Part shown: piece after piece, positions 1 to 64,000 of the stretch
Position numbering within the stretch: position 1 is the stretch's first letter
Layout of the letters: each line of letters opens with the position of its first letter
Assembly (NCBI GenBank): GCA_964017185.1
Contig: OZ024871.1
Coordinates: forward strand, 62,051,226 to 62,115,225
Reading direction: 5' to 3'
DNA length: 64,000 bases
DNA from: Rugalucina vietnamica
Taxonomy: Eukaryota; Mollusca; Bivalvia; Lucinida; Lucinidae
The notes under the pieces: model-generated
Told to the model about the DNA's origin: nothing
The model's input: only the letters and a program-made list of their open reading frames with translations
The model's database searches: none
Translations under genes and position numbers: made by a program

Positions 1-1280
1 TAAATTTAACCCTATTTTATCTTACAAGTTTACAGTTTGTATTATTTTTATAAGAAGAAATTCACTCCTTACTTATCCAACAATCACAAATTGGTTACTT
101 CGTCAACTATTTGAGGGCTACGAATTAAAATAAGTCTCTGACTTTCTTCCGAATGCCTTTCGTTCAAATTAGTATATGTTGTACGTTATGTTCTTCGTGC
201 ATATATGTATTTTGAATACAAAAAAAAATGTTTAAACCAATTAGGAAAATTCAAGTAAACTGGTTGATAATCAAGAAATTACATGTTATTCTATCATTTA
301 GGCATGTTAAACCATATACACTGCATTTGCCCCTAGCACAAATAATAAGAGAATAAACTGAGATGGCTGTAGAACATGGAATACATGTAAGGATTGAAAT
401 TCAGATTACAGCTTTCACTGGATAATGGAAAACATCAGGCTGTTTAATGTTAGTAAAGCCCGAAGGGCTTCTCGGAGACATTAAAACAACTAATGTTTTT
501 CATCATCTAGTGAAAGCTAAAATCTGAATTTTAATACTTATATTTACTTTTTATATTACAGTTGTATCAATCAAGTATCAGATTTTTATTGCCCATACCT
601 TCGCTCATTTTCATGTTATCTGACAATAAATCAGACTTATCGAAATACAAAGTTTTAAATTGAAAACAATGAACATTGCACATTCTATAAAACAAAATGA
701 CACACAAACATTACACTTCATAACAAAACCTTTGGTAAATAATTTGTCTGGCCGAGACGCTGGATGGAGAACACGTGGTGTACGTACTGAAGACACACAC
801 TATTTTGTATGATACAAAATGTATGTAATATGGAACAATCAAAAACTGCATTAATACTGTAACTACTTTTCGGTTGTTGACAGAGCAGCCAGACAAAACT
901 AGTTTAAAATTTGTCGTTAGTGACAGTTTTAAAGGTATTTTATATGAATACTCATAAAACCGAAAATTGTTTGTGTACCGCTGATTTTACTGCGTACATG
1001 GTACTCACAGGTCTGATTTTTTATGCGTACAGAGAAAAGATGTGCGCATATACGCAGTGCGCATCGTTATCTGTTTCGATGGCAGCACTATCATGCACTG
1101 ATATATCGCAAACAGAATTGGAAAAGCAAAAATGGCGTTAAAAAGATTTAAATTCAATTTGATGTGTTGCTTCAAAATTAATCTATTAATCATATAATTC
1201 CGAACCATCTACCACATTAATACACATGTATATTCAAACACAATCATTAAACATGGTTTCATGACGACAGTTTGACTTAC
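1..1280. other. Intron DNA downstream of exon 16, one hairpin, no gene seen
   Basis: No exon of the expected paladin C-terminus (the MTPMHYH-like block) was found on the minus strand. The only structure is an imperfect inverted repeat. Its arms are 398-437 and 493-535 (CAGATTACAGCTTTCACT against AGTGAAAGCTAAAATCTG), around a spacer with CCCGAAGGGCTTCTCGG. It looks like a small foldback element. Confidence 0.5.
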
Positions 1281-1361
1281 AATAAATTCTCCCTTGGTAT
1301 ACTGAGCATTTGGACAACTTATTCTTTCTTGTTCTCCTGGCTTTGACCCGTATGGAAAACC
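1281..1361 (-). CDS. PALD1: Paladin exon 16 (last exon in the window)
   Basis: Residues 661-687, GFPYGSKPGEQER to QYTKGEFI. The acceptor is cctttcaag/GGT and the donor ATT/GTAAGT. CHIR joined to GFP and the following (Q/K)YTKGEF matches WHIQGFPEVG...KFTKGEF of vertebrate paladin. About 110 C-terminal residues should follow, but no matching exon was found between 1 and 1280, so they probably lie beyond the left edge. Confidence 0.91.
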
Positions 1362-4300
1362 CTTGAAAGGAATAAGAAAACACAATATCAAATCCTTTGT
1401 AAACTTGTTTTAAGGTAAACGGCAACCCATTTGGATATATTTCGCCTCAGGAATAGTCTTTTGTTAACTTTCGTAGCGTTACCTAGTTATCATTTTCGAA
1501 GTGTTTCATGTTGTTACTACCCGTACAGGCCCAAACATATGATTAAGGGTTGAAAATGCAATTTGCACAACGCATTGTAATTAAAACAGTTAATGTCATA
1601 CTGGTATCATTCCCACTGAATATAACTTACCAAATACTATTAAAATGATGTTCGGGTAGGAATATGGACCCCCGCCCATTGGGGCCTAAAGAAATAGATA
1701 CGTTGCTGGTGCCTTCTGGCAAAGCTTAGACTATGCTACTGACTGAACACCTGAGCACTGATTAACCGCTCAGGTCTGAGCCTGCCCAGGAAAATTGGTT
1801 CAACTTAAACCATCCATACATACGAAGGATTATCAAAAATTACGTGGACTTTTCGTATTACTTATGATAATACGATACGACTCCACTCAAACATTCAAAC
1901 CACATGGACCCATGTTATATGAAACAGTGTGTAAAGGTTCAGCACAATCCCTTCATCCGTTACAAAATCATTATGAAATGAAAACACCCACTTTCGTCAT
2001 CATGGAGCACTCCGATGACGTCAGTGATGTCGACGCAAAAAACACTGATTTTGAACCACAAAATGTGGTTTTTAGGGCTACTGATTTTTACAGTTTTACT
2101 ACTCAAAGTATGTTAAAATTTTTTTCCACTATTGGAGCATGGTTTAAATAAAAAAAACAAGCAGGCAAAGATCAGGAAAAGGCGCAATCAGAAAAAATAT
2201 TCCCACTCCAAAAACCGAGGTGGGAAAAAATAATTAACAATCAGGTACTTAAATTACCGATCTGTATAAAAAAAACTAAACTAACAATCAGGTACTTAAA
2301 TTGCCGATCTGTATAAAATTATTAATGTATTGCCTTGATTTGAGAATAAATTTAGACTGGGCATATCTATGCTGACTTTTAACATTATAATTTAGACGTT
2401 CGAACATTTCAAATGACCGATATGAATTGGGTCCTATTTGTTCAAACGTGCATGCAATGTTTCATTTGTAATGCTTTATCAAAGAACCTTAAAGTTTTAC
2501 CGGGAAATAATTAATAAGGATTTGTTTCAAATGGGAATTGTACAATATTGTCGGTTGATCTGTGCTGCATGAAATTCAGACATCGCTTAAACATTATGAA
2601 AAAGCAAACATGTATGCCTAAGCAAAACAACGTAGGTGCAGAACCGGTCCACCGTTATTTTGGTGCAAGCATTAATTGTTTTGTTATGGATTCATTACGA
2701 CACATGGCACGTTTGGCTGTGATCAGCAAACCCGTTTTGAAGAAAACGCAAAAGAAATACGATACTGCAGTGCCAAGCTTAACGTCATTTCTGACGTGCT
2801 CCGTGATGGGGAGGGCGGGGTAAGTAAAACCATCACCAACTGCTAATAAAACGCTTTCGATTAAACAAACTTTCAGAAGCCAGTGGATTTAAGCAAGTTT
2901 ATCGTTAGCTGAAATTTGATATGGTCAATTTTGTCAAAATTTGACGGCAAGTCTTCAAAATGTAATCAGGTGATCTTCTTCTCAGCCCCAACAATTGTGC
3001 CGAATATGAAGGCTCTAGCTTAAATACTTTTTGAGATATCTTGCACACAAGTGTCAAATTTCACCGAAAAGTGCAAAAATTAATCAAAATTTCAAAATTC
3101 TGTATTTTTTGTCAAAATTTGACAGAAAGTTCTCAAAAGTTAATCAGGTCATTTACTCCTCAGCCCCAACCACTATACCAAATATGAAGGCTCTAGCTGA
3201 AATACTTTTTGAGATATCTTGCACACAAGATTTTTCAAATTTTGTTTTTAAAGGGACATAACTCAGAAAAGGGGCATAACTTGGACATGAAAAAAAAATA
3301 TGGGTCAACTATTTTTTCATGAGGAATCTGTATATGAAATTTCAAAACCCTAGCATTCACCGTTCAATAGTTTCAAATTTCACCGAAAAATGGAAAAATC
3401 AATCAAAATTTAAAAATTCTGTATTTTTGTCAAAATTTGACGGAAAGTTCTCAAACGTTAAACAGGTCATCTACTTATCAGCCCCAACCACTATACCAAA
3501 TATGAAGGCTCTAGCTTAAATACTTTTCGAGATATCTTGCACACAAGATTTTCAAATTTTGTTTTCAAAGGGACATAACTCAGAAAAGGGGCATAACTTG
3601 GACATGAAAAAAAAATATGGGTGAACTATTTTTTCATGAGGAATCTGTATATGAAATTTCAAAACCCTAGCATTCACCGTTCACAAGTTTCAAATTTCAC
3701 CGAAAAGTGGAAAAATCAAAATTTAAAAATTCTGTATTTTTGTCAAAATTTGACGGAAAGTTCTCAAAAGTTAATCAGGTCATCTACTTATCAGCCCCAA
3801 CCAGTATACTAAATATGAAGGCTCTAGCTTAAATACTTTTCGAGATATCTTGCACACAAGATTTTCAAATTTTGTTTTCAAAGGGAAATAACTCAGAAAA
3901 GGGGCATAACTCGGACAAGAAAAAAAATACGGGTCAACTATTTTTTCATGAGGAATGACACATGAAATTTCAAATCCCTAACATGCTCCGTTCAAAAGTT
4001 AACAGACGTACACATACACACACACACACACACACACAGACAGACAGACAGACAGACAGACAAGCCGAAAGCAATATGCCCTTCCAAGTTTTTCAAAGTT
4101 GGGGGCATAGAAACTTAACAACATTAACTATTAGCCAATTAATTTCCAAATATAAAATTGACATAACCCCATAAGACATCTCAGTGCAAGCTTTTATCTG
4201 GATGACCCTACATTCAAAATGGCGACTTGCTACACCCCTAAAGTCGATACCTCAGGACGTCACTTGTTCTATAGTAGCTAGGCAAAGTATTTTTAGTTAA

Positions 4301-7300
4301 TATTGTTTAGGTTATACTGAAGACACACCACATCACAAGATAAATTTTCCTTGTTAAAAGGAACGCTTGGCTAGTCTGTATATACCATTATTTGTCCGTG
4401 TGTTGTGTTTTTGTGGAGTTTTTCGGTAACTCGATGGATGGCATCGGTAACACTTCCTCGCTACGGTGGGTTTCAAGCTTTCGTACTTGGTCGGACCTAG
4501 GATAAAGTTCCGGGTTTTAGCATTATCCGTCCAGAACGCAGCTAAATGTTTAACGTTAGATCCAAGTACGTCATTCTTCCCACAAGTCCTAATAAAAACG
4601 GCGGAGGGCAAGTCTGGTTTTCGTTTTCAAATTCTTTATCATGCAAGAAGTGTAGCAAAACATTGCGACTGGAACCAGGCCCCTGGATGTCAAAGCGAAA
4701 CCCCACAGATTGAAGCGAAAACCCCACAGATTGAGGAGAAATCCTCGTTCCGTTTCAATTGCTTGACGCTGTCGCGCCAAGCAAAAACAAATAAAACTGT
4801 GTCAAGCATGAATATCGGCAAGTATTCATGCAAAAGTAGCAGTACTATATTGAATTTGTCTAAAAGTCTGTCTGCGCCGCTTGGGGGTAAGCATAGTTAT
4901 CAAACTGTGTTTGATTGAGCTATAAACACTAGGTCACTTCTCTAAATTATTACAACAATGTCATTTACATGGCTGAATGAAGCATTCTATTATGGGTTGG
5001 ATTGAAATGTGTGGAAATTGAATTCTCCGGATCCAAATTCCCCCAATACCAATAAGCAGCAGAAGACCAATTAACATATTTTTCTTCAACTTTTTTTTAA
5101 AGTTTTTGATATGGAACTTGTCTGTTTGAAACAGATTTTCTTTTACTTTGATTTGTTAGTCACGATGAAGATAATGTGACAGTGAAAAAATTCCCATTGT
5201 CACATGACGAAAGATAGTGTTCCTACTTGACACGGAACAAAACAAACATGGTAGCGACTTTAGGTGTGTATCGACTTTAAGGGGTTGAACGCTAACATAT
5301 ATGTTCACCAGATACATAGAGGATATTTGCTTTTTTGAGGTGAATACCAAATATATTTCATCGAGTGAGTTAAAAACCTCAGAATTTTCATGAGTGCGCA
5401 GCAAGAGTGAAAATTTCGATGTTTTCAACTCACTCGATGAAATATATTTGGTATTCACCGAAAAAAGCAAATTTTCTTTTTATTTTTTAAACTGAAAAAA
5501 GTAGTTCCTCTTCTACATTGAAAGATATAGGCTGATATCAGTCACTAGTGGTTTTCGATATCAGTGAGATCTGATATCAGTGAAATTTCATATAAATGAA
5601 AATACCAATTTTATCAAGTTTTGAATTTCACTGTAAAGTATAAAATAAAACATTTAACTGTTACTGGTCAGATACTTGGGAAGTAATAAAGTAGCATGGG
5701 TATAGTCCTACAATGGCTGAAAAATGCTTGACAATGCCTACCCTAATATGACACAGTATGAGTCCAGCGACAGCCATCGCAAATGTTGACCTCGACTTTC
5801 CAGTTCGACAGAAGACGACAAAGGCAGTGTCGGTGTTGTTCTTGAGACGCTCCTGTTTACAATGGCTACACACAATGTCCATTAGTTCATCGATGTTCTA
5901 CAACAATGACAATGTAATGCATTTTCTCACCAACAGACTAAAAGAATCTATGATGGGGTTGAGGCCCAGACAAGGAAATCTCAGGCAAGTTTTCAGATTA
6001 TTCAAGTCTCGAATAATCTGAAAACGAGCCTGAGATTTCCGTGTTGAGACCTGAACACCATCATTGATTAATTTTCTCACCCATCACTTCAAGTATTTTG
6101 TCTCTGAATAGGCTACAAGTGCTGTTTAGGCAGCCATTTTGTTTTCACATGAGACAATATGCAAATTAACCAATGAAAAAATAAAAATAATTTTGTATAT
6201 GCACTAACCTTACAAAAAGATTCATTCAGCATATTGTTTTGTGCACAAAATTCTCAGCAAAATTAAATTTTGAGATTTCTGTCAAAGCAGCAAACTACAA
6301 TTACTCCTGTAAACTTCCTGAAATTAACATTCTCAAGTTTATTTTTGTCACTCACAGTTGGCACCTGGATTATCATCTCCTTATATGGAAGTACACATGA
6401 AGATGTACATTCCTATTGGCAAAATACAGAAATGATTGGCATTTTGAGACAGCTGAAATCTACTGGTACTGAGACAGAAATATTTCAGACAGGCACACAA
6501 AGGGATATGCTTGTCTGATGGGTGAGAAATGCATATTCCTATGTTTGGTTATCTGAGATATTTCTAGCTCAGTGCCAGTACATTTTAGCTGTCTTAGTCT
6601 GTATTTAGCTAATACACCTCATGTTTATTTCCATATAAGGAAGTGACGAGCTGGATGTCAACTGTTAGAGACAAAAACAGCCTAGCAGATGTAAATTTCA
6701 GTAGACATCAAGAGTAATTGTAGTCTGCTGCTTTGATAAAAATCTAAAAAAATATTTTTGCAGGGAATTTTGTGAACAAAACCAAAATGCTAATTTAATA
6801 TTTGTGTAATGTGACTGCAAATACAAAATTATTTTGATTTTTTCTCTGGTTAATTTGCATATTGTTTTATGTCGAAAACAAATGGCCGCCTGAACAGAAC
6901 TTGAAGCCTATTCAGAGTCAAAATGTTTTAAAAGGTGGTTGAGAAAAATAATCAATGCTGGTGTTGAAACATTAAGCTAGTTTTCAGATTATTCGATTCT
7001 CATCCTCGGCAGAGTCTTGGATGAGACTTGAATAATCTGAAAAACTTGCTTGAGATTTCTTTGTCTCGTCCTCAACCTCATGATAGATTTTTTGAATTCT
7101 AACAACATATATATTGATCATAATAGCTCGGATTAGTTTAATATAAAAGATATGATCATAAAATAACAAAAATACTTTTGAGGAGAGAAAATATAAATGA
7201 GATTTTGATCGAATCAAATAGTATGGCTAGCTTGAAGCACAAACTGTATATAAATATTCAGCATAATATTATTCTTTTAATATACTCTTTGCCAAAAGCT

Positions 7301-10300
7301 TAGCATAATTAGTTGTCTACAACGAAGCAAAAATATCAAATTAAAACTTATCCCAGTGAATACAAAATGTTGACCCAATTGTTCCTATTCGATGTCATGT
7401 CTAGAGCGGAACAAACAGGACTTTTTCAGATTCAAAATCGGCAGTTATTTATGTACTGAATGACAAAAGAAATACTACTGGTTTGAAAGAGTAATTTTCG
7501 ACATTTTTTTTAATTTTGCCACACAGTACCCAATTTCAGTATTTTGAATCGAACTTATTAAAATCATAAGGCAATAGATGGAACAATAATGTGGTATAGA
7601 CACTGTTATACTGTCATTAGAGATGTAGGCATTAGGGATCTTTAAGACAAATGTGTGTTCAAAATGATTAACACTGCAATTTTGCTATACATTCTTAACA
7701 TGTTTGATCTTTCCAGAAATGTCAAGCTTTGACGTCACTCTTCAATCTTTGTATGTAACACATCCTTCTAACATACTCTTCCTTGCTTTGGGATGCATTC
7801 TGTTCAGACACGGCGTATGTTGTGCAGAATTCAGAATTTAGAACCACATATCATAAAAATAATGAATTATATACCTATCCAACAATTATCAAAATCTGCT
7901 TGGCCGAGACAAAACTGTCATTTGTTCTTTGGTACGATATGCTTCCTTGTTAAATCAATCAGTCTTGAAGTTGTGTTGTGTTTGCAAACATTTTGCAGGC
8001 CATTTACATGTAACTTTAGCACTATAAAACTAGAATATGCTAAACTTTTGACAAGATGTATAGTATTTATTTGGAAATCGATAGGTGAAATATTTACCTT
8101 TTCTGAGACACTTGAGTCACTGAGCAATGGCACTCTATAGTAGCTCATATCTAGAGTCTGTAGTTTCTGGTTCTCTGCCAACTCCAGTATGGTGTAGGCT
8201 GCATATATGCTCCTCTCTATTGGCGGGTCAGACAACTCATTGTAGATCTGGGAAAACAAAGTGTGGTAGACAACTTTAGTCTATTAAAAGACATTTAGTC
8301 AGCATGCATATGGCTCACGTCAGATTGTATTTGTAAACCTCATGTGCAATTACATGTATATCTAATATGCAATGTAAAAATATTTCAACGTTAAGTCACG
8401 ACACATATATACCCTTATTATGATATGAATGAAATGAAGTTGAAGAAACATATAATTCATATTTGTAACAATAACACTATGGCGCGGGTCTACACTGAAA
8501 GAATCTTATTATACTACAGCTGTATATCTATCATTATGTTCACTTTCATATGTCTGTTTGATGTGTTCCTGCACAAAATACACATACAACCTTAACTTTG
8601 AGATCAATTCTAGACAACGACAGTTGATTTCCTTGCGTTTATTTGGTTTAATAAAATGATTTAGCTTTATGCATCACGGTCACGAAAGGTGGATACAGCT
8701 TTTCAACTCAAATACTTGTTTTTGGTAAAGAACAGTTCTGTTCTATAAAGCAGTTATGTACTATAGAATAGTTCTGTACTATAGACCAGTTTTGCGCTAT
8801 AGAACAGTTCTGTACTAAAGGACAGTTCTGAACTATATATGTATATGGCAGTTCTATACTATAGAATAATTCTCTACTATAGAACAAATCTGTACCATAG
8901 AGCAGTTCTGGACTATAGAACAGTTCTGTTCTAGACTATAGAACAGTTCTGTTCTATAGAGTAGCTCTGTGCTACAGAACAGTTCTGTACTACAGAGCAG
9001 TTCCATACTATAGAGCAGTTCTGTTCTAGAGATCAGTTTTATACTGTCTAAAGGTTCTGTACTATTCAACGGTTCTGTTCTATCTTACGGTTCTGTACTA
9101 CAGAACAGTTCTGTACTATGGGACAGTTCAGTACAATAGAGTCGTTCTGTACTATAGAGCACTTCTGTACTATAAAGCAGATCTGTACTTTAAAGCAGTT
9201 ATGTACTATCATATGGTTCTGCGCTATCTTACGGTTCTGTACTATAGAACAGTCCTGTACGATAGAAACATTCTGCACTATAGAGCAGTTCTGTACTATA
9301 GAGCAGTTCTGTATTATAGAGCAGTTCTGTAATATTTTACAATTCTGTACTTAATAACGGCTGTGTATTATAGAACAGTTCTGTACTATCTAACGGTTCT
9401 GTACTATCTAACGGTTCTGTACTATCTAACGGCTCTGTATACTAGAACAATTCTTTACTCTATAATAGTTCTGTATTATTGAACAGTTCTGTACTGTCTA
9501 ACGGTTCTATACTATCTAACGGTTTATGTACTATCTAACGGTTCTGTACTATCTTACAGTTTTGTCCTATAGAACAGTTCTGTACTATATTACAGTTCTG
9601 TACCATCTAACGGTTCTATACTATCTAACGGTTCTATACTATATAACGGTTCTGTACTATCTAACGGTTCTGTACTATCTAGCGGTTCTGTACTTTCTAA
9701 CGGTTTATATACAATCTAACGGGTTTGTACTATCTTACAGATTTATACTATCTAACACTTCTGTACTGTCTAGCGCACAACTGAAAAACACGTGGTATGG
9801 AATGGGTGACGCACAATGCAATTCTGTCCGAAGTTGAGATGAAAAATTCGAGTTTTCTCTTATACCATTTACTCTATTGACTGATAGATAGATGCAGTCA
9901 ATGCAAAAATTGAACATTTATTGAATGAATGACTGCAACTAACTATCAGTCAGTAGAAGAAACGCTGTAGGAGAAAACTCGAAAAATTAAGTCAACTTCG
10001 TACTCAATTTCAGTGTGTGTCACAGATCATTTATCGATTTGTATGTATACAATACCATGTGATTGTCAGTACTGTAGTGTAACGGGTCTGTACTATCTAA
10101 CATTTCTATACTTTTAACTGTTTGTATTTTTAAAAATATACCTGGAATGTTGGGCTCTTTTTCAGAATCTTACGCAAGGACACCTCATTTTCCTGCAGCA
10201 AAAACAATGTGGTTTGTAAATAGAAGTAGAAAACATGCTGAAAAATATTGTATCAAATTCTTTCAAGAGCTTGATTGAGAACATCACAATTTAAATTTTT

Positions 10301-13300
10301 TTGTCTCTATGTGCTACTCATTAAATTAATGATTTCCAATGTTACAGAAACCAGATTCATCTTAAAGATTGTAAAACTTATCGCCGCATAATATCATCGA
10401 AAGACATCAGAAAGCGGGTGATTGTATAACCAGTATCACTTTCCGCACGTTATAACATGCAATCAAGAATATTAGGCTCAAACGTTTTAATTGTTACCTC
10501 TAGTTCGGTTTTATTGAATGTTGGGAAGGTTATAGGTTCATCAATTTTCGCCCTGTGTCTGACACTGTAGGTGGCCCCGTCACACTCTGCCATCATATCA
10601 TTACGTAGGTTTATCAGGACAATGTGGGTGTGCCTCACCTTGGTGCCCAGAAGGTAATTCACCACTTTTGAAAGACTCTGGTTAGGAAAACCAACACTAT
10701 TAGCGATTGTGTTTTTCAGTATTAATCATGATAAAAAAGACAAAAGTAACCATTCGCATTATTACTGCATTAAACTTGGTCCGGTTTAGAGAACCTTATA
10801 CGAGGATGGGTCAAAATGGTCTGTCATAGGTATAATTGTTATGGTTATAGGCATGATAGACTGCTGTATAATTCGTTGTTTGAAAGGCCAACATACCGCC
10901 TCTATAATGGTCCCAAACGCATGCCCAAAAGAAATAAACAGATCAAATCATTTGCCTTGAAAGACACGTGGGGTGAAACCACTGGCATGTTTTCTTAAAA
11001 TTGTGAATCTTATAGAATATATAAGTGTGCCTTTCATTTGTTGTATATTTATAGCTACCGGTCACATTTTCGTCAACTTTTATCAGAACTGATATATTTA
11101 GAAAATGTGACAGAATTAAACGTTACCAGTGCGCTTATGTCTGTATAATAAAGCAATATAGATTGCGTCATTGGAATATATAGCCATGTAACTTTTCAAA
11201 AAAAGTACAAGTAGGCAAAGATCAGGAAAAGGCGCAATCAGAAAAAGACTCCCACTCCAAAAACCAAGGTGGGAAATAACCAAACTAACAATCAGGTACT
11301 TATACCATGAAAACATTTCGTAAGCCGAATGAGCAGCTATTTTCCCAATAGGTGGCCACTCAGTTACCTTTAACTTAACTAAAAATATGCAAACATACAT
11401 AAGGCGCCAACAGCACAAAAATATTGTAAACACCAAGACATAAAACAAAAAGAACCACCACAGAAGTATCGACTTGGAACGATCAGTAACACAAAGTTAC
11501 TGGCGGGTTTAAATCGATTTTACACGGCCGTAACCTCACCCTCAGCTTCTGCAGTGGTTCATAACATTTAGTTAGTTCTTCGGTCCTCGTGGTGAATCTC
11601 TAACTAGTAAATGAATCATCAAGAACAAACAAATAAATCATGATAAACATCCTGATGAATCAAAACCACTTGGCCATTATATATATTTGCAGGCATTATT
11701 ATTATTTTACTTTAGAGCACACTAAAAACGTTACAGACGAAACTGCATTTTAAGCTTAAGAGCTCATGGCTAGAAGTCAAGTTATTTTTTCAAGTGCAGT
11801 TTCTAAGTATGCCACAACAAGCCCATTCCGTTATGCAATAAAACAATTGAATTGAGTTGAATAAGTTTGATTGTTTCAGGATATATTCACTCATGTTCGA
11901 AAAAAATATATAGCACCAATAACGGTGTTTCGACGTGATTTTTTTTTCTGTATATCATTCATCGATTTCTTTAAACCATGTCTGTATCATAGATTCCGCT
12001 TTTAGAGTGACATATTTCATTTCATTCACTTAGAGCTACACAAAAGCTTTACCAAAGGTACATTTAACAGCCAGAGAAATAGTCTTGCGGATATAGATAT
12101 TTTTATAGGTTATTGAATGAATATCGTTAGTTATTCGGAACGAGTTCATGTGGCGAGGAAGCACGAGCTTGCGAGTGCGTCCCCGCCATATGAACAAGTT
12201 CCGAATATTTTACGATGTTCATTCAATAACCTTTTTATTATATACCCTTTAATACGCAATGGCATCTCCAGGCCTGACAGTTATTTCATTTGGCCACAAT
12301 TTATGTAAAAAGTATCGTTTCCGACTTATCACCATATTACAAATGTACATGCAGAGCTCCGCCTTTGGCGGGAAATGGTGAACGTTTACGCGAAAACCGT
12401 GACGTTGCATCAAAATTGATGACGCCGACGTCACTTTTGGACGTCGTTGCGATCGGAAATTTCATGAAAATATTACGAAATCGGAGTGCAAACACATTAT
12501 CTAGCTTCCAAAATTTGAGTATTAGTCCTAAAATGAAGTTTTGTGTATTTATTGTGCGATGTATTCTGTATTTATTCTAGTTTCGTCCTTCGTTTAGTTG
12601 ACAAGGAAAAGGAAAATGGATGTCAGATATTTTTCAACGGCGACCAACTAGTGAAAGTAGCCCTGCCGGGAACGTGCTTCCTTAGACACATGCAATATGA
12701 CAGAACATTCCATAGAAATGTTCTAAACTTTTGAATATTACATAAGGTTCCATGGAAAACATTCTAAACTATTGAATATGGAAAATATATCCATTGTCTT
12801 CAGCAATGTAAAGTAAACGGAGCAATTTCTTTGGCATATAATGATACCAGAGGACCATTGGTCCTGAGAACGCTCACCTGAAGCCTGATCTTGGAGTATT
12901 AAAATGTACAAGTAGGCAAAGATCAGGAAAAGGCGCAATCAGAAAAAGATTCCCACTCCAAAAACCGAGGTGGGAAAAAAACTAAACTAACAATAAGGTA
13001 CTTATACCATGAAAACATTTCGTACGCCGAATGAGCAGCTATTTTCCCAATAGGTGGCCACTCAGTTACCTTAACTTAACTAAAAATATGAAAACATACA
13101 TAAGGCGCCAACAGCACAAAAATATTGTAAACACCAAAACATAAATCAAAAAGTACCACCACAGTAGTATCGACTTGGAACGATCAGTAACACAAAGTTA
13201 CTGGCGGGTTTAAATCGATTTTACATGGCCATAACCTCACCCTCAGCTTCTGCAGTGGTTCATAACATTTAGTTAGTTCTTCGGTCCTCGTGATCAATCT

Positions 13301-16300
13301 CTAACTAGTCAATGAACCATCAAGAACAAACAAATAAATCATGATAAACATCCTGATGAATCAAAAACCAGGACTCACAGATTCAGTAAGCTGCCCGACG
13401 ATGGAGATCTCTGGGCGCCGAATAACTTACTAACTCCGGAGCAAAAGAAAAACATCAGTTGGACCCCGGTGGGCCAAGCAACAGACAAGAAGCTCCGGCC
13501 CCAACCAACTAAAATGAATAGCTTTAAGTCGGGGCCATCATAGAGTCTGACGCCCGACCCACCGGCGTGCAATTAAAAAAGGCAGCATAGTTATCAACCG
13601 CGATTGGGTTAAAAACTAAGCATGCAGACTGTCGCATAACATTCAAGTTATAACCTATACGCTTGTAACGTGTTGTGATTTTTCTAAACTGAAAAGAAAA
13701 ATCATTACTTAATATAAGTTTCTTAAATTTGTAAACCAAGTCACCATAAAATTCTGGTTTCGAAAGGCACTCAATTAAAAGCGTCTTTAACCCAACATTA
13801 TATTTGGAAATCAATTCATAGTGTCTACGATAAAGTTTAGAAAAGGTTTTTCGAAGTTTATGATATCGATAGCCCTGTTGGTCAACATGTAAAGTCAACA
13901 TGAAATGACATTGACCTTGAATACTCACACACCTTTATTGACTTCATAAGTTGTATGCATCTGCAAAGTTTCAGGTCTCAGGCTGCAATAGTTTCCAAAC
14001 CCAGTGATTTCTGAGAAAAACATAATTTTAATTTTGATATTTAAATGACCTTGGGTCAAGGTCAAGAAATGACCTTGGCCTTCATTAATGACTTACCTTC
14101 ATTGACTCCATAAGTTGTCAGCATCTAGCAACTTTCAAGTCTCAGGCTGCAACAGTTTCCAAAATATCCATTGTATTCGCCTTTTCCCATGTAAAAGCCT
14201 ATGTTTCCAAAATTGACCTTGCCGTAAAATAAATCAAGGTCATTCTAGGGTCATCATTTCAACAAACTATGATGGGCTGGAGTCCCAAATGCTACATACC
14301 AAGTTTCATGAAAATCGGCCAGTCGGTTCTGGAGAAGAAGATTTTTGAGTGTTTTTTACCATATATATGGGCGTGGCGGACATCTCGGTCATGTGACCTG
14401 GATTTCGGGATCAAACTTTCGTCTCCCCTACCCATAGATACTCCACATAAAATTTCACTTTGATTGGCCAAGCAGTTTCAGAGAAGAAGATCTTTGAAAA
14501 GTGTGTATGGACGACAGACTGGCCAAGGTCAAGAGATGACCTTGACCTAAATTAATCACATACCTTCATCTACTCCATTAGTTGTTTGCATCTACCACTT
14601 TTCAGGCCTCAGGCTGCAATTGTTTTAAAAAATCCATAGTTTTCACTTTTTCCCATGTGAAAGCTTATGTTTCCAAAATTGACCTTGCCGTAAAATAGGT
14701 CAAGGATATCCAAGGGTCATCATTTTATCAAACTATGATGTGCTGAAGTCCAAAATGCTACATACTAAGTTTCATGAAAATCGGCCAGCCGGTTCTGGAG
14801 AAGAAGATTTTTGAGTGGTTTTTACCATATATGGGCGTGGCGGCCATCTTGGTCATGTGACCTGGATTTCGGGATCAAACTTTCGTCTCCCCTATCCATG
14901 GATGCATCACATAAAATTTCACTTTGATTGGCCAAGCAGTTTCAGAGAAGAAGATCTTTGAAAAGGTGTAAGGACGACAGACTGGCCAAGGTCAAGAGAT
15001 GACCTTGACCTAAATTAATCACATACCTTCATCTAGTCCATTAGTTGTTTGCATCTACCACTTTTCAGGCCTCAGGCTGCAATTGTTTTAAAAAAAATCC
15101 ACAGTTTTCACTTTTTCCCATGTAAAAGCCTATGTTTCCAAAATTGACCCTGCCGTAAAATAGGTCAAGGTCATCCAAGGGTCATCATTTTATCAAACTA
15201 TGATGGGCTGGAGTCTTAAATGCTACATACCAAGTTTCATGAAAATCGGCCAGCCGGTTCTGGAGAAGAAGATTTTTGAGTGGTTTTTACCATATATGGG
15301 TGTGGCGGCCATCTTGGTCATGTGACCTGGATTTCGGGATCAAACTTTCGTCTCGCCTACCCATGGATGCATCACATAAAATTTCACTTTGATTGGCTAA
15401 GCAGTTTCAGAGAAGAAGATCTTTGAAAAGTGTGTATGGACGACAGACTGGCCAAGGTCAAGAGATGACCTTGACCTGAATTAATCATATACCTTCATCT
15501 ACTCCATAAGTTGTTTGCATCTACCTCTTTTGAGGCCTCAGGCTGCAATAGTTTTCAAAAAATCCATAGTTTTCACTTTTTCCCCATGTAAAAGCCTATG
15601 TTTCCAGATTTGACCTTGCCGTAAAATAGGTCAAGGTCATCCAAGGGTCATCATTTTATCAAACTATGATGGGCTGGAGTCCCAAATGCTACATACCAAG
15701 TTTCATGAAAATCGGCCAGCCGGTTCTGGAGAAGAAGATCTTTGAGTGGTTTAAACCATATATGGGCGTGGCGGCCATCTTGGTCATGTGACCTGGATTT
15801 TGGGATCAAACTTTCGTCTCCCCTACCCATGGATGCTCCACATAAAATTTCACTTTGACTGGCTAAGTAGTTACAGAGAAGAAGATCTTTGAAAAGTGTG
15901 TATGGACGACAGACTGGCCAAGGTCAAAGGATGACCTTGACCTAAATTAATCATATACCTTCATCTACTCCATTAGTTGATTGCATCTTCCACTTTTCAG
16001 GCCTCAGGCTGCAATAGTTTTTAAAAAATCCATAGTTTTCACTTTTTCCCATGTAAAAGCCTATGTTTCCAAATTTGACCTTGCCGTAAAATAGGTCAAG
16101 GTCATCCAAGGGTCATCAATTTATCAAACCATGATGGGCTGAAGTCCCTGACGCTACATGCCAAGTTTCGTGGAAATCTGCCCACCGGTTCTAGAGAAGA
16201 AGATTTTTGAAGGGTTTTTACCATATATGGGCGTGGCGGCCAAATTGGTCATGTGACCTGGATTTCGCGATCAAACTTGAAATGCCACTACCCAAGGAGG

Positions 16301-19300
16301 CTCCACATAAAATTTCAACTAGATCGGCCAAGCGGTTTCAGAGAAGAAGATCTTTGAAATTGTGGACGACGACGGACGACGGACGGACGCCGGATCATGG
16401 CCATCCTATAAGCTCACCTTTGAGCCTTTGGCTCAGGTGAGCTAAAATATATATTGCATTGACAGATACTGACAAATAAAGGGAGTGACATAACTTTTTG
16501 ACCGATCCTCGATCGGAATTAGAAATTTAAATGATGGAATATTCAGATTACGTTTACATTTCTACCACAATGTGCTTCAAGTAGTGTATGATGATCATTT
16601 GCGTTTCTACACCATTAAGTGGTCAATGGTAAACCAAACTAAAGCCCAGTTTACACATTCACGATTTTTGGCTACGGTGCCGCTACGATTCGCCACGATT
16701 TGTAAAATCGTCGTGTACCGTGGTGTATCGTGGTGATTCGTAGTAGAACCGTAGTAAATCGTGGTGAATCTTGATGAATCGTGATAATTCGGGAAACTCC
16801 ACGGTAGCGCTACGGAAGTTTTAAACTGTTTAAAACATTCGTGGCGTACCGTGGCGAATCGTGGTGGTTATTGGGCGTGGCCTAATTCGTAGCGCAACCG
16901 TAGCGGAATCGTGTTTATTCGTACTGACACCGTAGCTATATTCGCGGCTATTCGTGAGAGATCGTAGCCAATCGTGGAGCTCCGTAGCGAAACCGTGAAA
17001 TCTTTGACACCACGAACTCTCGCGATTCACGGTTGTGTACGGTTGTCCTACGAATCATCCACGGTTTCGCTACGGAGCTCCACGATTGGTCACGATGGCT
17101 ACCACCGTGAATCGTACTAGTACCGTATCGAACCGTACAAGCACCGTGAGCATTCGTTGTGCCAACGTGGTTAATCCTCATTGACCGTAGCGTTGCCGTC
17201 ATGAATCGTCATTGATTCGTAGTGATACCTTACAGAGACCGTACTAATATCGTAAACATCCGTACTGGAATCGTAGTGACACTGAATATTTCCACTTTTC
17301 GCCACGATTCATCCCGATCCATCCCGGTTTTTTCTGACCATGAGAAATCGGGATGAATCGTGGTGAATCGTAGAGAAAATCGTGAATGTGTAAACGGGGC
17401 TTAACTTTTTCTTATGCGATTTTCGAATATCAACTTATCAGCCTATAGAACATGTACTTACGTCATTTGTTGGTTGAGCCATACCATAAACCGGTATTGT
17501 TTTGATGTTGATTTTTCTGAAATTTGCTACTCGTAGATCTAGTTGTGAGCCGAGGAGATCTAGCCCAACATAGTTGTCAGATACCTGAAGGACACATAAG
17601 AAGGTCGTCTTGATTGCAATTTAAGGTAATTGTTGTGTAATAAATTTTACAAATAGCTACATGTTAGAGTAATGCTCCAGACAACCTCTGACACCACTGA
17701 TCATGTTTTCCATTCACATTATATTTGCCTTAAACATGAGTTGGCGCTGAATATTGTAGATTTTCACAAAACGGGGCAAAGCTTATTGTTTTGTAAGCGT
17801 TGTAATAATATATTTCCCCGGTGTCTCTGTCCGTACCATTTCAGAATCCTCATCTTTATAATATCATCATATTTTAACAATTAATTACAGCTTAGCGGCG
17901 TTTAATTAAACATTGTGTTAGAATCCTGTACCAGACTGTGTATTCCCGTGGACAACAAACTGAGGTTGGTATTATAGACGGGTAGCAAAATATTAGCCCT
18001 CAGATGGTTAATGGCTGGGTGGCGTTGCATCCACTTCGTGAACGTCAGTAGCAATCTGTTGGAAAACTGAAGATAGAACAGAAGGTGATTGTATTCAAAA
18101 ACGTTCGATTGATTTTCTTTTCTCTTCTCACAAGTTTAACTATCCTGATAGGTTTACTGCTTCAGTCAATGAGAATCGCTTCCCTTAGACATTCCAACAC
18201 TGATCTAGGTTTTTCAGAAAGAGTTCAATACGACTGTATCCATGTTTTCATTTTATTTCATATTGTGTAAATACTTTGAATCCGCCGGTCGACCTGTGCT
18301 ACCTGATCCATTGATCACACTGCATCAAACAGAAAATGCGTATTTTATTCTTTATTCCAGATATTGCCAAGTGCTTTTCGAGAAACTCGAAAATATCTCT
18401 AAAGGACAGAGACCAGTAATTGTAACGTTGCATGCGATTGGCCCGAAGTGTGGGCAGATCTACCGCGGTAAATTTAAGATGTAACGCTACCTACCATTGG
18501 TCATAAATGCGATTTATCATATGACGTCGCTGTTTTCCAGTGGATAACGTAAGATGTAACGCTACCTACCATTGGTCATAAATGCGATTTATCATATGAC
18601 GTCGCTGTTTTCCAGTGGATAACGTCATGTCATAAAAAACGTATGACCACACGTGTAATAACACTTTCGCGGGAATACGTAACGTCATTGACGACGTCCG
18701 TAACAACAATGTAAAATTTTCATTGAAAATATGTCCACTTCGAAGGTGATGAAATCCTATTTTAAAAGTCATATGATAAAACGAATCTTACACTCGTGGT
18801 CATTTCATATGAAATTTATCAAACTCGCCGAAGGCTCGTTTAATAAATTTCATATGAAATGACCACTCGTGTAAGATCCTCTATCTATCAACCGTCATTT
18901 GTCACATGATAGTATAATCTTTCTTAAATATTTTGCTATATTGTGTGATTTAATCAGCTGCGGTTTTGCCATGCAATGTCTAAATCGCCCGTGTAGTGAT
19001 TTTTGAATAATCATTTTCATTGTTGAACGATTTTTGGGTGTCCCTAAACAGCGAAAAGTACCGTCCTTTGATGCTGGCTAACCCCCATATTTTTGCTGCA
19101 CTTGTACACGGCATGGGGCGATCTCTCATCTGCTGCATGTGTTGGGGTCCACTATGAGTTGTGAAGCACATGAATGAGCCTTGTTTTGGGGCAAATTACA
19201 ATGGGAGTCTATGGGAACGATAATTATAGGTGTCTGCCTTAGAGCAAGACAATATATTGCTCCTGTGCTAGCATTCTGTTCCATGTGAGGTCAACAGACA

Positions 19301-22300
19301 ATGTCAAACTTTATTTACAATATATTGATTTTTGTAAGAATAGTAATAAGATAATAGTCATGTTTTTCGTGCATTCGTTAGTCAATGTGCGGCAGCCCAA
19401 ACCACTTAATATCTGTAATAATATATGCAAGTGCGTTCAAACAAACAAATTTTGAATTCCAAGCGCTTTCAAAAACATCTTAACTAACCTCATCCCTCAG
19501 GTATGCACAAAAACATATCAAGAAGAAATAACGGTTTATAAAGGCTATCACTCTGTCATATTGTTGCTGGATAATTCGTTGGTCCTGAAATGATAAGAAA
19601 GTTTATATTGTTTCACTTGCTGACATTTGTGCTGATATTTGTTGTTAAACATCCATAGAGAAGCGATATTGAGTGTGCATTGTATGCGTACAATTCAAAC
19701 TCAGTAATTATTTCTAAGAAACCTTGCATCATATCAAACAAATAAGTAAAGTTACCATTACATTGCGACCATTTGCCCTTTAATGGGTGAGCGGATGGAC
19801 TTTTTTCAACTATTGCAGGCCAGAATGTTTACAAGAGAAACGGACCCTACAATGGTTAAATTTATTTTGTTTTGTATGTATTCTATAATTCCGTGCCCTA
19901 GTTCTAATAAAACAAGATTATCGATTACATATACATGTATTACTAATCTAACCTTATCTGGTGCCATTGACAACCTATCTAGCTCTCGTTTAGCTCTGTG
20001 AAGCTCCTCTAGGAAACAATTCGATGTACTGCATTCTGTAATGGCATCATCAACCTGACAACATCAAATGTTAGAATAATTGTATTGATTTTATCATCGT
20101 TGGCGCCCTCTTTTCCCAGAAATATCTCTAAACTTTGTTTTAAATTACAGACCAGCCAAGCCACCAGGCTTAATCGCCCCAGCTATAATGATTGTGTCCA
20201 CTGACTGCAGTTCCTTTGCGTCTTTTCAAAGGTATCGGCATTTGCAACTCAACTTGGTTCACGACAAATTACACTAAAGTTTCTGAAATCATCAGAAATA
20301 AAAAACAGAAATTCACACAAGAAATCTCAAAAAGGTATATATACATTTGGAGGATTTACATTTACCTGAGCTTTGAGCATTCGACCGTTTGGTAAAAGGT
20401 CGATTAGTTTTCTTATACTTCGGCATGCATCGGAGTCTAGTGAATCATCCGTGTGTCTGGAACTCTGTGACAACCTACGCATGAAATATTACAATAGACA
20501 TAAGTTCTTGAGACATCAAGGTAAATATCATCAAGGACATAATCTAAATGGAATATCTTCCAGACAAGGAATGCAATTATGAATAAATATATTCATCATG
20601 TTAACATACAGTTGCAATGCACACTGACTTTATAACGCCTTTAAAATTAATGTTTTATTCTAGCTTCAAAATGTTATAGAGAGTGCTCGTATTCAGAGGC
20701 AATTAAAAGACTGTCCACAGTTTTACTACTGTCATTCCCAGCTTTACCGACAAAGGGTTCACAGTAAGAGTCAAGCAAATATCACACAAATTTATATTCC
20801 AATATCCCTTAAAGCTGGGCCATAGCATCTTCATTATTTCACACCCCTTCTATTTACTTTGATTTTACAAAAGTATCCTTTATTACTTCAATTTGCCAAT
20901 ATCTGTCTAGGTCTCAGTATGGAAGCGGGGCTGTAGAGTGTCAAACCTGCAAGAGCGTGTTATCATCATGTTTGCTGCACTCATCCCAAATGCCAGGAAA
21001 TGTGTACTTTAGAACACTTTTGTTCAAGATCAATTAAATGTGTCTGAATGATCGCGAAGAAATTAACTCCAGATATTGGCCTATGTATCCCTTTTAATTG
21101 CCAGTCGGCAATTGCATCTCATAGCTGACGGATGTTGGAATTAAATCACTGTCATACTTTCTCGCGAACATTCTGAGTACTTTTAGAAATTTTGTGCTCG
21201 AACAAATGTATGCCATGCCAGGATTGAAACGCTCGTAAGGGATGAATAATGCAGATGTACATCTTCTCACGCACCTGTGATGTCCGTGTTGCGAATCGCT
21301 AAGGGTGAGCACTAGGTACCCCATTACTGCCCCGACCGTACTCCTACCGTATCCCGAGGGACATGTAAACAACATTGCAGGATTGTCCTCGGACTTGCTG
21401 AATACACTGGAGGCCTGGTAAGGCAAATATTGATAATAGTATATAATATATTTTAACCAAACGAAAAGCTTGACTATTTCACAAACAAAACATACTGATT
21501 CTATATATATAGCTAATAAGTCTAAGGCTTCAAGAAACCATTCAGATAATTGCGTACATGTAAAATTATTATTATAATTATTATTTTTAATTCAGTTTTA
21601 CGTCCCTTTCAAGATTATTTCAGCTCATATGAGACGGGCCAATCAGTAGGTGGGGCGAAAACGGGAGAACCCCGAGAAAAAAAACATGACGCACCCTCAA
21701 AAAGAATTTGGCTTGTCCCGCGTGTGGCCAGAGCGGGGCTCGAACCCACACCAGACACATCGGTGAGATGAACGAGTGATAAAGACGCAGTGCTCTTACC
21801 CGCTCGGCCACGGGGGCGCCTTATGTAAAATTATGCTCTATGTCAATCAGTGCAGCATCTAAGAAATTATTATGTTTTGAAGTTAATGAGATATCTCTTT
21901 CAGAATAGTGACCCAGAAAAATGTAATTCAAATATAAAATAAACACGCATTTTTTACTGATATACGTATTTACAGTCGTTACACTGACCTGTACGATACT
22001 GATAAAATGGTCCACCTCCAGATCAGACGGTGCACCGTGAACAGGGAAACACAACCGTCTGTACCTGCAAAATCAGAAAAATACATGTCTTTAACACGAT
22101 GAATGAACACTTTATTCGATCATCGTTTGCTTTATTCAAATGATGGAATAATAAATTAGATTTTCTAAGCAAGATAACTGTTGTAAACAAAATTAATCTG
22201 ATTTCAAAACATATAATCAGTCTGCGACAGATATGTGAGACAAATGACAGAGCAGATTGACAAAATATTGGAAGCCAAAGTGTAATTTGACGTTGTTTAC

Positions 22301-25300
22301 AGAGAGCACAATCAATAAAAAATACTGGAACACAATCGGTATTCAGAAGGCTTTAAAATTTAGCCTAAATGTAGAAAATAAATCTATTTACTATAAGTAG
22401 CTTACGTAGTATAAAGAGGTTATATTTGCTACTTTTAAACAAATCGTGTGGTACCTATTTGTGGATATTGCTACTACATGTACCTGGGTCAATAATTATT
22501 CATACTACATGTTAGTCATACTTAATTGTAGGTTTTTAGTTATTTTTCATTGTTTTTTTTTTTCTTCAACTTGACGGTATTCTAGTTTATGATTATGCCA
22601 GGTACTGCCTATTGCTTACATTTCCCCACTGCCATACCCAGTCTCTCCACATGTTGAGATAATCTATTACCATTCGGTGCAGGTAATCTCGAATATTTAC
22701 TAGATATGCATAAAAAGCTGATTGTACATTAACCAAATTAAAAATATGGATTGCCTGGTATCCACGGAGTCATATCCCTGTTAGATCACGACAGTAGATA
22801 AAGAATTATTTATTATACCTACCATACATGTATGTACAATACTATTTACATGTACCTGAGTCTGGGATTTGTAAACGCTAGCCTTGAGTAGACTTCCTCC
22901 GAGGTTAGTAGATTGTCTTCAAACTCCACGTGATATAAATGAGGTTCACCTCCCAGGTGGGACAGGTTGTCATAGAAATAGAACAGGTTTTCCTCGTTGA
23001 GCGTTGCCAGAGCAATTATCTGAAACAATATCGTAAATATATCTCGTGTGTTCGGGATTTTACGACTCCGTTAGACTTAGCTAGAGGACTAGCGGCATAG
23101 CTAAAGCTTTTCTCAGAGACATTAAAGGTCTCAAACAATATTATAGGCGATAAACGAGGCAAACATTCCTCTTAATAAATCCACTCATAGATTCAAATAC
23201 ACACAGGGCAGAATTTATTACTATTGTCTCTTGGGGGCATTTTGCTTTTATTTCTTTTATTTGTATGATGACCAAACTTGAGCACTCCGGACAAATTGCA
23301 TGAAAATCACAAAGAAGTAAACTGTTAACGTTCACTCCGGAAGAATGGCCATATGGATGGGTGTCGTAAATACAAAAATCATATTTGAACCTATTACAAA
23401 GTGCTATGACGTCGGTACGTACGATGATGGTACGAAGTCTGCATGACAAATACAACGCAATAATAATATTTTCGTATCCGTTAATATCACATTTAAATTA
23501 GCGCTTTCGATTTGTCTTACAATAGAACTTGCAAACATACCTCCTTTCTGATGTTTGCCTCGAAGAAGTCGGCTTCTTTGACCAGTTTTCCTGTTACAAC
23601 ATTGCTGTTTAGACTGTGCCGTGTTTTAATGGTATACGGTATAAAATCTCCATCTCGCTCTACAAATACTATGGGCTCCTCTCGCATATTGAACAACAGT
23701 ATTTCCTGTAACGTAGAATAAACACGTGGTGTATGAATACAGGGATCAACATGTTTTCTATGTATTAACATTTGCTGGGCCCCGAGAGAAGCGTTGAAAC
23801 CCGAGCCTGAAAAAACATGGACTGCAAGCTCACAGGCAACGCGAACAAATGCGACAGAATATTTGCGCAGTGATGATTCTGCGAAATATCTAAAGGAGCA
23901 TTCTGGGTTTTATATTACCAGTATGTGTAGTGAAAAGCGAAGATTTTTTCGACACATCAAAAGAGCGGATTCTCATTTTATCAAATGAGCGGATTACAGA
24001 TTCGCTGATAGAATCCTGTACCCATTTAGTTTGCATTACAATATTAACCATTTATGTCTAATGTTCAACGATTATTATCATATTTTGCCCCTGCATACTA
24101 ACGGGGAGGTAGATGTAGGATTTCTGTTAAAAGCACGGAGAATTTTCTATGAATGCGCCAAGAGTTTGTAGTGAAAAGCGCGGATTTTTTCGACACAACA
24201 AAAGAGCGGATTTTCTTTTATGAAATGAGCGGAATTCGTTGATAAAATCTTGTACCCCTTCAGTTTATCATTATGCAATATTATAGAAATCAACCATGGT
24301 TTTCAGTGTTCAAACATTCGATGGATCACGAGGAAGGTGTTTGAACACAAGGCCGCAGGCCGCGTGTTCAAACACCTTCCGAGTGATCCAGCGAATGTTT
24401 GAACACTGAAACAAACCATGGTTGATCGCTATTCTTGCATTTTCACTCCAATCCACTTATAATCTCATGAAAATAACATTAACAACGTAAAAACTGACCG
24501 AAAACCGCGGAGCTTTTTCAACGTCGGCCATTTTGTTTCTACGAAACACATTACGTCACGTCGCAGTGACCAATGACGTCGGCCAAAACCCATGTTCAAA
24601 CGGCACGTGAATTTCATGATTTGAACATGGGTTTTGCTGTTTGAACACAGCTTTCGACCAATCAAAAACGACTTCAAACAGCTATGCGCATAGATATCTA
24701 TGCAAGAATAACCGTTTATGTCTAATGTTCAACGGTTATTATCTTTTGCCCCCTGCTCATCAACGGGGAGTAGGATGTAGGATTTGATTTGTTTTTTTTT
24801 TATTAAAACACATCAATGTAATGGGATTCGAACCAAAACCCAATTCCAAAGAGTCGACTCCCAAACTTTACCCATGATCCTCGTCAATAAACCCTCTTCA
24901 ATAGATTACACAATCCGCTCTTATCACTACACGGCCACCGCTAAAATGAACTCCGTCATGGCATGATTTCCGCTTTTTTGTAATATGCCCAAACAAAATT
25001 TTGATCCCTTTCAAACTTTGAGTAGTATATTTACCTCAATTTGACTATGCTCACTAATAAACTTGTGTAGCCAAATGTACATGAATAAATACTTGTATGG
25101 CCACAAACAAACTTCATTAGTGATAATGTTACTTGCGAACCCAATATATATAAAAGATATTTGGTGAATTCGTGCTTTTATTGTTATTTTGTTTTAATTT
25201 TCCTTAACGTAGCAAATGTAATATTTTTCAAGAACATGCTGATAAATTTCCGCGAAAAAAACTTTTTTTTGTGAGTTTTTGTATTTGTGAAAAACGTGTT

Positions 25301-28194
25301 ATAATTGTCGCTGTAGGTTCTAGATCAAAATGTGATACCTGAATGTGTATCTTATGTATCTTTATTGGTATTCAGTAAAGGTTTCAAATTTCAATATCAT
25401 GGCGTCATAATTCAACATAATGTCGCCTTTATTATGACTTCACTGGCGTCATTACTATTCTAAAAATTCATCAGATTGTACAGACACTATTTAGACAATT
25501 AGCTAGTAAGTTTGTTCTACATAAATCCTCCATTTTCAAAATACCAAACTGGTGATTCATAGCTCTCAATAAGTATTTTCCCCTTGGTTTTGGTATAATC
25601 CTTAAGGCGATAACATTCTTTTCTGACGTCAAACGTAAGTGTTCAAAATACGTACATTTAGACATTCGATTACAGCGTCAAACTTTATTAATTATCAATA
25701 CTGAATGAGCCAATCAGAAGACAGGGTTTTCTTCAGTCACACAACAAACACAATGTGATATCCACAGGAATAAGCACGAGATATGTGTTGCCCAGGATTT
25801 TAATCTATGCACAAACGGAGATAAAACAGCAATAACAGCAGTTACAATGAAAAAAAAATAATTCTAAAAAAAAGAAAAAAAGGTTGACGATCTGTCGGGT
25901 TGACAAAATTTTTGCACTGGCCATTAGCTTGCTTTATTGTGTTGCTTATCCGGGGTTGTGTTAAAAGAACATAAGCCTGCGGCTATTTACGTGTTACAGA
26001 ATATCAGAAGAAGTAATACGTCCTTAAAATTTCTAAGTGAATTCTACAAACCACTGATTTCCCTAGACACCAATAACTATGTTCAAAAGAGGCATCATAG
26101 CCTTTTCATCTAATAAATATTCTACGTCGCTCGCTCTGTGAATAATGTTTTCCTTATAATAATACGTAAAATGTCAGAGACCTAAGAAAATCTTGGTTAT
26201 GAATAAAGAATTGTCCTTTTGCCTCACGAAGTAAATTATATATAAATACATAATACTTTCTAAGGGTATAGCTCCGTTTGATGGAACCTGACCAGAAATG
26301 TATATGTCCCTTGATGGCTTAAGTGCAGATCTCGAATGCCTTATTTGTTTTTTGCTAAATGACCTAATTCCATTTAGTACTTAATGCATTTCCGTTTTAA
26401 CAGTCTAGTTATTGCCTCAAGGCAGCCTTAAGATTCATACGTAATGGGTACCTAATATCTGATGCTAAGTGTTGTTTTACATCTTGTCTATAAATTGTTA
26501 CTCGATGATTGTCTTATTACATGTCGGTAACTTAGCTTAATGTGTTTTAAGTGCCAGATCAGCTGGCTGAATATTCTATGCATAATTGTGATAGATTACG
26601 CGTGTCTAGCTTACAAAAATATTATTCCATCACTCCTTTATTATTATGGCACAGTGATACATCATAGCGCAGTTTACTAGTTTAGAACAGTCATGCGTAT
26701 AGTACTTTATAAGGGGATAGACGATACATTGTGTGCAACCTAAACGTATTCCTCCCCATACTTTGTAACCTGAGCGCGGTAGACATCAGAACACCCAAAG
26801 GGAAGAATAAAATCTAAAAACTAAGCAGAATCTGGATATAATTTCCTAAATAACTATTAACTGCACTTTTTATTATCAATTAAACACATATAAAGGGGGA
26901 ATGAATTCCATTTTAAGCGAGGAAACGAATTACACTACTTCATTTACCAAGGTTACACTCAAGTTCATCGTGTATGGCCTCTGTGAACGACATAACCATC
27001 ACATGAATAGCCGATCATTGACATTGTACGACTTTGATGGCAACACGATATCCCATTGTTAAGTCTCCGAGGCAAATTTCGAATGGCTATGCAGAATGGC
27101 TGTTTGTGGCATGAGTTAGAGCCATACCAAACAATTACTGAGAAACAATTTGACGTTTGACGTGTACAAAAAAAAAAGCCAGAGACATTCTTGTGATTTG
27201 CTGATACATGTAAATGGTTGATTAAGTGCGGCCTTGCTGTGGCTACTTCTTTCATCTGAGTTGTGCTTTAAAACCACCATAAATGCATATCAGCACCTTT
27301 TTATCTTCACATGATCAAGAAATACGAAGTGTCACGTACTTAATCATATCTGGTAATGAAAAAAACAATGATAATTAAGACCAGATTAGATGCCATAAAG
27401 CTTTAAAACAATGTGATCAGTATATGCTACATTGTAGCCATACTTATAACTTATCTTCTCACTATGAACCGAATTTGATTTAAAAAAAAATGTGCGTTTA
27501 GAATGATACACTAATCGCAAAAGCATGTATTCTATCGTTACGGGTAGTCGATCGAAAGTCAATGGTCATAAAGTAATAAGTAAATGTGTAACCATTAATG
27601 CTAGAGGAGGCTAGTAGCGTTAAATGCTGGATTAGCGATCTCGAGAATGGCACCTGTAGTAAGGGAACACGTAATGGTTATCTAATTTGAATTGATTGTC
27701 GCAGACCACAAGTTGGAAAATTTGGTTCATTACGGTATTCATTAAAGACGCTAGCGAACCCATCGATTTTCTTGTAAAATAATTATGCTTAAACGTGGGA
27801 ACACCTGCCTTCGAGGCGTCCTTACTTGGCAGACAGAAAAAAATGTCTGCAATTTTACATATAATAGTATTGCACTTAAAATTACGGAATATGAAACTGA
27901 CAAAACAACAGGCAAAATGAAACAAAAATAGCACCATACAGAGAGTTCAAATTTTGCTTTTGTTCTTGCGGTAGGCGTTACTTTTTATCGTGTTGCGGCA
28001 ATAATAATCCTCTAATAATCTCTAATAAATGAGAAAGAGCTAATACTGCGGTTCTACAATCTGATATACCTGATACGCCAAAGACACTAATTCAAAGTTG
28101 AATGTCAACATACTTTTAGCTTATACATTGTAAGAGGTTTCTGGCATCAAAGAGGCAGTCATGAAGCGCGCCAATGAAAAATATTTTCGTTTTG

Positions 28195-28247
<53 letters not shown>

Positions 28248-31200
28248 TTATTTATTTATTGAGAATGTGAATTTTAAACAAAGATCACTTATTCCATCTG
28301 TGTTTCATAAACATAATTTCAAGCAGTGACTCTACAGTTTGGTTTATGTTAGATCTGTTTGCAATAATTATCCAGAAGCAGATCCCTCATGACGCAATAT
28401 CTACATACCGGGTAGCCATCCAGAGCTATTTTCTCCAACATGATATCTAGTTCGTTGGCTGTAGGTTGGCATGCTGTAAATACCGACACACCAGAGGTCG
28501 CTCGGTGGAGGTTCCCGGCTCTGCCCGTGGCCTGAGTATCGGCGTCTGTATTGTCCTTCACTAGGAAATATTGACCCTGTAACGACAACGAAAATAGGAA
28601 CAATTACAAAAATAACTTAGCCGAAAAGCTTAATATATTAAAACGACCGACAGCACCGACATTGATATCAGAAACCTGGATAAAAAGGCCAACAGTTATT
28701 ATAAAAATAATTACAATCATCTTAATAAAATAATCTATACTGGGAGTTTAAATCAGAAGGTTGAACATGAATAACAAAATGGAAAGCATAATTACAACGG
28801 CAACATGGTTAAAATGTAGCAGCAGTCTATCTGGAAAACATGGGTAAACAATAACCTATGTGAAACATTTAATTCAAATGGTCAGTATAGATAAATAAAA
28901 CATGTCTCGACACGATAAGATAAATATAAAAATGGCAAACACGAACATTTTCAAAACTATTTCATAAGGAACTTAAGTATACGCCTTTGATCTAAGTATG
29001 GCAAAATACCACAAGATGCAAAGTGCTGGTGACATGACTGAATTGTCTTTTGCTGATGCTTTGCAAGTTTCTGCTCAAATAAGATATATTTAGAATCATA
29101 GATGCGACATACATGTACTATTTTCCGGGTTGCTAAGATATTTCCTAGCATGGTGTTACCGCAAACAGTGTGTCACATCATCTAGAATTACGGACCAGGA
29201 ATATATTAGCAGACTCATGTGAAACTCCGCCTTTTTCATTTGACAGGAACTTAAACAAAGTGGCCGTACATCAACGCCTTTGGTTTCGCTTCCACTAGCT
29301 TCCACTTTTAATCGTTGTCTGTGGCTATACAGGCAAATCTACGTTGAACTTGGTAGACAGATTTTCTTACGCTGTGGCTTCCACGAAGACAGATTTTCTT
29401 ACGCTGTGTCTTTATGCAGTTACCATGGATTCCTTTCTGAATAGGAATTTAATTTCTCGTTTGCGTTTATTCTATCGTAATATCTATCTCTCCAATGAAT
29501 GCTTTAAGGTTTCACAGCCGCAAACAGCGCTATATCTTGCTTAGTGCGTCTAATATTGGTGATGTTTTCCAGCACAAATCACAACGAACTTGATTGCTAA
29601 AACATCATGCTAACACACCCCTGTAATTATGACCGCTTAAATTTCGTTAAGATATTCAATACTTTGTAAACTGGGAAATGCAGCATTTTTATTTTATTTG
29701 TCATTTAAAATTATTGCAGGACATTATTTCTAATACTGTGTGCAAGGTAGGCTCAGTTGCTAGCTTCAATTAGAAGGCAGCAATAAGAATGAACATTAAG
29801 CATTAAGCTTCAAAACATACTTCCTACTGTCATAAACTGTACATTGCATAGACATGTTATCGTAGTGAATATTCGCGGGGTCGCATTGGTTTACACTGAA
29901 ATGAAGTTGACGAACCAGATCATTACGGACTAAACTCATGTAAATTGAGAAGCTTAAGAACTCGTTATCTCCTTCATTGCTGACAATTAATGTGTAACCT
30001 CATGGCCATACTCGACAAATTATAGATGTCATTGACTTAAACATTCTAGATGCTTGGTAAGAACGCTTCACTTGATGACATTGTGTGTGAGAGAGGCATA
30101 AAATACGAAAGTGAAGTCTTACAAACTATATTGCATAAAATTGCATAGAACAGTTCTTGGTATTCTGAAAACAAGTAGCCCAAAGGGCAACGATCGCTCA
30201 CAGGAGCGTCAACAAATACAATTACTGGGAGTTTTACCATTCATGACCATCTTGGTCATAAGTCCACATAGAGTTGGCTTTAGCTGGCCAAACGGTTTCA
30301 GGGGAGGTTTGAGTATTATGGCAATATGCATGTAAATGTATATTGCACCGGGGTGGGGGGCAGATGAACCACTGGGGTCTACTTGTTTTTAGAATCATAA
30401 ATACATAATCCAATTGACCAATTCCTGCAAGATTTCCTACTTGAATGACAACAGTTTCTCCAATTAAATGCATAAGAGACTTATGTTAAACCTGTCGTAA
30501 AATAGGTCAAGGTAATTACATAGTCATGGTTTATTGTAGTACTTTAGTCATCAGTGCTACGTGCCAAGTCGCTTTGAAATAGGTCCACCGGTTCCACAGA
30601 AGAAGATTTTTATAGCAGAGAAATAAAGATGTACTAAATTGGTGAAGAAGGTAGGTTTCGAACCCACATACTACGGCAACTGCGCCAAGCTATACAGGGC
30701 CATCGCCTCTACCGACTGCGCTACTACGCTTCATAAAAACGGAGTTATCATAGCTCAGCTTTAGAGGCGATTTCCCTGCATAATCCGTCTGATAAGTTGC
30801 TATTATACATATTATACATTACTTCCCCCTTCCTCTAGATGCTTCATTAAAATTTGGCTTTGATTGCCTAAGCGATTTCACGGGAGAAGATATTTGAACA
30901 TTATATTAATATAAATGCATACTGCACCAGGATGGTGGCAGTGGAACTCCTGGGGTCCAATTATTTTTCAGAATCATAAATATTCAGTTCAATTGCCCAT
31001 TTCTCGCAAGATTTTCCCTTATAATGACATTTTAACAGTTTACCTCATTCTAGTTCATAGGTGACCTATGTTGACCTTGCCGTAAAATAGGTCAAATTCA
31101 TCACAGGGTCATGATTTATATACTCGTTGTAGTTTTTTGTTATAATAAATATTTCGATCGTTTCATCGAATAGATCGAAATAATTGTCTATGCGACACGA

Positions 31201-34200
31201 GAGCGCGACTAATTCGCTGTAGTATACTGGAGGTTATGCACGGGCGATTCAGTGAGTAAGCGGTTTACTGTGATTTTGAAGTTCAGTTTCTAGGGCACTC
31301 TCTCGAAGTGAACAGCTTTGTACCGCGGCGAGATTTTTACATGTACACTGACGTTTTCGTTCGATGAACATATGGAGCTCGAGACATGACGAAGCTTGAA
31401 TGGAGCAGCGGCGGTGAGACAAATTTCACGGAGACAAATTTCACGGAGAAAAAATAAGTTTTACACCGGACGGTATTTCATTCTATAATTCAAATCTCTG
31501 TCGCTTCGTATCAATGTATCAATTTAGACGTGTTGTCTTGGAGTCAACTAAATCATTTACAAAGTGATAACTTATTGACATGTAGGGGCGCCCGGATAGC
31601 TCAGTCGGTAGCGCGTATGGCTTCTGACTAGCTATGTACCTCTGCCGTGCAGGTTCGAATCCCACTGGCGACGCCAGTAAAAACTATCAATTATTGAAAA
31701 AACTATCAATGGTTCCTGCATCGGTATGTACCAATGGTTTGACTGTCACCTTCCGGGCGCGGTGGTTTCACAGGGTATTTCCCGACCGAACGTCGAGAAC
31801 TTCCCTGGCTTTCCCCCACCACTAGACAGTCGGCGTCTAAGAAGCAGAATTGCTTAGCTAAGTAGAAATGCCTAGCTTGACGTCTATTTCCAGTAAGTAG
31901 GTCATTCGTTTGTAAGATGACACGTTAAATGCACGTGGGTTTGTTAAATTCGTGATGGCATAGGTTACCGCGCCATTTAATGACTTATTTGCAGTATTGC
32001 TTAAATGCGTAGTTTTCAGGCAATCAACAGAAAAACCAAGATCGGCTTATTATTACTCACACAGGCTTTATATGCAATACAAGGTAAGAAAGAACACAAC
32101 GCTTTTATTCAGCATACGGCTATAGTTAATTGTAGCAGCAGATACATCATCAATTATTTAAAAAGGACATAAACGAAGAACAGCATTATATACTGACCTA
32201 AATATGTAACCGTTTAACGTGGATTGATATATTTACAAAGTCCCTAACACCCCCTAAACTTTGAACATGTTGTTCTCAGTCCTGGGATACAGATCATTCA
32301 TGATATTACATCTCCTGAAAGGGCTATGAATGACAAACGTTATCCTAGTAATATAACCAGAATTTGTATTTGCATTTTCGTGCATGTTGGTAGTGAAATG
32401 CACTGTTAGTTTGAAAACTGCTTTTATTTTTCTTGCATTGTTTTACGCTTAAATAAGAAATATTGTGGGATGAGTGTTGGCACGGTAGTTAGTAAGTAGA
32501 AAAATCTATCAACTGCTATCATTTTTGTTCTGTTTGAAACAATTCTTACCGAAATATCTGCAGACAAAAAGCCCGTTTTTTTTTAGACTAATCAAGGTCA
32601 AATTAATGGGCTTATTTGTTATGTAAAAAGGCTATGGAAATATACTGTATATGTATTGTTATGGGCCGAACATACTTTTTGCAACCCTGTGTCTGTCACG
32701 AATCGCATGTGCTTTGTTGTTTCCCAATTTTTCATCGTAATTTCAACAATTTGATTTGCCTCGAAAATTTATATGACCAGACATTTTTTACGAAACTGAT
32801 TTTACCTTGTATGCACCATTTGTTCTGGTTTCAATCGCCTTTTTACGCGAATTTTATCCATAAAACATTCCATTTTTCATCTATAGCATGTTTACATCCA
32901 GAGTGTGTATTGATTGCGTGTGTGAGTACAATATCGATAATGTGTAAACCCGTCTGTCAAAGTTGTGTCGGCGGCTTCTTTTGAATTTCAAACAGAAAAA
33001 TCAACTTATTACATCAAAGTTCAATACCTACCCAATTCGTCTCGTCATTTCCATTGTAAGAATTCGAAAGATAAATTATTCTACTTTCGTTTCGTGATGC
33101 TCTCAATGATTGTTTCATTCAAGTTTTACGCGATTTTTGCATTTTTTCGCGACCGGTTGGTGAAATTCTTTACGCTTTCTATCAATATGGCCGTCGTGTT
33201 GTCGTTTCATACAGCATCCTACAGCATCATACACCGCGCGACGTTGTAGGGTCATGTGACCCTACGTTTCCTACGTCGGTTTTCGCTGTAGGAGGTCAAA
33301 CCTACACCACTTTCATCTGTAGGGTGTAGGGTCGTAGGGTGTAGGATCACCCGAGTATATAAGAAAACGCTGTAGGTTCCTAAGAGGACTCCAAATTTTG
33401 ATCGCTTAGAGAGCAGACACGTTTTAGGTTTCTGTCAAAATTATTTCATTTTTCGCTTTATTTAACGACTTTTATTCCGTTTCTGATTACGATAAGATAA
33501 GGAATCAACAGATAACAACACAGAGAATCATTTGTAAAGTTTATTGACAATTTTAATATTTTTTTTTAGTAATTTCTGGAACAATTCATAATTTCATTTT
33601 ATGCTAAATACAAGTAACTGCTTTCATAAAAGCCAGCTTTCTTTTATAATCACTGACGCTGACATAACTTACAATAAACGTATTTGCTGACCATTTTGTG
33701 CCATTTTATCATTAAATCATTGTCCATCCATCCGTCCATGCTGCCATTTCAATATATCCATGTTACATTTAACTATTACTGTTAAATTTTAATATTTTCA
33801 CCATGCATCCACTGTAGTTTGCCAAAACAATTTTATTCATTAAATGGCAACCTGAGAAACCATTTCTTTTCATTTCAAGCCATTTCATTCATAACGTTAT
33901 CACTCATTATCATACAAAAGTCGCTTTGGTTGGAGTCCGTGCCTTTGTTGGTTCATCATTTTTTTTTCTGAGTGACCGAGTTGCACTCGAACATATCTCC
34001 CCTAAAGGCGATCGGCTGATCAAGGTTGACACCGCACAGCCGACGCGTAACAGTATGTTCTACCTGAATGAACAGACTACCTGTCCTATTTTAACAGGTA
34101 TACACAGCGTGTACATACTATAATGCATATAAATATACTGTACAAAATAATTTTATCTATGTTTTATTTGAGACATGTCTCAGAGGACTTTAAATCCAAC

Positions 34201-36156
34201 GTTACTTCAACACCACACAACAATTGTTTTTACCCTTATTAGATATATAAAAGATATTGTCAGAAGAACTTCCCTAATGTCTAAAACGTATGAAGACACT
34301 GTTCAAAGTAAAAGTTGCTTAATTTGTTTGGCATGGTATATTTAAGGTACAGGTATTTGCATAAGTGACGGACAATATTATTTAGAGTAATAAATCTGAT
34401 AAAGATGATGCACCTGCTATTCATGCAAATCGTTTCTAAGCTAATTTTTCAGCTTGCAAATTAGTTGGAGAACATTATTTAGACCTTCACAAAGGTTTCT
34501 ATCAATTAAAATCAAAAATTTATTTTAAAGGATTATTTATGGAAATTGATTAGAAAAATAGGTAATTTCACTAAAAACTTCTATTACAATGGCTTCCCTT
34601 TGGAAAACATTATCATTCATAAGAAAGTTTAAGGTTTAGGGATTATTCTGGTATGTAACATGCCACATTTTTTAAAAAAATCTATGAAATATTTATGAGC
34701 AGAAAACACTATTATTTTAGTAATAAGGAACCTTAAAAAATAATAATAATTTACGACATATTATTGAACAGTTCGTATCATGTATATATACAATATAAAC
34801 CGCATATACTGTCAACATTTTGTTTGCAGCGAAGATGCAACTGGAGATGCGCTTATGTTGGCAGCGACAATGTAAAGTCGTTTTGGGCAATGGGACGACG
34901 GTAAAGGCACCGCCATGTCAATTTCGGCAGTTGTGATGAGATGAGTCTTGTATAATAAGATGAGTATCTACATGTTGTTTTATTTATATTGCGCATATAA
35001 GCAACATTCTTATTAGAGTGCAATCTGTTAATTAGAGAGACAGTTTAATGAGTATTGCTTTATAATGTTAATGTGCATAGATAATCATATTTGACACGTG
35101 AGGGACAAGAACTATCCATGCTGTGCTCAGGTCTTTTAAATTTGTACTCACAGCTTCGATATCCAGGTATGAATAACGAATTCACGAAAACTGACTACAG
35201 GATGTATTATTTTTTGGTTAAACATATAAACATGTAAGTATACCTCTTTTCTAGTAGTATAATATTCTTGTCGTGTTTTTTATTATTCGTATTTGGCATA
35301 GAAAACAGTAAAACGATATACGTTATGAAACATTACATGACTTGGCAGTTAGCATGATCAGAAACACAGTAACGTGCCTGTATTTTTGTATTACCATAAG
35401 CGTGTACGTCATTATAGTAACACGCAATAAAATCGCAGGAAAGTTTGGCGTGAAACGTTTGAAACTCTCGATTATTAATTGCGTTTATGTTTCAGCATGA
35501 TGCAGTGTACTGTATGACTCGGGTTATGTTCTGAAAGCACAATGCTCAATGTTCCGGGGAGTGGTTCATTGTGATAACATGCTTACGTGGATATCAGCAA
35601 GATAAGTATTTTAGGAGATTTTTCTTTTCAAAATGTTTACGGCGATGGTTATCATAAACACGTAATACAGTATCGAACACTGGATTGGCAAAGCAGAGAA
35701 AATACACATATTGTACATGCAAATAGAATGTAATTTAGCGACGGTATGTGCATTGTACGTGTAAGTAGAATGTCACTTTAGATACGGTATGTACATTGTT
35801 TTACATTTTGTACATTTGTATGTCAATAGTACTGTAGCCTTAGCCGTTATGCATAAAACACAACAGTTTTTGAAAAAGGTAATATTTACTGTAACAACTG
35901 CAACGGTTTGTTTTACTGGAGGTAATCGTTACACGTTAAGCTGAGATGCACGGAAATGGTCAAAAGTTTCAAACAGAATTAACTTCGTAAAAGGTAATTG
36001 AACAGACATGTGGCTTGAATCAACGCCAGTTTAAGCGATTGTTATTTAGGTTAAGTCTCGAAACATAAAGAAAAAGTGTCAGTCTAGAGGTTCTGATTAT
36101 ACCGAAAAACAGGTTTGTAAAAGTCAGATTAATATATTTCATAGATCAGTACATTC

Positions 36157-36187
<31 letters not shown>

Positions 36188-39100
36188 AAGTAAGATCAAA
36201 GTTTCTAAATTGGCTAGTAGCAGTTATTGGTACATTTTAAATCTAGTTGCAAAGGCGGTTGTCTAAAGGTCCGGATATTTTTGCAGATTGTCAGTGCAAA
36301 CATGTAATAGTGTCGTACCAAAGTTTATTAATGCAAAGAAACGGACAATCGAAAGTTGTCAATAAGATCTAAAGGCGGAAATAGCGTAGTGTATATAATA
36401 AACTGACAAGGTACATGTACTTGCAAGACTACGAGAAATGAAGTGATTATGCTGTATGTAAAGCACATGTTTAAATCATATATATGCAGAAAACGGATAA
36501 AACAGTTATGTATGCTTTATTTCTATCAAATATCAGCTCTGGAAGATACACGTTATTAAGACTGGTAAGTGATATAATAGTATAATATGAGTCTTGTATG
36601 TGGTTAGTTTTTCCCTGATGAGGCTGGGACTCTGCAGCATGAACGCAATTGGAATATGACATAAGGAATATGATATAACAGAGCCATTGATGAATTTTGA
36701 AATTAGACATATAAATTAAATATACAAGAACCTTCATAGGTATTCATCAATAGCATAATGTACATTCCTTGTTAGGCAAGTAATTCACAGCTCCGAGTGA
36801 CATGGCATTATGTGCCTATTATTAGGTAAACGTAAGTACTGTTCGAGGATAGACATGTGAACTCCGTACGAGACTTAAAGCATGGCTGAAATGTGAGCAT
36901 CGAGATCCATTGAAAAGTAAGCCACGGGTGTGGCTGGAACCATCCTTGGAGAATTATTAGCACCGGATCAGGTTAATAACCAGTGTAATGAGACTGGAGT
37001 ATCATGCAGGTAAATACATGTACCGATGAAAACTGAAATATGAGACTCGTATGAGTATTAATTCAGTTTGAGCCCCGGCTGTGGATAAAATTTGAACCCG
37101 GATGCGGACCACGGATCAGGTTAGAAAATCAGAGTAATAAATGAGACCGGAATATTATACAGGTAAAAATGAGTATTGACGAAAACCGGAAATATAAGCT
37201 TCGTACGAGTATTGAATTGTGAGCCCTGGCTGTGGCCAAACTTTGATCCCGCATTTGGGCACTGGATCAGACTAGAAAATCGGAGTAATACATGTACTGG
37301 AGTATCATGCAGGTAAATATGAACACCGATGGAAATTGAAATTATGAGCCTTGTACGAATATTAAAATGTAAGCCAGGTATGTGGCTGAAATATGAGCCC
37401 AGGATGTGGCTGAAATGAGAGCCTCGGATATGGCTGAAAAGTAAAGCTTCAGATGTGGCTGAAAATAAAAGTTCGGATGCGGTTAAATTGTGAGCCCCGG
37501 AAGTGGCTGAAACGTTAGCATAGGGAATGGCTGAAATGAAAGCCTTGGATGTGGTTGAAAAGTTACTCTTCAGATGTGGCTGAAAATCAAAGCTCGGATG
37601 CAGCTCAATTGTGAGCCCCGGAAGTGGCTGAAACGTGAGCCCCGGAAGTGGCTGAAATGTAAATCTCGGATGTGGCTAAAATCAAAGCCCGGAGTGTCTG
37701 AAAAAAAAAAAGCCCCGGATGTGGCAGAACTTGAATATTTGATGTGTCAGTAAGCGATGATCCTAGCCCGTAATACACACCGGAGGTATTAAAATAAAAC
37801 AATTTTATCAACAGTTTCGGATAAGAGTGATGTTATAATGTAGACAGTAAACTCAGAGTTAGTAAAGTAAGAAACGATGCAAATGGTTACACAGTTGCAG
37901 CAGTATGGGCATCAAGATATGCGTTATTGATAACAATTTAGTAGAGTTAGAAAGATAGAAAGACGGAGTTTAAGCCAACTTGTGCTGCCATGGATTCAGC
38001 ACATCAGATTTAAAACTATTACTATGGCTACACCATCAACCAAAGTTAATACGGTAAAGGTATAGCGTAAGAAGCGAGTCAATGTAAATTTAAAACGAAT
38101 CACACATTGCAAAATAGCTTAACATGAGGATTACAGATGGGGTAGGTTTGTTTTATACCAGTACGTTATGTAAGATACACTTTACATAAAATGGCGAGAA
38201 ATAAGATGAAAGAGAGAAAAATCGTATTCGTTATAGCATTAGAAATGTAAAGGCTACGGAAACAAAAATATGTGTAAAACAAAAGAGCATTATCTCGAAT
38301 TATAACAGAATATTGTTTTGATAATTAGAGCAAATACTATTCAAAGGTAGCAGAAGTGTAGTTGTATCGCAGTAAGCACCAGGGTGTTTCGAATTAAAAA
38401 AAAATGAATGTTGATATTGGATTTCATTGATCAGTCACATTCATAGTAAATTATTTTAAACATAGTCAATGTCGAATGGGAATCTCGTGCGATTTTTTTG
38501 ACGATTTATGACGACCTATATAAAACTTATCTATGGGGTATATGTATAACATTAAACCTGTTCGTCGCACTTACATCCGCGTGAGAGTCGATTTATGACG
38601 TCATCAATATGGCGGTTATCTGCCTATATATGTATTATTCGTTTTTCCATCAGAATCAAATGAAAACATCGCATTATTCCTTATTTTGCAAAGAAAATGT
38701 ATGAAATGCATCTGATTATACACACGATAGACGAATTAAGTCGATAGGTCAAAGGATATTGCTTTATCCGGCCGTGTGTCCGTTCGTGCATACGTTGAAC
38801 ATACGTTTTTTTTTCTTCTAGAACCGCCAACAACCTAGGTCCCACAGGAGCTAATTTGACATACCTTTGCACCCCCAGGACAATTTTTCATGGGTGCCAT
38901 ATCATTCATTGGAACCACAGAAATGCAAAGAATTTTTGTCCTCAAAGATAAACTCAACTACACTATGAAAAATTGCATGGTTTCCATGGCAACACAGTCA
39001 ACGTGATTCTTAAGCATGGGGGTGTACATACAAAATTGATCATATCTTCACTGTTCCTTATCCTAGACTACTGAACATGGTCTCATTTTAAAGCATAGAC

Positions 39101-41354
39101 ATAGTCCTTTTTCCCCGATGGTAAGTAATGCGAATGATCTTATTTGCATATTCATTACTTTTAATGAAAAATGGCAAAAAAATCTTTAAAAATCTATAAA
39201 TAAACTAATTTCAGGTCCATGCTGGCATTGTGATACTTTGTTATTGAAACGGAAATATCAAATGACAAATTTATTGATGACCTGGTCCTATGTGAAAATT
39301 ATCTCATTTGCATATTCATGAAAATTAATAAAAGTATCAAAAAAATAGGAAAAACGAGGGAAATATTACATCCATTGCAAGGTATTGCATATGTTATAAG
39401 ACCTATCTTGCATCCCTGGGACAAAGTCTCAAGGCTGTAAGTGTTGTTAGCGGGACCTTTTTAATGTCATAAAATATTGTCCTCAGCAATGAAAAAACAT
39501 TTGCATGATGTAAAATACCATAGTTTCAACACCACTCCTCATGCGATTCTAAAGAATAGGCTGTACTTACAAAAATACTTGTATCCCACAAACAGAATGC
39601 TCTAGAATACTATAATTGGTCTGACAGTGATGCATGCACTTAACAATTTAACCTTGATACCTTATATCTAAATCATTGAATTTACTATTTATGAAAATTA
39701 ATTAAAAATAAACATAACAAATGGAGAAGAATTGTGGAAAAATAGGGGGTATACGTACAAAATCGCTTGTACCAGAGCTATAAATCAACCCAGGATGCTG
39801 AACGATGTATCAAATGAATGCTATGGCAATGTACTATGGTCCTGAAGTATTATATAAAAATAATCCGATTTTCCATTTCATTAATTTTAATGAAAACTTG
39901 AAAAAATAGAGAAAAGGAAATGCAAAAAATAATTGAGTAAACCTACAAAATGACTTGATTCTCGGCAATCAAAGTCCTATGGTGCTGAAAAGGGCACCAA
40001 ATGGTGTGCAGGGAAATATTATACCATCCTGTACTACAATTTATGAGTCATTTGGTTTTTAGTTTTAAGAATATTAACATAACCTTTTGAATTAAGAGAA
40101 AAAATACGGAACAATTAAGGGGGTATACGTAGACAAACGCATGTATCTTGGCTACTGAAAGACCTAGAGAGCTTTAACTGGCATCAACTGATTACTAGGA
40201 CAATGTTCTATAACCATGCAATCAGCTTATTTTGTTGTATGGCTATTACTAAGATCTTCATAACTAAGAGAAAATTCAACGCAAAATGAACGGGTACACC
40301 AAACCAAAAATCGTTCATATCTCAGCTGCCAATATCCTTAGAGTAATGAAAATGGTACCAATAGAATGATAGAAGAATGCACTACTGCCATATAGTCCGA
40401 CAGCTTAACCACATGTCATTTAATTTTCAGGGCCCAGTTGTTCAAAATTAACGACGTCGTTAGTTAACGTTTCGTTAAAATTTCAAACATTAATATTACA
40501 AATACACTGTTATTTTTTGTTGAAAAAATGTGAGAATCCTTTGCAGTGCAAAGGATTCTCACATTTTTTCAACAAAAAATAACAGTGTATTTGTTACTTT
40601 AGCTGATATTTGCTTAACAAATTTATGTCTTAACGATATCGTTAAGTTAACGATGCTTTGAACAACTGGGTCCTGATTGTTACATTAATTTTCGAAAAGT
40701 TGTGAAAATAACAGAAAATTGAAGGATGTGCTTCACCAAAATTTACCAACTTTTGCTTGCCAGAAAACATGATTTATATATCTGAGCACATGACAATAAA
40801 TCATTGTCCTAGCAATAAATTGATCCAATTTTGAGTTCTCTTCGGCTATTGGCCACTGAGATATAAGCGATTTTGTTGGTGGACCCCTTCATTTTTCATT
40901 GATTGTGCTCTTATTTATTGAGATGTCATTAATATCCATACAACAAAAATAGTTGAAGCTTGAGTAGCCGAAACCGCGGCATGACACATATACTTTCTCA
41001 TCCATATGTTCACTGCTCTTAAAGGATCTCAGTTTGAATATTTTTTTTTTACTTTATATATCTGATTATATGGTTACAGAACATTTTCCTAGCAATCATT
41101 CATTAACAATTATAGCTCCCTAGGTCTTTCAGTAGCAAGATACGCGCGTTTTTCTACGTATGCCCCTTATTATTTCCGTATTATTTTCTCTTAATTCAAA
41201 AGGTTTTGTTAATATTCCTAAACCTTAAAACAAATGACCCATAAATTGTAGTACAGGATGATATAATAATGCCATAGACACCATTTGATGTCATTTTCAG
41301 CACCATATGACGTTTGATTGCTGAGATACAAGTCCTTTTGTAGGTTTACTCATT

Positions 41355-41401
<47 letters not shown>

Positions 41402-44400
41402 TTTGTTAAGTTTTCATTACAATTCATGAAATGGAAAATCAGATTATTCTAATTCCATACTTCAGGGTCATATTACAATGCCATAGCATTCATTTGATAG
41501 CTCTTTCAGCATCCTGCGTTGATTAACAGCTCTGGTACAGGCGATTTTGTGCACAGACCCTCTATTTTTCCACATTTTTTCTCCAATTATTTATGTTTGT
41601 TTTATTTATTTTCATGAATAAGTTAAGTCAGTAATTTAATATTAGGTATCAAGGTTAAATTATTAGATTCATGTGGCACTATCAGTCCAATTATAGAATT
41701 CTAGAGCATTCTGATGGTGGGATATAAGTATTTTTGTAAGTACATCCTGTTCTTTAGAATCGCATGAGGAGTGGTGTGGAAACTATGTAATTTTACATCA
41801 TGCAATTTTTTTTTTCATTGCTGATGACAATATTTTATGGAATTAAGGTGGTCTCTCTGACAACACTGACAGTCTTGAGAATTTGTCCCAGGGATGCAAG
41901 ACAGATTAGATCTTATAACCTATCCAATCCCTTAAAATGGATATAGTTTTCCCTCGTTTTTCTTCACTTTTTGACAGTTTTATTAATTTTCATGAATATG
42001 CAAATGAGGTATTTTTCATACAAGACCAGATTATCAATACATTCGTCACATGATATTACCGGCTCAATAACAAAGTGTCACAACTACAGTTTGGGTCTGA
42101 ACTTAAGTTCATTTATGGGTTTTTTAAAGATTTTTCTGCCATTTTGCATGTTTTCATGAAAAGTAATATGCTAATTAGATAATTTGCATTAATTACCATA
42201 AAAAAGGGCTATGTCTAAGCTTTAAAATGAGACCATGTGCAATAGTCTAGGATAAGTAACAGTGGAGATAAGGTCAATTTTGTATGTACACCCCATCCTC
42301 AAGAATGACGTTAACGGTTGCCATGGAAACTGTGCATTTTTTTCATAGTGCAATTGAGTTTATCTTTGGTAAGCGAAAATTATTTGCGTTTCTAGGGTCC
42401 CAATAAATGATTTGGTACCCGTGAAAAATAAACTTGGGGGATGCAAAGTAGGTCAAATTAGCTACTGGTGTACTATGCATAGTTTAGCACTTTGTATGCA
42501 GATTTTGTCTTGTCGTGGCTCATATTGTCAGTGCTATGCTCCTTGTGAGAGATATTTTGTGCTAAAATAGCTTTTATAAATACAATTGGTAAAATACATC
42601 CATTTAGAAACAGCGAGAAGCTGAAATAAAATTTTATCTATTAAACATAGTATGAAAATGGTTGTTCAAATTGCATATTATGAGTGCGCTGGTCGCCATT
42701 TTGATGACGTCATAGTTCAGCCCATACGCGGGTCTCAGGGCGACGAACTGGTTTAAATTGTTGCATATGCCCCAAAGTTTGATTTAAGGTAGGTCGTCAT
42801 AAATCGTCATGAAATTCCCACGGGACGACTTTTTTGGCCCATTCGACATTAACTAACAGAAGCGTTTGAGTAACATATTGGTTATTCTCTTTGCGTCACA
42901 CTATGTTTTTCATATAATTATGTATGTTTTCAGAATGTTATTCGCAGAATGGCGTAAGAGCGGAATGAGTGAAACTTGTTTTTCAAATGGACAGAATTCG
43001 GGAGCAACAGCGTTGATAGAACGATTGACAATTATACAGTGAAATCGTGAGCTGTCGGTATGCTAAGGCAGCTCGTTGATGTGTTTAGACTTTGTTAAGA
43101 TTGGTTCTCATAAACGAGCTAAATGTGTATAGTAAAATATTGAGATTTGTTTCAAATTAATAGTTAGATTTTAAACTCAGAATTAAAATTTGTCATGTAG
43201 GAAATGATCTATCTAAGCCAAAGTACAGAAAAATTCACAATGTATTTTTCTAAAACGCACCTTTTTTGCGCGAATCTAATTGCCGGAAAACATTGATACA
43301 CGTTTTTGCAATGTCAGATACATGTAGTGGGATAATGCAGAAGCTTGTGTTTGCAAACTATTTGCGTCTGAATTGCCTTAAAGTATGTGGTTATGATGAG
43401 CAATGTTAATGGTTGGAGCTTAAAGCTGAAGAAAGTATGTTTGTATGGTTTGAATCATTGACAAGTAGGTCAATCATGTATGCTTTTGTGGTTAGAAGAT
43501 TGTATATAGAGTTTCGTTTCGTTCGAATCATATACTGTTAATTTAAAAATTGTTTTGAATCTATACAAATTTTGGTACTTTACACGCGTCTATCCTTTGT
43601 ATCATTCTAAAGTGCGCCACATTGCATCAAATGTGTTGTTTTGATTTGTTGCCGAAGTGAAGAATAGACTAAATATTTCCATCGTTTCATCGAATAGATC
43701 GAAATAATTGTCTATGCGACACGAGAGCGCGACTAATTCGCTGTAGTATACTGGAGGTTATGCACGGGCGATTCAGTGAGTAAGCGGTTTACTGTGATTT
43801 TGAAGTTCAGTTTCTGGGGCACTCTCTTGAAGTGAACAGCTTTGTACCAAAATTTGTATAGATATGATGATCTTAAGGTGTTAGATTGCCACCTTCCCTC
43901 TAATATACTGCAAGGCACGTGATCTACAGCTTTTTAGCTCACCTGAGCCGAAGGCTCACAGGTGAGCTTATAGTATACCCATGCTCCGGCGTCCGTCCGT
44001 CGTCCGTCGTCCACAATTTCAAAGATCTTCTTCTCTGAAACCACTTGGCCAATCAAGTTGAAATTTTATGTGGAGCCTCCTTGGGTAGTGGCATTTCAAG
44101 TTTGATCGCGAAATCCAGGTCACATGACCAAGATGGCCGCCACGCTCATATATGGTAAAAACCCTTCAAAAATCTTCTTCTCCAGAACCGGTGGGCCGAT
44201 TTCCACGAAACTTGGTATGTAGCATTGGGGACTTCAGCCCATCATAGTTTGATAAAATGATGACCCTTGGATGACCTTGACCTATTTTACGGCAAGGTCA
44301 ATTTTGGAAACATAGGCTTTTACATGGGAAAAAGTGAAAACTATGGATTTTTTGAAAACTATTGCAGCCTGAGGCCTGAAAAGTGGTAGATGCAAACAAC

Positions 44401-47400
44401 TAATGGAGTAGATGAAGGTATGTGATTAATTTAGGTCAAGGTCATCTCTTGACCTTGGCCAGTCTGTCGTCCATTCACACTTTTCAAAGATCTTCTTCTC
44501 TGAAACTGCTGGGCCAATCAAACTGAAATTTTATGTGGAGCATCCATGGGTAGCGGAGACGAAAGTTTGATCGCGAAATCCAGGTCACATGACCAAGATG
44601 GCCGCCACGCCCATATATGGTAAAAACCACTCAAAAATCTTCATCTCCAGAACCGGCAGGCCGATTTTCATGAAACTTGGTATGTAGCATTTGGGACTCC
44701 AGCCCATCATAGTTTGATAAAATGATGACCCTAGGATGACCTTGACCTAATTTACGGCAAGGTCAATTTTGGAAACATAGGCTTTAACATGGGAAAAAGT
44801 GAAAACTATGGATTTTTTTAAAACTATTGCAGCCTGATGCCTGAAAAGTGGTAGATGCAAACAACTAATGGAGTAGATGAAGGTATGTGATTAATGTAGG
44901 TCAAGGTCATCTCTTGACCTTGGCCAGTCTGTCGTCCATACACACTTTTCAAAGGTCTTCTTCTCTGAAACTGCTGGGCCAATCAAAGTGAAATTTTATG
45001 TGGAGCATCCATGGGTAGGGGAGACAAAAGTTTGATCGCGAAATCTAGGTCACATGACCAAGATGGCCGTCACGCCCATATATGGTAAAAACCACTCAAA
45101 AATCTTCTTCTCCAGAACTGGCAGGCCGATTTTCATGAAACTTGATATGAAGCATTTATGACGCCAGCCCATCATAGTTTGATCAAATGATGACCCTAGG
45201 ATGACCTTGACCTATTTTACGGCAATTTCAATTTTGGAAACATAGGCTTTTACATGGGAAAAGTGAAAACTATGGATTTTTTGGAAACTGCTGCAGCCTG
45301 AGACCTTAAAAGTGGTAGATGCAAACAAGTAATGGAGTAGATGAAGGTATGTGATAAATTTAGGTCAGGGTCATCTCTTGACTTTGGCCAGTCTGTTGTC
45401 CATACACACTTTTCAAAGATCTTCTTCTCTGAAACTGCTGGGCCAATCAAAGTGAAATTTTATGTGGGGCATCCATGGGTAGGGGAGACAAAAATTTGAT
45501 CGCAAAATCCAGGTCACATGACCAAGATGGCCGCCACGCCCATATATGGTAAAAAAACACTCAAAAATCTTCTTTTTCAGAGCCGGCTGGCCGATTTAGG
45601 CAAAACTTGGTATGAAGCATTTGGGACTCCAGCCCATCATACTTTCTTGAAATGATGAACATAGGATGACCTTGACCTATTTTACGGCAAGGTCAATTTT
45701 GGAAACATAGGTTTTTACATGGGAAAAGGCGAAAACAATGGATTTTTTGGAAACTGTTGCAGCCTGAGACCTGAAAGTTGCTAGATGCAGACAACTAATG
45801 GAGTCAATGAAGGTAAGTTATTAATGAAGGCCAAGGTCATTTCTTGACCTTGACCCAAGGTCATTTAAATATCAAAATTAAAATTATGGTTTTCTCAGAA
45901 ATCACTTGGTTTGGAAACTATTGCAGCCTGATCATGAGACCTGAAACTTTGCAGATGCAGACAACTTATGAAGTCAATAAAGGTGTGAAGGTGTGTGAGT
46001 ATTCAAGATCAAGGTCATTTCATGATGACTTAATACTCCAAGATCAGGCTTCAGGTGAGCGTTCTCAGGACCAATGGTCCTCTGGTTTAACCGAAACGCT
46101 AGCAAAAAAATAAGGGCTGGTTGAGGTATGTTTTTGCTGGGTGGCGGGTATTCTGTACGGGGTCGAGATCATCCACAGTAGACCTCTGAAAGTGACCCAG
46201 CGATCGTCCGATACTTAAGCTCGTCACACTTATTTTGGTTTTTCAAATTTATCCTTCAAGCGCATAAAACCGCATATTTAGTTTACGTAACAAACAATCC
46301 GTCAGTGCTATCACTTTCTCATGTTCACTGTTCACTTCACAATAAAGTGCGCCACATTGCATCAAATGTGTTGTTTTGATTTGTTGCCGAAGTGAAGAAT
46401 AGACTTGAAGTTCCGTTGAAATCGGTCCATCGGTTTCGGAGAAGAAGATTTTGAAGAGTTTTTACTATAAATGGGCATGGTTACCATCTTGGTCACGTGA
46501 CTTGAATTATTAATATATACATTCACCCTTCCTATAGATGCTTCGAAAAACTGGCTTTGATTAGCCAATCGGTCTCAGAGAAGATCTTTAAAAATGTGGA
46601 TGCACGGACAGACAGACAGACAGACGCACGGACGAACGCCGGCTCGAAAACCACCCTATAAGCTTCCCATGAGGTTTCGGCTCAGGTGAGCTAAAACTAT
46701 GCATACATATTTAAAAAAACAAATATCCGTACTCATTTTCAATCTTTTTGAAATTTGAATTACGCCAAAACTAGAAGTCAATGAAACGTTGCATGATTTC
46801 AAGAGCTTCGGATCTGGCTAGGCTATTATCCGTCAGATTAGACGTTGAGCTTTTACTGTCCGCCTAAATCTACTGTCCACTGTCCGTTATCCAGCATATA
46901 ACGTAATAGCATAAACTGATCGAACTAATCGAAGGACACATTTGCGGTACCGCTCAAGTTGTGCTTAATGTTGGCTGATTAGTTAAGCATTCTTCAGAAT
47001 CTGAGATAATCTTAAAGTTATTTATTTGAATAGAGGCGCTCACATAACAACCTGAATAGATGTCTCGTTCAAATTAAGGCTAATGGACTTCCTAACATAC
47101 AGTACAGAATATGGCTGAATACGGGTTTAATGCCAATCAGAGACTGGATGTTAGAAACACGGAGACAGTTGATGCCGTGAAGTAAGAATAGAGGGATCAG
47201 GAATCGATGCAATTAAATTAAAAGTCTCAACATAGTCACCAGGTGGGAAAGAAAATACATAAAACATCAAACATTTTTCCAACGACACACTCGAAGAGCA
47301 GAATGACTAGCTCTTTCCCAACAAGGTAGCCATTCGGAAAAGTTTAAACCAAAGGCAACAAACACAACAGAGAGACAGGCACAAATAATCAGTGGTATCA

Positions 47401-47577
47401 TGATGATAAAGCACTTTGCCTGGGACGCCTATTACCGTTTTTACTGAAGACATCGTTTTTTATAAAGAAAGAAAACTAAATAAAAACAAACATATTGTTC
47501 AACTTACGAACACATGTAACAAAGACTTTTGATGTAATTAAGTTAAAATTCCAACCAAAAACACCTGAAATACAGAA

Positions 47578-47633
<56 letters not shown>

Positions 47634-50600
47634 ATCCATTTTACTAGGACAGCGAAATAACCATTTCTACTAGTACAGCGAAAATGTATTAGCGATTATT
47701 AAAACGGATTTGAATAAAATTAAACAAAGTTCTCGACTGGCTAACACATGTATTACAAAATGTTGCTATGATAAAGCCAAAACCTAAACCCAAAGATACT
47801 AGGTGGAAAGGAGACCATTTCTTCTGGTGAACTCATCAAGATATTCATTTACGAAACTATCAAATCAAATAAACATAATCATTGTACTTTACTGGATAAA
47901 TTAACATCCCAAACCAAAGACACAAAGCGGAACAGAAAGAATAATACAATGCATCACAAAGCACAACCAACATATGCGAAGAGCCCAACAAGAAAAGCAG
48001 CAACTCGACCATAATAAATCAAGAACATCCCGACGAGCACAACAGACAGACAAACGGACAAAACACGCAACAGGAATATAAATAACAACAACCGCATTGG
48101 AACAGTCAGTAACGAATTACTGGGTGCGGGGTTAAATCGATTTTACGGAGCTCCAATCCTCGCCCTAAGTTTGTTGATATTTAAAACAAAACGATTTTGA
48201 TTTAAATAAAATATTTCTTATCTCATTTAAGTGAGGCCACTGTGTACATTGTATTATAAACTAGAAACAGGATGTAGAGTTCATAAAATTTTAACCAAAA
48301 AATTTAGTTTAAACATATTTATTCTTTGTTGACATATATATATATATATATACATACATACAATACATAACAGTACACGATAGAAAGGATTGGAACGAAA
48401 GCAAAATACTTATAGAATTCCGCTCCTTAATTGGAGATAAATATTAACTGTAATAATTATGGCTGTATATTTGTCACAGTAAGATGAATAAATATTTGAT
48501 TATTGCGTTTGATGGCATTATTAATTTGAAATATTGAAATTGGGGGGAGTGTTGGGTGAGTGCAGACAACAGGGGAGACCTCAGACCGGTATCAAATCTG
48601 ATCACAGAGGTCGCAATATACTGTTTAATTGTAAGATTTTGTATCCTTAAAAACGTCTAGTGTCAATCAAATATTTATGTACGCATTCGAATATTTTAAT
48701 GTTTGTTTCCAAACTAAGAGAAGGGTCACCGTATAACAACAAGTGTAAGTTAGGGTTCATGAATAGTGCTATTGTGTTGAGGAGTTCGGTTCGCTGTGTC
48801 TGATAAGTTCTACAATGAAAAAAGAAATGTTGACTATCTTCAATGCTGCCGCAGTGACATAGAGGTGATGCAGAAATGTTTCTATGAAAAAGGTCAAGAT
48901 TTAGTGAACTACAGTTTGTATGTAATCTTGTGTGAAGTATCTGTGCTCTGCGGCTGCCAAAGTAGAAATACTCAGGTGTCCGATCTTTTACTGTTTTTAA
49001 GCTGTACTTGAATAGATTGACAGATGTAGACTGTTGAACTTCACTGGACAGACTGTTCCAAGCTCTTACTGTAGACGGTAGGAAAGAACTGAAATACTGA
49101 GTTGTATTTGCATCAATAGTTCGGAGAGAATGAGAATTACGAAGATTGTAGCGTGAGATTGTTCCGACTGGTCGGGCGACTAAGAACGATGGGTAATTTG
49201 GTGTGAGTTGATTCATCATTTTATAGAACAATGTGAGCTTATGAGATTCACGTCAAAAACTTTAGAAACTTGACGTTTATGACCTTGACCTCAAGGCCAC
49301 TCTAAGCTAGGTTATGATGGTACATGTACAACCTAAAACGTTGAACAAATATCTAGCAACAGGTATAGTATCAACTAGATCCATCCATATTTTCAGTAGA
49401 TCTAGACATTAATAAACTTAAAGCAAAAATGTTAATATAAATTTCAAAGTCCAGTATGGTACAGCATGGTAAACAAACCGACATACCAACAACCAACATA
49501 ATGTATAGTATCAACTGCATCCATTACTGTGTTCATGAGATATTTATATACTTATAAAAACCTCTTAACACAAAATTTCAAAGTTCGTGACCTTGAGGTC
49601 AATGTTTTACGAATATGAAAATTCGTAACTTATAAATGATGCGTAGTTTGAAAAAAATCCACGTCCCTGATGGGATTCGAACCCGAATCGCCGAGGTAGA
49701 AATCCAGTGATTTAACTTCTGACCCAAAGAGTCAACTCCCTGCCGCAGTATGTCAGAGATTGTACTTATATGATACATTGTATCGAATAGCTGTGTTATT
49801 TATAGAATCTACGCATCATGTGATCTGCCAGCCCGACCTTCCAACCACGGCAGATAATCTCAAATGAATGAGTGGTGCAATGGGACATAACACATCCCCA
49901 TTTCGAGAGAGTAATCATTTATGATTACGAAAATGTCACGAATGACTCTAAAACTCTGACTCAAATGGTCCATTCTCGGACAAGACCACATTTTACGAAA
50001 TTGAAAATTCGTAACTTAGAAATGATGCGTAGTTTGAAAAAATCCTACGTCTCTGATGGGATTCGAACCCCAATCGCCGGGTTAGAAATCGAGTGCTCTA
50101 ACCACTGAGCCAAAGAGTCGACTCCCTGACGCAGTATGTCAGAGATTGTACTTATATGATACATTGTATCGAATAATCGTGCTATTTATAGAAGCTACGC
50201 ATCATGTGATCACCCAGCCCGACCTTCCAACCGGGGCAGATAATCTCGAATGAATGACTGGTGCAATGGAACATAACAAATTTCACTCATTTTGGTTTTG
50301 ATAATACAGCATAAAATTTCAGACCAATAGTAACAACATGCAACGTATCAACAAGATCCATCTACTTGTTGAAGGGATATAGTTTTATAAAATCTTTAAA
50401 ACCAAAAGCTCTAACATTTGAGCGAAACAAACGCAGACGCAGACACCGGGTGAGTGCAATAGCTTTTCCTGTACTTTCGTATAGACAAGCTAAACACAAA
50501 ACCAGGGGTTGAAGTTTTTTAATTTTTGATTGGATTGCTATTTATTTCGAATTTAAATTTAACATGTCAACTTCAGTGTATGATATCCAACGAGCGCTTT

Positions 50601-53103
50601 GCCAAACGCCTACATGTACCAAGCACTGCAAAACTTAGCGCTAAACGTGACCACAAGCCTCAATAAATAGATTTTCTAAAACATACAAGAACTACATACT
50701 GGTAAGATATGTTTGTTTATCTATTTGTTTAATTCGATTCTAAGGTAATATTATTTTCAGTCAATTGGAACTATTTCATGTTTCTTTGATACTGGCTGTT
50801 CGTCTTTCAGTAATGAAAGTGACCATTGTTATTTCTTCAATAAGGTTTATGTGTCTTGATGAGTTCTTTGATGGCTAACTAGGCGAATAATAGCTCTATT
50901 TTGTCGACTGCAAGTAGAGCAAATATCAAGGAATCTGCTGATGGCCCAATGGTCTTGGCTTTGCGTTCTCTGCGCTTTCTTTCAGCTTCACAGATTCTCT
51001 TTTCGTCATAGAGAGCTGCTCTTTTGTTCATGAGACCTCGCCACTTTCATCGCTCCAATGCAGTCTGTTCCCAAGATCCTTTTTGTATGTCGAAATCCTT
51101 CAAAGAGGCTTTGATGGTGTCTATGTAGCGTTTCTTCTGGCCACCTTGAAAGCGCTTTCCCTCCATAGAAAACTTTCTTTGGAAGTCGCTCAATGGACAT
51201 GTTCTAATAACATGGCCAGTCCATCTTAGCTGCACTAGCTTTAAAGCTGTATGTATGCTTTGCAACCCTGCTTTCTTCGGGACCTCTGAGTCTGGAATCT
51301 TGTCTTGCCACTTGATTTTAACAGCTTTCTCAAACAGCTTGAGTGAAAATGGTTACGTCTCTTTGCATGACGTTGGCATACTGTCCTGGTCTCACACGCA
51401 AACAAGGGGGTTGGCAGTACCACAGCCTTGTAAACGTTTAGCTTCGTGTCAAGCTCGATTCCATTTCGCTCCTCGACGTCTTCCGAATGCCACACTGGCT
51501 TTTGCAACTCTGACAATGATCTTATCCTCAGTGTGCACTGCTATGAAGAGGTAGGTGAATTTATCAACAACTTTCAGTTTTTGTCCATTCACAGTGATAG
51601 TTGGTTCATCGTACGGTTTTCGAGATGCTGGTTGGTGTACAACCTCTGTCTTTGTGTGCTAATTGTGAGATCACAGTTATCACATGACTGTGAGACTTGA
51701 TCCCTAGTCATTTGCATTTTTGCCTCTGAGCTGGCATTCTTATCCATATCATCTACATAGAAGAGCTCATATTGAACATCATTCTGCATCTTAGTTTTGG
51801 CTTGCAACCTTCTAAGGTTGAATAAATTGCCATCAAAACGGTATCTGATTGGAAACCAGTATCACTGTCCTAAAAAGCATCCCAGTGTATGTCAGACAAT
51901 ATCATGCTAAACAGTGCAGGTGCCATAACACAGCTTTGTTTTACCCCATTCGTCACCTAAAAAGAACTCTACATCATTTTGCACACGTGCCTGCATGTCT
52001 TCATGTCATTGCCGCACCATTGCTATGAATCTGGGTCGACTAACTGTGTCCAAAGCTTAGGTGAATTGGACTGTATAGATCTTATACATTCTGTTATAAT
52101 TGGCATTTCTCCTGAAGCTGGCTTGCTGTGATGATCATGTCTATTGTCCCTCTGTTTTTTGTGGGGTTTTTTTGTTGTTTTTTTCCAAAATATCTACATT
52201 GACCCTCTTAAACAGTCCGGTTTGATCAAGATGAACGTTCAGGCGATTAAATTGTTTGCTAGCATCTACTCGACAATTGATAGGAGAGAGATGCCTCTGT
52301 AATTGTCAAAGACTTGAGGATTGATGACAGTTGTTGAACTGCTTTTTTTCTCTTTTCCATACCGTTTGGAAATTCATCTAACATAACATTGTACTCTCTC
52401 CGTGGAAGTCTGTCGATCATATCCTCATTGATGCTTGATGGTCGATTGAGCACACTATTGAAGTTGTTTGTCCTCCTTTCCAAGATAGCCTCTTTATTTG
52501 TAAGAAGAGCGCGTCCATCTACACTGAGAAATGTGGTGGCTCCAGCTCTTTGGACGACACATGTTTTTCAGTGCATCATTAAATGTCCTTTCTGTCCGCA
52601 AAAGACTAAATTTCTTCTGTTTTTATTCTCAGCCAGGAATCTTGTATGTCCCTTAGCTTGGTCTGGACTGTCTTACAAATGTTGCTGTAGGCTGCTCTCT
52701 TGGATACTGATAGTATATGTACCAGTTTTATGGAAATTCAATGCGTCTTACTGAAGGGCAACACCGGATGGAAGGTGCCAAAATGTCAATGTATATACAG
52801 CTGTCAACCGCTAATACATAAAACCTGTTTGCACAGTATGTGCATGTCCCTACTTGACTATATAACGCTTTTGCTTGTGCAAACCGACCTAAACAACGTG
52901 ACTATGTTAGCATACTGTGATCATATTTCAATGTACCTGTACGAGGAGATGTTCCGGCATCTTGTCAGCAATGCTACCATACACAAATGGTTCTGTGATC
53001 TCAGACACATGTTGGTACTCCTCCATACAGTTTCTAATGATAACTGGCGCCACATGGTTGTCTGTACGTGTCATTGTGCCCTCGAATATTAGTCCACCAT
53101 CTT
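1281..53103 (-). CDS. PALD1: Paladin (PTP-like phosphatase domain protein), 16 coding exons, both ends incomplete
   Basis: Exons, in transcript order: 53103-52937, 28576-28409, 23705-23541, 23019-22856, 22064-21989, 21414-21275, 20474-20366, 20054-19953, 19584-19489, 18066-17932, 17584-17462, 10677-10498, 10192-10142, 8247-8098, 5897-5742, 1361-1281. All introns are GT-AG and phases agree, giving 687 codons plus two leading bases. By my recollection of vertebrate paladin (about 856 residues), this covers roughly residues 47 to 745. The protein has two related modules. Each has a QPT box (CQPT in exon 2, AQPT in exon 11), an NLR/NMRE block (exons 3 and 12) and a CX5R phosphatase loop (exons 6 and 15). 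Paladin is known as a cytoplasmic PTP-like protein linked to phosphoinositide and receptor signalling; activity here is not shown. The 5' start and the 3' end (the region after the TKGEF block) are not in view. Introns range from 305 b to 24.4 kb and are full of repeats. Confidence 0.93.
2157..2340 (-). mobile_element. Fragment of retroelement 3' end (family also at 11203 and 12901)
   Basis: CAGGCAAAGATCAGGAAAAG and the following CCCACTCCAAAAACCGAGG are the same words found at 11213 and 12911. The fragment then duplicates a 47-bp stretch (TAACAATCAGGTACTTAAAT, at 2235 and 2282). Only the extreme end of the family is present. Orientation is taken from the copy with an ORF at 13.5-13.9 kb. Confidence 0.65.
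2885..4062. repeat. Tandem array of about 317-bp units ending in (CA)n and (GACA)n
   Basis: The words AATATGAAGGCTCTAGCT recur at about 3004, 3181, 3500 and 3815, giving one short and two full periods of 315-319 bp. Units share GTCAAAATTTGAC, CTCAGCCCCAACCA, GAGATATCTTGCACACAAG and AACTCAGAAAAGGGGCATAA. The array ends in (CA)n at 4009-4038 and (GACA)n at 4037-4062, then GCAATATGCCCTTCCAA. The open frames over the array are a by-product of the period. A diverged copy is at 55160-56045. Confidence 0.85.
4063..5325. other. Intron 15 segment, no gene recognised
   Basis: The 150-codon plus-strand frame at 4466-4918 has no recognisable domain, includes a small internal duplication (ACCCCACAGATTGA twice near 4700-4733) and lies antisense within the paladin intron. 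I see no other structure. Confidence 0.4.
5326..5471. repeat. Foldback hairpin, about 50-bp arms
   Basis: Arms 5326-5378 and 5420-5471 are near-perfect reverse complements (GTGAATACCAAATATATTTC against GAAATATATTTGGTATTCAC), with a spacer of about 41 bp. It lies in intron 15. Three TGATATCAG words follow at about 5532-5580. It is probably a non-autonomous foldback element. Confidence 0.85.
5742..5897 (-). CDS. PALD1: Paladin exon 15, second phosphatase-like CX5R loop
   Basis: Residues 609-660, NIDELMDIVC to ILCHIR. AFVVFCRTGKSRSTFAMAVA contains the P-loop CRTGKSR at 5810-5790 (C638), equivalent to CLSGQGR in vertebrates. The acceptor is tgttgtag/AAC and the donor TTAGG/GTAGGC. A possible inner acceptor (tgtaaacag/GAG) would drop the conserved IDELMDIV helix and is rejected. 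A long inverted repeat starts 46 bases upstream of the acceptor. Confidence 0.93.
5943..7100. repeat. Long inverted repeat, about 560-bp diverged arms, inside intron 14
   Basis: Left arm 5943-6505 and right arm 6535-7100 are reverse complements over their whole length with many substitutions. Outermost words are AGAATCTATGATGGGGTTGAG and the complement of CTCAACCTCATGATAGATTTTTTG. The middle of the arms shares CCTTATATGGAAGTACACATGA with the complement of TCATGTTTATTTCCATATAAGG. The outer 60-70 bp of each arm hold a smaller hairpin of TTTTCAGATTATTC type. The outer edge is 46 bases from the exon 15 acceptor. The pre-mRNA should form a long duplex. Confidence 0.88.
8098..8247 (-). CDS. PALD1: Paladin exon 14
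   Basis: Residues 559-608, IYNELSDPPIERSIYAAYTI to DSSVSEK, phase 0 at both ends. The acceptor is ttttcccag/ATC and the donor AAG/GTAAAT. MSYYRVPLLSDSSVSEK followed by NIDELMDI in exon 15 matches TYHRIPMPDFCAPREEDFDQLLEA of vertebrate paladin. Confidence 0.9.
8730..9773. repeat. 18-bp minisatellite, partly self-complementary
   Basis: About 55-60 degenerate copies of an 18-bp unit. Two variants dominate: CAGTTCTGTACTATAGAA in the left two thirds and CGGTTCTGTACTATCTAA in the right third. The first contains GTTCTATAGAAC-like palindromes. Because 18 is divisible by 3, open frames with six-residue repeats appear on both strands and are not proteins. The array makes up most of intron 13 and continues at 10066-10115, beyond an inserted element. 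Confidence 0.9.
9774..10079. mobile_element. Foldback (MITE-like) element inserted in the minisatellite
   Basis: Arms 9776-9905 and 9925-10079 are reverse complements (AAAATTCGAGTTTTCTC against GAGAAAACTCGAAAAATT; GACTGATAGATAGATGCAGTCA against GACTGCAACTAACTATCAGTC). The 18-bp minisatellite occurs on both sides, so the element split an existing array. Its end, rc of CAATACCATGTGATTGTCAG, recurs at 62664-62732, which shows a dispersed family. Confidence 0.85.
10142..10192 (-). CDS. PALD1: Paladin exon 13 (micro-exon, 51 b)
   Basis: Residues 542-558, ENEVSLRKILKKSPTFQ. The acceptor is ttgctgcag/GAA and the donor TTCCAG/GTATAT. Similarity here is low, as expected of the variable linker between exons 12 and 14. 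The call rests on phase, strong splice sites and an open frame. Confidence 0.78.
10498..10677 (-). CDS. PALD1: Paladin exon 12
   Basis: Residues 482-541, SLSKVVNYLL to FNKTELE, phase 0 at both ends. The acceptor is cctaaccag/AGT and the donor GAG/GTAACA. LINLRNDMMAECDGATYSVR matches VWVSLREEAVLECDGHTYSLR of vertebrate paladin. It is the counterpart of the NMREEP block in exon 3. It lies 6.8 kb from exon 11 across a repeat-filled intron. Confidence 0.93.
11203..11660 (-). mobile_element. Retroelement 3' end, solo copy
   Basis: Base for base almost the same as 12907-13370, from ACAAGTAGGCAAAGATCAGG to CATCCTGATGAATCAAAACCA. No coding part is attached on this copy. It lies in intron 11, 1.2 kb from the second copy. 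The high identity suggests either recent insertion of both or a local duplication. Confidence 0.8.
12107..12232. repeat. Foldback hairpin, about 49-bp arms
   Basis: Arms 12107-12155 and 12184-12232: AGGTTATTGAATGAATATCG against the complement of CGATGTTCATTCAATAACCT, continuing through GGAACGAGTTCATGTGGCG. The loop is rich in GCACGAGCTTGCGAG. This is the same style as hairpins at 18785 and 24289. Confidence 0.85.
12901..13888 (-). mobile_element. 5'-truncated retroelement nested in the 466-bp array element
   Basis: Comparison with the inverted copy at 45990-46096 shows the uninterrupted sequence (GGAGTATTAAGTCATCATGAAATG). Here the same sequence is split after GAGTATTAA and resumes at GTCAACATGAAATGAC about 985 bp later. 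The insert has the 3' end also seen at 11203 and 2157, and a coding remnant near its 5' edge. A short TAAA at both junctions may be the target duplication. Confidence 0.82.
13524..13885 (-). pseudogene. C-terminal remnant of a retroelement polyprotein
   Basis: The open frame GYRYHKLRKTFSKLYRRHYE ... LIECLSKPEFYGDLVYKFKK ... NVMRQSACLVFNPIAVDNYA ... NCTPVGRASDSM resembles the region that follows reverse transcriptase in repetitive ORFs I recall from bivalve genomes. Family assignment is from memory only. The 5' part is missing because of the insertion truncation, and the frame decays downstream (13375-13523). It is not a host gene. Confidence 0.6.
16643..17401. mobile_element. TAA-flanked terminal-inverted-repeat element built of short CGTAG/ATCGTG words
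   Basis: The ends AGCCCAGTTTACACATTCACG and CGTGAATGTGTAAACGGGGCT are reverse complements with one mismatch. TAA flanks both sides (16640-16642 and 17402-17404). A 3-bp TWA target duplication and AGCCCCGTTT-type ends fit the PIF/Harbinger superfamily (inference). The interior has no ORF of note. It is a degenerate run of words such as ATCGTGGTGAATCGTAG, CCGTAGCG and CGATTCACCACGATT, inverted about the middle. It lies in intron 11 close to exon 11. Confidence 0.8.
17462..17584 (-). CDS. PALD1: Paladin exon 11, second QPT box
   Basis: Residues 441-481, VSDNYVGLDLL to AQPTND, phase 0 at both ends. The acceptor is tccttcag/GTA and the donor GAC/GTAAGT. VANFRKINIKTIPVYGMAQP is almost the vertebrate VANFRRVPRMPIYGTAQP block and starts the second module. 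Confidence 0.94.
17932..18066 (-). CDS. PALD1: Paladin exon 10
   Basis: Residues 396-440, FSNRLLLTFTKWMQRHPAIN to GIHSL. LTFTKWMQRHP matches SFSRWLCAHP of vertebrate paladin. I chose acceptor ctatcttcag/TTTTCC over the nearer ccaacag/A because only the former keeps phase 0 with exon 9 and preserves spacing. The donor CTG/GTACAG is the weakest of the set, so the last few residues are less sure. Confidence 0.85.
18475..18624. repeat. Exact 75-bp tandem duplication
   Basis: 18475-18549 and 18550-18624 are identical (start TAAGATGTAACGCTACCTAC, end CCAGTGGATAACG). It contains CATATGACGTCG. It lies in intron 9. Perfect identity means a very recent duplication or an assembly join. Confidence 0.95.
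18785..18877. repeat. Foldback hairpin, about 42-bp arms
   Basis: Arms 18785-18828 and 18837-18877: ATCTTACACTCGTGGTCATTT with complement AAATGACCACTCGTGTAAGAT, and TCATATGAAATTTAT next to the loop. The loop is CGCCGAAGGCTCG-like. Confidence 0.88.
19489..19584 (-). CDS. PALD1: Paladin exon 9
   Basis: Residues 364-395, DQRIIQQQYD to AYLRDE, phase 0 at both ends. The acceptor is atttcag/GAC and the donor GAG/GTTAGT. INRYFFLICFCAYLRDE matches the LERYFYLILFNYYLHEQ signature found at the end of each paladin module. Confidence 0.91.
19953..20054 (-). CDS. PALD1: Paladin exon 8
   Basis: Residues 330-363, VDDAITECS to MAPDK, phase 0 at both ends. The acceptor is ttgtcag/GTT and the donor AAG/GTTAGA. 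VDDAIT.C...xxL.E.x corresponds to VDRAITAC..LHDLKE in vertebrate paladin, a helical linker after the first phosphatase module. Confidence 0.9.
20366..20474 (-). CDS. PALD1: Paladin exon 7
   Basis: Completes the split arginine and adds residues 294-329, LSQSSRHTDD to GRMLKAQ. The acceptor is catgcgtag/G and the donor CTCAG/GTAAAT. IRKLIDLLPNGRMLKAQVD across the next junction matches the conserved paladin stretch of type IQSFLRMVPQGRRMVEEVD. Confidence 0.9.
21275..21414 (-). CDS. PALD1: Paladin exon 6, first phosphatase-like CX5R loop
   Basis: Residues 247-292 plus AG of the next codon. LFTCPSGYGRSTVGAVMGYL carries the P-loop motif CPSGYGR at 21363-21343 (C264), equivalent to CQMGVGR in vertebrate paladin. 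The acceptor is ccttaccag/GCC and the donor CACAG/GTGCGTG. The open frame continues 60 residues past this donor without similarity. The next exon fits phase 2, so the splice is preferred. Confidence 0.92.
21557..21820 (-). mobile_element. tRNA-derived SINE, apparently full length
   Basis: On the minus strand the 5' head is GGCGCCCCCGTGGCCGAGCGG (A-box-like GTGGCCGAGCGG, tRNA-Leu/Ser style) followed by a B box GGTTCGAGCCC at 21730. A non-tRNA body then ends in an AAT-rich tail at 21557-21600. The anticodon arm does not fold as a functional tRNA. The element lies in intron 5, on the gene strand. Confidence 0.75.
21989..22064 (-). CDS. PALD1: Paladin exon 5
   Basis: A short exon of 76 bases. 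It completes the split arginine and adds residues 222-246, YRRLCFPVHGAPSDLEVDHF and on to SIVQ. The acceptor is ttttgcag/G and the donor GTACAG/GTCAGT. The pattern YxRL.xP..GxP...xxxF.S.. is the typical paladin segment just before the first CX5R loop. Confidence 0.92.
22856..23019 (-). CDS. PALD1: Paladin exon 4
   Basis: Residues 167-220 plus two bases of an arginine codon (AG/G). The acceptor is tgtttcag/ATA and the donor CTCAG/GTACAT. It carries GGEPHLYHVEFED and LTSEEVYSR, which match WGEPH and VTEEVYKR of vertebrate paladin. Confidence 0.92.
23541..23705 (-). CDS. PALD1: Paladin exon 3
   Basis: Residues 112-166, EILLFNMREEPIVF to FFEANIRKE, phase 0 at both ends. The acceptor is cgttacag/GAA and the donor GAG/GTATGT. 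MREEP..F and DGDFIPYT are close to VREEPVLF and DEDFVSYT of vertebrate paladin. Reading past the donor leaves the alignment at once. Confidence 0.93.
23926..24790. repeat. Tandem 244-bp repeat with a nested foldback insertion
   Basis: TAGTGAAAAGCG(A/C)(A/G)GATTTTTTCG occurs at 23926 and 24170, and TCTAATGTTCAACG(A/G)TTATTATC at 24056 and 24719. In the second unit the sequence between CAATATTATAG and CCGTTTATGTC is interrupted by about 425 bp (24288-24710). That insert holds a strong hairpin, arms 24289-24348 and 24364-24426 (GTGTTTGAACAC-rich), and a second IR around CCCATGTTCAAAC at 24590-24645. It lies in intron 2. Confidence 0.8.
24800..28198. other. Intron 2 segment, little structure
   Basis: 24817-24870 resembles the tRNA-like head of the SINE at 49.7 and 50.1 kb (GGGATTCGAACC, AGAGTCGACTCC). 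From about 25 to 28.2 kb I see no repeat or coding signal I can name. The open frames at 26965-27255 and 27632-27937 (minus) carry no recognisable domain. Confidence 0.45.
28199..28260. repeat. (TTA)n microsatellite
   Basis: About 16 copies of TTA, then three of TTTA. It sits 149 bases downstream of exon 2. Confidence 0.97.
28409..28576 (-). CDS. PALD1: Paladin exon 2
   Basis: Residues 56-111, GQYFLVKD to ALDGYP, phase 0 at both ends. The acceptor is gttacag/GGT and the donor CCCG/GTATGT. GQYFLVKD matches GRYFLVRD of vertebrate paladin, and the NLHR...GVSVF.ACQPT block is the first QPT box, the entry to module 1. Confidence 0.93.
28700..30229. other. Intron 1 segment, no gene recognised
   Basis: The only open frames are short and without domains. 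A 26-bp direct repeat GACAGATTTTCTTACGCTGTG occurs at about 29351 and 29388. Otherwise it is unremarkable AT-rich DNA. Confidence 0.4.
30230..31130 (+). repeat. Two diverged units of the 466-bp family, split by a SINE
   Basis: CGTAAAATAGGTCAAGGT at about 30491 and CCGTAAAATAGGTCAAAT at 31081, plus GGTTCCACAGAAGAAGATTTTT at 30590 and GGGGTC...TTTTTAGAATCATAAATA in both, show two old units of the same family as 12839-16444. The first is cut at about 30625 by a SINE and resumes at about 30835. Confidence 0.7.
30645..30735 (-). mobile_element. tRNA-derived SINE head
   Basis: On the minus strand, TAGTAGCGCAGTCGGTAGAGG (A box) and GTGGGTTCGAAACC (B box) are spaced about 45 bases apart. No good anticodon stem is seen. 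The SINE body probably continues to about 30630 on one side. It is inserted in a 466-family unit. Confidence 0.65.
31148..31325. repeat. 178-bp dispersed repeat, copy 1
   Basis: From ATTTCGATCGTTTCATCG to GAACAGCTTTGTACC, this is nearly identical to 43672-43850 (two or three differences seen). It includes TCGATCGTTTCATCGAATAGATCGA, a small hairpin. No coding capacity. Function unknown. Confidence 0.85.
31585..31850 (+). mobile_element. tRNA-derived SINE
   Basis: GGATAGCTCAGTCGGTAGCGC (A box) at 31594 and GCAGGTTCGAATCCC (B box) at 31650. T-arm pairing is poor and the anticodon arm is too long, so it is not a working tRNA. Downstream, 31730-31840 has inverted words (GACTGTC...GCGGTGG against CCACCACTAGACAGTC) that may be the SINE body. 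Confidence 0.65.
31860..33224. other. Intron 1 segment, no gene recognised
   Basis: The 122-codon plus-strand frame 32616-32984 and the frame 32965-33249 have no recognisable domain, composition typical of chance frames, and lie antisense in the paladin intron. Confidence 0.4.
33225..33375. repeat. CTACAG/CTGTAG-rich cluster
   Basis: A run of CCTACAGCATC, GTTGTAGGGTCATGTGACCC, TTCCTACGTC, CGCTGTAGG, TCTGTAGGGTGTAGGG and GTAGGGTGTAGG words in both orientations, with the perfect palindrome GGGTCATGTGACCC. No family is recognised. Confidence 0.6.
34290..34690. repeat. Dispersed repeat, diverged pair with 53110-53410
   Basis: TTCAAAGTAAAAGTTGCTTAATTTG, TTTGCATAAGTGACGGACA, TCTGATAAAGATGATGCACCTG and CTTCCCTTTGG...GGTATGTAACAT occur in order, as in 53116-53400. 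Copies are old. No ORF. Confidence 0.7.
34700..36900. other. Intron 1 segment with a poly(A) run
   Basis: A 29-base A run is at 36157-36185. Two units of about 43 bp (GTACATGCAAATAGAATG and GTACGTGTAAGTAGAATG) lie at 35712-35797. I see no gene or larger repeat. Confidence 0.5.
36900..37740. repeat. Two-tier minisatellite
   Basis: The left part (36900-37370) has three units of about 140-158 bp marked by (C)GGATCAGGTTA / GGATCAGACTA at 36963, 37121 and 37262, each with TATCATGCAGGTAAAT. The right part (37370-37740) has about 16 copies of a 19-22-bp unit, GAGCCCCGGATGTGGCTGAAA. The short unit is also present inside each long unit (GAGCCCCGGCTGTGGATAAAA), so the short array probably expanded from it. 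Confidence 0.85.
40430..40673. mobile_element. Palindromic MITE at the foldback apex
   Basis: Ends GGGCCCAGTTGTTCAAA and TTTGAACAACTGGGTCC are inverted repeats. TTAACGACGTCGTTAGTTAA and TTAACGATATCGTTAAGTTAA follow inside. The centre is a perfect hairpin with 47-bp arms (40499-40545 and 40547-40593) and a one-base centre. Confidence 0.9.
41360..41398. repeat. (TC)n microsatellite
   Basis: About 19 copies of TC. It lies in the right arm of the giant foldback and is absent from the matching place in the left arm (near 39930), so it arose after the arms formed. Confidence 0.95.
42855..43610. other. Intron 1 segment, no feature seen
   Basis: AT-rich single-copy-looking DNA without open frames of note. 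At 43557-43578 CTATACAAATTTTGGTAC is the inverse of GTACCAAAATTTGTATAG at 43846, bracketing the 43.6-43.8 kb repeats. Confidence 0.4.
43611..43671. repeat. 61-bp direct repeat, left copy
   Basis: AAGTGCGCCACATTGCATCA through GTGAAGAATAGACT is identical to 46344-46404. The two copies flank the 2.7-kb block that holds the 178-bp repeat and the inverted 466-bp array. Confidence 0.9.
43672..43850. repeat. 178-bp dispersed repeat, copy 2
   Basis: Nearly identical to 31148-31325 and in the same orientation, 12.5 kb away. It follows directly on the left 61-bp direct repeat. Confidence 0.85.
43938..46096 (-). mobile_element. Inverted copy of the 466-bp array element
   Basis: Begins AGCTCACCTGAGCCGAAGGC and ends GGACCAATGGTCCTCTGGTT, the complements of the ends of 12839-16444. 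GGTCAAGGTCATCTCTTGACC-type words recur at about 44433, 44900 and 45363, a period of 465-468 bp. It lacks the retroelement insertion, so it shows the empty site. No protein is encoded. Confidence 0.87.
46344..46404. repeat. 61-bp direct repeat, right copy
   Basis: Identical to 43611-43671. It is followed directly by a fragment of a 466-family element. Confidence 0.9.
46405..46697 (+). repeat. Right-end fragment of a 466-family element
   Basis: GAAATCGGTCCATCGGTTTC, GAAGAAGATTTTGAAGAG, ATGGGCATGGTTACCATCTTGG and TCTCAGAGAAGATCTTT match the last unit of 12839-16444. A (GACA)n run is at 46605-46622. The end, CGGCTCAGGTGAGCTAAAAC, is the family's terminal hairpin half. Confidence 0.8.
47240..48180 (-). 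mobile_element. Diverged relative of the 11.2/12.9-kb retroelement end
   Basis: GGTGGGAAAGAAAATAC, CAGAATGACTAGCTCTTTCCC and AAGGTAGCCATTCGG parallel GGTGGGAAATAACC, GAATGAGCAGCTATTTTCCC and AGGTGGCCACTCAG at 11270. Further right, GGAACAGTCAGTAACGAATTACTGG and GGTTAAATCGATTTTACGGA parallel 11478-11530. The two blocks are separated by about 700 bp with a (TTA)n run at 47578-47632. Confidence 0.6.
47578..47632. repeat. (TTA)n microsatellite
   Basis: About 18 uninterrupted copies. A (TA)n run is at 48333-48352. Confidence 0.97.
48647..49231 (-). pseudogene. LINE ORF2 C-terminal fragment
   Basis: An open frame of about 194 codons with a natural stop. It begins LFYKMMNQLTPNYPSFL-like, then YNLRN, SFLPSTVRAWNSL, GSRRAQILHTRLHTNCSSL and a zinc-binding CHCGSIEDSQHFFFHC. 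This is the region after the thumb domain in non-LTR retrotransposon polymerases. No reverse transcriptase core lies upstream (above 49.24 kb), so the copy is 5'-truncated. It is on the gene strand within intron 1. Confidence 0.85.
49611..50280 (-). mobile_element. Two tRNA-derived SINE copies in direct repeat, 384 bp apart
   Basis: 49611-49885 and 49995-50280 share almost the whole sequence (AAATTCGTAACTTA, GATGCGTAGTTTGAAAAAA, GATGGGATTCGAACCC, CGCAGTATGTCAGAGATTG, CTACGCATCATGTGATC). On the minus strand the second has CTTTGGCTCAGTGGTTAGAGC and GGGGTTCGAATCCCATC, the A and B boxes. The anticodon arm does not pair. The first copy has decayed boxes. Confidence 0.78.
50930..52755 (-). pseudogene. 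Degenerate LINE reverse transcriptase, with frameshifts and stops
   Basis: Minus-strand pieces in order: AGATTFLSVDGRALLTNKEA, FNSVLNRPSSINEDMIDRLP (52.26-52.57 kb), an RT core fragment (51.85-52.2 kb), QYELFYVDDMDKNASSEAK with the catalytic box at 51748-51759, TKLNVYKAVVLPTPLFACET and FHSSCLRKLL (51.24-51.52 kb), and ALKLVQLRWTGHVIR, GGQKKRYIDTIKASLKDF (51.0-51.27 kb). This is the craniofacial-development-protein-2-like RT common in invertebrate LINEs. The 5' endonuclease part is absent. The box is YVDD rather than the usual YADD/FADD. Confidence 0.85.
52937..53103 (-). CDS. PALD1: Paladin, first coding exon seen (exon 1)
   Basis: Residues 1-55 of the assembled protein, from DGGLIFEG to MPEHLLVQ. 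The HVAPVII block and the PEHLLVQ end line up with NKVAPVVI and PEHYLVQ in vertebrate paladin. The acceptor is ttttcag/AA and the donor CAG/GTACAT. The exon starts with two bases of a split codon, so a further upstream exon is expected. An in-frame ATG at 53074-53072 (MTRTDNH) could instead be the real start if the acceptor is not used. The exon lies 24.4 kb from exon 2, and a dispersed repeat begins only about 10 bases upstream of its acceptor. Confidence 0.85.
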
Positions 53104-53109
53104 CTGAAA

Positions 53110-53410
53110 ATTTCACTATTCAAAGTAAAGGTTGCTCAATTTATTTTGCATAGTACACTTAAGGTACCGGATTTTGCATAAGTGATGGACAGTGCTATTT
53201 ATAGAACTGCTTTAAATCTGAAAAAGATGGCGTACCTGTTATCCATGCGTAAATAGTTTCTACCCAATATGTTAGGTTGCAATAAGCATACTGTAGTATT
53301 TTCTTGATAATCTATGGCAAAATATATGTTTTCTAACAAAAAATATCGGACCGCCTCTCCCTTTGACAAAGATTTTTGCTTCAGGTATGTAACATTAAGA
53401 GGTTTCGCTC
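53110..53410. repeat. Dispersed repeat next to the exon 1 acceptor
   Basis: TTCAAAGTAAAGGTTGCTCAATT, TTTGCATAAGTGATGGACA, GAAAAAGATGGCGTACCTG and CCTCTCCCTTTG...GGTATGTAACAT correspond to 34290-34690. The repeat starts within about 10 bases of the proposed exon 1 acceptor. Confidence 0.7.
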
Positions 53411-53419
53411 ATCATGTTG

Positions 53420-55150
53420 TTGTATTTATTAAATGTTAAACTTTACGGAGAATGCAATAATTGTTCTATACAAATCACACATGAGCTGCAAGAACATTAA
53501 AACTTTGGGCGGGAAACCTATGAATTTTTCCGAATTCTTTATCAAGCAACATGCATTTTGAAAATGCATTCGGATTTAATTAAATGAAGACTTACCAAAT
53601 CTTCTGTTGACCGTGCTACTTCTCAATGGTCGGAATGGTGACGGGGGCGGGGTATAGGAGCTGGCCCCGGTACCCATGACACTTCAGTTAATAACCAGTC
53701 TGAAAATAACCAATTTACAGTTTTCACTGCGTGTACAATTAGTTGCGGGGAAGACATATTTCACTAAATTTAACATCCAAATCCAGGGGGGATGGGAGGT
53801 AATAGAAAACATAACATTAAAGAAGACAGAAAGTATAAAGAGAAAAATGGCAAGTTCTTTCCAAGCAAATTAGTCCTCCGGCTAGCTCCAAAGTTGGTCC
53901 AACTTACATTCTCAACACTCATCTGGCGTTCATTTAATGTGATGGAGGTATTACGCTAATTAGAGTTACTTCGTAAATAACCACGTATTACAAGAAAAAT
54001 TGATTTGGGTATAACTTAAGCCCACACAAGTCGTTATAGACTCAGCAAATGAGGTTTTGGTATGGACGTAGTCCACTATTTCCCATTAACTGTGATGCAT
54101 GAAATCAGTTTGTATTATTGTTCCGTGATCTGATAAAGCATTCTCTAGGGCCTAAAGAGAAACAATTAAGTTTTATTTTACTGATCCACCTTGTCTGGAC
54201 CAATAACTACTGAGATTGCAAAGTTGCTCCATTAAGGGTACAGCTCAGTGCAAAACAAAACACTACAGCTAAACATTTCCAATGTTAATCAACGCGCATG
54301 ATGCAGTTGACGTTTTATGCATTAAACTCTTTTTATCCAATTTACATAACATCAATCAGTTTGACGCATCCTTCTGGAAACTAATGCCAAGGGTGATATT
54401 AAAATGCTGAAAATTAATGGTTTAGAGAAGATTCCTATTGTTTATGCAATTCTATTGCATACAAAAGACATTTAAATAGCACATTGGAGGACTCAGCACG
54501 AATGCATTCACAGAAGGACCATAAATAGTAGAAGGTTGTCACTATCCTCTCGCTAAAATCCAAATAAAATTGTGTTTGGAAAACGCTGTCCTCCCAAACT
54601 TGCGCCTAACATGGCCCAGTTTAAATGATTGCTTGGTTTTATTCATTTCTGGATAGAAGCCAGTTAACAAACAGAATAGACCCAGAACAAAACTGCTTCT
54701 GTACTGCTTCATGTGTCTCCAGTATTCATATTAACAGAATGAAGGGCTGTTCCAGGAAATTCCTGGGGAGCGTGGTAGGTCTAAACATGTCCTGAAACAT
54801 AAACGTCTGTTTCCTCAAAAGCCAAGAAGGCGCTGGCCTGCAAATGCTTGAACCCGTGCTTTGAACATATAGCAATTGCCCACGGTGGGGCGCAAGCAAC
54901 CCTTTCAACCACCCTGACCTACATATTCTCCAGAAACAAATAGTGATACCTTCAGCAAACTTGCGGACTTATAAAGATAACAAATGGATACTTAAATGTG
55001 AAAGAATTGAAAATCCGTTCCCCGTTGTAGCTGCTCGGTTGCCTCTGTTTTGACCTTGATACATGACGTATCATGGTGAAAACTTGGCTGTCATTATTAA
55101 CCCGATTGTGATAGGATATACACCCACTTGAAGTGTGAACGCCCTTTTAA
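53420..55150. other. Upstream region, no gene recognised
   Basis: No exon completing the paladin N-terminus could be recognised and no domain is visible in the short frames (such as 54726-54908 minus). Confidence 0.4.
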
Positions 55151-55159
55151 ACGGAATGC

Positions 55160-56045
55160 TTGCATTTTGTAAACAAGTGTAAATGGAACGAATTTCAAAA
55201 TTTCGCAATTCTGTCAAACGTTGATGTTTGACAGAATGATATGTTCTGTCAGGTGTTCTACTCCTCAGCTGCCCCAATCATACACATACAACAAGACAAA
55301 CAAGGCATATTCTACAACACAGAACAAGGGATTCAGAATTTGACGGAATGTCTTCAAAAGTTAATCTACGCCTCAGCCACAATCATCTAATGTGACCCTA
55401 AATCACACAGATCCCACATAGATTCCGGATGTCCGTTTCTTTTTCATCATTTGGATAGCCTTTCGTTGTAAATTTCTGTGGGAAAATTGATTGAAAAAAT
55501 ATATCATTTTTCAGTCCAAGGAACATTTTTCTTTTCAAAATAAGCTCAAGCATGATCTTCGTGACATTTTCATCATTTGTACAATAACTCAAAGTAACTT
55601 TCTATAGGAAGTTTGATAGGAAAACTGCCTTGCCTAAGTCTATGGTCCGGGAGCGATTTGTGTAAAATTTCAATGGTCGTTATTTTTATTGTTTCTCAAA
55701 ATGACGTCAAGCATGGCTGTTGCGAGGAACTTAAAATCAGACACTGTCATGGTTTACAAAAATGCTTTTCAAACTAAATTTGGCAGGCAGATCGGATTAA
55801 AATAACGAATATGGACCTTAGCAGGCCAGTGAGTGCATAAAATTTATTGTAATCAGAAACGCAAACGCACTATTCATATTGTGCGAAACAAGCTGACGAC
55901 CGGTATCTTGTGGGTCAAAGTAAGGATTCTTTGTAGTATATGGAAAATAAAGCAGCGTTCCTTCAAATAGTTTGAGCAGTATACTAACACACATGCCCAA
56001 AGCAATATGCCCTTCCAACTTATCCGAAGTTGGTGGCATAATAAT
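55160..56045. repeat. Diverged copy of the 2.9-4.1 kb repeat family
   Basis: GAATTTGACGGAATGTCTTCAAAAGTTAATC at 55330 and the terminal GCAATATGCCCTTCCAACTT...GTTGGTGGCATAATA at 56000 match 2940 and 4071. The middle (55390-55990) is highly diverged and has no period I can see. Confidence 0.6.
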
Positions 56046-56226
56046 ATGTGATTGTGTAGTTTCGCGTCTTGCAATTCCATGCTTCAAAACGTTTTTCACC
56101 CGTTCCTATCTATTGGTAAACCGCGATGCAGACTGAAATTCTCTTCAGACACACTTACTTTTCCAGCTCTTAAGAGCCACCATAGAACACCAGTTCACAT
56201 AAACACATTATAGCGAGAGACGAAAC

Positions 56227-56228
<2 letters not shown>

Positions 56229-56276
<48 letters not shown>
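56229..56276. repeat. (AG)n microsatellite
   Basis: About 24 copies of GA. The minus-strand serine/leucine frame over it (56208-56510) is not a gene. Confidence 0.97.
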
Positions 56277-56278
<2 letters not shown>

Positions 56279-56353
56279 AGAAAGACATACGGGAGACCAC
56301 AGACAAAGCGCTGGCATTTATGGACATACTTTCTCTTATCGTACAGGGGACAA

Positions 56354-56468
56354 GGTGGACAATCACGTGACTAAAATAGATTTTTTGTACTAGTATTCGG
56401 ACATAACCATTTAGCAAATCACCGTATTTTCTTAAAACTGTATGAGATTTCCAGGGGTAAAGTGCACA
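56354..56468. repeat. Inverted-repeat partner of 60611-60713
   Basis: GTGGACAATCACGTGAC, AAAATAGAT, ACTAGTATTCGGACA and GGGGTAAAGTGCA occur here and, reverse-complemented and in reverse order, at 60611-60713. The pair brackets 4.1 kb that contains LINE fragments. Confidence 0.8.
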
Positions 56469-56589
56469 CACTGCGGAATGATACACTCTAAACCGTTGTA
56501 CAATAGTCAATATAATGTGCGCTTTTGTTTACTAGATACCCCCGATCAGCCTTGCTGTCAATATATAAATCCAGTTGCTCGGGGGAGCA

Positions 56590-57278
56590 CATTGAACTGA
56601 CTATTGTATGGCATTGTATGGGTAATTGGGCAGGTATCCTCTTGATATTAATACAATTTGCAGTATGGTTAAATACTGGCTCAGGTTGCATGATGGTAAA
56701 TGTGGTGACCAACTGTTGCAGGAAGCATTAAAAGACAATTTTAGTTTATTTACCAATGGACATGCTTGTTGGGTTAAAAATTTACATACTATTTTGAAAG
56801 ATATTAACATGAAGCCTAAGAACTGTAAACTTACGGACATATTAATGATTAAACGTTGTCTTAGGAATAAATGGAACTCTGAACTTAATCAAAGTGAGAA
56901 ACTACGTTCATATAAAGAAAAAAATGTAGGTTTCAATTTGAACTTTATCTTAAACATGTATATATTCTTAAGTTAAGACAGGCTTTAACACGACTGAGAA
57001 TTAGCTGTCATAGACTTTTCAGTGAAACCTGTCATCATATTCCAAAAAATCCTGCTGATGACAGGCGGTGTAAGTTCTGTAATCTTAATCTGGTTGAGAA
57101 TGAAATGCATATGGTATCAGTATGTCCATCATATGATCAGAATAGGGAATCATTATACAGAGTTGCTTTAAACGTGTCCAAGAATTTCTACAATTTGAGT
57201 AATACTAACAAATTTAATTGGCTTATATGTATTGAAAATAAGGATATCTGTCAGCAGTTAGCCTATTTTTGTATATAA
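56590..57278 (+). pseudogene. LINE ORF2 C-terminal fragment with a stop and a frameshift
   Basis: ALYG, a stop where a glutamate is usual, LGRYPLDINTICSMVKYWLR, then CLRNKWNSELNQSEKLRSYK to 56970. After a frameshift it continues ALTRLRISCHRLFSETCHHI and the zinc-binding CKFCNLNLVENEMHMVSVC, ending at TAA 57276-57278. The order GR(Y/F)PL..., W...L..S.KL..Y, TRLR.S.H.L and CX2C...HX4C is that of the end of CR1/L2-like LINE polymerases. Confidence 0.8.
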
Positions 57279-57483
57279 ATCATTCAGTTAGGTCTTATAT
57301 TGAGAAAAACTAGTTTTTTTTTTCATGCTTATCACTGTTCCAATAACAAAGATTTCATAGAGCTACTTTAGGCCTAGATCAGGTGGTCTAGTGCATCAGG
57401 AAAACATGTCCGTGTAATGTATACCCCCTCGAACCCCACTTTTATATAGTAAAACTGGGGTGTGCAGGGGTATACCTATTTTT

Positions 57484-57583
57484 TTATTTTTGCTCCAAAA
57501 CATAGATTGTGGGTACTCGTTAGAACCGCCTCGGTGAGGCGGTTCTAACGTGTACCCGCAATCTATGTTTTGAGCAAAAATAA
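57484..57583. repeat. Hairpin, about 47-bp arms, 4-base loop
   Basis: Arms 57484-57531 and 57536-57583: CAAAACATAGATTGTGGGTA with TACCCGCAATCTATGTTTTG, and GTTAGAACCGCC with GGCGGTTCTAAC. Only a few mismatches. Confidence 0.9.
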
Positions 57584-57925
57584 GAAAAATTTCCATTTTT
57601 TTAATGAAATTTTCAAATTTTTCAAGTGAAAAAAAAAATCCCTATATATTGTATGGGCATGTTTTCGTAATGGGTTGAGTATGTAGGTCATTGGTCCAAT
57701 GCCCATGTGTGTCCTTGAGCAAGATGCATTAATTACCAAGAGTGCTGGTTATTTACCCAGTAAGTGGTAGCTCTGTCAAAACATGAGTGAAATAATTGTT
57801 GACTGGTTGTAAAAGTCATAAACAAAACTGTCCAATTCAGGCTGATCAGAATATGTTGTACATGTAAATGCTATTAGAAGTACTTTTTTCTTCGTGAGCA
57901 GAAGTCGAACTTATTCATTAATGAA

Positions 57926-58151
57926 GACTTAAACTGCTGCACGTATGAAGTTAGCATTTCAGTGTCGTGATCTCAAACGTAACAACAAATCACGCATTTC
58001 AAAAACTTGGGTATTTGGTGGAAATGTTTTCGTACAAGACAAGGGTGGCATCAAGCATAAAATTCTAACATTGTCCGACCTGGACTCCTTCGGTGCCAAG
58101 GGACAAGCTGCCGCGACAGGTCAGGGTGCTGGTACACAGATGCCAGTTTAA
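57926..58151 (+). pseudogene. LINE ORF1-like C-terminal fragment
   Basis: KLAFQCRDLKRNNK, ISKTWVFGGNVFVQDKGG and LTLSDLDSF follow the pattern (K/R)L..QC..LK......TW.F.G.VFV.D..G.I........DL found at the end of LINE ORF1 proteins. It ends at TAA 58149-58151. A (CAAA)n tail lies at 58811-58861. The intervening frame 58250-58483 is not recognised. Family call from memory. Confidence 0.55.
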
Positions 58152-58810
58152 ACAGTCTGTGTGTACTAACTATTCTTTCAATTGCACGGTAAAGAGTTAT
58201 GGGAAGTTCTACTAAACATCTTCCTACCTGAACTTTCCGAACCGAGAGGTTGGGGTTAGATCCCTACAATGGGAGCCATGTCATATACTTGGTCATGTCG
58301 CATAACTGTGTTCAGACGGCCCAACGATACTGGTCAGTGCCCACGGTTTGTGTCTTTCCGTCCACACATGTCTGGAAGATTGTTGACTGGGACGTTCAAC
58401 ATCGGTTGAACTTCCGAATGATTACAGCAAATCAATCTAGTTGTATCGATTATGGTCACATGACCAGCATTACTGTGTCATAGTTATGCACCGATTGTGT
58501 GCTATATAGATTTGATGATTGTCCTGTGAAAATGAAAGTGATCTTAAGTTGTCATCAACCTCACATATTGTACAAATCATATGCATATATGATATAAACT
58601 AGTTCACATAAAGCATAAAGTAATATAACTTACTGAAGTTACTTACTGATATGTAACTGTTACCAGGTCACCGTTTGTATTATTTTTCAATGACCAGGCT
58701 GTCTCAGCTAAGGTACCTTTTCTATACGATACAGTATCGCAACCTAATTTTATTCATATCTTTATCGTGCTGTTCACGTTCATGACTTAACTCATGCGTT
58801 ATTTTCCATT

Positions 58811-58861
58811 AAACAAACAAACAAACAATCAAACAAACAAACAAACAAACAAACAAACAAA
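58811..58861. repeat. (CAAA)n microsatellite, likely LINE tail
   Basis: About 12 copies after TTTTCCATTAA, a common 3' tail of non-LTR elements. Confidence 0.9.
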
Positions 58862-58869
58862 TTAGTCGT

Positions 58870-60535
58870 TTGTAGCCTGTATCAGTAACGTACTATGGTT
58901 TTCATTAAAATGTAGCCTATGAGTTTTTCAACTGCATCTATTCTTAAGCTGTTTTGCATAGATATTGTTGACTTTTGTATGTCTTATCAAGCCTTAGTAG
59001 GTGAGTGTCGTGACTGGTCGAGGATCTTTGCAGTCAGATTTCCATGCGAGGCGGTTAACGTTTTATGAACTGTATAGTCTTGTTGACCAGACCACTCCCA
59101 TGCCTGCCCGATTTATTAAGCATAAATCATATTTGATGCTTATTTCCATTGAAGCAATCAGCAATAAGGGCACATACAAGTTTGTGCGATTGCGTGAACT
59201 TGGCTGGGCCATTCTTGCTCGAATGCGACAATGCATACAGTGAATGTCGTTATTTTATATGTATATTACGACTCAAATAGAATCTTGTGACATTTTATTG
59301 TCATTTTTTCTTCCAAGACTGTCTTTTGTAAATGGTTATTTCACATATAAGTGTATAGTCTTTTAATACTCAACGCGAAAACTCCAAAATAATGATACCC
59401 ATACAACCTTTTCTTCTACACACGAACTACTTTAAAATGTTTAATCATGCTCATGTTGCTTTCCACGGGGAACCTTTTGCTATCTTGCCACGTAACCTCC
59501 AGAATCTTCAAGTATGTACCTTCAAACTGATATGTGACCTGTCCGTGTCCATCAGTTATTTCCATGCAATCGTTGATTGCATAACTTGAGTGATTGATAT
59601 AGCAATTTATAGGGCACGGATAGGTTTGATAAATGAACTATGTAGGATAATCTCACACATACCTCTTCATGTCTTACTCGTATTCTTGCGGTTGCGTGGC
59701 TCCTTCCTTCCCCGTGGAGCAAACTGAGCCTTTTTCCTCGTTTTTCATCAAGTTGTTTTGTTTCAAACTATAAAAACTTACAAAACTTAACGTTCTTTCA
59801 GATTTAAGTATGTCAAATAAATCACGATTTTTTGCTGTATAATACTACCACTTCGCGCTTTTATGTAGTGTATCTATTCCTAGGTTGTATTTGTACATGT
59901 TTGTCTCATGAGTCGAAATCTAGTGCACGTTTTCATCTTTTGGGAAACGGATAACAAAAGTCTATTTGACTTCCTTCCGAATCCTAATTGTATAATAAGT
60001 TGTATTATTGTCACATGTTTATTGTTTTTGATGTATTTATACAGTTGAAATAAAGTTTAAACTAAGTACTTTTTCATGTATCCTGGTGTTAAGTAATTTT
60101 TGCCTTAATCTATATTTGTCATGATATGCATAACTCAGTAGTAACTTTCATTTTTTTCAACAGTGTTATTGAAATTGAGCCACAATAGAGTGTTAATGAA
60201 ATTGAGCCACAACACGAGAAAACCGGTTGTTGGGGTTTTGAACAGGATTGGCGCAAAGCCATCTGTACTGCAGATTGTTAGAGGCTTGATGTTATAGGAA
60301 GCTGAACCATTTATCAGTGCAGCGAAAACAAAGACATTGATCCGTTGTACGGATTTGTGCATCTGACCTGTGTTTTTGTTTTGGAGTAGGCAAATGTCCT
60401 GTTTTCTCGTGATGTGTCTCAAATGTAAGCATTTTTGCTTTGTAGAGGTACATGCTCATATATTACTTTGTTAACTTTGTTAATTGTGTTTCTATTCTTC
60501 ATAGTTACTTTCATAGTATTATGCTCCTCTGGGGC
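58870..60535. other. Region without a recognised gene
   Basis: Frames at 59001-59243 and 59392-59589 (plus) and 60135-60422 (minus) show no known domain. GTTGAAATAAAGTTTAAAC at 60039 and TTGAATAAACTTTGAAACTTTGAA at 60556 look like LINE 3' ends (the latter with the CTTTGAA tail repeat), so much of this stretch may be LINE 3' UTR. Confidence 0.45.
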
Positions 60536-60610
60536 TTTCATGGTTTTTTTTTCTTTTGAATAAACTTTGAAACTTTGAATAGAAGTTTAGTGCGTACTTT
60601 TTCGGGGTAT

Positions 60611-60713
60611 ATGCACTTTACCCCGTGAAATTTCATTCTTATGGCCGATTTGCTTACTGGTTCTGTCCGAATACTAGTACACAATAATCTATTTTTGTCA
60701 CGTGATTGTCCAC
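60611..60713. repeat. Inverted-repeat partner of 56354-56468
   Basis: Reverse complement of the earlier copy: TGCACTTTACCCC, TGTCCGAATACTAGT, ATCTATTTTTGTCACGTGATTGTCCAC. Directly after it, 60760-60830 shares TTGAACAAGACACAT and AGTGGTAGCTCTAT with 57714-57776. Confidence 0.8.
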
Positions 60714-60849
60714 GTTGGGGGAGCGTGGTAGTCTGGCGGTTAGGATTTTATCCTGAATTTGTACTTGAACAAGACACATAAACTCTCAAGAATAGCCAGA
60801 AAGTGGTAGCTCTATCCCGATATCGCTGAAAAACTTCAACACAAGCAAA

Positions 60850-62660
60850 CCTTTTGTCATGCAGTCAACGCTTTATATCACAATAATTCCAGAAGTCAGC
60901 CACATACAGTTCCAATTATAACAAACATTAAATTATAATGTATAAAGTTAAATAATCTCAAAAACATTAAATGAAAACTTTTACAATTAGCCGAGTCAAC
61001 ATTTTGTATTCAGTATATTCAATTTTACGATACTTATAGACAAATATAAAATTTATTACTCATTGTTCTTCTTCATGTAGTAATTATAGCGCATCGTCAA
61101 GTCTATCAAGTTGATTTATGTCTCCTATCACTCGAGTCAAGTTGCCTTCAATCGTTATTAAAGTTATTTCGAGTATTATATAAACTTCAGCAGAAATTTT
61201 TAAGACAATTTGCATTACTTCCTCTTACCGTCGGGGTGCAAGGTCAGTTATTTTAGTTTAAAATCATTAATGCACAAACTTTGGATACGAACATGATATG
61301 AAAGAATATGAACCATAACGACGTAAAATAGTAAAGCGTCACTAGCTACGTCAACAATATATTTTCTGTACCATGTTCTTTGACATATTTGAAAACAAGG
61401 AAAACATTAATTTATTATTCTCAAAATTTAATTTGTAAAGTAGTAAAGTAAATGAAAAAAAAAATAATAATACATAAGTTTGTGGAAATCACAAAATTAT
61501 TGCTAACGAAGTTTCCAGCTTTTGGGTACATACATATATTCTGAGGTTCTGTACTGTGGTGCTAATAATTTAATTTATAACAATAGACACAAAAGACGAA
61601 TAAATTCCCAATATGATGGCAGATGATTATCAAATTAAGCGACATGTTGACAATGGTTTCATTCCGCTGTCAACAAACCGTGTTCCTGTTTTGTCAATAA
61701 ACTGTATTAGCGAGCGCACTTAGCGGAAACGTTGTCGGTTTAATTAGTGATTAGATCTTCGATCAGGAAAATTAATACAGAATTAAAACAGATTCAACGA
61801 TGGAACCATTTCTCGTGGGTCTATTATTCAGAGACACAATCTATAATAAATGAAAACTAAAATAAATTCCTTTAAGAGCACAAGTAAAGACATACTGTGG
61901 TTTCATTTAATCTAATATAATACATGAATGATAATCTACTGATAAATACCAGACGAAAGGTGATTTAAACATGCACAGATGAAAAAGTATGTTAAAATAA
62001 AATCTGCATACCAAATGAGTCTGCAAGAATGAATGGAGCTGTTCAAAGTTGGCTTTATCCAAACATATCTAATGTAGCATTGTTTTTGCCACTTTACTAT
62101 CTACAAGTCAAATCTATAATTATACCAGTTCATTGCACAGAATTTCCAGGTAATCAATAATATTATTCCTAAATTAGTCTTTACACATACTTTGGAACTG
62201 TTTGAATGGAATTATACATTACACCCTACCCTTCAGTACAGTGATTTCGAGCAACTGAACATCTTGCAAAGTAAAATAATTTATTCAAGTAAATTTCCAA
62301 ACCACGTCGACATAAACAATAGTTTCCTAGAAACATACGCTACAATCAATTTTGCATATTGACACAACTCTCCGCTGACAGCAACTGATAAAGCTAGATG
62401 AGAGTCATGTCTAGCGCAATATTCCCTGACTGTGAACTAAAAGCCAGCTACAAACTAAAATTCCAGCAATTAGCGACAGCAGCGCGATCAATAATCTCCG
62501 TATTTAGTCTATGTCTGAAAGAGGAGACGACACTTCCACGTTAAAGGAAATGGTTGATACTAGAGCCAATCCTTAATTTGTATCTTGTCTCTAGTTAAAG
62601 ATTTAATCTTTTGAACATTTCAATAAAAAAAAAACTTTCCACGGCGCAAACCATTAGCTG
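60850..62660. other. Region without a recognised feature
   Basis: AT-rich DNA. No open frame of 60 codons, tandem repeat or hairpin that I can support. Confidence 0.5.
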
Positions 62661-62663
62661 ATG

Positions 62664-62732
62664 CACTACTGACAATCACGTGGTATTGTTTACATACAAA
62701 CCGATAAATGATCGGTGACACACACTGCAATT
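62664..62732. mobile_element. Arm fragment of the 9.8-kb foldback element family
   Basis: CACTACTGACAATCACGTGGTATTG, TACATACAAACCGATAAATGATC and GTGACACACACTGCAATT match the reverse complement of 9990-10079 (CACATGGTATTG, ACATACAAATCGATAAATGATC, GTGACACACACTGAAATT). Confidence 0.82.
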
Positions 62733-62941
62733 AGCTAAAGCACCACACTGAGAAAAGCCATCAAAAATCACTTTTGGTGGCCACCTGTTTAGCACAAATT
62801 TCATTTGTAAAGTTGTTTAGTACTGTGCTTTGGAAGTATGAAAACCAATGTTTTATTTGTTTTCGGTCTTGCAAAAGTTCTTTTATTCTGGGTGAAAATG
62901 GAGTACCTTAGCCTATTTGATCCGTGACATTTAGAACATTT

Positions 62942-64000
62942 ATCTCTGGGTACCCAGGTGGCTAATTTTACCTACCTTGCACATCCCCTCCCAGGACAAT
63001 CTTTCAAGGGTGCCAAATCGTTCATTGGGACCCCAGAAATGCAAATAACTTTTGTCGTCAAAGATAAACTCTTTTGCTCTATGAAAAAAATGCATGGTTT
63101 CCATGGCAACCATTAACATGATTCTTGAGCATGGGGGTGTACATACAAAATCTATCGTATCCCGGCTGTTACTTGTCCTAGACCATTGTATCTGGTCTCA
63201 TTTTAAAGCTTAATACATAGCCCTTTCAACCTATGGTAAGTAATGCAAATTATTTAATATTCATGAATTTTAATGAAAACATTAAAATGACAGAAAAAAA
63301 TCGTTAAAAACATTAATAAACTAATTTCAGGACCAAACTATCAATGTGACACTTTTTATAAAGCCAGTAATATCATATGAGAAATTCGTTGATGTCATGG
63401 GCCTAAATAAAATTATCTCATTTGCATATTCATGAATATTAATGATTTTGTCGAAAATCGAGGAAAACAAGGGAAAAGTGTAGCCATTGCAAGGTTTTGG
63501 ATGGGTTATAAGATATATCATGCATCCCTGGGACCAACTTTAATGGCTGCCAGTGTAGTCAGAGGTATCACCTTAATGCCATTAAATATTGTCCTCAGCA
63601 ATGAACGCATTTACATGATGTAAAAATACATAGTTTCCACACCTACCCCTAGTGTGATTCAAATGAATAGGGTATTCACAAAATATTCATATACCAACAA
63701 TAGCATGCCCTAGAATACTATAATTGGTTTAATAGTGATGCATGGATCAAGAAATTTAACCGTAATACCTATTATTTAAATGGTTGAATATGCTTATTCA
63801 TGAAAAGTAATAAAGATACAAAGAAATCGGTGAAAAATCTTAGAAAAATAGCGGTAGGCATACAAAATCGCTTGTACCAGAGCTGGTTACAAACTCAGGA
63901 TGCTGAAAAAATATCAAAATAATGATATGGCAATGTACTATGTCCCTTAAGTCTGATATAATAATTATCTGATTTTCAATTTCATGAATTATAATGGAAA
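62942..64000. mobile_element. Second copy of the giant foldback arm, running off the window
   Basis: Parallel to 38838-39905: CCCAGGACAAT, GGGTGCCA, GCATGGTTTCCATGGCAAC, AGCATGGGGGTGTACATACAAAAT, ATTTGCATATTCATGAA, ACAAAATCGCTTGTACCAGAGCT. The outer 370 bp of the 38.46-kb arm are missing here. Whether an opposite arm follows lies beyond the window. Confidence 0.87.

Follow-up and report, generated by a model that had tools for sequence, protein, structure and literature searches.

The inverted repeat at 38464..42854 of the window (the whole analysed stretch of 64,000 nucleotides from the bivalve Rugalucina vietnamica) raises the question of whether it constitutes a single mobile element and to which kind of element it belongs. 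The original prediction described it as one 4.4-kb foldback whose arms pair over their entire length. There is indeed an inverted repeat, well outside chance expectation, but these coordinates probably join two structures rather than one, the inner of which is a foldback of ~3.6 kb with inverted arms (~38838-42475). With either of the two possible outer borders, the locus is probably best explained as an old DNA transposon of foldback type, itself non-autonomous.

In a BLAST comparison of 36964-44354 with the whole window, three blocks pair in inverted orientation: 38845-40225 with 42467-41062 (81.1%, 1425 columns, E=0.0), 40222-40379 with 40956-40802 (74.7%), and 38463-38614 with 42855-42694 (73.5%). 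The arms thus align locally well beyond scattered words. The left arm of the inner foldback spans 38838..40426 on the + strand and the right arm 40762..42475 on the - strand, the latter delimited by the arm alignment and by hits of a unit HMM on the - strand down to 40762. Over 1572 aligned columns, the two arms are 81% identical. In the alignment, a (TC)20 microsatellite (41359..41398) is confined to the right arm. Very long terminal inverted repeats (TIRs) therefore form most of the element, as in foldback elements.

The third block is separated from the other two. The left outer inverted repeat of ~150 bp (38463..38614, + strand) is 73% identical to 42855-42694, and its partner, the right outer repeat (42694..42855, - strand), is found by BLAST as well as by local alignment, with a score of 74 against 9.7 +/- 1.6 in shuffled sequences (z 39.6). 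Between the outer repeats and the inner arms lie a left spacer of 223 bp (38615..38837) and a right spacer of 218 bp (42476..42693), for which local alignment detects no similarity to one another (score 11 versus 13.3 shuffled, z -1.0). The long inverted arms hold, but their match along the full length does not, because the two spacers are unrelated and the outer 150-bp repeat is detached from the rest.

A third copy of the arm sequence (62943..64000, + strand) helps to place the end of the element. It has the same orientation and the same outer end as the left arm, aligns with it by BLAST from 38850 up to base 64000, which is the last base of the window, and is 77% identical to the left arm and 79% to the right arm. 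It had been described as a single arm in left-arm orientation; the orientation is right, but its singleness is unsupported since the copy is cut by the window end. The left arm, the right arm and the third copy all start at one position and then run into mutually unrelated flanks, as a defined element end would give, and the three junctions place this end near 38838, 42475 and 62943. As to dispersal, the window offers three arms at two loci with one common end, the second locus ending at the window border, and only one copy with both arms is seen. The predicted mobility or segmental copying is supported by the third copy, with its identical starting point and unrelated flank. The outer end of this copy carries a 12-bp palindrome that is kept in neither of the other arms.

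The outer repeat does not accompany the third copy. It has no further BLAST match in the window, including at the third copy, and four local-alignment tests on the 1 kb preceding that copy (61942-62942) give z values of -0.9 to 1.4. The 242 bp immediately before the third copy resemble neither the left spacer (score 12 versus 12.6 shuffled, z -0.3) nor the right spacer (15 versus 12.9, z 1.0). From these sequence comparisons, the foldback was probably inserted into a shorter enclosing TIR element of ~755 bp (38463-38837 plus 42476-42855), with the outer repeats read as the TIRs of the latter. A variant of the foldback reading, which is rather doubtful and whose likelihood is a share of that given to the reading as a whole, takes 38463-42855 as one 4.4-kb foldback in which the outer 150 bp are the true TIR ends, the spacers are diverged or replaced subterminal sequence, and the third copy either lost its outer part or represents another subfamily. 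In favour of such a single element, the two pairs of repeats have one axis of symmetry, the spacers are nearly equal in length (223 and 218 bp), and composite TIR domains are known in Tetris (PMC4079207). It fits poorly with spacers lacking any residual similarity while the outer repeats are still 73% and the inner ones 81% identical, and with a third copy that begins at the inner end without an outer repeat in the preceding 1 kb.

The centre of the inner foldback is occupied by a second nested structure, a MITE-like palindrome of 250 bp (40427..40676), 74.9% self-complementary over 275 columns. Its own centre (40491-40601) is nearly perfect, with 55-nt arms 95% complementary and 1 nt between them. 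Rfam returns seven matches below the gathering level, with E up to 1, all of them on 40481-40594 within this palindrome (the best being MIR1120/1122, E 6e-10), and such matches are what a MITE-like hairpin would give. Beyond the palindrome, 40677..40718 is probably a remainder of the left arm: with 40677-40757 as query, left-arm units are hit on the + strand at ~40680-40718 (z 4.0, 0/300 shuffles reaching this score), a longer query of 40677-40801 gives only z 1.9 (22/300), and the unit profile extends 16 bases past the palindrome. As units in left-arm orientation seem to resume there, the palindrome is read as a later insertion. The BLAST arm match stops at 40379 on one side and at 40802 on the other, so that ~172 bp are left uncovered in addition to the palindrome; the right-arm unit profile reaches 40762. 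By exclusion, the turn-round point appears to lie in the centre (40719..40761), between ~40719 and 40762, a placement less sure than the arms because it rests on weaker matches. A loop-free turn-round exactly at 40757 would be too precise a placement, since + strand units extend to ~40718 and 40758-40801 alone gives z 0.5, though the right-arm profile reaches 40762. In these comparisons, the match of 40380-40426 was left out as a trivial match to itself.

Each arm is itself internally repeated, as had been predicted from degenerate units of about 190 bp. The best eight self-alignments of the left arm have offsets of 188, 376, 542, 727, 549, 164, 374 and 1275, all except 164 near multiples of 181-188 bp, the predominant spacing of the units. 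The best one reaches 116 bits, whereas none of 100 dinucleotide shuffles exceeds 32.6, the five longest show 58-62% identity, and alignments scoring above the shuffle maximum cover 95% of the left arm. Tandem repeats are thus found within inverted repeats, a further foldback feature. A unit profile, seeded with a single unit and refined by iteration over the arms, hence not independent of them, comprises 19 rows in the arms and third copy (seven in the left arm, eight in the right arm and four in the third copy). Against the whole window it returns 27 rows; 18 of them, with E no higher than 3e-6, fall in the arms or the third copy, as does one more at E 0.1; the remaining eight have E 0.89 or worse, two of them being inside the arms on the opposite strand. 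The conserved blocks of the unit are GGGTATACNTACAAAA near its start and TTTGCATATTCATGAA near its end, and its sequence words have no match in the open-access papers searched.

The units are far more diverged from each other (~40%) than are the arms (19%) or the copies (21-23%), which indicates that amplification of the array long preceded the separation of arms and copies. The diverged units stand in identical order in the three arms, in the third as far as it is visible. In the stretch common to all three, the Kimura two-parameter (K2P) distance is 0.195 between left and right arms, 0.278 between left arm and third copy, and 0.254 between right arm and third copy. Counts of sites at which two of them agree against the other are distributed likewise (131, 68 and 84, respectively), besides 728 invariant sites and 24 at which all differ. 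The excess shared by left and right arms is absent in the first, outermost ~220 columns (15/51 informative sites, compared with 116/232 further inside; Fisher p 0.008, for a split picked after the bins had been seen). As judged from sequence, it would accord with an exchange of sequence between the arms within a single copy, for which one comparison copy is thin evidence. Gene conversion in discrete tracts was considered and rejected, the longest left-right run being 6 versus 6.7 in shuffles and the number of runs 140 versus 142. After this tract test, the contrast between outer and inner columns is the sole remaining sign of conversion. Identity along the arms is also patchier than in shuffles (windowed variance 0.0067 versus 0.0037, 0/1000 as high); stretches of low complexity, the borders of indels or constraint acting on portions of the units could be the causes.

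No coding signal was found, in agreement with the original description of arms lacking an ORF. Mismatches between left and right arms are spread evenly over the three phases (105/90/104) and only 4/27 gaps are multiples of three. Stop-to-stop frames overlapping 38463-42855 reach at most 70 aa and those of the third copy 85 aa. Eight frames of at least 62 aa overlap 38463-42855 or 62943-64000; six of the eight were scanned against Pfam and none of these six reaches the cut-off. A coding origin of the units was rejected on the flat mismatch phases, the scarcity of gaps in threes and the absence of a Pfam match in 6/8 frames. At the gathering level, Rfam has two matches in the window and none in the element. 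A phage or virus origin was likewise rejected, there being no blastn match in a phage collection for 38844-40380 or 38463-38837. Exact words of the arms have no hit in viral and genome contig collections, which hold viruses and prokaryotes and so have little bearing on animal copies.

Target duplications were sought at both sets of ends, and none is convincing at either the inner or the outer ones. Between a left border of 38825-38850 and a right border of 42462-42485, no exact match of at least 4 bases, none of at least 7 with one mismatch and none of 9-12 with two mismatches was found, the number of exact 4-mers being 0 against a mean of 1.35 in shuffles. The outer ends show three 4-base matches, against 1.84 +/- 1.64 in shuffles. 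The age of the element and the uncertainty of its ends by some bases may conceal a duplication of 7-10 bp, but a 9-bp one at 19% divergence is expected, by our own arithmetic, to have two mismatches or fewer, and so to show in such a scan, about three times in four.

Elsewhere in the window, a PTPlike_phytase match of 27.9 bits (Pfam cut-off 27) lies in an exon-like frame on the - strand (5664-5897), and two further matches on the same strand fall below the cut-off (21094-21591 and 23517-23909). PTPlike_phytase is presumably the domain of paladin, and these exons point to an animal origin of the window. Frames at 28352-28603, 22849-23070 and 19809-20063 are similar by eye only and have no Pfam match. 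Other palindromes occur at 5941-7093 (73.8%, 1204 columns), 9806-10023 and 24273-24440, together with smaller ones, so that palindromes lacking a loop or having a short one are frequent here.

The sequence of events that would account for these features starts from an ancient tandem array of ~185-bp units forming each arm, the tails of the two arms being joined directly or through a short loop. The foldback (~38838-42475) would then have been inserted, probably, into the ~755-bp TIR element, and the 250-bp palindromic element would have hit the left arm later. Neither a transposase nor an autonomous relative was found in the window, and the foldback would be moved by the transposase of another element, to which the repeated units may offer extra binding sites, by analogy with what is reported for the Galileo family. 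An alternative without any foldback, which we regard as unlikely, supposes a tandem-unit element, for example a HINE/Helentron-like element of molluscs that carries a short satellite array; two copies of it would have come to lie tail to tail through insertion or local inverted duplication, the inverted repeat being a local accident. In line with it, the third copy shows one arm within the window, left and right arms share more sites than either does with the third copy, as local inversion predicts, and oyster HINEs carry arrays of 140-180-bp units according to the accessible part of PMC7492417. The same partial source leads one to expect two modules in a HINE, whereas none is seen ahead of the turn-round, where ~40 bp are unassigned, and 95% of the left arm consists of units. 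A single local duplication would not, moreover, give by itself an outermost ~220 columns devoid of the left-right excess.

A long double-stranded RNA had been suggested to arise from this structure, placed in a putative sense-strand intron. A transcript of 38838-42475 is predicted to fold into one hairpin of -1840.6 kcal/mol (two mononucleotide shuffles: -780.4 and -774.3), with 1310/1468 pairs joining the arms. The opposite strand gives a similar energy (-1863.4), so no specific intron orientation is needed and, in this folding model, RNA of the element could form a long imperfect hairpin or dsRNA whichever the direction of transcription. Such an RNA is physically possible, but the predicted cross-arm duplex is broken into 161 helices, the longest of 34 bp. 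A functional host hairpin locus making endogenous siRNA or dsRNA is very improbable: the energy and the cross-arm pairing accord with it, as do arm stretches better kept than others for a reason that was not found, but any inverted repeat would yield such a fold and the duplex is highly fragmented.

The transposon reading, i.e., that of an old non-autonomous foldback, may be carried one step further, although only tentatively. The locus would belong to a hitherto undescribed animal foldback lineage whose tandem array dates from a remote amplification (its units being now ~60% alike) and persists in every arm as different units in a fixed order, with homogenisation between the two arms of one copy continuing in the stem and not reaching the ends. 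Confirmed genome-wide, it would be a further family of animal foldbacks beside those known from flies, sea urchin and nematodes, and would indicate that the plan of tandem units within TIRs can be old and stable, given the same unit order in the three arms as far as visible. Long inverted repeats may, in addition, be places where chromosomes rearrange. Taken alone, the locus amounts to a single degraded copy without coding sequence, and no concept is altered by it.

Several known systems combine internal repeats with long or composite termini. For foldback elements in bivalves, the open-access literature searched returned only the Tetris paper (PMC4079207) and PMC9659126; the word "foldback" occurs 0 times in the accessible main text of a bivalve transposon survey (PMC10294476). 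As described in the available portion of PMC7492417, the oyster HINE/Helentron elements are also non-autonomous with short arrays of 140-180-bp units, but their array lies between two modules and no giant inverted repeat is described; no HINE-type second module is seen here, units making up 95% of the left arm. Members of this group would further be expected to show subterminal inverted repeats and a 3' palindrome, with which the 12-bp palindrome at the outer end of the third copy may be compared. The accessible text on Tm1, a Mutator/foldback element of root-knot nematodes, reports composite, internally repeated TIRs and, in one copy, a nested inverted-repeat element of 936 bp, both reminiscent of the present locus, whereas its units are of ~14 bp and its target duplications mostly of 9 bp (PMC3169594). 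Galileo F, of the P superfamily, has TIRs of ~0.9-1.26 kb with no, two or three ~210-bp units; the Galileo family, in the same partially available source, includes transposase-coding copies and mostly 7-bp target duplications, neither of which was found here (PMC3573991). Tetris, a foldback of Drosophila virilis, carries ~220-bp tandem units in TIRs of up to 1,735 bp and has no conserved ORF, and it shares with the present element long TIRs with internal tandem units, AT-richness and non-coding complete copies (PMC4079207). In the part of the source available, the units of two among its three complete copies group by element; they are ~94% alike, compared with ~58-62% in the long alignments here. 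Target duplications of 8-9 bp and a domain of up to 866 bp that flanks the units are further features of Tetris, not seen here (PMC4079207). Since neither a transposase nor a convincing target duplication was found, no superfamily membership is claimed. The combination of long TIRs, internal tandem units and no coding sequence had been thought to fit no standard class well, yet it corresponds to the description of foldbacks such as Tetris and Galileo F, and the anatomy is that of this known structural kind.

Along the inner foldback, whose arms (38838-40426 and 40762-42475) consist of degenerate units of about 185 bp, arm-to-arm identity varies more unevenly along the length than in any of 1000 shuffles. 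The left arm is interrupted by a 250-bp MITE-like palindrome (40427-40676) with a near-perfect centre (40491-40601), its 55-nt arms being 95% complementary, compared with 75% for the palindrome overall. Template-switch correction might be the source of this centre.

Another palindrome, of 1.15 kb, with a short or absent loop, lies at 5941-7093 (73.8% identity over 1204 columns). Tandem units are not seen in it, as no internal self-match in its first half exceeds 18.3 bits, and BLAST found no match between this palindrome and the inverted repeat at 38464-42854.

Direct repeats are also present. A 465-466-bp unit forms two tandem arrays, at 14057-16359 and 44017-45852, which stand in opposite orientations about 28 kb apart and are about 92% alike; a more diverged copy of the unit (about 70%) is located at 46408-46696. 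The second array is adjoined by a 179-bp direct repeat (31146-31324 and 43670-43848), the copies of which are 98.3% identical and separated by about 12.5 kb. Another array (8729-9772) is built from an 18-bp unit related to AGAACAGTTCTGTACTAT that contains a short palindrome.

On the minus strand, a 201-aa open frame (48647-49252) may represent the terminal part of a LINE reverse transcriptase; its resemblance to zf-RVT is weak and falls under the cut-off (E 0.039). The same strand carries exon-like PTPlike_phytase frames, one exceeding the Pfam cut-off (5664-5897) and two under it (21094-21591 and 23517-23909). Same-strand phytase-like frames flank an Rfam SECIS_1 match (13482-13549, minus strand; 39 bits, where the gathering threshold is 35), which may be a true selenoprotein signal or a chance match. 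The frames are perhaps exons of a paladin-like gene spanning more than 18 kb within a region delimited as 5664-28603, the outer limit 28603 being set by eye.
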